Shown here piece by piece: positions 1 through 64,000 of a DNA stretch of 64,000 nucleotides (position 1 is its first letter; every line of letters begins with the position of its first letter). The stretch covers positions 24,884,850 through 24,948,849 of the forward strand of contig OU744450.1 of assembly GCA_916610825.1 (NCBI GenBank), written 5' to 3'. The DNA comes from Haliclystus octoradiatus. Its lineage: Eukaryota > Cnidaria > Staurozoa > Stauromedusae > Haliclystidae. Below the pieces are notes generated by a model. It saw only the letters and a program-made list of their open reading frames with translations, had not been told where the DNA came from and made no database searches. The position numbers were made by a program, and so were the translations under genes.

Positions 1-2435
1 AATACTTCAAGAGCATATAAGCTTGGTTCTACAATTTTTGATTCAACAAGTCGGGTAAAAAGATGTTTTGGAATGTACCGACGTTGTTTTGCTATTGCTG
101 ATATTCGATGTGATGCTGTCTTTAAGATTTGGTTGATGTGTTGCTTGTAGCTCATATCTTTGTCGAATGTGATACCAAGGTTTCGAGCAGAAGGGGTATA
201 GGAAAGAGTTTCATTGTTTATTTTTAGCAGTGGCAGTTGCGTATTTGCTACTTTCTTATGAACAATGGATAGAATTTGTGTTTTCTTGGCATTGAGTAAA
301 AGCGAATTTGAGTTGAACCAGGACGTAAGTGTTTGTAAATCAGCATTTATTTTTGATTCTATTTCAGGTAGTGAGCCTGGTTTTTTTGGATTGTACTTAT
401 ACAGGATTTGCGTGTCGTCTGCAAATTGTCCAACAGTGCCAGATGATATGGCATTGGGTAGGTCATTTACGTAAATAAGGAATAGTAGTGGCCCAAGTAT
501 GGATCCTTGGGGAACACCACAAGTTAATATAACTTCACTAGAATAAATATTGTCTACTTTCACTACTTGCTTCCTTGCAGTAAGGTAAGATCGCATCCAT
601 TCCAAGGCTTTGTCTGAGAGTCCAAATAATTTCAGTTTATGGAGCAAAATGTCATGTTGAAGACTATCAAAAGCTTTTGATAAATCCATTAATAAAAGTA
701 GCGATACCTGATGTTCATCCATTGTTTTGAAAATTTCTTCGGTGATATTTAAGAGAGCTGTTATTGTCGATCTTCCGAGTCTGAAACCATGCTGATACTT
801 ATTTAAGATTGGTGCGATGAACGGATATAGTTGAACATACGCCACTCTTTCCAGAATTTTTGACAACAGTGATAATAGGGCTAATGGGCGATGCTGGTTT
901 GGCGTTGAGGCTGCTGGTGTTTTTGGAATTGGATTTACAATAGTGTTCTTGAATATTGTTGGAAAGGTAGATGTTTTTAATGAAAGGTTGATCAGTTGAG
1001 TGAGTGGTGTAGCAATGGCTGGTAATGCAGCTTTAATAACAAAACCATTCAGTCCATCATCACCCGGTGCCTTCCAATTTGGAAGCATGCCAACAGCTTT
1101 GATTGTATCAATCACCGATATTTCAGTGAAGTTGAATTGTTGATCATTTTGTTGAATATTGTCGTAGGATGGAGTTGTGTGTGTGATCTCCTTGATATTT
1201 TGTCCAACTTCGCTGAAGAAAGAATTGATTTCATCTAGCTCTGCTTTAGTAGTAGCTGTACATTTTTGTTTTGTCTTCTTTGTTAATCTTTTAATTAAAT
1301 CCCATACCTCTTTCATGTTACTTCCACATTCCATAAATTTAGTTTTGTTGTATTCAATCTTTGCTCTTTGCAAGTCAGTATTCACTTGATTTCGTACCTG
1401 GCGATATGATTCCCAATCGTGTCGTTGTTTTGTTCTCATAGCCTTATAGCGCATTTTGTTGCGTTTTTTGAGTGCATTTCTTAGCTCTATTGTCATCCAT
1501 GGTGCATAATTTGGATGCAGGGCAATGACCTTTTCAGGAGCGTGTTTGTTTAGCGCTACTTTTAATATTGTTTGTAAGTTTTCAGCAGCCAATTGTACGT
1601 CATTTTTTTGTATAGCTGACGTAAAAACTGACATATCACTGTTTATCAAATCGTTGCAAAATTCTTCTCGACAAAATGTTTTGTACGATCGAGTGCATTT
1701 CAATGATTTTTTTGTATATTTATTTTTGTCCAGGGTTACTATGGTTACTAAACCAAGATGATCAGAGCTGCACACATCCTCTGGCGTGCATTTAGTTATG
1801 TTGGATTTAAAGGAGTGTGAAGTGATAAGATAGTCAATTGAAGTTTGAGTTTGATGTGTTATGCGTGTCGGAGCAGTGTTATGCGAGTGTAAATCAAATT
1901 GATCCAATGTCTCCATTAGCATAGTTCTGGAAGGAGAATGTTTTAAATGGTCTATATTAAAATCCCCAGCCAGGATGAATCCACATCCCTTTTCTGTCAA
2001 TGCTTCTGCTGTCGTACGGATATTTTCAATGGCTTGTAAGTAATTATCATTGCGTGGATTGTAACAATCTATTATGTAGATACTGTCACTGCTTGAAGTA
2101 TATAGTTGTACTGCTAATTGTTCATATTGGATGCCCTTTGCTTGCTTCGTCAATGTTAGGTCAATTTTTAATTTTAAGTTATTTTTGTAAAATATGGCTG
2201 TACCACCATGTCTACCGTCTCTGTCATTTCTGTATAAGTTGTAACCAGATATATTGCAATCCATTGATTCAGGTTGGAGCCATGTCTCTTGTAGTAGTAG
2301 TATGTCAATTTTATGGTGTACAATGAATATTTGCAGTTCTGCTAGTCTTACAGATGTTAAGCATTGGGCATTGATAGAGAGTATACTAAGAATTTTGTTA
2401 TCTGTTTCTTTTACATTAGCGGTGGTGGTAGTCAT
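1..2435 (-). CDS. LINE ORF2: AP endonuclease and reverse transcriptase (3' partial)
   Basis: Minus-strand frame open for about 811 codons from ATG 2435 to the window edge. The N-terminal half is an exonuclease-endonuclease-phosphatase (APE-like) domain: an LLLQETWL segment, GGTAIFYKN, the AGDFNIDH motif and a C-terminal SSDHLG motif. The second half is a reverse transcriptase: FKNTIVNPIPK, a QHGFRLGRST segment, LLMDLSKAFDSL with the first catalytic Asp, GVPQGSILGPLLF, and the QFADDTQI catalytic box near 405-425. A thumb-region segment follows (NLGITFDKDMSYKQH) before the edge. The protein nicks target DNA and copies the element's RNA at the nick. Missing are the last 100-200 residues and the 3' UTR. 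The first ATG is used as start; it lies in frame with, and ten codons after, the ORF1 stop. Confidence 0.92.
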   Translation of the reverse strand, partial: MTTTTANVKETDNKILSILSINAQCLTSVRLAELQIFIVHHKIDILLLQETWLQPESMDCNISGYNLYRNDRDGRHGGTAIFYKNNLKLKIDLTLTKQAKGIQYEQLAVQLYTSSSDSIYIIDCYNPRNDNYLQAIENIRTTAEALTEKGCGFILAGDFNIDHLKHSPSRTMLMETLDQFDLHSHNTAPTRITHQTQTSIDYLITSHSFKSNITKCTPEDVCSSDHLGLVTIVTLDKNKYTKKSLKCTRSYKTFCREEFCNDLINSDMSVFTSAIQKNDVQLAAENLQTILKVALNKHAPEKVIALHPNYAPWMTIELRNALKKRNKMRYKAMRTKQRHDWESYRQVRNQVNTDLQRAKIEYNKTKFMECGSNMKEVWDLIKRLTKKTKQKCTATTKAELDEINSFFSEVGQNIKEITHTTPSYDNIQQNDQQFNFTEISVIDTIKAVGMLPNWKAPGDDGLNGFVIKAALPAIATPLTQLINLSLKTSTFPTIFKNTIVNPIPKTPAASTPNQHRPLALLSLLSKILERVAYVQLYPFIAPILNKYQHGFRLGRSTITALLNITEEIFKTMDEHQVSLLLLMDLSKAFDSLQHDILLHKLKLFGLSDKALEWMRSYLTARKQVVKVDNIYSSEVILTCGVPQGSILGPLLFLIYVNDLPNAISSGTVGQFADDTQILYKYNPKKPGSLPEIESKINADLQTLTSWFNSNSLLLNAKKTQILSIVHKKVANTQLPLLKINNETLSYTPSARNLGITFDKDMSYKQHINQILKTASHRISAIAKQRRYIPKHLFTRLVESKIVEPSLYALEV

Positions 2436-2462
2436 AATTTCAATGGGTGCTGTTTTATTGAG

Positions 2463-3806
2463 TCATTGATGGTCGTCTGCATTCTGAGATACATTTTGGT
2501 TGAGGTTTTTTACTTGCGTCAGTTGTAAACTCCTTACAATCCACCTCTCCTTTTCATCTGTTAAGTCTTCATTCCTCTTCTTACATTCAACTCGAAGTTC
2601 CAAGTGGAGTTTTTGTTCTACAATGGTATAGTCTGGCGAAAAGTATATCCCTTCAGTAGCGATAGAAGTTTTAAGCTTTTTTGCTGATGTTAACATTGTC
2701 TTCTTTCCTTCAATTGTTCTTAATTTCACTTGGATGGGTTGGGTCCGGAGGCCATCAGCTTTTCCCAGTCTTTTTGTGGATTCAATTTCGACATCTATGT
2801 TTAAGGCGTCTTTGCATATTACAGTTATTAACCTTTTGTCAGACAGTTCCTTGTCAGGTTCTAATCCTCGAACAATGACATTGAGCTTACGTTTCTCTCT
2901 TTCCTGGATATTTTTAATTGCTTTTTCGTGCAATTGTTGTTGATTTTGTATACTGAGTACTGCCGCATAAGATTGGGTGGGTGGTGAAGTTGTTTCTTTT
3001 CTCAACTGAGTAGGGTGTTGTTGTACATGTGATGTGGCAGTGATGTTTGCATATGTTTGTTTATTAGAAATTAATGCTGTTAAACTGTCTAGCTTTTGTG
3101 AAATGGCTTTTGTTTTTAATTCTGTTGCCTTTACTGTTTCCAGTATTGAAACATCAGAACTGCTGCAGTGAGAACACAGAGCTCTGATGCCTGGAAAACT
3201 TAAAAGAATTGCTGCAGTTTCAGCATCAATTTCATTCCCGCTTTTGTTTGTGAAACACTTGAGGTGAATGGGCAAGGTGCAGTCATGGCAACGCAGACGC
3301 GGACTTTCAACCTCACTTGCGCAATGAGCACATGGTTGACCGTCTCCTTCGGTTAATTCAAGATGGCCGCCGTTTTGTCCTGTCTGCTGGAGTGAGCAAG
3401 GGATTAGTGATTGTATTTCTGTAAATTCTGTATTGTAAAAATTATTCATACCATGTATCCAAGTGATAAATGCATTGCCAGTTGTATCTCTAACTTCAAA
3501 TTGTAAGTATTTTTGTTTCTTTGTCTGGTCGGTGTATATTTGAATTGTGTGTAGCGTAAGATTTTCGTGGTTTATTTTGTTCACAAACATGTTCTTATTT
3601 TGGTAATACTTTTCAATAGCCTCTCTCCATAGTTTTGTATTAGTTGTATTAAATTGCAAACTTTGTAGATAATTGGTACCTTTACGGTATGTTTTATCCA
3701 GTATGCTAGTTTTTACATTGCTAGACTGGACATCATTTACCTTGTTCAAATTTTCCATTGGGCTTACCAGCACTGGATTGATGGTACTGCTGCTTTCTAC
3801 ATCCAT
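2463..3806 (-). CDS. LINE ORF1 protein with PHD-type zinc finger
   Basis: A 447-residue ORF1 protein. Residues 159-214 form a C4HC3 PHD-like finger (Cys159, Cys162, Cys173, Cys176, His181, Cys184, Cys211, Cys214). Residues of roughly 307-400 (KLNVIVRGLEP onward, ending near GIYFSPDYT) resemble the RRM-like nucleic-acid-binding and C-terminal domain of many LINE ORF1 proteins. A Gln/Lys-rich stretch around 285-305 (KEKRK-like) may be a short coiled coil or basic linker. PHD-bearing ORF1 proteins are known in CR1/L2-type LINEs and are thought to help package RNA or contact chromatin. The frame is uninterrupted. The stop codon is TGA followed by CTC, with ORF2 continuing in the same frame. Confidence 0.88.
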   Translation of the reverse strand: MDVESSSTINPVLVSPMENLNKVNDVQSSNVKTSILDKTYRKGTNYLQSLQFNTTNTKLWREAIEKYYQNKNMFVNKINHENLTLHTIQIYTDQTKKQKYLQFEVRDTTGNAFITWIHGMNNFYNTEFTEIQSLIPCSLQQTGQNGGHLELTEGDGQPCAHCASEVESPRLRCHDCTLPIHLKCFTNKSGNEIDAETAAILLSFPGIRALCSHCSSSDVSILETVKATELKTKAISQKLDSLTALISNKQTYANITATSHVQQHPTQLRKETTSPPTQSYAAVLSIQNQQQLHEKAIKNIQEREKRKLNVIVRGLEPDKELSDKRLITVICKDALNIDVEIESTKRLGKADGLRTQPIQVKLRTIEGKKTMLTSAKKLKTSIATEGIYFSPDYTIVEQKLHLELRVECKKRNEDLTDEKERWIVRSLQLTQVKNLNQNVSQNADDHQ

Positions 3807-3950
3807 CTTTTGTATCTGGTGACTTATGTCATATATATTGTGTATTGTTTAACTAAAATAATTTGATATTACGGCATATATTGTACCTTTTATTTGCAAA
3901 AAGTCATGCAGTAAAAAAAGACGTCTGTCTTCCGTGAAAATAAAACCAGT

Positions 3951-4212
3951 ATGTATGTATGTATGTATGTATGTATGTATGTATGTATGTATGTATGTAT
4001 TGTATGTATGTATGTATGTATGTATGTATGTATGTATGTATGTATGTATGTATGTATGTATGTATGTATGTATGTATGTATGTATGTATGTATGTATGTA
4101 TGTATGTATGTATGTATGTATGTATGTATGTATGTATGTATGTATGTATGTATGTATGTATGTATGTATGTATGTATGTATGTATGTATGTATGTATGTA
4201 TGTATGTATGTA
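3951..4212. repeat. (TATG)n microsatellite
   Basis: About 65 tandem TATG units with one interruption near position 4000 where a unit is missing a base. Both strands give open frames (MYVC or HTYI repeats) that are artefacts of the 4-bp period. The same unit reappears as (ACAT)n tails at 37931-38036 and in the nested LINE at 12848. Confidence 0.98.
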
Positions 4213-4574
4213 GGCATCTCTAATAAATTGTCGGATGTTCATTGCTTAGACGTTACACTTTAGGTAGCAAAATAAATGTCTAGTTTTTGTCTACTTTCAA
4301 CTATAAATGTGTGTATGTATTTTTCGTCAAAAATATTACGCGAGCATACCTACATGTACAATTATACACCCACTTATGTATATATACCGTTAATTTGAAA
4401 GCTATTATATTGATAGTTGAAGAAAGAATTTTTACTCAACAGATTGAGAAATAACATCTGTCTGAAGTTTGAAGTGAAATATATGTTAGCCTGAGTAACA
4501 GTAACGAAACTTTTTTTTACTCTTTCATCATATAACGAATATATGTTAACGAACAACGAATATGTTTTTTCAAC

Positions 4575-4614
4575 TGTCTGATGATCGCACTAAAGCGTGA
4601 AACTTTAAGTTACA
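4575..4614 (+). ncRNA. Decayed hammerhead ribozyme of a Penelope-like repeat
   Basis: Core CUGAUGA at 4578-4584, stem II CGC/GCG around loop ACUAAA, then GAAAC, a five-base loop UUUAA and the triplet GUU. Stem I is only 3 bp (UGU with ACA) and the first stem II pair is a U-U mismatch, so activity is doubtful. The following bases (ATGTGTAGTCTTTGACT) match the sequence next to the decayed hammerhead at 8731-8773 on the other strand, which lies beside a GIY-YIG fragment. This piece is therefore inferred to be an orphan terminal repeat of the same Penelope-like family. Confidence 0.55.
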
Positions 4615-4829
4615 ATACCAAAATGTGTAGTCTTTGACTTATTTATTAAAATTTACAGCCCTGTCAACTGACACCGAGCATTGTTTTACTGCTATTGGAT
4701 AATTTCTAATAATATAGCGAATACATATATTTTTTATATTTGTTGTTGTTGTTGATATAGGAGTAGATAAAAACAACATTTTAATAGGTGTATAAAAATT
4801 TTCTGAATTCTTCTCTATCTACATTTCAG

Positions 4830-5089
4830 GGGGAAATGCATCAGACTCATTAACCTACCATAATGCCAATAAATTTACAACATATGATCATGATGAAGAT
4901 AAATCATCGAATAAGAATTGTGCAAACGATTACACAGGTGGATGGTGGTTCAATGAATGTCTGGAATCTAATCTCAATGGGTTGTTTAATCCACCATCCG
5001 ATCAACAACACAAAGGGATTATCTGGAAATCATGGAAAGGATTGAATCATTCACTGTCTGGATCGATCATGAGATTATCAAGAACATAA
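4830..5089 (+). CDS. Last exon of a fibrinogen-related (FReD) gene, copy 1
   Basis: A 260-base terminal exon after an acceptor (TACATTTCAG), open for 86 codons to TAA at 5087-5089 and starting in phase 1. It encodes the C-terminal third of a fibrinogen-related domain. It has an Asp-rich calcium-site segment (TYDHDEDKSSNK), the hallmark CANDYTGGWWFNECLESNLNG split over the two conserved cysteines, and GIIWKSWKGLNHSLSGS. Such proteins are secreted lectins or membrane receptors in innate immunity or adhesion. The exon has exactly the same length and phase as the one at 30728-30987 and is close to it in sequence, so the two genes are duplicates. Upstream exons lie left of the window or were separated by the LINE insertion. 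Confidence 0.88.
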
Positions 5090-6974
5090 CATAAAATTTA
5101 TCTTGAAAAATACCGTGCATATATATATTCAATGGGTTTAAAAGTTAGATTAGGTAATGGTCATATACACTCACTTGGGAGTTTCTCACTATAACCATTA
5201 TTTTGGAGATGAAGTTATTGGCATTTGTAATACCTTCGATCAATTATATCTCAGCATGGATGCAATATGACATCGAGACAATTAATTAATTATGAGATAT
5301 ATGTATTACAGTAATGCAAATTATGAATCATATCATTATGACACGTCAGAAATTAAAGTTAACCTCTATTTACGTTAGCTGTGACAGTTGCAATTAATAT
5401 ATTACATTTACACATAAGTACAATTGTTCTTTTTGCGTTCGTGTGTTTTAATAATCTCATGAACTTAAAATCCAAAACTTTATCACCAATGTTATACGAT
5501 TGATTTGATTATTGAGAAAAATATGACTGTCAGCAAATTTTTTGCTACTTTAACGTAGCTAACCATCTTAACCTATAAAATAGAGTTCCCAAAACTGTTT
5601 GCTCATCCATCAGTTCATGATTTTTTCAATCAAATATTTTGTACATATTATCAGAACCGCTGATATTTAAACATAAGTTTCGTTTCTATTTATGGTTCAT
5701 TCTTTTGTAGCGAAATAAGACAATTCTTTTCCATGGCTTTCTTTTGTAAAAGGTTTCCCCATACTCGATTTGCAAAGCAACGGCTATGCATCATTGATCA
5801 TTCACGATGGTCATTTTAATTCTGCTCAAAGTAACCCAGCAACGGTGGAACCTTATTGCTAGTTAGTAATAGAATAACCTTTAAACAAACTACAAAATAC
5901 AAACAAGCTTTTAATTTGAAATTAAAATAATTTAGCAAATTTTATTTTGTTTTGATCTGTACCGCGGACATGGAACTCTCTCGCATACTATTACTGATTA
6001 GAAATGGCACTCTTCACCAACAAGAGGCCATCTTCTGTGTCTATATTTTATCCCCGAACTAATCATTTTCTGAATTTGGTAGCAATGGTGGAACATTCTA
6101 GCATGCTAATTCCAAGAGAAATAAGATCCTTGTAATTTACTGCCACGTGACCATTACTTAATTGAAAGTAAACTAATATTTATAATTCAGTAATTCTTTT
6201 ATATGAAAATCCTTTCAAATGTCTTGATATCACTCCTCCTGATTCCATGATGTTGAGCCTGCAGCTCAATCAATAATAAACAAGGATGCAACAAATTTAG
6301 TCAAATAAACATCATCATACAATTCACAGATCGCCATCCTCTTTCCGTCTGTCCTCCGCTGCCTCTCTCTCGTACGTTTCATATGTCTATCACTATAAGA
6401 AGGATGCACTACACCATGACATTGTCAATGTTTCAGCCACATGCATTTTTAATTAATAAAACAGTTTATTCTACAGAACGTTCTACACCTAATTTGAAAA
6501 GTACATGCGAACGATGTACAACCCTTTGATGAAATCTTGAATATTTACGAGTAGTCTTTTGTAGGTATTATATAGGTGACTTTGCTATGAACGACATTGA
6601 GTCCCAGCGAATACAAGGACGGTCAAACTGGAACTGATTTATTACTCACATTACACAAATATATTACAGGAATTACATAGGGCGATGACGGCCATTACAC
6701 ATAGAGTTACAACTTCACATATACAAGACAGCTTGATTATTACAAATTACAAAACACAACAGTAGGTCATTGCAAGTTTGATGGATTAATTATCGAGAAG
6801 AATTGACTTTGGCAGGTCATTTTATATGTTCAGTATTAATTCTAATGATATGAATAAAATATGATTAGACGTTTCTGTTTAGATAATTAATGATTTTAGA
6901 AAAATATTACTATCCGCCGCTTGGAAATACTTTACCGACGAGTGCAACGCTATTTTCTCTGGATATAATTTATA
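5090..6974. other. Intergenic, no gene seen
   Basis: AT-rich sequence between the FReD terminal exon and the next first exon. I see no open frame with recognisable protein character, no RNA gene and no clear inverted repeat. Promoter elements of the downstream gene presumably lie near its right end. Confidence 0.5.
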
Positions 6975-7310
6975 ATGACGACCATTTCAAAGCTGATAAA
7001 AATTACATTGAGAACATTATTATTTACATTTATTTTGATATATTTCCTAGAAGTATATGAATGTTTTAATAATCCTTCTTTTGAAGGACGAATATTTCAA
7101 AATTTTACGATCCCAAGTTCGACTGCTGAATTGAAGAATGCAAAAACTATTCATGTCTGCAGACATTTGTGCAAAAACAAAAAAGGCTGTAGTGGTTTCA
7201 CATATTTCATGGCAAATACGTCGAACAGCAACTGCATGATACATACTGAATTTTATTTGGCCGCACATCTCACAGAAGACGCAAATGCAGTTAGCATCAT
7301 TTTCATGGGT
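6975..7310 (+). CDS. First exon: signal peptide plus PAN/apple-like domain
   Basis: ATG at 6975 opens 112 codons that end exactly at a strong donor (GGGT|GTAAGT at 7311), phase 0. Residues of about 8-27 (KITLRTLLFTFILIYFLEVY) form a hydrophobic signal peptide or signal anchor. Residues of about 55-100 contain HVCRHLCKNKKGCSGFTYF and a later NSNCMIH, the cysteine spacing of a PAN/apple module, which binds proteins or sugars in extracellular proteins. The frame stays open briefly past the donor, but that part lacks domain character. Position and strand fit the first exon of the gene whose later exons are at 19810, 23652 and/or 25505 and 30728. Assignment to one transcript is inferred from splice phase only. 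Confidence 0.65.
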
Positions 7311-8690
7311 GTAAGTATGATCACAATTACGTTTTCAATTGATCACATAAAGTATATACGTTTCAATACTTTTATTAGGGTAAGTGAGGAGTTCGTAAGT
7401 AATGTTGGATACCGTCAATAGATTTTTCATGAATATATGCAAATCTCAATACCGACACAAGTAATAGAGCGGTATTATAACCACGGTAGACCGTGCCTGC
7501 TGAAATTACAGGAAGATATGCTAAAGGCTATACTATGAGCTCTTTAGAAAGGTTTAGATTCGGAATGAAGTCAAAGACGAAGTCAAATTGTCCTTGTGCG
7601 CATCTATACTTGTCTAGGGAATCCCCCCAAAACGACTCTGAACTGGAAGCTTCGTTCACAACGAAGTTTTTCGAAATCTTTTTACTCTGCTCGAAGCGAA
7701 CGAAGTTTCTTTTACTGCGCTTTATGAAACCCGGTTTTTGCAGTTTCCATAGCAATTTCTAACGGTGAGGAAGCTTTGCAATAACGTCTTTTAACATGTA
7801 AAAAGACCCAAATTTCAAAACAAAGACATTGCATTAAATTCGAAGACAAATAAGTCAAATAAGGAAATACTGCCTGGGCATTTATCTTTCAATTCTTTCA
7901 AAACTTCCATAAAGCCAACTTTATCTAACGAGACATCAGCATACAAGCCAATGAAAATACTTTACAGGTAACACATTTAATCACCAATTCATCAGTTTGC
8001 AAAATATTCTTCAACTGTCTTGTCTTCGTAATCAATCTTAACAACCTTGTGGCAGACAACGAAGATAAGCCCGATAAGCCTTAAAAAAACTTGAAATGCT
8101 TCTAGATAAGTTTTTTCCAAAATACTGCATACCCTACCTTCAATAGAATCCATGTGCCCATAACTCCATATAGAAAAAGGCGAACAAATTTAAATTCCTA
8201 CAAACACCTCTGTATGATTACTTTTGTAACATATATTATTTTCTCATAATACGTTGCCCTGGCATGTATAAATTTCCAAGAATTATAAAATTTAGACAAT
8301 AAAGGGACAGCTCTTCGTATATATTATCATTTTAGTTGGACCTTCTCGCGTAGCTGTTGATATCTCAATATGATGATGTTAAATTTCAATTTGGGTCTAT
8401 CAATTGGATTGGCACTTTATGTAATTAATATGACGAGCAAGTTCCTTTTGACCACTCTAATCACCCACAAGAACAAAATACCTCATTTGATATTTAGATG
8501 AAGTCCCTGAAATGGAGCTAAGCTGAACTTCTGCGATTTTAATACCAAATAGTGTTTTATCATAAATTGCAAATTGTGACATTTTCCAATCCAAGTCATC
8601 TACGTTTAAGTAAATGAATGACAACGATTATATTAGATATTATCTAATAGCAAAAAATAGTGCTCGATATCATTTGACAGAGCTAAATAT
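7311..8690. other. Intron or intergenic sequence, no gene seen
   Basis: No recognisable coding, RNA or repeat structure apart from a short GAAGCTTCGTT / AACGAAG self-complementary stretch near 7640-7710. Confidence 0.45.
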
Positions 8691-8730
8691 AATAAAATAT
8701 AATAAAAGGAGTCAAAGACTACACATTCAT

Positions 8731-8773
8731 AATTGTTACTAATAGTTTTATGCTTACGCAATCATCAGACAAA
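8731..8773 (-). ncRNA. Decayed hammerhead ribozyme beside Penelope-like fragment
   Basis: Read on the minus strand: stem I UUGU, core CUGAUGA, stem II UGC/GCA around loop GUAA, then AAAAC in place of GAAAC, a five-base loop UAUUA, the cleavage triplet GUA and stem I partner ACAA. The GAAA-to-AAAA change and a U-U pair at the base of stem II should abolish or strongly reduce activity. It lies about 170 bases downstream of the GIY-YIG fragment, the same relative place as the intact-looking ribozyme in the copy at 29962-30001. Confidence 0.6.
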
Positions 8774-8941
8774 TAAACTAATTAATGAAAAACATACAGT
8801 TCCGCCTATATCGATTTACAAACCTACAGTTATTGTTTAACAGAACAAAGGATTTTGATGCTAGAAATAAATTGCATTGTTGTTATTTCCTATTATCGCT
8901 TGGTTAGTTATCATCTGCATAAATAAATTAGAAAATATATA

Positions 8942-9262
8942 TTATGTTTTCACGGATTTATAATTAGTTAGGTAAAATTTATTCTCATGTCTACATTTGG
9001 AAATGAGTTCAGACTTTTTATTCAATAGATCATCTTTAGTGCAAATTATGTGGTACTTTTCAATTAGACATAGATGGCATTTTTTTGATTTATTGCTGTA
9101 TGCTTTCACTTTAGCTAGGCAGGTCCATTCAATTTTGTAGTTTTCTTTCCTACCTTTTAGTCTCCAAATGTATTTCGAAAGTTGTGTGCTGTTAATATAT
9201 TTTCTGTGTTTGAATGACATCATATGCTGAGTGTATCTTTGTTTGAAGGTTCCCTCCGTCAA
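8942..9262 (-). pseudogene. Penelope-like element GIY-YIG endonuclease fragment
   Basis: An open stretch of about 106 codons reading LTEGTFKQR, SFKHRKYINSTQLSKYIW, KKCHLCLIEKYHI and LLNKKSELISKCRHENKF. This is the characteristic C-terminal part of the GIY-YIG endonuclease of Penelope-like retroelements and is homologous to the fragment at 30122-30518. Just upstream, the Tyr codon of the YIG motif is a TAG stop, so the domain is broken at a catalytic residue. No reverse transcriptase is present nearby; the element is 5'-truncated. A decayed hammerhead follows at 8731-8773. Confidence 0.8.
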
Positions 9263-9649
9263 ACCGATCTAATTTTGACAACGATTATATATATATCCCG
9301 TGGGGGGTAACTCAAGAAACATCACGGATGGGGGATGCCAATTTGAATTCAGAATTTTGCCCCCCCGAAATTTTTTTTCAAAAATTGATACCTCAAATAC
9401 TTTAGCCTTATTCCAGAACGGCCCTTGACTCCACGAAGACGCTCCGATGAGGGCCTATAAAAATTCAGCTAGCAAAGTGATACGTTCAAAATGGCTCCGG
9501 CAGGAAAAATATACCTGGCCAATCACAAAGCAGAACACTCCGTGGTGTGCATGAACTCAATGATAATTGGTTCTTATTCCTCAAGAAAACAAAAGAAGTT
9601 CACTTGCGCCTATGGTTTCAAATTTTGGTTTTGCAAATCAACAACAAAC

Positions 9650-9661
9650 TTTAATACGGCA
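9650..9661. repeat. Target-site duplication, left copy
   Basis: TTTAATACGGCA, repeated identically at 10452-10463. The two copies bracket the hammerhead array and indicate insertion by target-primed reverse transcription or a similar staggered-cut process. Confidence 0.75.
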
Positions 9662-9763
9662 TATTTATTGATTTAATCAAACTTCAATTTTAAAAGAGGG
9701 AATATAAAATTATAATTTGACTTTAATTCCACACAAACAGAATATTCAATTGATAAAGCAGCT

Positions 9764-9808
9764 GGTCTGACACGTGTTTCGTTCCTGCCAAGGAACTCAT
9801 CAGAGACC
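9764..9808 (-). ncRNA. Type I hammerhead ribozyme, intact core
   Basis: Minus strand, 5' to 3': stem I GGUCU, core CUGAUGA, stem II GUUCC/GGAAC with loop UUGGCA, GAAA, a 2-bp stem III (A-U and C-G) with loop ACGU, cleavage triplet GUC, then stem I partner AGACC. All invariant hammerhead bases are present and all three stems pair perfectly. The very short stem III is typical of minimal type I hammerheads from metazoan retroelements. It lies in the last unit (minus-strand sense) of the array. Confidence 0.9.
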
Positions 9809-9949
9809 TTTCTAATGTCGTTGCTCGTCAGGCATTGCGCCTGAAGTCCCGCTAACGAATTGTAGAGATGATGACAACCTCGGTGCATATCGCATGCGCA
9901 GTCCCGGTTGAATAACAACGTGATTGAATAATCAATTGATAAAGCGGCT

Positions 9950-9998
9950 GGTCTGACACGTGTTTCGTTCCTGCCAATTAAGGAAATCATCAGAGACC
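9950..9998 (-). ncRNA. Hammerhead ribozyme, stem II altered
   Basis: Same motif as at 9764-9808, but the G that begins stem II is U (CUGAUGAU), giving a U-C mismatch at the conserved first pair, and loop II has four extra bases (UUAAUUGGCA). Core CUGAUGA, GAAA and GUC are kept. Activity is likely reduced. Confidence 0.8.
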
Positions 9999-10139
9999 TT
10001 TCTAATGTCGTTGCTCGTCAGGCATCGCGCCTGAAGTCCCGCTAATGAATTGTAGAGATGATGACAACCTCGGTGCATATCGCATGCGCAGTCCCGGTTG
10101 AATAACAACGTGATTGAATAATCAATTGATAAAGCGGCT

Positions 10140-10184
10140 GGTCTGACACGTGTTTCGTTCCTGCCAAGGAACTCATTAGAGACC
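10140..10184 (-). ncRNA. Hammerhead ribozyme, core mutated (CUAAUGA)
   Basis: Same fold, but G5 of the invariant core is A (CUAAUGA). G5 is essential in all characterised hammerheads, so this unit should not self-cleave. Stems I, II and III and the GAAA and GUC elements are intact. Confidence 0.8.
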
Positions 10185-10325
10185 TTTCTTATGTCGTAGC
10201 TCGTCATGCATCGCGCCTGAAATCCCGCTAACGAATTGTAGAGATGATGACAACCTCGGTGCATATCGCATGCGCAGTCCCGGTTGAATAACAACGTGAT
10301 TGAATAATCAATTGATAAAGCGGCT

Positions 10326-10370
10326 GGTCTGACACGTGTTACGTTCCTGCCAAGGAACTCATTAGAGACC
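10326..10370 (-). ncRNA. Hammerhead ribozyme, two core mutations
   Basis: Carries CUAAUGA like its neighbour and GUAA in place of GAAA. Stems still pair. Predicted inactive. It is the 5'-most unit on the minus strand; the sequence beyond it diverges after about 60 bases. Confidence 0.78.
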
Positions 10371-10451
10371 TTTTTGATGTCGTAGCTCGTCAGGCATCGC
10401 ACCTGAAGCCCAGCCAAGGAATATTGAACAGTATATACGAGGAACATGTGA

Positions 10452-10463
10452 TTTAATACGGCA
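10452..10463. repeat. Target-site duplication, right copy
   Basis: TTTAATACGGCA, identical to 9650-9661. Confidence 0.75.
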
Positions 10464-11084
10464 AATCATGGGTAGAGCTAGACTGTTTAACGAGGCAAGA
10501 TGTGAGGAGTCTTCGATAATAAGCTTTTGTGGCTGCCGCGGCTAAATTCGAACAGCGTTTGTACATTTTACTTCATTCCAAATTCATATCGAAACTCGAC
10601 AATGTTAACCACGAAAAGCACCAATAAAGAACATTTAATTTACAGGCGAAAGGGTGGATATAAACTTCGATAATATGCTTGTGGCTGTCGCGCAAACTGT
10701 CATACGATCGAATCCCATGTGATAAAATACTGCCCTGTGATTGGCCAGGTAGATTTTTTCCTGCTTGGCAGCACTTTGCTAGCTGAATTTTATCAGGCCC
10801 TCATCGAAGCGTCTGCGTGGAGTTGAGGGTCTTTATGGAATGAGGCTACAAATATTTTATTCAGGCCAAAATTGATACCCCAAATATTTTTTATCGAAGC
10901 ATATTTTAAGATTGATTACAATTTCATGTACTTAAATCCACTTTTTTGCTCGTTGAAAACAATACCTCAAATTTTTTGGAAATTGTGAAATAGATGCCTC
11001 GAAATGTTTCGAAGACCATGAAAAGGTATCCTCAATAATTGGCACCTCCCCTTATACCAACCATTTGAAGTTACCCCCTCCCCA

Positions 11085-11877
11085 GATACATAGAGATTAT
11101 TGATTCCATGTATTTTGATTCTATATCTACAGGAGACTTGCGGGTTAAATGAAACAGGTACGATTCTCAATATGATATGTACCTATACACAGAGTCTAGG
11201 CCATTTTACATTACTATGTATAGAGAGAGAATCAAAGTTGTTTGTTTCTATTCATTAGAATTTGAGATTAATTTGTGGACTGCATGAATAGCCGATAAGG
11301 TCTTGGTTTTATAATGTGTTTTTGGTTTTGATTCCATAAATGTGTTCAACTTTGAAGCATATCTCCTGATAACACTGGGTAGATGGTGTTAGATCAATTT
11401 TGTTGAGTGATATTCGAAAGCTCAAAAAGCTCAACACAATACTTTTATACAGCCGCATCTATATATGTAGATACGTTGTAATATTCTAAGGCGTGATCAA
11501 TTTATCTAAATGAATTAATTTGTTTATCCTATATAGAGTCAAGTGGATGGTCAGAATGGTATAGGCCTTGGCCCTGCTCTGATATATGTCCACTCATGGG
11601 TCAAATAGAAAGTCGAACATGTATAAACAGAGAATGCAATGCGAAGTGTAACCGAAATGCCGTCAATAGAGCTTTTCGTTGCAGAGCTGAAGAATGCCAT
11701 GGTATGCCTTTCATTTATAAAATGAAGCGCCTTTATAATAATCATTTATATTGTTGTTATTACTATTACTGAAGTTATTCCTTTTGAAAAAATTATGAAT
11801 GTTTCAGCATCAACATTATTATTTTGATCAGACATGTATCAATATCACAATTCTCTAATGTTGATGATGTCACTTGC
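11085..11877. other. No gene seen
   Basis: AT-rich sequence between the G-ended element and the gypsy element. No convincing coding frame, RNA gene or repeat was recognised. Confidence 0.45.
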
Positions 11878-11881
11878 GTGC

Positions 11882-12046
11882 TGTTATGCAGGTACTTATA
11901 GCTATTAAACTAGGAGAGCAGAATAATACGACCAAGCTCGTTCAGATATCAGAATAGAATTTAAGTTATAATATAAAATGACAGGGGTTACAACAGAGGA
12001 GAGGGGAAGCCGATATTACAATATGCAAATATGCATTGGCATAACA
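11882..12046 (-). repeat. 3' LTR of the gypsy element
   Basis: Begins TGTTATG and ends CATAACA, perfect short inverted ends. It matches 17942-18107 except for about four substitutions and one base missing. It follows a purine-rich tract on the minus strand. Confidence 0.95.
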
Positions 12047-12056
12047 TACCCCCGCT
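12047..12056 (-). other. Polypurine tract
   Basis: Minus strand AGCGGGGGTA directly before the 3' LTR, the usual site for plus-strand priming in LTR elements. Confidence 0.6.
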
Positions 12057-12257
12057 TATAAAAAAAAATCACCGCACCGGTGATTAACATCTAAATATTA
12101 AAATTTAATAATAGCATAAAGTAAAAATAGATAATTATAATAAAATATTGTGAATAATTAAAAAATATATATTGTGATTGTTCAATAAAGTGTAAAATAT
12201 TTAACCAGAAAATAACTAGTAGGTAGCTATGAAATGTTTAATTTTAAATTAGATCTT

Positions 12258-12840
12258 TTAATTATTTGAATCTTTAATATCTTTATGGTACTTATTAATT
12301 AATAACAGGACAGCTTTGCTTCTTAATGATTTGCTAGGCTCCCAAGTAGCGTCTGTCACGGGATAGTCTTTCCATTTTACCAAATAACTCATACCACGTC
12401 CACGCTTGCGGCAGTCTAGTATGGCTTCAATTGGGTAATATCCATCCGGTAGTTGTTCTTCATGATCATCCGATTTAAAGTCACTGCGATGATCAATCCA
12501 AGGTTCCAGATTACTTACATTGACATCTTGTGGAGCATACGTGTACACGGTTGATTGTCTTACGACACGATAAAAATTATTACCAAGTGATTCTACTATT
12601 TTATACGGTCCATCAAAAGCAGGTGTAATTTGGAAGAGACATTGTCACTACGTTGATGGAAACGTTTTCTAACTAAATCTCCGATGTTAAATATAACATG
12701 ACGAACGCGTTTATCAACTTGTTTTTTCATAGATTTAGCTGCTAGTTGATTATGATGACGTACAACTGCATGCGCTTTTACTGCAAGTTCTGCAAAATGT
12801 GTAGTAGTAAATGGTTCATTTGGATGGACGGTGTCTAATT
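12258..12840 (-). pseudogene. gypsy integrase C-terminus and chromodomain, frameshifted
   Basis: On the minus strand the integrase tail resumes after the LINE insertion (FAELAVKAHAVVRHHNQLA, then a GDLVRKR segment). A one-base shift occurs near 12640, and the frame then continues through FDGPYKIVE to a chromodomain (YYPIEAILDCRKRGRG, YLVKWKDYP, ATWEPSKSL) ending at TAA 12258. Chromodomains at this place mark the chromovirus branch of Ty3/gypsy and direct integration to modified histones. Apart from the shift the chromodomain looks complete, with the aromatic residues Y, W and W. Confidence 0.8.
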
Positions 12841-12847
12841 GACTATG

Positions 12848-13201
12848 TATGTATGTATGTATGTATTTTATTTGTCAACAATGGTGACAGGCAAATACAG
12901 GGAAACTTGTGGTTCCCACTTATGTAAAGCCGTTAAAAAAGTTAAGATATGTTATGGCATATATAAAAGATAAAAGTTTTACAAACAAAAATTGCTACTC
13001 AAATATTTACAAGGCATTTAGAACTATCTAGCTAAGTTAAAAAGGTTACAAGATAAAATTTAAAGGTTACGACATTTGTACTAAAGTACTTACAAGGCAT
13101 TTTGATCTATGCTAGCTAAAGAACGTTTGAATTCTGGCACTGTCTTTGAAGTAACACATTTCTCTGGCAGAGAATTCCACCAAGGTATGATTCGTAAGGT
13201 A
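12848..13201 (-). mobile_element. 5'-truncated LINE nested in the gypsy integrase gene
   Basis: A 354-bp insertion flanked by the 8-bp direct repeat TGACTATG (12840-12847 and 13202-13209). On the minus strand it begins within a LINE ORF2 C-terminus (WWNSLPEKCVTSKTVPEFK, stop at 13090), followed by a 3' UTR and a short (ACAT)n tail. Removing it restores a continuous gypsy frame across the site, showing the insertion came later. The WNSLP signature and ACAT tail match the LINE at 36057-38036. Confidence 0.85.
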
Positions 13202-13740
13202 TGACTATGCGTATTAGCTTCACGCCAAAATAATTCATAAAACGGTGATACTTTAGTATGTGCATTAGGCGTTGTATTATAAGCATAAGCAATGTGTGGT
13301 AAAAATTCATTCCACGAAGTATACTCTGGATTAACATAATGTTTGAGCATATTGATGACGTCAGCATTTCGTCGCTCCGTCCGCCCATTACAACGCGGAT
13401 GGTACGGAGCAGTAAATCTTTGAGTAAACTTTAGTCTAGTAGCAATAGCATTCATTAATTCATTTCGAAATGCACTACCACGATCAGTTAAAATTTCTTT
13501 AGGCATACCATAATGTAAAAATACATGATTAACTAAAAATTTTGCTACAGATGCAGCATCGGTAGACTTAGTAGCTTTTAATATAGTGAATCGACTAAAA
13601 TGTTCAATAAAAACCAAGATATGTCGATGTCCTTTAGCGCTTGGTGGCGATAGTGGACCAATATGATCTAGACTAATCCGATCAAAAGGTTGATCTGCAG
13701 ATAGCGGATTAAGAGTGCCAGATTCTGCAACACAAGGTTT
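13202..13740 (-). pseudogene. gypsy integrase catalytic core
   Basis: Integrase core reading FIEHFSRFTILKATKS, MPKEILTDRGSAFRNE with the second catalytic Asp, a YHPRCNGRTERRNADV segment with the catalytic Glu, and TTPNAHTKVSPFYELF. The first catalytic Asp lies just upstream of 13617 in another frame, because a shift near 13700-13740 separates it from the zinc-binding domain. At 13202 the frame runs into the nested LINE, making a chimeric reading frame that ends at 13090 and is not functional. Confidence 0.85.
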
Positions 13741-16052
13741 TTATTAAACTGACACGTCGGACAAGAGCCAACATAGTCTTTAACGTCATAATAAGCTTTA
13801 GGCCAATAATATTTATCAACAAGACGTGCCCAGGTTCGTTTTTGTCCTAGATGACCAGGTGTAGGTATATCATGCAATTCTGTTAAAATAGCTGCACGTA
13901 AAGTGATAGGTACGTATAATTGTACTCTAGAAGCGCCATTAGAAATACGATATACTAAACCTCCAATTAAACGAAATATCTTAGAACGATATATATCTTG
14001 TTTGGAAGGCTTAGGAATATTAGTTAAATTAATATTATTAGATATAGCTAAATTGTAATTAGTAATTCTGTCTAAGCTTTCCGTTATGGAAAAAATAATC
14101 GGATCATCCGATTGCTCTTTGATTAAATTAATATCAACATTGTTCGGATTGGATAAAGAAGTAATGCCAACATGAATAGTTGATGGATCTATAATATCAG
14201 TTGATATTGAATCAGTAGTAAATAACACTTTGTTTATAGCATCGTTTTCGTAAATCCTTGATAAAGCATCGGCGTCATAATTCTCCTTACCAGGTCGATG
14301 TACAATCTTCATAAAACCAATATATTCTTGTAAAAGTAAACTCCAACGTACAAGTCGTGATATAGTATGTTTAGTGATGAATAGCCAGACCAATGCAGAA
14401 TGATCTGTGATGACTTTGATAAAGCAGCGGTAATAGCCAGTCATACCCAAAAATCTCTGTAAAGCTTTCACTTTTGCAGTTCGTTTAGTGTCAATAATAG
14501 TGTCAGGACAAGGAATATCTAACATCGATTGAATTTTGTCTGGATCAGCAGTAATACCTTTTTCTGATATGTTGAAACCAAGATAAGTTACTTCCTTCCT
14601 TGCAAAATAACATTTTGATAATTTAATTTTCAAGCCAGATTTATGAAATTGTGACAAAACTTGCGTTAAATGACGTAAATTTTCATCAAAAGTATAAGAG
14701 TATACAACAATGTCATCAAGATAAACAGAAACAAAATTACTATCAAGAGGTTTTAAAATTTTAGTCATACCTCTTTGAAAAGTTGCAGGAGCATTAGATA
14801 GACCAAATGGCAAAACATTCCACTCCACGTGCATATCTTCAAATGTAAATGCGGTAAAAGGCTTGCTACATTCATCTACTGCGATTTGCCAGTAACCAGA
14901 AACTAAATCTAATGTCGTTAACCATCTTTTATCAGTTGCACGATGTAACAAATCTTCTACTAATGGTATCTGATAGGCATCAGGTATAGTGACTTTATTT
15001 ATAGGCCGATAATCAATACACATACGTTTTGTACCATCTTTCTTCTTAGCCAATACAACGTTCGCAGAATGTGGACTTACACTTTCTCTCAAAACATTCT
15101 TATCTAATAAATTTTGTATTTCAGAGCGAATAAAGGTTTCCTCGTCCGTAGAATGTCGAGTACGTTTGTTAAATTTGAACGGATTGACATTATCGATTAT
15201 AATCCGATGTTTAATATCGTTACATTTGCCAATCTGGCCATCCACTTCATAAATAGTATTAGAGTGAGTTTGTAATAATTTGGTTAGTAATGATTGTGAT
15301 TCTGTATCAAGACCATCACTTTTAATTTCATTGTGCCAATGACTGTCTGGTGAATCTATTGGGTAATATTGATCATCTACTTTAGGACTGAAATCATTCT
15401 CATCAGCATTAGCAGATATACATAAAGTAGTTGATTGTAAAGAAGATTCTATAATAGTAATGTTATGGCTATTAATAGTATTTTTAGTTAAACTTTCGAT
15501 CCTGTAACAAGGGATCTCAAGAGCATGCGAACCACGCCCAATACTTAAATAATTATGATCAGGGTTAAATGGTCCCCAGTGGCGTCGGACAGATAAAAAA
15601 TCATTACCAACAAGAATGGTACAATGAAGATCTTTGATAACATGTAACAATAAATCAAAACTAATATTACCAATCGTACATAAAATTCGGCAAGTGCCTA
15701 GAGTAGTGATAGTACTAGTGGAGCATCCATCGATCCAAGACAAATTTTTCCGTGAATGTGTATTTATGTCATGATATAAATTATGTTCTTTGATAAATTG
15801 AAGTGAAACTAAAGATAATTGAGATCCTTGATCTAATAATGAAGTGATATGTTGATTGCTGTAAATAATGGGAATTTCCAATTTTGATAAGTCCATTCCA
15901 TCAACAATAACAGCATCGGATTGTAATTCGGCAAGGGTTGGCAACGTTGTATTGCAGTAGCCGACTTGTACGACCTGGCAAGGAATATCGTTCTTTCCAG
16001 GTCTAATAGAGAGATTGGTGGATGGCTGACCTATGCTATTCACCCTTAACAA
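13741..16052 (-). pseudogene. gypsy pol: protease, reverse transcriptase, deleted RNase H, integrase zinc finger
   Basis: A long minus-strand frame. The protease region has LLDQGSQLSL, with Gln where the family has Ser or Thr (D-S/T-G), so the protease is probably dead. RT follows with VVLAKKKDGTKRMCIDYRPI, TLDLVSGYWQI, LPFGLSNAPATFQR and the catalytic VYLDDIVVYS. After FLGMTGYYRCFI the sequence jumps directly to KVITDHSALVWL. The connection segment and N-terminal RNase H, roughly 90-100 residues with catalytic acidic residues, are deleted in frame. The integrase HHCC finger is present (HDIPTPGHLG and CPTCQ). Confidence 0.88.
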
Positions 16053-17810
16053 AAATCCACTTTGGTACCAGTAGTAGCATCCTCAGGACGATGTTGAACT
16101 GTATAGCTGTTGGCTTCGGTGTTGTCTCACTGAATGCTTTCCCTTCAGCCTCTGCAGCAGTACGGCGAATTTCGAACGCAGCTAAACAATTATAATGGCG
16201 ATGACCATACTGATGACAGGTACTACAAAATGGTGGACACCACATATCATTGTCATAAAATCTCCAGCCATCATTGTATTCAATGTAAGGTCGTTAGATC
16301 TTTTTGTCGACTTTTGGACCTTGAAATTTTCTGTTGTTGCGACGTATATCCATATATGTTCGTCCATTACGGAACGAATGGGATGCTGACGATTTAGGCG
16401 TTGATTTTTGAGTTTGGATAGATCCAACGGTAGCAATGTCAGTACAGTGTTCAAGAATTGGGACTTTGACAGGATCAGGGCCAGACTTTAGCGAATAAGC
16501 CTTGGCAACCTTAAGCCAACTTTCTGATTTTTCTGCCGTTTTCATTAAAAGCTCAAGAGTAGTTGGGACGACGTCGGCCTCTCCAAGAACCAAGGGTTTT
16601 ACCTCGTCAGCTAAACCCATGAATATGTAGTGGCATTTCCTCTCTTCAGACATATTAGAGTCAGAGCGACGACAATACTTCAAGACTCATTCCTTATGTT
16701 GTTGGATGGTGTGGTCCTTTTGTTTAATACTTGATAAAATCATAGTGGCTTGATTGGATAGTTTTTTCGGCATGAATTTAGCAACAAATGCCGTGTGGAA
16801 TAATTGCCAATTGGAAGTAACCATGTCCGATAAATTGTCGAACCATATCGTAGCTGGCGTATCATTCTTTAATAAACTATACAAAAGGGCTGGCTTGTCG
16901 ACGTCAGCAACACGAGTACTACGGCAATAATGATCAAATTTTTAAGCCATTCGGCACCGTCTTCTATTGGGTCAATGAATGTCCCGTCCGTATTAACTTC
17001 AATCTCCGTAAGACCGCTGAATGTTGAAGGGGGCTTCAACTTCACCGAAGCATGACCACGCGTGACATCATCTAATTTTTTGGTCTTTGCTAAATAATAC
17101 TGGGTTTGAGTTCGTTGATTCTTGCAAGTAGGACAGGTACAATCAATGGCGTGTATCGAGTGATAGGGACCAACATACAATGCCTCTGAAATGGATCCCG
17201 CAGGACTTGAAGGAGATGACTGCAGTGGACCTTGTGTGGCTTGGGTATGCGTGACACCATATGTGGTAGCCTGTGGGACATTGGTTTGCCCACGGAAGTG
17301 TTCGAATTGCGTGGCAATATGATTTAAGATATAGTTCAATTGACTATTATGATTGGCTTGTTGAGAAGCAATAACGCTTGAAAAACGCTGTTCAAGGCCA
17401 ATAAATTTTTCATTGAACGCTGCTGTTTGAGCGTTCAAATGTTCTGTTAATATTTGATTGAAGCGATCTGAAAACAAATGAAAGGCATCGGCAAATAGAT
17501 GTCTGATGTCTTCCGGAATTCCCTCAAGCAAATTCAAATATGCCCCACTGTCGGCAAAGGAAGGCTTGACGTCACGTTTCCATTCAAAACAACATTTGGT
17601 TGTTGAGCGAATATATGTGCAATTGTTTTCAGTAGCCAATTTACGTGCTAAATCAGTATAAGGATAAGGTAAAATTAGCTCAAAAGTATCTACAATCGGC
17701 GATAATTCTAACATAAATTGACGCACTGCAGCACGGGATTCATCCAAAATTTGTGCAGCAACCATAGCTAATGTATCGGTATCATCGTATTCATTAGGTG
17801 TGGTATCCAT
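16036..17810 (-). pseudogene. gypsy gag, broken
   Basis: The start is an ATG at 17810 after a leader next to the right LTR. The first 300 codons are open, then the frame shifts near 16880. The second frame carries capsid-like sequence (LLKNDTPATIWFDNLSD, KFMPKKLSNQA), with stops near 16687 and 16294. The end has a CCHC zinc knuckle (CSTCHQYGHRHYNC, spacing C-X2-C-X4-H-X4-C), the RNA-packaging motif of gag nucleocapsids. It overlaps the beginning of pol by a few bases. Confidence 0.8.
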
Positions 17811-17924
17811 AGTTGTAAATAAATAATCAGAATATAAACCAAAGTAAGTTGCTTAAAACCACTGAAGTTATATACCAATAAAATAGCAAAGATAAATACC
17901 AAACTATAATAATAACTAAATAAT

Positions 17925-17939
17925 CCGTATCGGGCTCCA
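17925..17939 (-). other. Primer binding site
   Basis: Minus strand TGGAGCCCGATACGG, two bases inside the 5' LTR. It begins TGG, complementary to a tRNA 3' CCA end. The priming tRNA was not identified. Confidence 0.7.
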
Positions 17940-17941
17940 AT

Positions 17942-18107
17942 TGTTATGCGGGTACTTATAGCTATTAAACTAGGAGAGCAGAATAATACGACCAAGCTCG
18001 TTCAGATATCAGAATAGAATCCAAGTTATAATATAAAATGACAGGGGTTACGAACAGAGGAGAGGGGAAGCCGATATTACAATATGCAAATATGCATTGG
18101 CATAGCA
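17942..18107 (-). repeat. 5' LTR of the gypsy element
   Basis: TGTTATG at one end and CATAGCA at the other. Nearly identical to 11882-12046. The outside flank GTGC matches the left flank. Confidence 0.95.
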
Positions 18108-18111
18108 GTGC

Positions 18112-18911
18112 GCATAAATGAGTTCAATTTTGTAAACTTCAAATCAAAAATTGTGAAAAGATATTAATAATTTTATTTATTTTAGATTCAATTAATATTC
18201 TAGAAAAACCTCAATCGGGACAGAAAATGAGCAAGAGTCTAATGTAATTAATGATTTGTCTACCAGTATTAAAACCATTTCAATAATAAATATAATATTC
18301 ATGTATTCGTATCAGTAAGTTTCTACTTATTAATTGCGTAATAAAAGTATAAGTGATAAATAGACGTTGTTTGTGCTTTCGACATTGCTTATGTCATCTC
18401 CAGAAATTTATTTAAAAAGAAAAATTATCTAAAATACATGAGTTTAAAAGTGTTAAAGTTAGAATCGGGATTCGCTAATAACAATAGCTAATTTTCAAGA
18501 ACAATAACTTTTCAATATGCTACTGGGAAAAGCCGAGATTTGATTGAGTCAGACTAAGATATTATAATAGAACCAAGATAGTCTAACTCAGATTTGAGTT
18601 TTAAAGAATTTTATATAGGCCATTATCTTACCTTTGTGAAAATCAACCAAATAAAATTTACTTAACATCCGTAAGTATTGACTAATTCAACTTTAAAAAC
18701 AACATCTTCGTCCGACATCAATAACAACCTCAAAAATCTATCCTTGCTGACCCAATAGATATCATTTCCAAACATTTTGATCTGTTCTGACACATCAGAA
18801 TCACTGAGAATTGAACTCAGTGAATTAAGATCATCTCGTTTTGATGTGAAAAAATTTCCGGATGTCAGATCATCAATCAAACAGAATCGGGTTTCATAAT
18901 TTCATCTGAAC
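18112..18911. other. No gene assigned
   Basis: AT-rich. A minus-strand open stretch of about 75 codons at 18662-18890 (SDVSEQIKMFGNDIYWVSK) has amino-acid composition compatible with protein but no recognisable family or good splice sites, so it is not called as a gene. The 16-bp target duplication of the next SINE ends this stretch. Confidence 0.4.
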
Positions 18912-19279
18912 TATAACGGAGGATTAGCTCAGATGGCAGAGCAACCGAGCTTCAGATCGGATCATATCTGATCGACTGTGGTTCAAATCCCCCTAAGGTC
19001 AACTCAGCCTTGACTTTATCTGAAACCTCAAATGAGTACCATCTGAGGATGGCGGATGGAATGGTCCAGAGGGAATTGCTTTGTGAGTAGCTGCGGCGCA
19101 TCGTTGCGCATTGACAATTAAGACCTATCTGCCATGAATTCTGTTGAAATTGATCTGCAGTGTCGCGGCTGAGGTCAACAAAGAGCGTTTAAACTCATTG
19201 CTCTCAGTTAAAAAAGCCACTCATCTAGAAATAGAGGAGCGGTACGGGTGCCTTCGGTAGGGCGACACCGTCTACATTT
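18912..19279 (+). mobile_element. tRNA-derived SINE, copy 1, with perfect 16-bp target duplication
   Basis: The head GGAGGATTAGCTCAGATGG resembles a tRNA 5' half with a pol III A box (TAGCTCAGATGG). A B box follows (GGTTCAAATCC). The body and tail (GCCACTCATCTAGAAATAG, CGGTACGGGTGCCTTCGG) are shared with the three other copies. It is flanked by a perfect direct repeat, ATAATTTCATCTGAAC, at 18896-18911 and 19280-19295, which defines the unit. No protein is encoded; mobilisation by a LINE is inferred. Confidence 0.9.
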
Positions 19280-19339
19280 TATAATTTCATCTGAACCGCG
19301 AGAATAAATGTTTTACTTTTCACAAGAAACTATAAGTTT

Positions 19340-19530
19340 GTAACCTTGTAAGTTTGTAAACGGGGCCTTATCGTTTGTTTTCAGCCCGAATGCTTAGATC
19401 AGCTTTAAATTATTCAACTTGGGTAGGCAGGTTACTCTGGTTGCCCTTGTAAACACACAACACATTTTAATTCGGAAAGGCGAGTAGCTCGCCTACCCGG
19501 ATAACTCGCCTTTCTTGTAAACAAGGCCTT
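19340..19530. repeat. Short inverted-repeat element
   Basis: TTTGTAAACGGGGCCTTA near 19353 is mirrored imperfectly within itself and repeated as CTTGTAAACAAGGCCTT near 19513. Two CTACCC / GGGTAG stretches lie between. A small foldback element is likely, boundaries uncertain. Confidence 0.4.
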
Positions 19531-19809
19531 GAGTATTACTGTGATATTGATTCACATTTAACAATAGAATATCGTTAATTGAATTAGTCAATAAGTCATT
19601 GCTATAAATAAATGAAGTTATTTCAGTTCCGCAAATACACTTATTTGTACTGCATGCTTATATAGATGTAATGTGCATTTTTGACACATCTTTTGATGTT
19701 CTTTAACCACGTTCTGTATATTCCAATACGAAAATTGAGGAAACTGATTGAAGATTGAGCTCTATTTATTTGATTTTGCCTTTTTGGATTTTGTTATGCC
19801 CTTGTGCAG

Positions 19810-20023
19810 AGTTTGGAAAATATGACTTTCAATCAATCACCGTCAATAGACTCTTGGGATTCAAATGTCAGATTCCAATACAAACTACTATTAATTTATT
19901 CGTTAATATTAGATTTGGATGCCGGATTCCTTTCTACGTTGACGCATTCAGCAATACAATACATTTCTATACGCTCCAACCGACGTGTACCAGTCCCATT
20001 TGAAGTCTCTGAATCAGGTCAAG
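19810..20023 (+). CDS. Internal exon, extracellular part of PAN/FReD-type gene (candidate)
   Basis: An open 214-base stretch between an acceptor (CTTGTGCAG) and a strong donor (CAAG|GTAAGC), phase 0 at its start and phase 1 at its end. The start phase fits the first exon at 6975-7310; the end phase fits both 23652 and 25505. The peptide (SLENMTFNQSPSIDSWDSN, later SNRRVPVPFEVSESGQ) matches no family I recognise; it has N-glycosylation-type sites and a hydrophobic strand around its middle. A second frame is open for much of the stretch but ends in a stop before the donor. It is called an exon from splice-site and phase fit only. Confidence 0.45.
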
Positions 20024-20482
20024 GTAAGCTTTAAAAATATGTTTTTGGGAAGTATACTAATAATACTATTATGAGAAATGATTGAGAAATAGGTTTGTAA
20101 TTTTAATGACTGAAGTAGAGGAAGCATTGCTCCTGCCATCTCTTTCGCCCATGACGAAATATGGTAATAATCAGAGGGTTTATATGTAATATGATTGTTG
20201 ACGCGTTTTCTGTTGCCATTAGTTATCGCCTTTATGTTTAGTCGCAATCATTGTCATCATTCATTAGTTTCTATTTGTGTTTGTAAGGAACATCTGCATA
20301 CACTTCTGAGCTAGTAAGAAAATGCTATGAACAAATAGTGGGCTTGTCTCATATAGAAAATAGTCAACCTCAAGCTGCATACACTGCCTTCGTTGGCGGA
20401 TTTCGTCATAAGCTAACATATCACATCAGAACTATCCTAGAGCTTCAAACTGAACTTCCCTTTTTAGACCATGCAATTGACT

Positions 20483-20669
20483 AAAGGGTTAGCACACACT
20501 TGCCATGTTTTTATTCATATTTACTAAGCGATAAATTGTTGAGAGACACGAGTGAAGCGCTAAAAAATCACGAGCTCAGAGCGAGTGATTTTTAGCTTCC
20601 CGAGTGTCCCAACGTTTTCGAGTTTAGTAAATATGAATACAAAAATTTGCAAGTATGTGGTAACCCTTT
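20483..20669. mobile_element. 187-bp foldback element
   Basis: The ends AAAGGGTTAGCACACACTTGC and its near reverse complement (GCAAGTATGTGGTAACCCTTTT) close a hairpin. The inner arms ATTCATATTTACTAA / TTTAGTAAATATGAAT are complementary. The centre AAAAAATCACGAGCTC / GAGCGAGTGATTTTT is shared with the element at 28454-28630, so the two are one family. Confidence 0.75.
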
Positions 20670-21157
20670 TCTAAAGTAAAACAAACGTCAGAATCTCATT
20701 CGAGGGCGGATCCTCAATTCACGAATTCACAATTTAAAATCAATTTCAATTCATAAACCAAGCAAAGGAAATCCCACAACAAGATATATATTGTTGAATA
20801 AAGAAAGACACATACAAGAACTTCTGTAATTAAAATTGTACATAGTTCTCTAGAAATTGATGTACTAATTGTTATCTAAATTTAAGGTTTACGTTGAAGC
20901 AGCGTAGCCTATAATTGTCTTTCATTCTGTGTTTTTATTTTGCATGCTGCACGGCAAATAACTCATTTACGACGCTTTTCAATAAATAATAAATATAAAG
21001 ATCTTCAGCTAAATATCATTTTGTAAATCGTTGCCATAATTGAGATATTTATTGGATTGTTATCGGAAAGTTATAATTTCTGTATTTCATCACAGATCAA
21101 ACTTTTGAAGCTAGCGGTTTTTCCGGGGTTTGGAGCCATGTTTTACCTTAGGATTTC
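20670..21157. other. No gene seen
   Basis: AT-rich sequence between the foldback and the RT relic, with nothing recognisable. Confidence 0.45.
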
Positions 21158-22275
21158 ATGCACGCTCTTTCGACCAATCAGATCGCAGAAAACCTTCGTG
21201 ATATTTTAAAAACTCTTTTCATCCCATCAATTTGCGATGGACATGTCTGCAAACAGGATGAAAGAAATTTACTATCTTTACCAGTGAAAATGAAGGGCCT
21301 GGCTTTACTAATTTTCTCTATCCTTTCTGCTGAAGAATACACCACTCCCGACTAGTAACAGATCAATCAGAAAGCAACAAAGACCAAAGTAAGGAGAGCA
21401 ACAACGACATTGCTCAATTTAGATCGTCAATTAGACATGTCAGCAACACAAGAAACATCAACTGCCAAACTCTACTTGAAGACCTACAGGCAAGAATGGA
21501 CAGTATGAGTCTTCGTGCAAATCAGCTTATTAGTGTAAAAGGGTCATCAAATTGGTTAACAACTTTACCTTTGAAGTCAGAAGGATTTTCTCTAAGTAAG
21601 CGGGAATGTTTTGATGCAATTTGCCTTTGATATCGCTGGCCAATGAAGCATGTCCCCTCACACTGTCTAAGTGGGAAAGAATACACCATCGACTATGCTT
21701 TATCCTGCCCTAAAAGGGGTGCATGTTTCAACGCCATGACAACACTAGAGACACCTTGGGGAAAGTTTAAGAGGAAACCTGTCGAGATGCTGCAATTGAG
21801 CCTCATCTTGCCCCTTTAACGGGAGAAAATCTACCACCATCTACAATAACAGGAGACGAAGCCCGCCTAGATATCTGCGCTAGAGGTTTTTGGATTAGAG
21901 GTCAAAGAGCGTTTTTTGACGTAAGGGTGTTTAATCCCTTTGCTCCTATCAATCAAAACCAAAACATCAAACAAGCTTTCAAAACGCAGGAAAAAGAAAA
22001 AAAAGGAATTGAAGTTGAGCACTTTTACACCTCTGATATTTTCTGCGTATGGTGGCTGCAGGCCAGAAACTGAACGCTTCATAAGTGACATATCTGTAAA
22101 ACTGGCAGAGAAAAAAGACAATAATCTCAGCGTTGTAAAAAATTGGCTCAGAAACAAATTTTCCTTCGCCTTTGTTCGATCTGCAATATTTTGTGCATTC
22201 GGCGTTCATAAACAATCAAACGAACACCATTCACTAACAACCTACAAGATGCCATATAACAGATGTAAAAAGTAA
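21158..22275 (+). pseudogene. Relic of RT-element C-terminus with REL-type endonuclease
   Basis: Broken frames that together read like the C-terminal region of a non-LTR-type reverse transcriptase protein. They contain SNWLTTLPLKSEGFSLSK, a Cys/His cluster with IDYALSCPKRG, and EPHLAPLTGE followed by a PD-(D/E)XK-like endonuclease core (ARLDICARGFWIRGQRAFF, then DVRVFNPFAP). A conserved tail follows (TFTPLIFSAYGGCRPETER, LAEKKDNNLSVVKNWLR, FAFVRSAIFCAFG). At least three frameshifts or stops occur. R2/Utopia-like elements combine such modules; the exact family is uncertain. The SINE on its right begins immediately afterwards. Confidence 0.6.
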
Positions 22276-22280
22276 AGTAA

Positions 22281-22628
22281 TGTAGACGGTGTCGCCTCAC
22301 CAAAGGCACCCGTACCACTCCTCTATTTCTGGATGAGTGGCTTTTTCGCAGAGAGCAATGATTTTAAACGCTTTTTGTTGATCTCAACCGCGACACTGTA
22401 GATCAACTTCAACAGATTTCATGACAGATATGTCTTGATTGTCAATGCGCCGCAGCAACTCACAATGCAACTCCCTCTGAGCCATTCTATTAGCCATTAT
22501 CAGATCGTACTCATTTGATGTTTCAGATAAAGTCAAGGCTGAGTTGACCTTCAGGCGATTTGAACCACAGTCGATCAGATATTATCCGATATGAAGTTCG
22601 GTTACTCTGCCACCTGAGCTAATCCTCC
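22281..22628 (-). mobile_element. tRNA-derived SINE, copy 2
   Basis: Reverse-complement copy of the family at 18912-19279. On the minus strand it starts GGAGGATTAGCTCAGG, has a B box GGTTCAAATCG, and ends in the shared tail with TACGGGTGCC and GACACCGTCTACA. No clear target duplication was found. Confidence 0.88.
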
Positions 22629-23651
22629 CGAGATGTGGTAGGATCCATCAACTAATGATGGACCTACATCAACATCGTATTAAGTAAAAAAAATAATATA
22701 AAAAATTAATTTGAATGTAAATATAACTTGTATACCTCTCTTTTGTATGTTCTCCATCAAAATTTGTTTTGAAATAAAGTTTGTAAATTGGGAAAAAAAA
22801 ATTTAAAGAAACCATTGATAACCCTGGTAGTGTGTTTCGAAAATCGTGTGTGTTTCGAAAATTCGTGTCTCTCCTTATGCAATCTGTGTTGCTCTAAAAC
22901 TTGTCAATTTGGTTGGTTATTGTGATTCATGCGAATGGGCTCAAGAAAGTCGAAGGCGTACGTCTAACTCTTGGAAGAATTTATGATGTTCCTAGTTAGT
23001 TCAGGCTGTTTCTGGTTCCTATAAGCCATCAATTGATCTTGCACACTATAGCAGTAAGTATTTAACCCACTACTGTAACTGAAATCTTTATCCTGTATGC
23101 TCTAGACGAAGTCGATCGTTTGGTTTTTCCATTGAACGTCTCCTAACATTTCAAGATAAATGTTTTTAGACGATTTTGCTAAAAATGCACCTTTTCCTTT
23201 CATGATATCTTTTATATCTCATTTTTATAGGTATCCAGTAAAATCATACTCAGGTAAATGCATGTTTGCCGTGTTTTAATTGCTCTCAGTCTCAAACTTA
23301 TGTAGCAAAAGTTTTACTATGAGACTTGAAGATTAGTACTGAAAGATTAACCGTTAGTCCGTTACGCGTCACGTTATAACGAATTCACTAGCTAGCCTAA
23401 TCTACAAGGATTGACCAATCTCTCAACATTTACTTTGACTAGCCTATCACTTACCACCTAGTGAAATTACCATTGGCAGCTAGGCTGTCAAATTGAATGT
23501 GTATAAGAGTTGAAAGAAAGTTGCCTTTGTTAATGTATGCATGGTACTATTTCTGAGGGCTGACATATGATAAAACCACTCAACCAGTTTTACTTCACAT
23601 GAACATACATACATGCATGCTAAATTGATCAAAATTGTTTTCTTTTTGCAG
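22629..23651. other. Intronic or intergenic, no gene seen
   Basis: AT-rich. A pyrimidine-rich acceptor (TTTTCTTTTTGCAG) closes it at 23651. No other signal was recognised. Confidence 0.45.
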
Positions 23652-23818
23652 TTAGGTTTGTGATTTTATTGCAATTCTTTGGAACATTGCTTATTGCCTA
23701 TACAATCCTCTGCAAATATGTTGAATTTGAATTGCAAGAAGTACAGAAGATATACGAAATGATTTCACAAAATAAAGTATCAACAAATGTTCAATGTAGT
23801 AATGATCAATGTGACTAA
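23652..23818 (+). CDS. Candidate terminal exon: transmembrane helix and short tail
   Basis: After a good acceptor (TTTTCTTTTTGCAG) a phase-1 frame is open for 54 codons to TAA at 23816-23818. It encodes a hydrophobic helix (FVILLQFFGTLLIAYTILC) and then a charged, possibly coiled-coil tail (FELQEVQKIYEMISQ) ending SNDQCD. A canonical poly(A) signal AATAAA lies 72 bases past the stop. The phase matches the donor at 20023. The simplest model is a membrane-anchored product: signal peptide, PAN, unknown segment, membrane helix, short cytosolic tail. This is either a gene separate from the fibrinogen exons or an alternative transcript of the same locus. Confidence 0.45.
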
Positions 23819-23889
23819 TAACAAGAAAGAGTGAAAGAGTGTTAAGTTTGTTAATGGTTCAACCGTTCAAATCCAGTAGTCAGTCATGA

Positions 23890-23895
23890 AATAAA
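23890..23895 (+). other. Poly(A) signal AATAAA
   Basis: Canonical hexamer 72 bases after the TAA of the candidate terminal exon 23652-23818. Confidence 0.4.
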
Positions 23896-24751
23896 GTAAA
23901 AGGACTGCCAACATCATCTATGTTAAAATGAAGAACGAAGAAATTAGCTAACAATTAAGTGCTAGTCGAATAAAGTTCACCAGGATGACCTGCAGTCACG
24001 ACCAATCGACGAGACGACAATTATGTGATGTAAAACACTCTTACGCATGGTTACTTGCTTGACTGCAAATAAGAAAATCTCTTGCCTAACAAAATGACTT
24101 GGTGTCGTTCTATGTAATCACAGAATCTAAATCTACCATATGTCAAAAGTTTTGAACTTTCATAAGGAGGCCCAATCAATATCATACATTATCGATCGAC
24201 AGTCACACATATTTTCCCTCTCTAAGCCTATCAACCTGATATATTTGAAGTAATTATACATCACCAACATTTGAAACTGTTGTTGTGGCTATTGTTTAAC
24301 CTGTGAATTGTTTTTTTAGTGAATTTCCGACGCCTCACATAATTGTATGTTCTTATTGAAAGACAGATTCTACTTGAACAAGTCGGAGCATTCGATGGCA
24401 TCAATTAGTGTCATCCGATTGATGATAGATATAATTATGTTATTTATAAATGTAGAATGTGGAACTTCTACAAGATATGCCTGTAATCTCTGAAATAATT
24501 GTGATTGTCTGCAAACACAATGTACATACAATCGTAATCATGCAGCTTGCTTTATGTCAATTCATTTTATTTACACTTGTCAACTACTTTCTTTGTTCAT
24601 ATTTATATTGTATAACATTTTTCGATACCCTGTTGTGAATGGCCACATGTTGACGATGCACAACTCCGATCATCAGATGTAGCTGCATTTATAGTAAATT
24701 TAAATTTCTAATCAAATACTTGTCGTCAAATGATCCTACAAAAGTGTGTGA
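23896..24751. other. No gene seen
   Basis: AT-rich stretch with no recognisable gene or repeat before the hairpin cluster. Confidence 0.45.
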
Positions 24752-25345
24752 TGCCTGTCAAATAGTCCTATATTATAAATGAGAGACAATCTACCTAATC
24801 TTCTGACATGGCCACAGATCAGGATTATTGAAACAAAATGTATGGCTGCCTGTCATGCAATTTAATAATACCTCTATGATTATAAACAACATGTAAGTCA
24901 ATACTGCAAATGATGTCTGTCAAACAGCCCCGTTGGTTAAATGGCAGGCAATCTAAGAGTAATAATTCCGTTGCCAAAATTTTTGCAGAGCAACAATATT
25001 TTACCAACTATCCAATAGTCTAATAGACTGTCCTTCGAATTGTCCACCAGCTTCCTGGATGGGCAACCGATCTAGCAATTTTTCAGTCAAAATCAACAAC
25101 ATATACATTTTATTACTTTGAGCCAAGACTGCCTGTCAAATAGTTAAGCTTCCTAAATGGTAGGCAGTGTAATAACTATTCTTTCGAAACTGCCTGTTAA
25201 ATATATCCCAGCGCTATTTGACAGGCAGTTTATGAATCACTTGAATCAATAAAGTATGACGTATCCACTTCTGCGCATGCCTATTGGACTGCCTGTCAAA
25301 TAGCCTCAGCGCTAAATGGTAGGCTGCCTGTAAAATAGTCTCAGC
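24752..25345. repeat. Cluster of CTGCCTGTCAAATAG hairpin repeats
   Basis: At least six occurrences of the motif CTGCCTGTCAAATAG or variants near 24752, 24846, 24916, 25129, 25190 and 25289, plus one near 25323. Most are followed within 15-30 bases by the imperfect complement (CTAAATGGTAGGCAG or CTATTTGACAGGCAGT). Each pair can form a short hairpin. The function is unknown; a degraded array of a small inverted-repeat element is one explanation. Confidence 0.7.
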
Positions 25346-25504
25346 CTTTTTATATCTCTATTATAGGCTAGAATTCAAAGTAGAATACACAGTTATAGCA
25401 AATATTGTTCTTTTACTTTCAACAATCAACTGTCAAGTTTTGAAATAAGGATATATATATATAATATTGAAAGAAGTAATTTAATTTTTACTATTTATCA
25501 ACAG

Positions 25505-25753
25505 TTTTCATCGTAATTCAGAAACGACTAAATGGCTCAATAACATTCGATAGGCGCTGGAGCCAATACCATAATGGTTTTGGTGACGTCACAAAAGATT
25601 TTTGGATCGGAAATGCCAATATACGCTCCTTACATAATTATGGGTTTGTTAACTTGTATGTGGAATTACACGATGGTGATGAAAGAGCGTATGCTAAATA
25701 CCTCATTACAGGATTTCAAAATCATAAATACAATATGACAGTCAGCTTTAAAG
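25505..25753 (+). CDS. Internal exon of fibrinogen-related (FReD) gene, copy 2
   Basis: A 249-base exon between acceptor TTATCAACAG and donor AAAG|GTAATC, phase 1 on both sides. It encodes the middle of a fibrinogen-related domain: VIQKRLNGSITFDRRW, YHNGFGDVTKDFWIGNANI, LYVELHDGDERAYAKY and a hydrophobic FQNHKYNMTVSF. These match the family's VIQRR, NGFG-EFWLGN and AYAxY landmarks. Its end phase fits the terminal exon at 30728. The N-terminal piece of the domain (with the first disulphide and the GGW motif) should sit upstream but was not found between 20024 and 25504, so either I missed it or it is lost. Confidence 0.85.
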
Positions 25754-25762
25754 GTAATCAAT

Positions 25763-26066
25763 TATCCCCGGGGGGACATCCATACTTCTAGTATACGGGG
25801 ACGTTCAAAATGATATTAAAGGGTACCTTTTTCAAAATGCGAAAAAAATTTAGAGTATGCTTAGTCATGAAAATTTTTTGAAGTATCCTTTTGAAGCATT
25901 TGCAAGTTTTTCATTTTGCAAAACAAATTTTGCCTATGAATTTGTATTTTTTTCAATATATTTGGGGTATCTTTTTCATCATGTGTAAGATTTTTATGGT
26001 CATTCTGCCAAAGTTCCATTTGAACGACCCCATCGAAGCACAATGGAAGTACCCCCCCCCCGCGGG
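25763..26066. mobile_element. G/C-ended small inverted-repeat element
   Basis: Starts with CCCCGGGGGGACATCC and ends GTACCCCCCCCCCGCGGG. The sequence AGTATACGGGGACGTTC inside it is shared with the element at 33522-33799. No coding capacity. Confidence 0.6.
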
Positions 26067-27369
26067 CAACTATCATCAGTCTCTTCCTAAGTATATTTCC
26101 GCTGTCATGATAAAGATATAAGAATAATTTTTACATAACTCGATCGACGGATGAATGTCCAAGATATTTTAATACAACTGTAGTACAGTTATGGATCCAT
26201 GTGAGGGAGACAGAAAGACACATATTTCTTACTTAATCTTTATTGACTTTACTCAAGGACTAACTTCTTGAGACTCCTTTTTTACATTTACAAAATTCTG
26301 TTTTACCTTCACATAAAATATCTTTACAACCATTTATGACAATGCACAAACAATAGGCAATACCTCATAATCACAATATCACATCCTTCATGTGTGATAT
26401 TCAGTTACCCTCGTAGTCATGTAACATCTAACCTCTTATTCATGTAGTATATATATATATTCTCTTCTACTCAATAAATTCATTCTGTTAATAACTCCAC
26501 TGCGTGTTTATCTTGAGTCATCGTTCTAGCGATTATCATACACTTCAGATACACCATAAAAAGTAAACAAATAATAAATGCATCATGAAGCCAACAGTGG
26601 CACATAATGCAATTCAATCAAATTGCCTTTCTTGCCATTGCACATTTGTCCACATAATAATAGTATCGACATGCATTATATATAACTATTCAATAATATA
26701 TGTTAAATATATATCCCATATACACATTTATTATCTATACATTAATAAGGGATTGAATTTAGAGGTCGCCGAGTTTACCATATGAATTTCGAGTTTGTTG
26801 TTAGAGAACGAATGGGTCTAAATTTCGATGGCCCACGAACAAGAGTAATGTAATCATTTTAATAATCATGTGACGTAACCTTTGTCTGGAACATCAATTA
26901 TCTCTCATCAATTTCAATACAACAATGATTTGTTTTCTAATTTAATGGGTCATTGATTTTTCATTAAATTCAATTGGAATGAAATTGTTACGAATATCAT
27001 TTAAAAATATAACGCGTTGAATTCAACATAACTATTTTTCAAACATGTTTGCAATATTAGAAATATTTACATCTGAATAAAGCAAATCCCAAGCTGTTAC
27101 TTTTTTTAATTTCTCAATTGAATTTTCTAATATTCCAAATTGAATATGACGAAACGTCGCAAAATTCCGACTTTTTTATCGCTTGTCTGTCTTACAAACT
27201 TATTAAGCAAACCGTTTTTTATTAAATTACTACAATAACAGGGAAATTAATCAAAATTGATGTCGAAAATTCTCATATCTGAAAGTGTAATTTGTCAATT
27301 AAACTATCCCTTTTCCGTACAAAATGAAAAACACGCACATCTTTATTAGAAATAATTCAAGTGACTGAG
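26067..27369. other. Intron sequence, no gene seen
   Basis: AT-rich part of the long intron between FReD exons. A short (TA)n at about 26449-26460 is the only notable feature. Confidence 0.45.
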
Positions 27370-27665
27370 ACCGTCTTTCACCATACTGAAGGAAACGGTA
27401 CCACTTCTTTATTTCTAGAGGAGTCGCTCTTTCGCCAAAAGAAAATGATGTTAAATGCTCTATACTAAGTTGCGGCACTGCAGATCGATGTCAAAAGATT
27501 TCATGGCAGTTATATCTCAACTGTCAATATGCGCCGAAGCTACTCACAATGTAATTGTCTCCGGACCATTCCATCCGTCATCTTCAGATGGTACTCATTT
27601 GACGTTTGAGATAAAGTCAAGGATGAGTTGACCTTCGGGGGATTTGAGCCACAGTCGATCAGATA
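27370..27665 (-). mobile_element. tRNA-derived SINE, copy 3, truncated and diverged
   Basis: A minus-strand copy of the SINE family. It includes the tail (GGTACCACTTCTTTATTTCTAG on the plus strand), the body and part of the B-box region (GATTTGAGCCACAG), but lacks the A-box end. More diverged than the other three copies. Confidence 0.8.
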
Positions 27666-28453
27666 TGATAACAAACTCCCTTTATTAACAATGATATCTA
27701 CAGATCCGGATAATATAAATCCGGATATCAATATCTCTTTGCGAGGGAAAGACATATATTTGAAGTTAAAAACGTTATAATCGAATAGATAATATGTTAT
27801 AAAATCATCGAATGTGATACTGATCGCTGATTGGTTGTTATTGATGTTGTGTCAGGCTGCGTAAAATCGGATAATTACTGGTTTTGTTTTGAAGTCCCAA
27901 AATGAAACAAGTTAGCAACAGAAACAAAATGGCGTTCATATGAAGAAAAGCTTTCATTGATAGAGCGCTTGAAAATACCCTTCAAATCTAAAATTAATAA
28001 CACAAAACACAATAACTTTGAAACAAAATCATAAATCAAACATTAATCTATAAAATTCCCTAGACCAATGTTTCTATTCGAAGTTCATACAGCAGTTTTG
28101 ATTTGTTGCTAAACGCCAAAGCGGCATATTACGATACGATAAATTTCAGCCTTTAACTGCTCTTAAAGCATAAACACATAGGATCCTGTATACGAGTAGC
28201 TGAATGATACTTTAATTCTTCTATATTGATAAAGTATTCAAACTTAACCAATGCGCTTTGCGTTTATTTTCAATCTACTTTACTCCATTCTCACAACTTG
28301 TCGTAGCTTTTCTCAAAAGGCACAGCGTGTTTCTGTTAAAAATCCGCGCTCGTTCTAGTCTCTACAAGACGTCATTTTAGGAGAATTTAGATATGATCAT
28401 CGTTTTGAGCTTTTTAATGTCAAAATAAACAAGTTATTTAGTTTACAAAACAA
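27666..28453. other. Intron sequence, no gene seen
   Basis: AT-rich, with no recognisable features beyond scattered short repeats. Confidence 0.4.
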
Positions 28454-28630
28454 ATAGAAAACGGTTATCCGTGTTAAGTACTCTGATACGAACACTTTGG
28501 GTGCTATGAGACACTCAAGAGGCCAAAATCACTCGCCTCTCGGCTCGTGATTTTTTAAGCCTCTTTCATGTCTCATTAGGCACCCAGCGTGTTCGTATCA
28601 GATTACATAAAACTCAGCACCGTTTTCTAT
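28454..28630. mobile_element. 177-bp foldback element
   Basis: The ends ATAGAAAACGGT and ACCGTTTTCTAT are perfect complements. Further arms TCTGATACGAACAC / GTGTTCGTATCAGA and GGGTGC / GCACCC also pair. The centre (ATCACTCGCC, CTCGTGATTTTTT) resembles the element at 20483-20669. Confidence 0.8.
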
Positions 28631-28769
28631 TAGTCAAATAGCATATGACACTTTCGTTGATATTGCTTGACAAGATAAGTTTCAAAATCCAACGATCAAC
28701 GACTGTAGAAATTTAAAGAGCAAATTACAAATAAAATTATATATTGGCCCCGGGACTATACACTGTATA

Positions 28770-29185
28770 CAGGGCCGTCGCTGCAAAGTTTTGGAGGGGT
28801 TTAAAAGGAGAACTTGACCACAAAATCTCTTAATTTTCATTGCAATTCTATTCATTTTGAAGTTATTTGAAAACAGTGGCAGTAGAAAGGAGATAGATTT
28901 GGCTGCAGCCTGCAGGTAGCGATACGCTTGAAATTTTTTGGATTTTGTATGCAAGTCTATACCTTTTTCTGCTATTTTAAATCAATGGCCACGGTGCCTA
29001 TACCAGAACGCAAAACCTCTTTAAATAAGGACTGTCGGATATAATACTCAGAAAAAGAAAGCATCTAACTTCAATGCTTATTAAGAATAATATGCTTTCG
29101 AGTTTTTTATAGGTAACCATAAGACATCATAGGTTTGTTTCACCAGAGTTGATGTCTTTCCACACCCCCACTGGCGACGGCCCTG
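28770..29185. mobile_element. 416-bp terminal-inverted-repeat element
   Basis: Ends CAGGGCCGTCGC and GCGACGGCCCTG are perfect 12-bp inverted repeats. The interior has no coding capacity. Ends of this form are common in non-autonomous hAT or related DNA elements; no clear 8-bp duplication was found, so the superfamily is uncertain. Confidence 0.7.
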
Positions 29186-29604
29186 AGGAGATACCACTAA
29201 GTCTTTTTGTTTTATTTCATATGATCATTCTGTCTCAAGCTATCAAATATACTTTGAAAAGACGTAACTAGTAGGTAGTCTGTTATTTGTGTTATTTATA
29301 TAATTACATAAACAAGGACCAAGTTGAATTGGTGTGATTTATGTACCATAGTTCATATGTTGATAATATTTTTTCAATTTTGAAGTTCATATAGGGTTTG
29401 AATAAAGGTATATAATCTGTTTTATTGTATATACGTTTTATATCAACATTTTAAGTCAGTTTTATACAAGAGTTGTTTGAAGTTTGCACACTTTAGCATT
29501 CGACAAATAATTTGCCGCTAATTCTGATGAAAATCATTCACGAAATAAATATCGATAAATCAAAAATCTTCGTATATATATATATATATATATAATGATT
29601 TTAA

Positions 29605-29747
29605 TAAAGTAATTGTGTGGGCAAAACATCAATTTGAGTGCTCAATGCTAAAAGCAGAGCAATATAAATAGTAGATCAAAGGTCACGAGTTTATTCCGTT
29701 ACTCTGAGTTTCGCGTAAAGACGCTCTTCAGACGGTTTTATTAAATT
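29605..29747. repeat. Penelope-like terminal repeat, first direct copy
   Basis: About 143 bases beginning TAAAGTAATTGTGTGGGC, repeated almost identically at 29871-30013. It includes the hammerhead region. The spacing of 266 bases and the intervening TA-rich DNA suggest a partial tandem arrangement of Penelope-like terminal repeats. Confidence 0.8.
29696..29735 (-). ncRNA. Hammerhead ribozyme (core CUGAAGA)
   Basis: Minus strand: stem I CCGU, core CUGAAGA (position 7 is variable in hammerheads), stem II GCGU/ACGC with loop CUUU, GAAA, 2-bp stem III with loop UCAGA, cleavage triplet GUA, stem I partner ACGG. All invariant bases are kept. Hammerheads of this minimal type I form are known in Penelope-like terminal repeats. 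Confidence 0.82.
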
Positions 29748-29750
29748 AAA

Positions 29751-29790
29751 CCGTCTGAAGAGCGTCTTTACGCGAAACTCAGAGTAACGG
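29751..29790 (+). ncRNA. Hammerhead ribozyme (core CUGAAGA)
   Basis: Exact reverse-complement partner of 29696-29735, on the plus strand, with the same intact stems, GAAA and GUA triplet. Confidence 0.82.
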
Positions 29791-29961
29791 AATAAACTCG
29801 TGATCTTTGATCTACTATTTATAATGATTATATATATATATATATTATATATATTATTATATATATATAATAAAGTAATTGTGTGGGCAAAACATCAATT
29901 TGAGTGCTCAATGCTAAAAGCAGAGCAATATAAATAGTAGATCAAAGATCACGAGTTTATT

Positions 29962-30001
29962 CCGTTACTCTGAGTTTCGCGTAAAGACGCTCTTCAGACG
30001 G
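29962..30001 (-). ncRNA. Hammerhead ribozyme (core CUGAAGA), left arm
   Basis: Same sequence as 29696-29735, 121 bases downstream of the GIY-YIG stop in the same strand sense. Intact core. Confidence 0.85.
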
Positions 30002-30121
30002 TTTTATTAAATGAAAAATCATTACGGTGTGCTCAAGTATATACATGACTTAATGAAGCGTTTCTATTGTTTAAATATATTTATTACATTCTATTGTATT
30101 ATCGATGCTATTGTTAAATAT

Positions 30122-30518
30122 CTACTTGGTATTCTTATAGTTTCTTAAATAATATTTGTTCTCGTGTCGGCACTTAGAAATGAGTTCCGTTCTTTTATTT
30201 AGTAAATTGTCATGTTTATAATAAATCATATGGAATTTCTCCGTTAGGCATAGGTTACATTTTTTAGTTTTGTTACTATAGGCAGCCGCTGTGGCTAGTA
30301 TTGACCATTTTATGCTGTAATTGATATGCTTCCAAATTGAGCTTCCAAATGTGTTTGGATAACTCTGTGCTGTTTGCATATTTCTTTGTTTTGAAGGACA
30401 TCTTATGTTGGGCTGCGCGCTGCTTGAAAGTGCCTTCCGTCAAACCGATGTAGTTTTGGCCTACGCTGTCATGTGCCGTTGTGACGTTGGCCTTGTAAAC
30501 GAGACTTGAGGATAGCAT
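30122..30518 (-). pseudogene. Penelope-like GIY-YIG endonuclease fragment, frameshifted
   Basis: Reads LVYKANVTTAH, GQNYIGLTEGTFKQR (with the YIG motif), MSFKTKKYANSTELSKHIW, then after a one-base shift near 30330 INYSIKWSILATAAAY, KCNLCLTEKFHM, LLNKRTELISKCRHENKYY. The enzyme would nick target DNA for reverse transcription. The N-terminus is cut by the right inverted repeat. Closely related to 8942-9262. Confidence 0.85.
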
Positions 30519-30621
30519 CGATAATACAATAGAATGTAATAAATATATTTAAACAATAGAAACGCTTCATTAAGTCATGTATATACTTGAGCACACCGTA
30601 ATGATTTTTCATTTAATAAAA

Positions 30622-30661
30622 CCGTCTGAAGAGTGTCTTTACGCGAAACTCAGAGTAACGG
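30622..30661 (+). ncRNA. Hammerhead ribozyme (core CUGAAGA), right arm
   Basis: Plus strand. Differs from the left-arm copy by one base in stem II (GUGU against ACGC, giving a U-G wobble). Other elements are intact, so activity is plausible. Confidence 0.8.
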
Positions 30662-30727
30662 AATAAACTTGTGATCTTTGATCTACTATTTATATATCTC
30701 ATTATAATTATATCATTTATGTTTCAG

Positions 30728-30987
30728 GTGGCAATGCTTCGGACTCCCTAAGTTATCATAACGACAATCAATTTTCAACATTTGATAAGGATAATGATCA
30801 ATCATCGAATAAGGATTGTGCAAACGACTACACAGGAGGATGGTGGTTTAATGATTGTCTGGAATCGAATCTTAATGGATTATTTAATCCACAATCCGAT
30901 CAGCAACATCAAGGGATTATCTGGAAATCATGGAAAGGATTAAATCATTCATTATCTGGATCGATCATGAGATTATCAGAAACATAA
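30728..30987 (+). CDS. Last exon of fibrinogen-related (FReD) gene, copy 2
   Basis: A 260-base terminal exon after acceptor TATGTTTCAG, phase 1, stop TAA at 30985-30987. It encodes the calcium-site loop (FSTFDKDNDQSSNKD), the two-cysteine CANDYTGGWWFNDCLE segment and GIIWKSWKGLNHSLSGS. Together with the exon at 25505-25753 (same phase) it gives the middle and C-terminal thirds of a fibrinogen-related domain. FReD proteins bind acetylated or other glycans in invertebrate immunity; the ligand cannot be read from the sequence. A 2.5-kb inverted repeat begins ten bases after the stop, so any 3' UTR would run into it. Confidence 0.9.
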
Positions 30988-30996
30988 ATACAGTTA

Positions 30997-33489
30997 TAGT
31001 ACAGTCATTTTAAGCCAATATAAGCCTTATACAAATTGCAACAGAAGCATTTTTTAACAATTCTAGGATCAAATTTTATGCTTAACAACATATCCAAAAT
31101 GTTCCGAAATTGGAGTAGGCAAAATGCCTTAATTTCGCAATTTGATTTATGGCAATTCCAGTAGAAACATGAAAGCGAGGCTGTCCAGTTTCAGTGCAAT
31201 CATGTGATTTAATTTGAAGGAATACCATCAGACATTAAAGCCCTGCATCATTTAGCTCATAAAATGTGCTTAAAATGTCTTTACTGTCACTATGTATCAA
31301 ATTATCAAAACGAGGCTATGTATGAAGATTAAACAAATCGACATAGGAAAACTAGAAAAAGATATATACATTAAGTGAAAAATGTTATTCATTATATTTT
31401 AACATTCTACTAGCAGTATAGATCATGTAAATACTTAATTTATCTTATTTAGAAGGTACAACCAGGTAATATACATTGTTCACAACGAACCATTTCAGGC
31501 AATTGCCTAGGAATGTTCATGGTCGCAATTATTTTTGACAGAAATTGACTATTACGATTTGATGATAGGCCTGCAGACAAAATAGCAGAATAAGATATGC
31601 AATAGAAACGTCAAATTAAATTAAACTAAAGAACTAATACCTTCATTAATCATCGACAGGAAATCAATGCAACTTCGTATATAGACTACAGTTACCCATT
31701 CGTTTATGTTACTAATTTAACCATGGAATGAAAATTGAATACAGTAACTTCATCTAAAGGTTATGCCCAAAATGTTAACTATATACTATACACATATACA
31801 ATCGGACCTGTTATAACAGCCGTCTCTATACAGCGACCACCTGTCTGAAGTGGTCACTCTTGCAATGTTCTGAAATAGTATTTTCTATTGAATCGAAGAT
31901 TGATGAGCTTGGCTGCAGTTTTAGTGAGTTACGCTTTTTCTAGTTCTTGGTTCGTCTGAGCAGATAAAGGAAACTTGTATAAAGCAAATAATTTGTGCCA
32001 CTTTTTTGAAATTTTCAAATTTCCCCGACCATTAGCTCTCCATTCATTTTAATCAATAATGGTTAACATATTTTCGAAACTTCGAATACAAGTGAGTAAA
32101 ACTGTAGGGTAAATGTGTTTGGCAGCTCTTCATAATATCCCTGCGAAAAACAGTTCAGGAGTTAATGAACAGTCCATGAACAGTTCATGAACGTTAAATG
32201 GCCCAAAGTTTTCATGGATTGTTTATGAACTGTCCGTGAAGGTTCATGAGCTGTTTTTGAATAGTTCATGAATTGTTCTAAGCTTTTGAACTCCTGAACA
32301 TTTTTCAGGGGATGTATCAAATCTGTTGTATAAAAATCTTCCGTGGAAAAATAGTTCTTAAATGTTAAATGGCAAAGTTTCATGAACAATTTATAAGCAG
32401 TTCATGAACTGCTGAATTAATTTATAAATTGTATAATTTATAGTAAATGAAAACTCGGGAGCATTCAATAACAATGTTCATGAACTGTTCATGGACTATT
32501 CATACGAGTTCATTGACTATGGACCATTTTCTCCATACGAGCTTCCTTTGTCTGCTCAGAGAAACCAAGGACTGAAAAAGAGGAAATCACCAAAACTACA
32601 GCCACGCTCATCAATCTTTGATTTAATAGAAAATACTATTTCAAGACATTGCAAGAGTGACCACTTCAGACAGGTGGTCGCTGTATAGAGATGGCTGGTA
32701 TAGCAGGTTTGATTGTATATGTGTATAGCATATAGTCAACATTTTGGGCATAACCTTTGGGTGAAGTTCCATGTTCAATTAGTAACATAAACGACTGGAT
32801 AACTGTAGTCTATATACAAAGTTAATTGATTTCCTGTCAAGAAGTAAAAGGTATTAGTCCGTTAGTTTAATTTAATTTAACATTTCTATTGGATATCATT
32901 TTCTGCTGTTTTTCTTCAGGCCTATCATCAAATCGTAATGGTCAATTTCTGTCAAAAATAATTGCGACTATGATATCCCCATGCATTTGGCTAAAATTGT
33001 TCATTGTGAACAATGTATATTACCTAATTGTATTTTCTAAATAAGATAAATAAAGTATTTACATGGATCTATACTGCTAGTGGAATGTTAAAATATAATG
33101 AATAACATTTTTCACTTACTGTGTATATGTTTTTCTAGTTTTTCTATGTCGATTTGTTTAATCTTCATATATAGCCTCGTTTTGGTAATTTGATACATGA
33201 TGACAGTAAAGAAATTTTAAGCACATTATATGTGCTAAATGATGCAAGGCTACTATTCCTGATATTTTCCTCTCAAATTAAATCACATGATTACACTAAA
33301 AAAGGACAGCCTCGCTTTCATGTTTCTACTGGGAATGCCATAAATCAAATTGCAAAATTAAGGCATTTTGCCTACTCCGATTTCGGAACATTTTGGATAT
33401 GTGGTTAAGCATAAAATTTGGCCCTAGAATTGATGAAAAATGCTTCTGTTGCAATTTGTGTGAGGTCATTTTTTATAATGACTGTACTA
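30997..33489. mobile_element. 2.5-kb foldback element with about 950-bp arms
   Basis: The ends TAGTACAGTCATT and AATGACTGTACTA are perfect complements, possibly with a TTA target duplication. The arms 30997 to about 31985 and about 32535-33489 are complementary throughout (for example ATGAAAGCGAGGCTGTCC against GGACAGCCTCGCTTTCAT). The arms include a Tc1-like terminal motif (CGGACCTGTTATAACAG). The loop (about 32160-32510) is rich in GTTCATGAAC palindromes. No transposase is seen. Confidence 0.85.
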
Positions 33490-33521
33490 TTATACCAACC
33501 TATTTAATTATCAAATTTACT

Positions 33522-33799
33522 GGGGGGGGGTAACTCCACTATGACGGCTATACGGGGACGTGCCACCTTTTTTTGGATTATATTCCAGCTGAGAAAAAAC
33601 TTTTCGGGAAAGAGATTTCAATTTTTGGACGGCTTTTGGGTATCCTATTTTTGACCTTTTCAAAAGCCTCTAATCAAATTTTGCTTTATTTTTGTGTATT
33701 TACTTAAAATCAATCAACCTGCTCAAACTTTTTGGGTACTTATCTTTTCCAAAGTGGCACCCCCCGTCCCTGATGAGCTGGAGTTACCCCCCCCCCCCG
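33522..33799. mobile_element. G/C-ended small inverted-repeat element
   Basis: GGGGGGGGGTAACTCCA at the left and TGGAGTTACCCCCCCCC at the right are complementary ends. The interior shares CTATACGGGGACGT with 25763-26066. Confidence 0.75.
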
Positions 33800-34102
33800 G
33801 ATTTGCACTTATCAAAAATTGTTTCACAATCACTTCACCATAAGAGTTTTGTAGTGCTTCTCGATAAGCATGAGTTTCTCTTATCTGGATTGTATTTAAA
33901 GCGGGTTAAGAACTGTATAGATTTTATGAGTCAGTGTGTTAATATTACAATTTAAATATTTATAGAATAAGTATGGCTTTTGGTTGGCGGAATTATGGAA
34001 GTTACCCCATCAACTGATTGCTATAAGTTTGTTTTTCGAATGCGACAAAAGAGACAATCTTTTCTGATCTTCTTCTAAATATTTGTAATATGGCCCAACC
34101 AG

Positions 34103-34768
34103 AGCCATCTATTTACAAGAGTTGGGACACTGATGCCATTTATGTTTTTTGGCCTGGACCCGAGCACGTTTTCAACAGCAGTGCGCATGTGCAAGAGAAT
34201 GTTGTGTTTTTTTCAGCCATTTTGGAACTCTGTGAAATGGTTTGCGATTGTTTAACAAGAGTAATATAATCATTTATGAGTTGTCTTTCTCCATATTTAT
34301 TTGCTGGACTCTCAAAATTAGAATACAAATTTACTTCAATGTATACTATGTTATCGATCCCACAGCATGTTGCTCAAGAGTAAATCAGATCAATGCTATT
34401 GGAATTGCTAAATGGACAAGGAGTTTGTGGAGTATCTCTTACGCTCTTACGATTATTCTTTGCAGTCAAACACAACTTTTCGTAATTCTTGTCCCCAGTT
34501 GGAATAGTAAACAATACTTTTATTTCGATTACTATTGTGCCTATTAACACAACAATAAATAATTTAATAGCCTATGTTTGTTTTCACTGATAAAAGTTGT
34601 ATTTTTCCGCGCGCTTCGCTTAAAACAGGAAACCTGGCGCCAAAAGAACAAGAACCCTGGTGCCGAAAGTACGAAATAGGCGTCCAAAAATCACGTGAAT
34701 GGCAGCTGTCCAATAGGAGACGATAGCGGCACATGAAAGCGTGTCCCAACTCTTGTAAATAGATGGCT
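34103..34768. mobile_element. 666-bp element with perfect 28-bp inverted ends
   Basis: AGCCATCTATTTACAAGAG at 34103 continues for 28 bases that recur exactly inverted at 34741-34768. Flanking GGCCCAACC / GGGCCCAAC extends the repeat imperfectly. No coding capacity. Confidence 0.8.
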
Positions 34769-35739
34769 TTGGGCCCAACATCAAGAAGCCATGCATTTCT
34801 TTACATTGGGAGGTTCTTATTTGGCCTACGCCTTGTCGCCTTTTGGCGTGTTCTCTATCATGAAAATGTTTTGCAGTCATTTCAACTACTCTGAGTTTCT
34901 TAGCTTGCTCAACACTCTGTTTATCCAGTGGACAGCTGAGAATAATTGGAGCTATACTATACGTATATCAAACTGGTTAGCGTGGTCCAATCTGCCAGCA
35001 ACACGGAATGTGTTTTACTTTGTTCATCATAAAGAAGAGATAACTGTGAGAACCATTGATCACTGAAATCATCTCATGACTGTATAATGCTTGAAGCAAC
35101 TTAATTGGCTCAGCTTCTTCCCTCTTCTTCTTATATTCATTAATGTTACATTTACAGCTTCTGACCAATTCTGGTTTGATAGTACCAAATCAATGAATGC
35201 TTTTTTGGAACTCATTGTCGTTTTTGTTTGCCGACTTTGAACAAAACATTAACCGTTTTGGCTTCGACTCTTGGATTTCTATTCTTATTTTTATTCTTGG
35301 TTGGTCTGAGTTCTCCTGCAGTTCTTGTTTTTCAATAATTTTTACAGCAACCTTATCTGTTTCAAAATTAGGAATGACCTCTTCCTTCAAAAACAGTGGA
35401 CTTTCAATTATGCCATAAATCAATATTGTTTCATTTTGTTAAACAATCAGCATGACTTAATTCAAAGAAAACATAACGAAATTCTTCAGATTTGCATTTG
35501 TCAGAGATTTCGCCTACCCTTGCCTCAGCAAAAGCTTTAAGATGTAGACTATGGAGCGAATCCAATGTAGAACAACAGTCCAAAAGAATGATCTTATTAA
35601 TTGAATTTTGAATGTATTGATGATGTTCTCCTTCATTCGGACCATTAACACGGCAGCCATCAGTTCAGTGCGATGTGTGGTATATGTTTTTGTTGGTGTT
35701 AAGCCCCGGCCAGATAAAGACAACATAACAATTTGCCAG
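34769..35739. other. No gene seen
   Basis: AT-rich, several short open stretches on both strands without recognisable protein character. Confidence 0.4.
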
Positions 35740-36056
35740 CTTTTTTACAACATCGATGTTGTGAAAATGCTGGCTTCGTTAGGCCATCATTCAAGCCAGC
35801 ATTTTGCCAGCATTTTCACAGCATTTTTTATCAAATGCTTGCAAAACGTTGACTCCATTTGGCCACCCTAGTCAGCATTCGGCCAGCATTTTCACAACAA
35901 CACGATCGATGTTGTAAAAAAGCTGGCAAAATGTTTGGCTTCCTTTGGCCATCACAGCCAACGAATTTCGAAAAATTTCGGTGTAGGATTTTGAGAGACT
36001 TTGAAGTTGATCAAAATATTTGCCAATGTTCTATTGTTCTCTTCGATGTTGTGAAA
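35740..36056. repeat. GATGTTGTGAAAATGCTGGC repeat cluster
   Basis: Alternating forms of GATGTTGTGAAAATGCTGGC and its complement (GCCAGCATTTTCACAAC) at about 35752, 35796, 35880 and 35905, and a further half unit at 36045 interrupted by the LINE. The matching other half is at 38120-38160, and another copy at 39457-39513. A small palindromic element family. Confidence 0.65.
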
Positions 36057-37930
36057 ATGGCTTCATTCATTTCATTTGTAAATCAAAAATTGAACTCACA
36101 TCCTAAAATTCCATCACTTCAATGTCCAGATGGATCCCTCTGATGACAATTCAATCAAATCAACTATTCTGAATAATTAATTTGCAAGTGTTTTTACTGT
36201 AGACAATGGTGTTATCCCACCGTTTGAAAAGAAAGTTGAATCCAATACACAATTGAACTTTATTGAGTTTTCTTATAGCAAATTATGAACGCCATCAAAA
36301 ATCTACCTTCAAAAACATCAAGAACGCCAGATTCCTACCCTGCGTTGTTCTTAAAATCAATAGCAAATGAAATTGCCATACCACTCGCAATGTTATTTGA
36401 AATATCTTTGAAATCTGCTACTCTTCCTGCTGTATGGAAAACAGCTATTGTCAACCCCATTTACAAGAAAGGACTTTCCAGATTAGCAGTAAATTATCGA
36501 CCGATATCACTAACTTCAGTTATTTGCAAAGTTATGGAGTCTGTTATGGCGACAGACATTCTAAAGTATCTCAAAGCTCATAATTTAATCACTAAAGAAC
36601 AGTTTGGCTTTATTTCTCGGCGTTCAACATGTACGCAATTATTAGCTGCTTTAAACCAGTGGTATGCTGCTGTAAATGAGCGTATGAAGGTCGATACAGT
36701 TTACATTGATTTTAGCAAGGCTTTTGACACTGTCTGTCATAAATTAATATCAAAATTGAAGGGATATGGCATTAACTATGAACTTTTAAAATGGATAAAA
36801 TCTTTTTTGACTGGTCGCACCCAACAGGTAGCTGTCGGGGATTCAACATCGGGAATCCTCCCTGTAATAAGTGGTGTACCTCAGGGTTCAGTTTTAGGCC
36901 CTCTTCTTTTTATTGTCTATATAAATGACATTGTAAGCTGCTTGGAACTCAACTGTGGCATAAAACTCTTTGCTGATGATGCTAAGATTTCGTTTAAAAT
37001 ATTTACCACTGACAGTACTCCTCTACATTCTACACTTGAAAACCTCTCCTACTGGGCAGAACGCTGGCAACTCAAAATTGCCCAAGAGAAATGCTCTGTA
37101 CTTTCATTTGGGAAATCATCTATTTCGGATGCTGCGTATCAGTTAGATGGAAAGGCATTATCACGTTAATCTTCTGTGAAAGATCTTGGAATCCTACTAA
37201 CTGCAGATCTAAAGTTCACAGAACACTGTTCCATGCTAGCCGCTAAAGCAAAAAACCGTTGTTTCCTAATCAAGAAATGCTTTTCCTCAAATAACCCGGA
37301 GCTGTTAGTGAAAGCGTTCACAACATACGTCAGACCAAAGCTTGAGTCATCTACGCCAGTCTGGAATCCCTATCTCATCAAGGACATAAATATTTTAGAA
37401 AATGTTCAGCGCTCTTTCACAAGATATGTTTGTTTGAAAAATAATTCTTACAAGCCCTATGTAGATCGTCTTGCCTACCTCAACCTTGAGTCTCTAGAAT
37501 TACGCCGCCTTAAGTTTGATCTTCACATGGTCTTTAGAATTTTGAAAAACTTGATTGATTTGGCTCCAGATTAATTTTTCACTATTAAACATTCCAAATA
37601 TTCCTTGCGTGGACATTCACTGACGCTGTACCCAACTAAATCATTTAACTATGACTGTTGCAAACATTACTTTGCAAATAGAATAATCAAGCCATGGAAC
37701 TCTCTTCCTGAAGAAGTTATATCGTCTATTTCTTTACAAACATTCAAATTTAAACTTAATCACGTTAATTTATCACAGTTCTGTAACTTTTCCTTTGCCT
37801 GTTAATTATTTCTGATAACATAGTTTTCTTTATATATATATACTTTTTTTTTTAAAGGTCATATGTAATTGAGGATACATTTAAAAATATCCTCCTTTGT
37901 TTATTTGCCTGTTAGCCATTGTGCTACACA
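36057..37930 (+). pseudogene. 5'-truncated CR1-like LINE ORF2, dead
   Basis: Reverse transcriptase and C-terminal part of a LINE. One frame holds SFVNQKLNSHPKIPS (then a small indel), FASVFTVDNGVIPPF, VWKTAIVNPIYKKG, EQFGFISRRSTCTQLL, VYIDFSKAFDTVCH, GVPQGSVLGPLLFIVYIND, IKLFADDAKISF with the catalytic Asp pair, SVKDLGILLTADLKFTEHC and, near the end, IIKPWNSLPEEVIS. In-frame stops at about 36178, 37167 and 37572 inactivate it. The endonuclease half is missing. A TA-rich 3' UTR follows and ends in (ACAT)n. It inserted into a copy of the GATGTTGTG repeat. Confidence 0.9.
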
Positions 37931-38036
37931 ATACATACATACATACATACATACATACATACATACATACATACATACATACATACATACATACATACAT
38001 ACATACATACATACATACATACATACATACATACAT
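37931..38036 (+). repeat. (ACAT)n tail of the LINE
   Basis: About 26 ACAT units directly after the LINE 3' UTR, probably the expanded 3' tail of the element. Confidence 0.95.
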
Positions 38037-38277
38037 TCCTGTGCCACCTGCCCTGCACTTCACTTTATACCTGCGGCCGCTTCGTATAGGTGAGCGCAGC
38101 GAAATAGTGGGTCTTGTGAAGCTAGGCTATTTCCACCCCAGCCAGCATTTTCACAACATTTGACATATCGATTTTCAAAGAATGAAAAACCTCTCCACTA
38201 TTGGTCAATAATTTACGTAATGTTGGCACTCAATGTTTTTTAAATTTAAAATATACCTTTCCAATGAAAATCTATCT

Positions 38278-39231
38278 AAATTCTTAAAGCGTATATCCCG
38301 GATATTGGAAGAGTACTTCTTTAGATAGAGAAAAAAATTTTCATTCGTGCATAATCTTCTTGTGCTTTTACTTTGCGCGATCATTTCTCCTTCAAAAATG
38401 CAGTCAAAGTGACGATTTTGGGCTAATTTTGTGTCTCACTCTTTTTCCTCGAACAGGAACCCGTCTATTTTCAACAAGAGAGTTTACACCGGAAAAAACA
38501 CTAAACTTTTTACTTATATGTCTCTAAATAATAAACCGCTAAACCAAATGACAATCTGCTTTCAGAATGAAATTTTCAACGTTCAGCTGAAGATTTAGCG
38601 CTATATTTGATCAATATTCAAGATACAAGTAAAGAGATATAAGCATCTAAAGTCAAAAGTTTTTAGTTTTGGATTTTTCTCACTCAAGTTTTCACACGGT
38701 TAACACCTCTTTCCGACTTCGTCTAAGGATAGTCGGCATAGTTGATGCGTATTCAAACAAGTGACACACCTTCAATAACTAGCAGCGATAATCTGCTAAG
38801 ACGAAATCGTAAAGAGGTGCTAGTCGCGTGAGCGCTTGCGTGAGAAAAATCTAAAACTAAAAAATTTTGACTTTAGAGGCTTATATCTCTTCACCTGGAT
38901 GTTGAATATTGATCAAATATAGCTCTAAATCTTCAGCTGAACGTTGAAAATTTCATACCGAATGCAGATTGTCATTTGGTTTAGCGGTTTTTTATTTAGA
39001 GACAAATAAGTAAAAAGTTTAGTGTTTTTTCCGGTGTAAATTCTCTTGTTGGAAATAAACGGGTTCCTGTTCGAGGAAAAAGAGTGAGCCACAAAATCGT
39101 AACTTTGATTGCATTTTTGAGGGGGAAATGCTTGCGTAAAGTAAAAATACAAGAAGAACATGTACTGATAGAACATTTTTCTCTATCTAAAGAAGCATTC
39201 TCCCAATATCCGGGATATACACTTTAATTTA
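38278..39231. mobile_element. 954-bp foldback element
   Basis: Arms of about 420 bases read as reverse complements: for example TATATCCCGGATATTGG (38291) with CCAATATCCGGGATATA (39204), and TTTACACCGGAAAAAACAC with GTGTTTTTTCCGGTGTAAA. The unpaired centre is about 38700-38810. Open frames inside are not protein-like. Confidence 0.85.
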
Positions 39232-39325
39232 AGTTTGAAACTATTTAATCATTTGTTAATTTATGTTAAGTTATTCTGTATGAAATTCACATTTATATGT
39301 TGTTACGCAGAAGTAAACAAATCAT

Positions 39326-39352
39326 TCATTCATTCATTCATTCATTCATTCA
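39326..39352. repeat. (ATTC)n microsatellite
   Basis: Seven ATTC units. Confidence 0.9.
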
Positions 39353-39939
39353 ATATCAAAGATATTATTGAACGTGAGTAATTTGAACAAATATATATCT
39401 AAATCGAGAGACACCGAAGATGATTTCCCCTTTTAAAATTTCTTTCCTGCTCCGGATGTTGTTAAAATGCTGGCTTCATTTGGCCACCCCAGAAAGCATT
39501 GGGCCAGCATTTTCTTATGGTTAGCGCTGAATCGCATTCTGCAAATCCGAAAACCTTCTACGCATGTCCAGAAAAAGTTACGTCATCATGAAATAACCTA
39601 ATTTGATTGGCTGATCTTGAAAGACAATGGCAGAAGCGTGCGTCAGGAGCAGACAGTGCAAATGTTAACAAAATTATTTCAAGTATCGCGTCCTTCGACG
39701 CTTTGAATATTAACTTGTCCGTAGCTGTTACGGTTCTTTCTGGTTTCTTCTTGATCTTTTCTCAACCACGTGGACAGACATCAGTTCTACTCTAAAATCT
39801 TCAATAATCATCAACAAAACACTGCGGTTACATAATATGGAAGGTCAAGATGTGAGTGAAGATACATTCAATATGTATCCAACTCCTGGAGTTTGAAGGA
39901 TCACATTTTAATCGTCAATTTACCAATTTTGGTCATTTC

Positions 39940-40790
39940 ACTTCATGGAATACATGAGATCTGACAAATTCATCGAAAATCATATTTAAATCAATCATTA
40001 TAACAGAAGAACGCCAGTAAACGGGTAAATAATGTTCTTAATTGTATTTTCCTCGAAATCTTAAAGTTATTAGACTTTTTTTTTAATTTTTATTTTGACC
40101 TATTCTTACTGATTCAGGTTTTGACCTCTACGCGGCAAACTTCACGGAATGCGATCTGACAAATTCATCGAAAATCATGTTTAAATCAATCGTTATAACA
40201 GGAGAACGTCAGCAAACAGGTAAATAATGTTCTTAATTGTATCTTCCTCGAAATCTTAAAGTTATTAGATTTTTTTTAAATTTTATTTTGACCCATTCTT
40301 ACTGATTCAGGTTTTGACATCTACGCGGCAAACTTCACGGAATGCGATCTGACAAATTCATCGAAAATCATATTTAAATCAATCATTATAACAGAAGAAC
40401 GTCAGTAAATAGGTAAATAATGTTCTTAATTGTATCTTCCTCAAAATCTTAAAGTTATTAGATTTTTTTTTAATTTTTATTTTGACCTATTCTTACTAAT
40501 TCAGGTTTTGACCTCTACGCGGCAAACTTCATGGAATGCGATCTGACAAATTCATCGAAAATCATGTTTAAATCAATCGTTATAACAGGAGAACGTCAGT
40601 AAACAGGTAAATAATGTTCTTATTTGAATCTTCATCGCAATCTTAAAGTTATTAGATTTTTTTTAAATTTTATTTTGACCCATTTTTACTGATTCAGGTT
40701 TTGACCTCTACGCAGCAAACTTCATGGAATTCGATCAGACAAATTCAACAGAAACTATGTTCAAATCAATAACGTTATAACAGATAATTG
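39940..40790 (+). repeat. About 194-bp tandem repeat, 4-5 units, with exon/intron-like pattern
   Basis: Equivalent points lie at 39958, 40153, 40346, 40540 and 40733 (spacing 193-195). Each unit has an open segment (FDLYAANFTECDLTNSSK in the best copy) bounded by GATTCAG before it and a GTAAATAATG after it. These look like splice acceptor and donor with matching phase 1. Most units have a TAA just before the donor-like site; the unit at about 40126-40219 does not. It is either a satellite or a decayed tandem exon duplication. No hammerhead core was found in it. Confidence 0.75.
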
Positions 40791-41179
40791 TACAGTATTT
40801 GTACTGTTAATGATTACATTTATATGGCAATTGTTTTTAATTTTAAATAAAATTAATCCAAGGCGCTTTACAAGTGCATAACGTTTAGTTCTAATAAATA
40901 GATAACTTGTATGTGTTGTCTATGTTTTCTATTTTAATTTAGATCCAGCTTAGCCGTCGTTGTGTTAACTGGGTCACAATGTCGTTTTAGTGAAGCCAGC
41001 TATACGACAAAATCAATAAATCAGTTTACTAATATGTATGTTCATGTTTATAATAAAACTGAAATTCTTCTAATGCAACCTAGTGATAAGTTTTTCGCAT
41101 TACAGACTTCAGACAAAAGGGTTATTTCCTACTCGGACTAGCATGTGTATCGATTTGATAAGAAATAAAAGGTACCCAT
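40791..41179. other. No gene seen
   Basis: AT-rich with no recognisable features. Confidence 0.4.
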
Positions 41180-42240
41180 GGATAATTCCTTGATATTGCA
41201 TATCAAGGAATCATATTCTTTGGAAATGACTTTATAATTAGATTTGGCCGAAGTAGAAGATTTGCTAAGTTGGTAAAGTTTACGTTTTCTACGAGCAATT
41301 ATTCTAATGTGTTTCGGAAATTTTGCCTTGTGTCCAGTTCGTCGACGTGACGAAGGGACATAGCGTTTAATGCATTCATCTAAAATTTACATATCGAATT
41401 CCAAAAGTCCTCTACGGTAGCAGATAGATCTAAAAGTTGTTTCCAGTTGATAGTAGATAAATAAATATTGATGGCTTCGTAATCAGCTTTTCTAAAATTT
41501 GGATGGCGTACTCTTCCATCTGCAGATTGAGTTAATTCTGAGCGATTGGATAGTGCTAAATTAAATTCAATTGACAGATGATCACAATTCTCTGAAAACG
41601 GTTCTGTTACTGACGATAATAAAATGTACTGTGGTTGTGTTGAGAAAAGCAGATCAAGCATGTTGTTTTCTCTTGTTGGTTCATTGATAAATTGAGTAAA
41701 AGAGTTTGTATTAATAATGTCTAGAAACTTACTATGACAAGTGGAACCAGATGAATGCGGAATTGTCCAATCAATGTTAGGATAGTTGAAATCTCCAACT
41801 AGTATTATAGGATGACGAGTGTTCGAGTTGCAAAAGTCAATGAATTTACATAACAATTCTGTTTTAGATATTTCAGTTGCTGATGAAGGAGGGTTATAAA
41901 TACAGATAAATCGATAAGAATTTCCAGGTAGTAAAAAGTCAATGGCAACAGCCTCTATTTCGCTATAACACACAGGTATTTCAACTGTGACATATTGAAT
42001 AGATTTCCGAATGAATATGGCCACACCTCCTCCTGGATTAGCACATTGCCTGTCATGACGTAATAAAAAGTAAGGTGAATTGCTTAGCAACAAGGAATTC
42101 GGAACAGCAGGAAATAGCCAAGTTTCTGTAACGGCAATAACGTCATAATCATTGTTGTCGAGTAAACAATGCAGATCATCAAGTTTATTCATAACTGATC
42201 GGGAATTAAAGTAAAAACATTTTAATGAGAAATTTCCTGT
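41180..42240 (-). pseudogene. LINE endonuclease fragment
   Basis: Minus strand frame from about 42210 to 41380: CLLDNNDYDVIAVTETWL, PGGGVAIFIRKSIQY, FICIYNPPSSATEIS, IILVGDFNYPNIDW, NMLDLLFSTQPQYI and ENCDHLSIEF. This is a complete-looking APE-type endonuclease domain of a CR1-like LINE. After the stop at 41380 a shifted frame continues with FPKHIRIIARRKRKLYQL-type sequence to about 41180. The RT is missing. Its right end abuts the truncated gypsy element. Confidence 0.88.
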
Positions 42241-42302
42241 GTCTGCAGTTGATTGCTAACAGTCGGATATTTCAGGAATTTGATCTTGCGTAATGTCTGG
42301 GT

Positions 42303-43525
42303 TTGTTTTGCGAACAAGCAGCTTTACACACCAGTTTAACACTTCACCACGTCGATGAATGTAAAATTTTTCTTTGCCACCAAAAAGTGGACACCAAAAA
42401 AGGATACTGGCACGTTAAACTTGACGAAGAATCCAGCCGTTTATGCACATTTAACACACCATTCGGGCGATACCGCTTCAAGCGTTTACCGTTTGGAGGG
42501 GTGGTGTTGCAAGATGTTTTTCAACGGAAGCTCGACTCTATATTTGCAAAAATCAAAATTGTTAACCTTATAGCTGATGACATCATCGTTTGTGGGAGTA
42601 CGGAAGAAGAGCATGATAAAGCATTTGAGGAAACGATGGCCGCTTCCCGAAAACATAATGTTAGCCTTAATTCCGAAAAGCTGCAATTCAAATAAGGAAG
42701 AGTAGACTTCTATGGTCATTCTGTATCAAACGAAGGTCTTGCACCACAACCAGCCAAATTGGAAGCTATTCAAAACTTGAGAAGGCCAGAGAATGTGAAA
42801 TAGCTTCAATCTATCCTAGGTATGATTAATTACCTCAATAGATTTTCCACTTCTCTGGCTGACTTGACAGAGCCACTCCGCCAGCTAACTAAAAGCTATG
42901 TTCACTTCAAATGGGAAGAGCACCACCAAACAGCATTGGAAAAGATAAAAACAGAATTGCTGGCCACTGACGTCATATCGTTTTATGATCCTGACCCAAA
43001 AACAAGAACAATTTTACAGTGTGTGATTCTAGTGAAAAAGGTCTTGGAGCCTGGATCCGACAAGTCAACCAACAAGGTCAAGAAAAAATAGTAGCAATGG
43101 CATCCAGGTCATTAACAGAAACAGAAACCCGACATTCAAATATAGAACGTGAATGTTTAGTCGTCACCTATGGCCTAGAAAAGTCTGAGTTCTACCTGTT
43201 AGAAAGAAAAATACAAGTCGAAACTGATCACTCGCCACTAGAACAAATCTTTAAGAAAAATATCAATGATGCTCCATCAAGACTCCAAAGGCTCTTACTA
43301 AAATGTCTCCAATTTGATGTTAACGTCATCTACAGACCTGGGAAATCTATTCCTGTAGCAGATGCTTTATCAAGAGTTTGCATCAAAGAAGACGACAAAG
43401 AGATACATCGAAACATCAATTTCATAACAGACATCAAATGTATCATAGAACCTGGCACAATACGATCTTCTACACTTGAAGATCCGGTATCAAAGTTATT
43501 GAAAGAGACGATCTATTCTGTTTAG
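42303..43525 (+). pseudogene. gypsy pol remnant: RT and RNase H
   Basis: Starts inside RT (KKGYWHVKLDEESSRL, TPFGRYRFKRLPFG, the catalytic LIADDIIVCG). The sequence is typical of K02A2.6-like Ty3/gypsy elements. In-frame stops follow LNSEKLQFK and RRPENVK, then LGMINYLNRFSTSLADL and, after a frameshift near 43015, an RNase H domain (DSSEKGLGAWI, NIERECLVVTYGLEK, ETDHSPLEQIF). It ends RPGKSIPVADALSRV and a stop at 43523. The N-terminal part of RT, the protease and gag are absent. Confidence 0.88.
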
Positions 43526-44850
43526 CCAGCATACCGCCAGCAATGTGACTCACAGCTCTGGAGCTTCTGGAACTTCAGATGCGACCTAGTGTTAGAAGAC
43601 GGTTTGATTTTGAAAGGTGATAGGGTAATCATACCACAGTGCCTCAGACGTCAAGTGCTTGATACAATCCATCTTGGACACCAGGGAGAAACAAAATGCC
43701 TCCTCCTTGCAAGAACAAGCGTGTTCTGGCCTGGAATATCAAACAATATAAAAGCATGGTAAAGGACTGTGAAGAATGCAACAAATACATGCCTGCACAA
43801 AAACGATTGCCAATATTACACCCAGACTTGCCAACTAGACCATGGGAGAAACTCGGAACAGATATCTTCAAATTCAAAGGTGTGAAGCACCTAATCATCG
43901 TTGACTATTTCTCAAGATTTCCTTTGGTACGACGGCTTTCCAGAGCAACAGCAGATGCTATATGCTGCCACTTGACATCTATTTTCACAGAATATGGTTT
44001 GCCAGAAACACTTGTTGCAGACTTCGGATCACAATATATAAGCGAAACATTCAGAGAAAAGTGCAAACTGAGTGGAATGTCTCTTGATCCTAGCTCACCT
44101 TATCACCACCAAGCAAACAGTGTAGCAGAAAGAAATGTCGGCATATGCAAACCATTATGGAAGAAAGCAATAGAAGGCCACACCAGCCTCGAAATTGCCC
44201 TTTGGATGCATAGAATCACGCCACTCGACAGTCACATGCCATCACCATATGAGCTACTTTTTGGACGCAAGCCAAGAAGCTTATTAACTACGTCCAAGAA
44301 GAGCCTGGAGTCAAAGCATCCCAGTAACGAGCAGCATCAAAAAGACAACCTGGATCGTCAGGAGAAACAAGCTTATTTTTACAATAAGAAAACTGAAAAT
44401 GATAAAGAAATCATCAACAACAAATCTCCTGTCTACGTATATAACACATTAAAGCACACCTGGGAACATGGAACAACATTGTCACGTCCAGAGCCAAACA
44501 AGCATCCAAGAACTTATCTTGTTGACATTGATGGTACAATATATCAAAGAACGAGAGAACACCTGAGGTCACGCAATACACACCTTCCATCGCCAATTGA
44601 AAAAGATACCTTCCCAACCATGAATATACAAACAGCTAACATTTCAGTAGAGGAAATCATAGACCCAACATCATCTGACCCGTCAACACCAGCGATAACT
44701 GATGTCAACGTCACACAAGATAAAAACCGTGAACCTCATTTATCAACCCAGCTTCCAAATTCAAAGGAAAAAAGAACATCATATATTCCAAAATGCACCA
44801 TTACCAGAAGTGGCAGAACCACAAACATTCCAGCAAAATTTGCATGTTAA
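43526..44850 (+). pseudogene. gypsy integrase, nearly intact C-terminal pol
   Basis: From the stop at 43523 the frame resumes with an HHCC zinc-binding region (IHLGHQGETKCLL, CEECNKYMP), shifts once near 43720, then runs open to TAA at 44848. The catalytic core has LGTDIFKFKG, LVADFGSQYISE and NSVAERNVGI, carrying the D, D and E residues. The basic Ser/Pro-rich tail ends GRTTNIPAKFAC. A polypurine tract follows six bases after the stop. Confidence 0.88.
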
Positions 44851-44855
44851 TTATT

Positions 44856-44870
44856 AAGGACAAAGGGGGA
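44856..44870 (+). other. Polypurine tract
   Basis: AAGGACAAAGGGGGA directly before TGTCATAACA, the usual junction between pol and 3' LTR. Confidence 0.8.
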
Positions 44871-45868
44871 TGTCATAACATGCCTCCACTTCATTATTAT
44901 TGTAACCTCTTATGTATGTAACCTCTTATACCTATAACCTCATATGCAGGTAACACACTGCCCTGAACCATGATAGCTACCAACAGCCCATGAGCTTCTA
45001 ATCTTTCAGTTATTTACTTATGTCAATATTATATCCTAAGCATACAACTAAAGTATTGTTATTGATCTATACTTATACTAAGCATGACAATAATTAAATC
45101 AACATATTTTGTATCTAAATCAGCTCCGGGAAATCAACATTTATTGTTGTTCTACAGAGATAAAAGAAAAAAAAAGTTGTCTTCAAACTTACCATAGCAT
45201 TAGACTTGCGATACCAAATTAATGAGAGTAACAGAATGTACTACTGTGTCACATCTGGTCAAAGTTGAGACCTAGATACAATTCAATTAAAAAATCAAAT
45301 TATGCAATCCCCAATTGATGTCATAACGAGAAATTTTCTTAGATGTATTTCAAAGAAATTAAACCATGTTTATACATACATACATGATACATACATACAT
45401 ATATTGTAATTCCCCCGGGTAATTCCAAACCACTCCACAGCTGTAAGTTACAACCTTTTTTTCACTTGGCCTTGCCTGTCAATGTTTTCGGATAGAAAAA
45501 GAATACGGAAACAAGCCAAAGTAGAAACTGAATCACTACGAGTCAAAATAATACTGTTTTCCCGTACGAATTCACTTATAGTCTGCAGGCAGGTCATTAA
45601 CAAATTCGCAAGTCATTCAAAATGATGAGAGGCTAGCCTCGCAAGTTTTATGATGACAACAGCAACAACAACAACAATGCAAAAATTTTAATGGACGTCG
45701 TTAGCTGAAAGGTCACGAAGCAAGGAAAGCGAATTTGTTTTGAGAACACTTGGCTATAAAAGATGGTAACGTAGCTCCTAAAAGCGGCCTTTTATTTTGA
45801 ATAAAGTGTGTGTTTCCTCACTGAGGGATTATTTACTAGCTTTCTGAGTGTAGTATCTGTATCTTTCA
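44871..45868 (+). repeat. Probable 3' LTR of the truncated gypsy element
   Basis: Starts TGTCATAACATG right after the polypurine tract. Near its right side it has a TATA box (TATAAAAG, 45755-45762), then AATAAA at 45800-45805 and a T/G-rich stretch, the order expected for U3-R-U5. The right end is placed at a CA before the downstream coding start and is uncertain, because no second LTR exists to compare. Confidence 0.55.
45755..45762 (+). promoter_or_regulatory. TATA box, probably LTR promoter
   Basis: TATAAAAG, about 120 bases before the start codon at 45878. Transcription would begin near 45785. It could serve both the LTR and the downstream gene. Confidence 0.6.
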
Positions 45869-45930
45869 TGAATAACTATGGCAAATTTTCCAGCTCAACA
45901 AAATCTTCTCACAACGTTAGATACCTATGA
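45868..45930 (+). other. Overlapping upstream reading frame
   Basis: An ATG ten bases before the main start opens 20 codons in another frame and stops at 45930, inside the main coding region. If used it would lower translation of the main frame. Confidence 0.4.
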
Positions 45931-47431
45931 TGTAATACATTATTATTCAGATCAAAGCTCAGATTCATCATCAAATAATGAAACAGATTATGAAATAGCA
46001 CCATTAAAACCATTTAATTCATATCGACATCATCATCCAAATGATAATTTATCAACTTCAGAAAATGTTTTTCCAATATTATTTCAACGTGGTGTTGTTG
46101 GGTCTGAAACCGCTGCTACAGTTACTGAAGAACAGTCTTGCAATCGTCTAATTCAAGGTCCATTACCCTATATTAATCATATCAATCAAATTAAAGATGA
46201 AGAACAAGCATCTGATAATGCATATCGAAAAGTAGCTGATTGGGTGCAATCTCAACAACCTTATTTTACACATCATGAACACAATGATTTGGATGATATT
46301 GAAGTAATCGACCCTGTGGATTTATTTCATGATGATATGTTAAATGATTATTTACTATTAGTAGAAAATGAAAGTGAGAAAAGAGGTCTTCTACGACATT
46401 TAAGCGGTCAGCAATATAACATCGAATCACTTGAAGAAGCTATGAGAAAATATGAATATGAGTTTGTTCGTTCGCCACGCCCAAAAGAATGTATGGAGTT
46501 AAGCGTATTGACCAAAGAGGATAAAAGTTATTGTGATGGTAGTGTTGAGCTTAATGATAACAGTATTGAACAAGCTTTTGTTGGACTGAGTACCGTCCTT
46601 GAGAAGTACCATATTCTGAATGTAGAAGGTCAAGTAAGATGCGATGCGTCAAGTTTTGACGATGATTATATTATTTCATCAAACTTTCATACCAATCCTG
46701 AAGATCATCTTGAAGAAATAAACGAGATAAAATCTACATGTATGACTGATTTAGAGAATTTCTCAACGTTATCAGATACTGGTGTGACATCTCCTGTCAG
46801 TTGTCAATTGTCTGACACAGAAACAATGGAAGTAGAACATAGTATCATAACAGTGATTCATGGAAATGCAAGCGATGATAACGATAGTGAAATCTGGGAA
46901 GATGCAAAAGATATTCCGCATTGGCTTGACGGTGAACAGGAAGAAGTATTTAATCAACCACATCGACCTTTATACTATTACCGTGATAGAGTTAAGGGAT
47001 GCTATCGAATTGTTGGTGTCGAAGATGACACTGTTATACTGTTCTCTGGCAATGATGATGACTCAATATTTTATAATAAACGTCGACAGGATGATGCTGA
47101 TATTTCTGAAACAAATCTAAACAATAATGTCGATATACAGGAAAGTGCATCTTCAGAAGAATCTGAGGTTTCCGAACGAAGACGTGATTCTGGTATCGAG
47201 GATATGGATGAAGTTGTCAGTGAATATGCGTTGGTGTCATTATCTCGCCATGAGCCCAACCTTGCAGCTTGTATTGAAAGTATTGATGAACTGCAATCTG
47301 AAGACACTGATTTTAGAGTTCAAAGAGGAATTGTTGATGTTTCCCTTTTACTTTTTAGTATAGTTTTATGCTTATTTTCAATCTTCATTTCGTTACACAA
47401 ATTTGCCAATGACTCTGAAATTACTTTGTAA
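45878..47431 (+). CDS. Acidic tail-anchored protein of unknown function, intronless
   Basis: A 517-residue single-exon frame. The start is ACTATGG, with an in-frame stop nine bases upstream. The protein is rich in Asp, Glu, Ser and Asn and has no signal peptide. It carries conserved-looking segments such as LNDYLLLVENESEKRGLL, WEDAKDIPHWLDGEQEE and YYYRDRVKGCYRIVGVEDD, and an SSEESEVSERRRDSGIED phospho-site-like stretch. A hydrophobic helix (VSLLLFSIVLCLFSIFISL, about residues 488-506) lies near the C-terminus, with 11 residues beyond it. That is a tail anchor, so the bulk should face the cytosol at an internal membrane. I do not recognise the family. A poly(A) signal is at 47438. It is not part of the upstream gypsy element by content. 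Confidence 0.75.
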   Translation: MANFPAQQNLLTTLDTYDVIHYYSDQSSDSSSNNETDYEIAPLKPFNSYRHHHPNDNLSTSENVFPILFQRGVVGSETAATVTEEQSCNRLIQGPLPYINHINQIKDEEQASDNAYRKVADWVQSQQPYFTHHEHNDLDDIEVIDPVDLFHDDMLNDYLLLVENESEKRGLLRHLSGQQYNIESLEEAMRKYEYEFVRSPRPKECMELSVLTKEDKSYCDGSVELNDNSIEQAFVGLSTVLEKYHILNVEGQVRCDASSFDDDYIISSNFHTNPEDHLEEINEIKSTCMTDLENFSTLSDTGVTSPVSCQLSDTETMEVEHSIITVIHGNASDDNDSEIWEDAKDIPHWLDGEQEEVFNQPHRPLYYYRDRVKGCYRIVGVEDDTVILFSGNDDDSIFYNKRRQDDADISETNLNNNVDIQESASSEESEVSERRRDSGIEDMDEVVSEYALVSLSRHEPNLAACIESIDELQSEDTDFRVQRGIVDVSLLLFSIVLCLFSIFISLHKFANDSEITL

Positions 47432-47437
47432 ATTGTA

Positions 47438-47443
47438 AATAAA
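47438..47443 (+). other. Poly(A) signal AATAAA
   Basis: Seven bases after the TAA at 47429-47431. Confidence 0.65.
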
Positions 47444-47627
47444 TAATTTTAATGTAACATTTTTAGATCTTATTTTTTTTTCTGCAAACCAATTTGGAGT
47501 TATTTAATTTGATATCTGTAGATGTTTTACAGCCTTGGTAATAATTGTCAAATAGAATTACTCAAAGTGAGAAAATTTACAAATAAAGATGATTAATCTA
47601 ACATCCCATTACACTAAACATTTCAAG

Positions 47628-47654
47628 TGTTTGTTTGTTTGTTTGTTTGTTTGT
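47628..47654. repeat. (GTTT)n microsatellite
   Basis: About six to seven GTTT units. Confidence 0.9.
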
Positions 47655-47860
47655 ACTAGTTTGCTTCTTTTCACGGCATTGATACCATCTGAGAAGTACA
47701 GACTCCGTCTATGATAGAGCGGTCATGCCAAGTCATGCAGCAAGGGATGAGGGGTGCCAATTCATGAATACCCTTTACACTTCCTAGAGTCATGGTCTTA
47801 CTCAGCAGTTCAGTGTCATAGCGTTAGACTATCAGTCCATTTGCTATTCCAGTCCATCAA

Positions 47861-48215
47861 GGAGGATTAGCTCAGATGGCAGAGCAACCGAACTTCAGAT
47901 CGGATCATATCTATCTGATCGACCATGGTTCAAATCCCCCTAAGGTCAACTCAGCCTTGACTTTATCTGAAACATCAAATGAGTACCATCTGAGGATGGC
48001 AGATGGAATGGTCCAGAGGGAATTGCATTGTGAGTAGCTGCGGCGCATTGACAATCAAGACCTATCTGCCATGAAATCTGTTAAAATTGATCTGCAGTGT
48101 CGCGGCTGAGATCAACAAAGAGCGTTTAAAATCATTGCTCTCAGCGAAAAAAGCCACTCATCTAGAAATAGAAGAGTGGTACGGGTGCCTTCGGTAGGAC
48201 GACACTGTCTACATT
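47861..48215 (+). mobile_element. tRNA-derived SINE, copy 4
   Basis: GGAGGATTAGCTCAGATGG head with A box, GGTTCAAATCC B box, and the family body and tail (GCCACTCATCTAGAAATAG, GTACGGGTGCCTTCGG). Very close to copy 1. Flanks share AGTCCATTTGC (47834 and about 48223) and AGTCCAT immediately at the left edge, so a target duplication is likely but its limits are unclear. It lies between two convergent genes. Confidence 0.9.
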
Positions 48216-49522
48216 ACTTTTTAGTCCATTTGCAATTTTAGATCAGTCCTTTGAAAAAGAGTTATGTATAACTTAAAGGTTCTGAATAAATGATGATGAT
48301 GATGATTAACTCCCCATTTACTTTAAAGATTATTTGCCTACACATTCTTCTGTAACCCCTAGAAGAAGATACCTCTTGTCCCTACATCAATTATGAGCCC
48401 CATTCCCCAACATTTTTAATTCACAAAACAACACTGCTCCCGGATATGTTATAAATCTATTTTTGATAACGCGAATAAATAACCAATTGAAATGATCCAA
48501 CAACATAATCTTAAATTTTTCAAGGGCACTGATTTACCATACTAAGCATGCGCAGTGTAGTTTTGACGCGAAATTTTGAATATGTCACAAAACTATTTGA
48601 TTTTATTCATTTTCAGTAGGGCTTACATACTGAGATAGTTCCTAACATCACAAACGCTCACGTCAAACGATTTTACTCTCTTGCCATTTCAAAGACAGCT
48701 TTTATACCTGCTTTTTCGCATCTGTTCCAAAATAAAATTGCATGATCGGACTATTTCGAAAAGAATCACACACTAGTTACTAGGGTAACACAGAATGTAA
48801 CAACAATGAAAAAAGATTATTGAAATCAGTAAGTTGTGATTATGTATATATGAAGTACAAAACCTTTTGTTGGGCAAATCACTATGAATATTTAAAATCT
48901 CTAAGAAATATGTAAAACATGTCAACAATCTTTGTAACCCAGCAGAAGCCAAAGCTGACAACCTGAATCAGCTTGAAAACGAGGCTTATTTTACAAAACG
49001 AACTAGGGACCATACCTCTATGCTTAATTAGGGACTACCTGTCTATTCAGGTGCTTGACGCCATTATGTCTATCGAATTTATCGCACTTTCTGTTCGTTA
49101 TTGTTAACACACATTGCATGATGCGATCAATTTCCGTCTACGCGACAAGATAATGATGAAAAAAGTCAATGCTTAGTACTACCATACTACCTAGCATCAT
49201 AGAATAGACTCAAGCATGCTTCCTAACCATGAGTCGAAAATCTTTCTTCATCATACCAAAAAAATACAACAGAGATACATTTTGATGGCATGTAATTTAC
49301 CACCATGAATTTTGTTAGCAATTACAAACTTAGTAATTACAACTCAAAAAACATTAACAAAATTTTTTTTTTGCTGTTTCAGTTCATAACAACATCACAC
49401 TAATATTAATGATGAGAAATAATTTAACTACTGCAAATTTATATGGCAGCCATAATCTCATAATATTGATACAAACACTGCTATATTAATTATTAATCTA
49501 TTAGATTATACATACTATTTTT
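48216..49522. other. Intergenic between convergent genes
   Basis: No gene seen. A (TGA)n stretch near 48289-48306 is present. The right part probably holds the 3' UTR of the PRRC2-like gene. Confidence 0.5.
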
Positions 49523-49528
49523 TTTATT
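49523..49528 (-). other. Candidate poly(A) signal of PRRC2-like gene
   Basis: AATAAA on the minus strand about 205 bases after the stop codon at 49733-49735. The nearest canonical hexamer I see. Confidence 0.45.
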
Positions 49529-49732
49529 TGCAAAGTATATATTCTTTACAATATTTTTACGATTAATGCTATATCTGACAAAGGGGGTGTGTGATTCAAC
49601 TAAATATTTACACTTCTCATCAAATGTAAAATAAATGCACGTTATGCAATATTAAATTAACTTGTTTGCAATTCATCTAACTGTGTAAATGTGTAAATGT
49701 GTACACACAATTCATACTTATATAATAAATCA

Positions 49733-52093
49733 TCAAAGCGATTGATCAACCGTAGGTACATTCAAAGGTATCATAACTGGCGAATCCTTCGCCACTGGTG
49801 AGGATAAATCCATTTCACTGTTCATTTTAATAGGAGATGACGGTTCTTTTGTAGATCTAGTCGATGCGGTAACAGATTCTTGCAGATCTATGGTGTTCTC
49901 TTCTGCTGTTTTCATTTGTGTTTCGGAGATAATTGACGTGGGGGAATTGAGAACAACTTCGTGAGGTGGAATAATCATCTGTGGAGAAGTTATTTTCCGG
50001 TCTTCTAGATCAGAATTTGGTGATCGGTCTGCCATAACTGGACGACGAATAACTGGTTCAGCATGTTTAAAAAATTTCTGAGTATCAGCTATCATTTTTT
50101 GATGTTGTAGATCTCGAAACCCACCAACATTTGCCATTGCCTCTGTGATCTGCTGTGCCTTGCTGTATATTGGATTTTGAGGGATTGGTGTTGCTTGGAA
50201 AGGGAGAGATTGTCTTGGTCGTGGAGCACCAACAATTTGTGACGATAAATGGACAGCAGCAGTACCAGGACGTTGAATTGGACCAGGCATTGGGCGTTGA
50301 TAACGTGGGTTGATTGGTCCAGGTGGTCCACGTTGTATGTAAGCATTAGCAGACTGCTGTTGGCGAAACATCTGTGGAGGTATCTGGCCACCTAAGTGTT
50401 GTGGCAATTGGGCATTGTGGGGTAACATGTGATGACCTTTGATTGGCATTCCAGCTGCAACATATTGGATATTAGGATCCATTGGTGGGGAACTTAAGCG
50501 AGTTTGGTCATGTATCTGGATTGGTGGACTTGCCCCAGATGATAGCGAACGAGAAGTCATAGGTCTTGGACGAACTGATGCCACAAGCTGATTGTGCATA
50601 ATGTGCTGAGACACAACGGTACCGCCAGGCATCATTGCACCAGTTTGAGGTTTGAATGGTTTGGCATGTACATGGTTGATCAAAGAAGAATTGTCGCTGT
50701 GGGGTATATCTCCAAGATTACCAACCATTTGAGGACGTACCTGATACTGTTGTCCTTGAATATTAATGTAAGAACCTGAATGATGTGGACCTTGCCTCGG
50801 TAACATGATTCCAACTTGATGTTGCACTTGAGATGAGCCCCCTTGCTGTTGTTGTTGTACTTGAGCATTATTTGCAGCCTGTGGATCATATGACATATAA
50901 ACAGCTGAATTTGGTAAGGAAACCGGTGACGCACCAAACATAGTGCCACTTGGGTGAACTTGAGACCTGTAAGATGGGTTGGCAGAACTTTGTGTTTGAT
51001 TCGAGACAACTTGCCATGGTGCTGCTATCATTTGATTTTGTGGTAGTGATATTCCTGGCTGTCCATAAACGTTATTCATCACCAATCTCTGCTGGAGCCC
51101 ATCTTGTGATGGCAAATTAGCAGATGAAGATGCGTGTAAGTGATTTGGTGCACCAGGTATCTGTTGTAGGTTAATACCTTGATGATGATGAAACGCTTCG
51201 TTGTAATCATGTTCATTTTGCTGCATCACAGTAGGCTGGACCACTTGTGTAATCCTATGATCTGTGGGGTTAACAAATTGAGAAGCCATAGCAGCTTTCT
51301 GATCACGGGGACCACCTTGGAAATTCATCATATGATTGCCAGGACGGTGTGTTGCGAGTAGATGTTGAGAATATGAAGCTTCTACTGTAGCTTTACTTTC
51401 ATTGTCTGATTGCTGTTGGCGTGGTTTCACTTTACATACATTTTGAGCATCACTGCCCATACGTTTACTACTAAAAACATCCTGTGAACGTTGTAATGGT
51501 ACATTATCATCTCTTTTGTTATCTTTACGCGTTTCGGGTTTAGTCGGATCTGATCCATCTTGGGTTGAAATAGATTGGGAAGTGGTGGATGAAAAAACAA
51601 CAGATTCGGCAGCTGGTTCACTCCATGAATGAGATGATACTTGCGGACCATTGATAGGGTTGTCCCATACCTCTTTGACCTTGGTGGAAAGTAATTTCAG
51701 ACTTAGTTCTGTAAATTCATGAGCCATTGAGCGAGAACCATGTGTTCCTTTTCGACCAGGGTCACTTGAAGGACCTGATAGCGTAGGTTCTGGTATCTCA
51801 ACAGCGAGGGGAGGGGTACCAGGCAGAGATTTTGTTTCTAAATTCCGTTCATCATCATCTCCAAGTGAGTTTATAACAGAGCGAGCAGTATCTTTGGCAT
51901 TTTGAGCATCTTCATCAGAATATGGCTTAGTGGTAGTAGAAATCTTGGATGGCGATGGTAAAGAGTTAACCAAGGGGTTTGAAGTATCTGATTGTGTTTC
52001 TAGTGGTACATCTGCAAAAGCACTGTCTACCATTTTACTTCGACTAATTTTCACACTTGCTTCATGAACAATTACAGGTTTCCTTTCTTCTTC
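49733..52093 (-). CDS. PRRC2: PRRC2-like protein, terminal coding exon
   Basis: Minus strand exon from acceptor TTTGATTTTTCAG (phase 0) to TAA; 786 codons. It encodes the long disordered C-terminal part: Ser/Pro/Gln-rich, many His-Gln and Met-Pro stretches, a poly-Gln tract (VQQQQQGGSS), and HVHAKPFKPQTGAMMPGG, which resembles the LKPF motif near the end of vertebrate PRRC2 proteins. The previous exon (53694-57307) ends in phase 0 with AAG|GTAAGA. PRRC2 proteins are large RNA-binding, stress-granule-associated scaffolds linked to translation initiation. Identification rests mainly on upstream exons; this one is compositionally consistent. Confidence 0.85.
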   Translation of the reverse strand, partial: EEERKPVIVHEASVKISRSKMVDSAFADVPLETQSDTSNPLVNSLPSPSKISTTTKPYSDEDAQNAKDTARSVINSLGDDDERNLETKSLPGTPPLAVEIPEPTLSGPSSDPGRKGTHGSRSMAHEFTELSLKLLSTKVKEVWDNPINGPQVSSHSWSEPAAESVVFSSTTSQSISTQDGSDPTKPETRKDNKRDDNVPLQRSQDVFSSKRMGSDAQNVCKVKPRQQQSDNESKATVEASYSQHLLATHRPGNHMMNFQGGPRDQKAAMASQFVNPTDHRITQVVQPTVMQQNEHDYNEAFHHHQGINLQQIPGAPNHLHASSSANLPSQDGLQQRLVMNNVYGQPGISLPQNQMIAAPWQVVSNQTQSSANPSYRSQVHPSGTMFGASPVSLPNSAVYMSYDPQAANNAQVQQQQQGGSSQVQHQVGIMLPRQGPHHSGSYINIQGQQYQVRPQMVGNLGDIPHSDNSSLINHVHAKPFKPQTGAMMPGGTVVSQHIMHNQLVASVRPRPMTSRSLSSGASPPIQIHDQTRLSSPPMDPNIQYVAAGMPIKGHHMLPHNAQLPQHLGGQIPPQMFRQQQSANAYIQRGPPGPINPRYQRPMPGPIQRPGTAAVHLSSQIVGAPRPRQSLPFQATPIPQNPIYSKAQQITEAMANVGGFRDLQHQKMIADTQKFFKHAEPVIRRPVMADRSPNSDLEDRKITSPQMIIPPHEVVLNSPTSIISETQMKTAEENTIDLQESVTASTRSTKEPSSPIKMNSEMDLSSPVAKDSPVMIPLNVPTVDQSL

Positions 52094-52141
52094 CTGAAAA
52101 ATCAAAATGAAATAAAATTCATACTATGCTTACTAATGTTT

Positions 52142-52725
52142 CAGCAATCAAATATTGAATGAAAGACCTTGGGGGAAATTCTTTCTTACAATTTCAAACC
52201 GAGCGAACATTGCTCTCATATTGCATTTAAAGCTTACACACGCTCTTTTCAATTATTTAAATCGTTTCACATTGTTGATCTATTCAAATTAACGCTAGCA
52301 TATACAACATACATACAACCTCTCCTTGAGTCCTGTTTACCTGCATGGAACCCATGGTTAGCCAAAGATATCCGTATGCTAGAAAGAGTTCAACAATTTT
52401 GTACAAGAACTATTTGTGAAAGAGCCTCAATATAACGATTATCCTCATTGCCTAAACATTTTTAAATTTGAATCCCTTGAATAGTGTACAGACGATTAAT
52501 TTTTGACTTAAAATATAGAAATAAATAGTATGTTTAGTATCAATATAAATAGGTACAATACTCGAGGTCAGGCTAGAAAAATCAAAGAAACAAATAATCA
52601 AAATTCATACGAATTTAGGAGAAACTTTTTTCCTTCCTTCCGTATTATAAAGCCGCGGAATAGTCTTCCACCAGATGTAGCATTATCATCCTCGTTAATA
52701 ATGTTTAAATGTAAAAATTGTTAGA
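52142..52725 (+). pseudogene. LINE ORF2 3' remnant in PRRC2 intron
   Basis: Plus strand, opposite to the host gene. Broken frames read NFKPSEHCSHIAFKAYTR, YIQPLLESCLPAWNPW, DIRMLERVQQFCTRTIC and, further on, NTRGQARKIK and FRIIKPRNSLPPDVAL. This is the RT thumb and C-terminal region of the CR1-like LINE family seen at 36057-37930. Heavily decayed. Confidence 0.8.
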
Positions 52726-53693
52726 TCAATCAAATTTTTGTAAGTATTTTAGTAAAGGGCATTCTGTAAGTGCTGTTTTGTAAAATGAACAGCCCTAACT
52801 TGCCACGTTCACTAGAAATCACAAAAAAAAGAAAATGTTTCTGCAATTACATGCAACATAGTTACACCTTGATTTTTCAACACAAATGTATCAACGTCAA
52901 AGTTCCCTATTGTCTGCGACATCATTGAAAATATAGAGGATGGCGTTATTTTATCTCAAAATGGTGTCTATTGTTTCAAACCTTCTTAATCTATCAATAC
53001 TAGCTGTAGAGAACAATCAGCGAGATCAAAATAGGATGTCTCCGTAGCGAAATGTCATCTTGTATAACATACTCACTAGCCAGCGTACCAGCCCAAGGTT
53101 TTTTCTGAAACCATAGGGTCTGTGAATTAATGTGTGGTTTTCAGCTCAACAAGTTTCCATAAGTTAGAGATATAATTTATGCATTACGTCGTATTGTCAT
53201 TAAGATCATTGACGTGGGTGACAACTATGACATGCTTGGCAAAGAGTTCTGATTTTATGACAACTGATGTTTTGTGATAGTGTGTGAAATGGAGTGTAAA
53301 TAATTTATCCAAATTTATATAGGTGTTATTTCCGATGAGCTGAAAATCACACATTAGTTCACAGAACCTATGGTTTCAGTAAAAACCTCTGGGATGGATG
53401 CAGGCTACGTACTCACTAGCCTGTAGCTGCTTGCCTGTAATATGATAGACCATGAGAGGTTGACATTCCCTGTGAGGGTTATTTTAGGATACAAACACAT
53501 AATGGTTACATCATAATGCTGAATGCTGCACTCCTTTGATACAATCATCCATCTGTCACATCCTATCTTCTATTAGGCATTAACAAGAACATAAGTACTA
53601 CCCTTTACCAGAAACCCCAATGAGTTCCAAATTAAATGACTGTGGTTGACAGAAATCAAACAATACATAGTCAACTACATACATCTTTCTTAC
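52726..53693. other. Rest of PRRC2 intron
   Basis: The left part follows the LINE remnant. Copies of ACCATAGG..TCTGTGAATTAATGTG and its complement near 53112 and 53355 form an inverted repeat of about 260 bases overall. Otherwise nothing recognised. Confidence 0.45.
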
Positions 53694-56600
53694 CTTCGGA
53701 GGTAATTCTGTAGCATCAGTTTCAGTGTTGGTTGGTTTACTTTTATCATTTTTCCCATGGCCAGAGTCCTTGCGAAATGGTTTGCCTTTATTGTCTTTTT
53801 GAAATCGTGGAGCTTTTTCAGATGGGACTCTGCGTTCTGATACTTTCTTCAGGTCGCGCTTCTGAACTTGACCTTTTGTTGATGTTCTGCTTTCTCGTTT
53901 AGGCCGATCAATTTTCTCTTTTGTGCTGGAACGATTGGTTGTTTTATGTTGTGAGGTTGGTTGAGATTGTGTGCTATCAACAGCATTTTGATCAGTGGAT
54001 TGTTTCATTTTTGATTCTGTATTTCCTTGAACATCAAACTTTGCTGCTTTTGGTTCTAAAGGTTGCTGTGACTGGTTAGATACAGAAGTGATAGCTTGGG
54101 GCTTAGGCTTGCCACTACCAACTGCTTTGGGATCAGGCGCTTGCTGAGAACCAGCAAAACTCAATGGTCTCTGCCATGCATTACCAGGAGGCGGTGTAAG
54201 AGGGTTAGTTGGTAGTTGAGGTTGATCGGTGTTGCTTGGATTACCAGTCGATCTCATCAATGATTTGGCTGGTTCCCATTCACCTACTGCAGCCATGGCA
54301 GCATTACTATTTTGAACTGTTTGGTTTTGACTAGAAGATGTGTTAGGTAATGCCATTGGCTGCATGACAGGTGAAACACGTGATGATTCCTGGTTTGCCT
54401 TGGTAGTAGGTTTTCCAGTCTTGGGAGCGGCATTCTTTGCAATATCCTGTTTAGGTATTTTTGCGGGTTTAGCCATTTCATCTTTGCTTTTCTTCCTAGT
54501 ATCTTTTTTAGTTTTTTCGCGTATTTCTTTTTGACCACCTCGTTTGTATGTTACTTCAACAAAATCATCATTATCGTCGTCCTCTCCATCATCCCTTGAA
54601 AGCGACAGAAACTCATCATTGATAGGATGATCATCTATGCAAACTACGCCTGCAATATTCCTAACATCATACGTACTGAATAAATCAACTTTAATAGGAG
54701 CTGGTTTCAAATTTTTTATAGCTTTTTTATTTTCACCTGCCTCGTCAGATTGATTATTCTCCTTTTTTGACTTGGATGAATTTTCCTCAGTTTTATTCCC
54801 ATTGGATGGCAAACTGGAGGCAGCAGGCGGAGCATCACCAGAAACTGAGGGTTCATTTAAGCGACCTCCAGCCTGCTGCCTATGAGCTAAAAAATGACCA
54901 GGTTTTCCTTTACCACGAGATGGGTGTCTTGCACCTCTATTGCCTTGTGATGATCTATCTTGGTCCGACCTTCGAATTGGAGATTTCACTTCATCATCAC
55001 AAGTCGATTCAGGTGACATGGCGGTTTCACCAGCAGAATGGTAGTCTGCACTATTATCACTTGACTCATCGTTATTGGTTTTAGAAGATGGTACAGTACC
55101 GGTACCAGAATCTCTGTTGTTAAAGTGTTTAGGTCCTCCTTTGGGTGACCTTCCCCTCGCCATGGTTACATTACTATTATAACTGCCATTGACTTTGTTT
55201 GTACCACGTTTTTGATATCTTCCGCGTCCTCTACCAGGAACATCATTTCTTTGAAACCTAGGAGCGGTTGTTTCTTCGTGATGTTTATTTTCATAACGTT
55301 TTGATTGATTTGCTATGCCACGTCCACGTCCTCTCATTGGATGCTTCCCTCGGATTGAATTTGGTTTATTGTGATGACCATCAGTATCAGAACATGATTC
55401 ATAATCAGAATGATCAGTGTCGCTGTATTGGCCCCATTCAGTGTGTTTAGGCTTGACAGTTATAGCGCTAGCAGTGCTCTTCTTTTCAGTTTCATTTGTT
55501 TCGGTGTTGGCATCAGCTGATTCTTCTTTTGATTTCTCATTATCTTCCTCTTTTGTTGAATTGTATTTTCCATTGTTGGTTGGATATGTTCTAGATCTAG
55601 TATCACGCGAGGCACCTCTCCCTCTACCGCGACCTCTGCTAGAGTACAGTGGTCGATCAGGGTGTTTTTCATCTTGATCTCTTCTTCTATCATTTGCACG
55701 TTGCTGTTGTTGACGCTCATTTGTTCTGACTTTCCTTTTATCATCATATTTCGAATGATTTTTGTAAGAGCCATCGTCATATTTCGACTGATATCTCGAA
55801 TTATCTCTCGAGTATTTTTCAGAATCCTTCCTTCTTGTTGATTGTGCATCACGTTTGTTGTGATCAGATTGGTCGTGTTTAACTTTGTTCTGTTCTGTTG
55901 TTCCATCTTTTGATTCTATTGTCTTTGGTTTATTAACTTCATCAGTTTTTTCCGGGATTATATTCTCCTTATTTTCCACTTTTTCAGTGTCAGGATCAGT
56001 GCTCTTCACCTTTTGATCTGTAGATTTATCAACAGCCACAGTAGACGATGTAACTTCTGCTTCTTCTTTCTCAACAGACACACCTGCAGTTTTATCATTT
56101 TTGCTGGAATCATTCTCAACAACTTTATTAGATTTATGAGTCCTTCTACTTTCATCTCTCTTACTTCTATCATCATAGTTTGGTCTTCTACTCCTTGATG
56201 AGTTAAAACGGGAATCTTGCTTATCAACTTGATTGTTGTTGTAGGTGCCATGCCGTGATTGCTGCCGATTGTCATAGTGACGGTCATTATCTATTCGATC
56301 AATATCTCTTCTGTCATAATCTTTTCTGTCATGGTTGCCTCTTCTGTCATGGTTGTCTCTTCGGTCATAGTCTTTTCTGGTATGGTCATTTCTGTCATTG
56401 TCCTTTTGGTTATATTCTCCTCGGTCATTATCTCTTCTATTGTTGTAATTACGATTGGAATGTTCACGTTGTGTATCAGCGTCATACTTTCGTTTACGAT
56501 CTTCAGGATAACGACGGTCATTAAATGGTTTTCCTGTTCTATTATCGAATTTATCTCTTCCTCTGTATGGTTGCTTTTCATATTTATCTGAAACTTGATC

Positions 56601-57307
56601 AATATCTTCTACTCTTATATCATCACTTCGTTTTGTTGTGTCTTTTCCTTTGCTAAGCTCTTCCTTATCTTTTAAGTCCTGTTCTTCTTTCTGAATATCA
56701 AGTAATGATTTCTTTGTTGTGTTTGCACTGACTGCAGCAGTATTTGCCGGCTCGCCGGTCACAACTGTTGCCCATGCAGTTTTTCTTTGTTCAGGGGTTT
56801 GATGCTCCAGTTCTTTGGTAGGAACAGCTGTGACAGTGTTCGATTTTCCTGCTTCATTTTCCCTTGTTCGATTATTACTTGCTGGTGTTTGTGGCTTAGC
56901 AGAGGGAGTACTAGATTTTGTTTTTGGTTTTTCTAGTTTCTTCATACCTTCTTTGAGAGACTTTCCTTTGTTATTGGATTTATTCTTTTCTTGATTATTT
57001 GGTTTCATAGCTGATGACTTTCCCTGCGTGCTGTTCCTCTCTTGTCTAGCTCCACTTTTCTTAGAGTCATTTGCGCTACGGCTTGATCCAGAATCTTTGT
57101 GATCAGTTTTATGTGCCGATTTGAATTTTGAGCCACTGCGGTCATCATTTTGGTGATTCTGACTGCGCCCTTCTTTTGAACTAGGAGGCAGAGGTCTTTC
57201 AGAACTTTCTTGGGAAGCAACACTGGCACCATCATCAGAGCGAGTACTGTCTTTGCGTTTAATGATCTTACGGACAGAATCATCTGCCTGGTTGGTAAGT
57301 GGTTTTT
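53694..57307 (-). CDS. PRRC2: PRRC2-like protein, 3.6-kb internal exon
   Basis: Minus strand exon of 3614 bases, acceptor TTATATTTGTAG at 57308 and donor AAG|GTAAGA at 53693; begins with two bases completing a codon and ends in phase 0. The very charged, disordered protein contains Arg/Asp/Asn repeats (DRRDNHDRRGNHDRKDYDR), RGRGRG and GRGRGRYQKRG boxes typical of RNA-binding RGG motifs, and YSDTDHSDYESCSDTDGHH. The last resembles the SETxSE-type acidic segment between RG boxes in vertebrate PRRC2. FSTYDVRNIAGVVCIDD and DNDDFVEVTYKRGGQ are the only ordered-looking parts and are likely conserved. A single exon of this size is unusual but frame and splice sites are clean. Confidence 0.88.
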
Positions 57308-58934
57308 CTACAAATATAAATCACAACATGGCATGAATAACACAAGCTATAAATCATTGCTGTTCTGCATTTGACAAAAATGTTTTGCCTTTCAGAAACA
57401 TCAAACATTAAAAAGGTGTAGTGTACTAAAAAGCTAGAAATTATTCAGTTATCAAAAAGGGGCATTGAATCACTCTTCAAATCGTCTGTGACTGCAATCA
57501 TCACATCAACAAGTTTTCACGGCAATTAAACTTAATTACATATTAAATGAAAAGAGAATAATTTAAAATATGGAACAGCAACATAAGAATAAATAATTAA
57601 AATCTGAAAGAAATATGTCAACAATACTTTGCCCGTAAGGTAACACGCAGGCTAAGACCACTAAGACCACTCGGAGGGAAAACAACTTTGTAACACGGCA
57701 AGGGTTTATTCAGGATTTTTTATTTGGAAAACGGGCCCAGAAACTGAATCTTCGATTGAGTTTTGAAACTCAAACTTGAAAAATAATTGTTTTACTAAAA
57801 TTTGCTGCATTTTCCTTTACAATGTTGATCCAATTTCAGATTTTGAATTGAAATATAACATATGACCATTACGTATTACATACGACCATTAAAAACGTGA
57901 AACCACACATAGTCTACAGTAATAATATGAATGTCATTCATATTTAGAATAGAAATATGAAAAATCGATTATTTGAATAAATTAATTTTAGGTTTGTTTG
58001 TTTCCAAATATAAAGAAACCTTTCTTTGATAAGCTTTTCTTCAAAATCAAATGCTCTTTTTGCCAATACAAAATATGAAACAAACATGCAACAAACGATG
58101 GTCTACAAGACTCCCCCTAATTACCATAACAAAGAAAACCTCAAGTCACACGCTTGACTGATCTCATTGTTTTAATAAATGTTCACGTCTTCGAAAAATG
58201 AAATAGTCGGGGGTTCACATGCCGTTATATTATCGACTAAGAATATCAACCTTCAATATAATCAATATGATACCAATTCATATAACAATTGATAGATTTT
58301 TGATCAAACTGACCAAAGCAACTGACAACAGGAATTGAATGATAACTCTCATCACCACCGCCACAATAATTCGACTCTGAGAAAGTTTACAGCATTTTGT
58401 AGATCAACAACTTGCCAGAACCAGTTCGTTGAGGCAAAAAACAATAACATACTTTCCAGTTAGAACATTCTGGACAGCTCTAGAGCTTTTATCTGATGAT
58501 CATAAAGCCAAATTGCAGGTTTTTCTACACATCACCATTTGCAAAACAAATTTGAAATGAAGACGACCCCCTGGACAATTTCAAAATTTTGGTGTGTTTC
58601 CTTTGTTTTGGAAAACAATAGAATGAGCAAAGGACTCAAGTCTCACTCACCAACATATCAAAATCGTCATAAAATAAATGAGACTTGGAGAAAGTCAAGT
58701 CACGCACCATAAGTTCTATTTAGACCCTGTTGCTATGACAATTAATTGATCGAGCAGACTTGATGGAGCATGAAAAGGGTATATCCTGTTGTAATGGTAA
58801 CAACTGATGTCATGCCAACACACGTCTTGGGTTTTTGAGATGTGCGTTTTGTTGAACACAAGTAATTTCAGGAATACAAGCCATGCCTATATGTTAACAT
58901 GTTCAGAAATTTCCCTAATAATCTAGATAATTAC
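57308..58934. other. PRRC2 intron with hAT-like remnant
   Basis: From about 57960 to 58780 it holds a sequence similar to the interior of the hAT-like element at 63069-63716 (for example TTTCCAAATATAAAG, TTCTTCAAAATCAAATGCTC, CTATGACAATTAATTGATCG). It is interrupted and without recognisable ends. No coding sequence. Confidence 0.6.
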
Positions 58935-59559
58935 CTAAGGAGTTTGCAGAAGCTTCTTCACTAGTTATAGACTTGTTTGGATGGTCAGCAGAAGGTGATG
59001 GCTTTTGCTGGTTCTTATTACGAAATCTTGGGGGTAATTCGCCAGACGATTTTGAAAAACTTTGCTCTTGAAGACGATATTGCGAAGAAGCTGGTCTTCG
59101 TGATGGGTCATTGTCACTGTCAGAACGATCACGACTACGATGTGTAGCACCAGCGTCTGATCTTTTATTTTTTTTATCTTTTTCTTCAGTCTCAGATTGC
59201 AAAGATTGCTTGTCTTTCTGTCGAGATGTGTTTGCTTCGGAATGTTGGTCATGTGAGATGTCTACTTCGTCTGGTGTTGCTCTACCTTGTGAATCTTTTG
59301 CATCGGGTGATTCATTATTAGAAATAGGATGATTCATTCTCATTTGAGCTTGTTGTTGCACAAAAAACCAATTTGGTGGATATTGATGATATGGATGCGG
59401 TACAGGCATTGGATGACGTGGATCGTATGCGGGTACAAAACCCCCCATACCCCATTTTTGTGGGTATGGCATAGGGACTGCTCCACCTTGATAGCCTGGA
59501 TACATCTCTGCCCAGTTTTCTCTTTGCTGCTGATTGCCATCACCAGATGATTTAGAAGT
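58935..59559 (-). CDS. PRRC2: PRRC2-like protein, internal exon
   Basis: Minus strand exon of 625 bases between acceptor TTTCTGCTATAG and donor TTAG|GTAATT; begins in phase 0 and ends with one base (G), matching the next exon. It contains a Pro/Tyr/Met segment (MYPGYQGGAVPMPYPQKW, FVPAYDPRHPMPVP) like the FDPRWMMIPP-YVDPR region of vertebrate PRRC2, and KSSGELPPRFRNKNQQKP like their SLPPRFQRQQQ motif. That order and spacing are the best evidence for the PRRC2 assignment. Confidence 0.9.
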
Positions 59560-59684
59560 CTATAGCAGAAAACAATAGTAACACGTCAAGTTTATAAACA
59601 TACTAACAGAAAATCTTACAAAGTTTAGTCTGCTGTTATGGTAGCACACATAAATTTATCAAAGGTCAAATGACTTTCTCGGTA

Positions 59685-60510
59685 CAGTCAAACCTGTTAT
59701 AACGGTCACCTATATACACCAACCAGATATGTGTAGTGGTCACTTTCAGTGTGCCTAAAATAGTGTTTCTGTTGAATCAACCCTGCATGTAAATGCCACC
59801 TACTTTCATTGGCGACGGACACGCTTTTGCGTGCTCCAGGGAATGGCTGTATTTCGCTTCTGATTCTATGTTATCGTATTATGTATTAATTATTTGATGT
59901 ATGCTGTCTTACTCAACTATATTGTAATGCTATCAACTGGAACTTTTATTTAATTTCTGGGTATTAATGGAAGGATGATTGCTCAAAAAACCATGTTGGT
60001 AGTTCAACAATCTGGAAGTTTTTTGACTTGCCATGCAAATTGAATTATCAGGGAGATAACATATCTCAATACCCTAACAGTGTATACCAAATGACAATTA
60101 TTATGAAAACTTGTGATTGTGAAAGATAATTAAATACTTTCATGCTAAAAAAGTTTCCAGTTCAAGTATGGTTTCAGAAACATGTTTAAAGACGCTCAGC
60201 GACATTTTTTTTAAAGCAAAAGTTGTCTGAACATGAACATTGAATAACAACACCAATTTTTTGTGATTTCCTGTCCAGACAATCATTATTTGAATAAACT
60301 TGCTTCTGTGTCATATAAAAATTGTAGATGTTGTCACATAATTGTATTCGTAAATGTTGATAAGCAATATTTGTTATCTGCATCATTGTAATGGGCCTAG
60401 AACACTTTACTGATATTATTGATATAGGTGCTATATAAATTCCTATTATTATTATCTAGTGGTCAATTTATCTAGTTCTTATAGCTGGTTGTTATACACT
60501 GGTTTCACAG
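59685..60510. mobile_element. Tc1-like non-autonomous element in PRRC2 intron
   Basis: Ends CAGTCAAACCTGTTATAACGG and (inverted) CTGTGAAACCAGTGTATAAC, flanked by TA on both sides (59683-59684, 60511-60512). The interior has no coding capacity and may itself contain an insertion around 59830-60455. The right end lies ten bases inside the intron from the splice donor of the next exon. Confidence 0.65.
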
Positions 60511-60522
60511 TAAACAGCTTAC

Positions 60523-60832
60523 CAGTGGTTCTTTATCACCAGAATTTTTCTCTTTAGAATGCGAAGATTTATCTTTCTTGCTTTTATCATTTGATGATTT
60601 TGGTTTAGGTGAAGACCTAGGCGAATCTTCACCATCAGATTCATCAAATTTTAATTTGGCATTATAATCAACTTCATCTTGTGCGTTAGCCCAATCTAAA
60701 TGTCCTCCGCGATTTGAGTCAGTCTGATCTTGGTGTGTTACATTTGATCTCTTGGCTGATGGTTGTTTATCTCCTGCTGAATTTAATTCTTCTTGTGGAG
60801 GGAAGGGCGGTTGACCACCATGCATTGGCATC
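60523..60832 (-). CDS. PRRC2: PRRC2-like protein, internal exon
   Basis: Minus strand exon of 310 bases, acceptor CTTCTTAG and donor CTG|GTAAGC. It contains HLDWANAQDEVDYNAKLKF followed by DESDGED, closely resembling the W-A-x-x-x-EVDYxEKLKFSDEE motif of PRRC2A/B/C, then a Lys/Ser-rich tract. It starts with one base that completes the Arg codon of the previous exon and ends in phase 0. Confidence 0.93.
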
Positions 60833-61928
60833 CTAAGAAGAGAAGAAACAAATTAATATTGTTAAGCTTACACCCAACGCCGAATTAACATTTCAGGGCC
60901 CCCTAAGCACTCTGTCTCCGGACAGACGTGGCAACCATAGAATCAGCCTCGCTTGCAAGATATCAGCAGATAATCTAGATTTGAATTTTCATGGTCGTCA
61001 TTTTTGTTTTTTTCCGAAGAAAAGTGTTTGTGATTTAAATTGAATTTTACTGTTTTTGGCGTCCTCAATTTTTAGACTTCCGGGTTGGACAATGCCTTGA
61101 TTATTCTGCATTTAGGTTTATTTTGAAATGATTTGAGCGGCACAACATATAATTTCAATATCAAATGTATTTATTGCAGTGGTAGAATGATGGTTTTGAA
61201 GTATTTAAAAAGATTTTAAAAGATAACAAAGGACACAGCATTATTTGATTCAGCAAAACCATTCTGTTTTGCCGTTCTTATACTATTTATATTAACTTTT
61301 TACTGTTGAATAATGAAAATTATTCAAACATTTTTAGCTTTGGAAACCATTTGATTTTCCAAATTGTTTCTATTCGAACAACATTCTTAATATATTATTT
61401 AAATCAATCGGCAGTCAACCTCAAAGGGTCACAGTTTCTTAACATTACAATTGGTTAAATTGATTTCCTACGTTTACTTCAGCTTTTGAAATAATAAAAG
61501 TTTACAAATTGATTGTACTTTTTCAAGGAACTTTAAAATGATTGGTCCTAAGCTGAAGCTTATATAGCTTACGGGTTAATCCGGCGCTGCTTACACCACG
61601 AATGAGCCTTCATTCATATTCACTCTGTGAAATTAAGTGTTGAAGGCATACAGGCAAGAAACATTTTTACATCTATCAAATCCATAAGTTTGCATTATAC
61701 CTATAAGTTTGCCTATAGATGTATAAGTCTACTTTGGGTAACCAAACTACAGTGTGATTCTTGATTAATTGTGTCGAAATCTCAAAAGATAAGTCAGGCA
61801 AAATGCACGACTTTTTGAAGTATAAGCAAGCCAAGAGCAATAACTCGTTGATTTTTGAGTTAATGGAAAAGAGGGGAAATCAGATGAGCTGAGGTTCTAT
61901 GGTTGTAAAACCGATCAAAAACAATTAC
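60833..61928. other. PRRC2 intron, nothing recognised
   Basis: AT-rich sequence of about 1.1 kb between two exons. No repeats with clear ends were found. Confidence 0.45.
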
Positions 61929-62065
61929 CTCATAAATCGTTGATCAAATGGAAGCATTTGGTCTTTACGACTGCCTGGAATTGGGAATGGATAACCACCA
62001 GGATGCATAGGAGGTGGAAAACCAGGCATTCCACGATTGATAGGATACATTGCAGGAGGTGGTCC
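61929..62065 (-). CDS. PRRC2: PRRC2-like protein, internal exon
   Basis: Minus strand exon of 137 bases, acceptor TTTTCGATTACAG and donor ATGAG|GTAATT. It encodes a Pro/Gly/Met-rich stretch (GPPPAMYPINRGMPGFPPP, PGGYPFPIP) ending DQRFMR, comparable to the PPFMYPPYLPFPPPYGP region of vertebrate PRRC2. It starts in phase 0 and ends with two bases of a codon. Confidence 0.85.
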
Positions 62066-62927
62066 CTGTAATCGAAAATACATTATGTATTATAGTTATT
62101 TTGATGACATTTGGTATTTTTAAGAATAATGACAAATAAGGATGCAAACAATCAGGTTGTTGCTTTATACGAGTTTCTTATAAAAGAATTGCATCCAAAA
62201 ATGAATGACTATGATATTAAACTTGAAAAAATTCATTGGACAAAGTTTGAAGCTGATCCAATTGAGAAATGACAGAGATGTACATTGGTGCTAATACGTT
62301 TATTCTGCCTTGTGCTTATTTCACAAAAAGGGAAGTCTGTAGCAAAGTCAGAAGGCTAGCAGCTTGCTCAAATTAAATGTCCAATTAAACATGCATCAAA
62401 CATTGCAGTTCAATATCCGTGTGGTATGGCTTATTTTAATTTAGATAGGCATAGTCAGAACATTATAATTTTTTATAGCAGTAGCGGACAGGAGTGTACA
62501 AAATATATTTGTACCAGAGAACAGATTTCCCCATTCAAAGTGAATGCAAGTTGCTTAGGTTACTGACTTATGAAAGGACAATATCTTAGTGAGCATAATA
62601 TTGACTCAAGCATGCTTAGAATTCATAATAGTTTAATAATTCAGAAAAGTCTGCAATTGTCACTTTCAAAGAAGAAATTTGTGCAATCTCGATAGTTGCA
62701 CATTCAGTAATGCAATTAATTGTTCCCAGAATGTGCCTGCGACCGGCGGTCCCCATGCTATTGAGCCGAATATCAAAATTATAGATATGGAACATGGCAT
62801 GGCAATACAATTTATACAAACAAAAATGAAATTGGGAAAATAGCCGGAAGAAATTGATACATATGGTGAACAGGAACGGCTTGTTGATGGCCTACTGCAA
62901 TATGTATCTCTATTATATTGTAGGGAT
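62066..62927. other. PRRC2 intron, left part
   Basis: No gene or repeat recognised before the Tc1-like element. Confidence 0.45.
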
Positions 62928-62929
62928 TA

Positions 62930-63757
62930 CAGTCAAACCTGTTATAGCAGTCACCTCCAAACAACAGCCATCTGTCTATCTGACTATATCAATGTTTAAA
63001 TGAGTATTTTCTATGGAATCAACCATGGATATAAACCTCACCTGTCCATAGTGGTAAATCTCTCTACATTAGGGATGCGAATCGAATATCGATTAATCAA
63101 TGAATAATCGAATATCAATGAAATATCAATTATTCGAATAGTAAAATGAATATTCGATCATTTAGATTAATTTTGTATATGCTTGTTTCCAAATATAAAG
63201 CAACCTTTCTTGATAAAGTTTTTCTTCAAAATCAAATGCTCATTCCGCCAATATAAAGTACGAAACAAACACGCGACAAATCATTCAAAGCGATGTCTTT
63301 TGCTTGTTTGAATGGTCTACGGAATTCCCTCTTAATTACCATAACAAAGGAAGTCGCAAGTTACGCGCTACGTTCTATTTCAGACTCTGTTTCTATGACA
63401 ATTAATTGATCGAACAGACGTGATGAAGCATGAAGCGCGTTGAATAACATGAATTCTTTATGAATGTCGAAGCAAACTGAGCGGACAAACTGTTATATGT
63501 ATTCAAAATCTTTCAAAACTATCTTTCAAGATAGTTTAGTTGAATTTGATGTTTTCAACAAATTTCTTGCAGTCATGGAAAAGGTTTTGCTTGTGTTTTC
63601 ATTGTCTACTTGAATGGTAACAATAGAACAAAAGGTTTCAATTAATATTCGATTCAAATCGAATAGTGCATTGTTGAATATTCGATTACCGTTTTGACTG
63701 TCAATTAGCATCCCTACTCTACATCTCATTGCTGGTTGTTATATACAGGTTTCACTA
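62930..63757. mobile_element. Tc1-like non-autonomous element interrupted by a hAT-like element
   Basis: Same family as 59685-60510: the left end CAGTCAAACCTGTTATAGCAG and right end (inverted) TAGTGAAACCTGTATATAAC, with TA on both sides. A hAT-like element is nested at 63069-63716. Without that insertion it is about 170 bases. Confidence 0.7.
63069..63716. mobile_element. hAT-like non-autonomous element, perfect 8-bp duplication
   Basis: Ends TAGGGATGC and GCATCCCTA. Flanks CTCTACAT (63061-63068) and CTCTACAT (63717-63724) are identical 8-bp target duplications, the hAT signature. Subterminal ATTCGATTAAT-type repeats (several AATCGAATA motifs on both sides) are also typical. No transposase. 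Confidence 0.88.
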
Positions 63758-63797
63758 TATTCCTAAATCCATCCATGTATGTAAAACTGTTACTTAC

Positions 63798-63925
63798 ATA
63801 TTGTTCACCATATGGCTGTTGTGGATAAAATGGAGGCCTCATATGTTGTTGCATAGCTGGATTACCATTGTACATCTGTCTGGGTTCACGGCCATCTTGA
63901 TGATGAGGATAATCCTCTGGCGGAA
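63798..63925 (-). CDS. PRRC2: PRRC2-like protein, exon (gene continues past window)
   Basis: Minus strand exon of 128 bases, acceptor TTTTGTGATATAG and donor AATAT|GTAAGT. It encodes PPEDYPHHQDGREPRQMYN and MRPPFYPQQPYGEQY. It starts with two bases of a codon, so at least one more exon lies beyond 64000; the conserved N-terminal PRRC2 part (with the EEFPTL motif in vertebrates) must be there. The six exons in the window give 2390 codons with matching phases throughout. Confidence 0.82.
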
Positions 63926-64000
63926 CTATATCACAAAACATAATTACATCTACATCAGAATTTAAATCACCAAAAAGTACCAAAAGAAGCAATAAATATC

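Follow-up and report, generated by a model that had tools for sequence, protein, structure and literature searches.

A probable retro-inserted and decayed copy of a hammerhead retrozyme family in the genome of Haliclystus octoradiatus

The window, a stretch of 64,000 nucleotides of Haliclystus octoradiatus contig OU744450.1, contains a short tandem array of units of about 186 bp with hammerhead ribozyme motifs on the minus strand. The locus raises the question of whether the array is a genomic trace of a small mobile RNA, a satellite in which the ribozyme is incidental, or the truncated end of a larger autonomous element. Array, insertion site and genomic relatives, taken together, make it very probable that a member of a non-autonomous, non-LTR retrozyme family was retro-inserted here and has since decayed. 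The family is new and belongs to a known kind, the metazoan non-LTR retrozymes.

The array, its hammerhead motifs and its insertion site

Tandem Repeats Finder run on the window gives a repeat of period 186 at 9740-10422, with 3.7 copies, 94% matches and repeat starts spaced 190, 186 and 186. Four hammerhead motifs were located in it (Table 1), which bears out the tandem minus-strand units of about 186 bp described in the initial annotation; the spacing of 186, 190 and 186 that it reported is reproduced at the predicted cut sites. The minus-strand unit motif, with helices drawn by eye, reads GGTCT-CTGATGA-GTTCC-TTGGCA-GGAAC-GAA-AC-ACGT-GT-C/AGACC, where the slash marks the predicted cut; stem I, loop and core were likewise assigned by eye. 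Hammerhead 1 is the sole intact motif of the four. Its stem III, ACACGTGT, is self-complementary, and the helices of the motif are short; the loop of hammerhead 2 is 4 nt longer than that of hammerhead 1. A core and all stems had been attributed to every unit: this holds for unit 1, and fails for unit 2 in stem II and for units 3 and 4 in the core. The Rfam search that had been proposed as a check agrees with this in part, Hammerhead_1 matching unit 1 and leaving units 2-4 unmatched. Its score is 25.2 bits, under the gathering score of 34, with an E value of 0.003 for a search of 2.2 kb; no Rfam hammerhead model reaches its gathering score anywhere in the whole window.

Stem I has 5 bp by eye, without further conserved pairing, a feature that bears on contacts between loops 1 and 2. 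In other animals a weak stem III goes together with dimeric cleavage (PMC7229834, PMC7761336), and by analogy the short self-complementary stem III of the present family would fit dimer cleavage. The GC content of the 186-nt unit is 0.495, below 50% and above 45%. Its predicted 186-nt circle is not unusually folded (circular MFE -43.5; 200 shuffled sequences average -42.9; z -0.15).

Table 1. Coordinates of the array, its motifs and the element that hosts it (positions in the window)
Feature	Position	Strand	Basis or remark
Host inverted-repeat element, left part (terminal repeat from 9403)	9403-9660	.	inverted arms and sister copies
Target-site duplication, copy 1, GAATATT	9740-9746	.	sequence and comparison with array-free sites
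Retrozyme insertion of 186-nt units	9747-10418	-	Tandem Repeats Finder; missing from sister elements; family-type 3' tail
3' tail past the last cut, AGACCAGCTGCTTTATCAATTG, end common to the family	9747-9768	-	other genomic copies
Hammerhead 1	9764-9808	-	core and stems intact; predicted cut between 9769 and 9768
Hammerhead 2	9950-9998	-	G-to-T change breaks the first stem II pair; cut predicted between 9955 and 9954
Hammerhead 3	10140-10184	-	mutated core, CTAATGA for CTGATGA
Hammerhead 4	10326-10370	-	mutated core, CTAATGA for CTGATGA and GTA for GAA
Target-site duplication, copy 2, GAATATT	10419-10425	.	sequence and comparison with array-free sites
Host inverted-repeat element, right part (terminal repeat to 10848)	10440-10848	.	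inverted arms and sister copies

The array interrupts an inverted-repeat element whose arms, 9403-9479 and 10772-10848, are 86% complementary. Either flank, used as a query on the genome (262 Mb, 33 contigs), retrieves many sister copies of this host element; the best 40 candidates of each query were scored. The unit has no match at any of the 14 distinct sister places compared; both flanks adjoin at 12 of them, with a gap of -2 to 23 nt, and the flank joint was not found at two (L011, L013). At the insertion point the array-free sisters read AAAATT or similar, not GAATATT, so that the window duplication is deduced from its two copies in the window. GAATATT stands on either side of 9747-10418, which marks this segment as a clean insertion that duplicated 7 bp of its target; this duplication scores 5.4, below the threshold of 6 used for the family, and the insertion is therefore argued from the array-free sites. 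In ribozyme sense the insertion is 5' truncated at its 10418 end and carries its 3' tail at 9747. Insertion and duplications together cover 9740-10425, which makes the extent first proposed for the array (9662-10451) too wide. As read from this sequence context, the array is a single insertion nested in the inverted-repeat element and no free-standing satellite. It is decayed and, because the ribozyme is intact in one of four units, probably makes no circle.

The host element ends in TAGCC...GGCTA and is bordered by CAAATACTT and CAAATATTT, identical at 8 of 9 positions, perhaps a 9-bp target duplication. Duplications of 9 bp are a trait of Mutator-like elements. The host element is itself nested within another repeat family, whose right part lies at 10849-11083. 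Elsewhere the window holds a second tandem array (39954-40784; period 193, or 387 as dimer; 92-93% matches), LTR-type retroelement-like pieces (12258-17852 minus and 42294-44850 plus) with reverse transcriptase and integrase domains in the pieces searched, and long exons on the minus strand at 49733-60852 that resemble, by eye only, a PRRC2/BAT2-type gene.

A dispersed family of related units

The initial annotation had suggested a genome-wide search for identical units. The core pattern CTGATGAN{5,30}GAAACACGTGTC gives 144 exact matches in the genome and none in the reversed control, which excludes a chance origin of the motif; related monomers, whose absence had been named as counter-evidence, thus exist. 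With stem III relaxed in a second pattern, 142 matches are found and again none in the control, with a TTGGCA-like loop at nearly all of its listed places; among the 144 core matches about 100 places were listed. Stem II covaries in part of the family (GTTCC/GGAAC versus GTCCC/GGGAC), its third pair being T-A in 15 and C-G in 13 of 33 distinct 35-nt variants. The exact 35-nt core has no match in a scan of viral contigs. Units of 186 bp, short helices and many genomic relatives uphold the retrozyme-like size, type I hammerhead and tandem layout attributed to the array. The proposal that it is a genomic copy of a circle-producing element stands in so far as a family of retro-inserted units exists, and probably does not hold for this locus as a producer, given its single intact ribozyme in four.

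Copies were collected with two queries. The array query, for which the best 40 of 595 candidates were scored, yields a set that favours long copies; a 63-nt query was scored for the best 40 of 338 candidates. Copy counts are lower bounds, since only the best 40 candidates were scored in each genome search. A set of 26 copies selected regardless of length was counted by hand from 30 loci after removal of 4 repeats of the same copy; the 63-nt query gave 11 further rows without a locus, three of which are known copies (the window, L050 and L071). Copies range from under one unit to many units, are scattered over many contigs, and span at most two units in 55 of 64 rows. In L062, an array on C7 (C7:7645000-7654999), 2496 bp contain 17 hammerhead matches; units of about 144 nt are mixed with longer ones, and the array bears the target duplication CAATAGCAAATT. 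Two other copies, L043 and L058, lie at the same sequence (AAATAGGTA), in seemingly one repeat family.

The unit length of 186 nt is a multiple of three. One sense frame is open in part of the window array (9932-10465, minus) and in many copies, including L062, and attains 648 codons in L004; a circle of such a unit would have an endless reading frame. Many other copies have one stop per turn (phase 27 is T in 31 units and A in 20, phase 1 being the first base past the predicted cut). Substitutions are even over codon positions (91, 81 and 99). A coding function of the unit was set aside on these two grounds; indels are multiples of three mixed with others, too few to judge. A pol III promoter was also rejected, the unit having no B box at up to 2 mismatches; A-box matches appear only when 1 mismatch is allowed and are uninformative. 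A tRNA search of the window found none.

Insertion junctions, template and helper enzyme

How the family dispersed was read from the ends of its copies. Of 64 rows aligned, 61 were kept for end counts, the rows dropped being those of L071, which is in two pieces, and L036. By alignment the 3' end lies at phases 4-46 in 59 of the 61 rows and at the cut in the other two (L101 and L103). Where a target duplication sets the 3' end it lies at phases 12-23 in 40 of 43 rows, the exceptions being L101 and L103 (at the cut) and L085 (at 29). The circular concentration over the 61 rows is 0.958 for 3' ends versus 0.127 for 5' ends. The family tail reads AGACCAGCC...ATCAA, with two types among the copies, GCTTTATCAA and TCATCAA; a 3' phase of 9 is where the alignment stops at the shorter type, not an insertion end. 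Target duplications score at least 6 in 42 of 64 rows versus 3.2% of 313 shuffled flank pairs; they are 7-15 bp long, mostly 11-13. At this score they are missing in 22 of 64 rows, the window's own among these. The 43 listed duplications have A or T first in 70% and A second in 77%, a bias that may partly be likeness to the tail. In L071 the 5' part is inverted, and twin priming can yield such 5' inversions. A near-fixed 3' end, 5' truncation, target duplication and 5' inversion are marks of target-primed reverse transcription in non-LTR elements. The nearly fixed 3' ends, scattered 5' ends and target duplications of the family point to target-primed reverse transcription from a fixed internal site.

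These junctions bear on whether the copies are satellite arrays spread via unequal exchange or rolling-circle DNA, with an incidental hammerhead. Copies of at least three units, the window included, hold partly shared variants, so not all of their repeats come from one act of reverse transcription. Unequal exchange gives such patterns (L001, L002, L003 and L062), and the 17 hammerhead matches of L062, where units of about 144 nt stand beside longer ones, are also as expected of a satellite. However, a satellite origin does not sit well with the predominance of copies of at most two units, nor with dispersal over many contigs of copies with one near-fixed end and target duplications. We consider it very improbable: the target duplications and near-fixed 3' ends largely refute satellite DNA as mode of dispersal. 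Satellite-type exchange is a likely cause of the later growth of single arrays. Copies with at least three units probably grew by later duplication, and the repeat number of the window array probably grew partly after insertion, via duplication of units.

Within target-primed retro-insertion, the nature of the template is the next point. The RNA extends past the cut in 59 of 61 rows and was therefore not a fully cut linear monomer; it would be a circle read for more than one turn or a multimer in which one site or more had stayed uncut. The 5' ends fall in phases 1-18, from the cut to the start site, in 17 of 61 rows, and in 9 of the 26 copies of the length-independent set (binomial p 5e-4); as L101 and L103 represent one duplicated insertion, counting independent insertions takes one off the figures of the 61-row set, giving 16 of 60 for these phases. 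This excess fits a completed turn as well as a cut linear RNA. One possible reading, to which we give somewhat less than even odds, is that the ends trace a reverse transcriptase that set off at the fixed site just past the cut, went at least once round a circular RNA made by the ribozyme and stopped near its start. A circle explains more simply the copies close to one, two and three turns (L057, L025 and L003). Alternatively, genomic arrays could supply linear multimers, cut or partly cut, as templates, with no circle involved, a possibility to which we give a similar, less than even weight. L050, L056 and L073 begin at the predicted cut within a base, and the insertion in L101 and L103 ends at the cut as cut linear RNA would give; the near-whole-turn copies and the accumulation of 5' ends across the whole stretch from cut to start argue against it. 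In 10 of 13 two-unit copies no copy-specific variant is common to their units, which is expected if the units were alike at insertion and is allowed by both the circular and the linear template. The copy ending exactly at the hammerhead cut is found on C7 at about 8.95 and 9.01 Mb (L101 and L103), probably as one duplicated segment, since the flanks are identical at each place; L102 was dropped as a repeat. Three insertions that start and one that ends at the predicted cut suggest, from junction sequences, self-cleavage in the living animal.

The mechanism we propose would run as follows. Source units would be transcribed on the ribozyme strand and some transcripts cleaved by the hammerhead, a step for which the junctions argue. 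A reverse transcriptase from another genomic locus would take its primer from AT-rich target DNA that has been nicked, begin at a fixed place about 12-23 nt past the cleavage site, copy from under one to several units, and then stop. The window copy would have landed in this way in the inverted-repeat element, where duplication of units probably added further repeats.

Penelope-like elements are the favoured candidate movers of retrozymes (PMC7229834, PMC7761336), and the unit could be the pseudo-LTR of an autonomous Penelope-like element, its copies being 5'-truncated ends of that element. Minimal hammerheads occur in such elements, one of which initiates reverse transcription at an internal position and leaves a tail (PMC11167929, PMC7761336). 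GIY-YIG matches number 44 in the genome, 33 of them above the cut-off and one within an open frame of 792 codons; these matches, the 792-codon frame included, would be Penelope-like elements. However, the 95 hammerhead or copy places with which the GIY-YIG matches were compared (81 on C1-C7 and 14 on C8, C10 and C11; a part of the 144-match family) have none of these matches closer than 13 kb. Upstream of the 792-codon frame stands a different motif, hammerhead-like by eye and without an Rfam match. That motif (L106, C2:28184950-28185650) reads CTGAAGATG...TTGCGAAACG. The first 130 codons of the frame have nothing above a Pfam cut-off. Membership of the unit in a Penelope-like element is, on these sequence comparisons, not supported so far, and we regard it as improbable. 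The distance of GIY-YIG matches from the compared copies leaves room for a helper acting in trans on the retrozyme. A reverse transcriptase fragment, LINE-like by eye, occupies 36279-38036 of the plus strand of the window, its 3' side entering a (TACA)n microsatellite. This fragment was not retained as a candidate: it ends in the (TACA)n stretch, where a retrozyme-type tail was not seen.

The value of the family lies in its junctions, which make retrozyme integration testable from sequence. Integration of metazoan retrozymes and the enzyme that mobilises them are left open in the available parts of PMC7229834 and PMC7761336, and a limited literature search turned up no description of metazoan retrozymes with fixed 3' ends. 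If the circular template is correct, the role of metazoan retrozyme circles as the transposition intermediate can be read from genome sequence alone, and the start site indicates the recognition signal of the helper enzyme. The near-fixed initiation site, the duplications of mostly 11-13 bp, the excess of near-whole turns and the cut junctions are countable predictions, and matching them to the termini of every autonomous element of this genome could name the helper.

Comparison with known systems

Penelope-like elements and Terminons, as described in the available parts of PMC11167929 and PMC7761336, have a minimal hammerhead with a short stem III, an internal start of reverse transcription, a tail of set place and AT-rich targets, as found here. 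The present family differs from them in that no attached reverse transcriptase or GIY-YIG frame was found, and in its start site, 12-23 nt past the cut versus 111-118 nt into the reading frame. SMalpha elements of Schistosoma, SINE-like and with a type I hammerhead (PMC8490949), are like it in these two described traits; the window unit has no pol III B box at up to 2 mismatches. Plant LTR retrozymes, as presented in PMC7229834, are also hammerhead elements thought to move via circular RNA, but their type III hammerheads, LTRs, primer binding site and 4-bp duplications are not seen in our copies.

The metazoan non-LTR retrozymes of Acropora, Mytilus and axolotl (PMC7229834) are the nearest relatives in kind. 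Differences concern the ribozyme and the circle. Stem I, by eye, is short and shows no recognisable partner for a loop-loop contact, as in minimal motifs and unlike metazoan retrozymes in the available part of PMC7229834, where mussel retrozymes are also described as without most of the nucleotides of the loop 1-loop 2 contact. The predicted circle is not unusually self-paired, whereas metazoan retrozyme circles are highly self-paired, a trait presented there as typical and not required. The GC content of the unit is at the upper edge, these retrozymes having less than 50% in the text and less than 45% in a figure legend of PMC7229834. In both, units are small and tandem, 186 nt here versus about 170-400 known, a period inside the range of about 150-450 bp taken for short tandem units. 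The hammerhead is of type I (here with Hammerhead_1 at 25.2 bits, under the gathering score of 34). Neither gives coding evidence, and those retrozymes are without LTRs, primer binding site or polypurine tract, none of which was noticed in our copies on reading. Both have target duplications of more than 4 bp and many dispersed copies. To these shared traits the present family adds mapped insertion ends, which the available part of PMC7229834 does not give.
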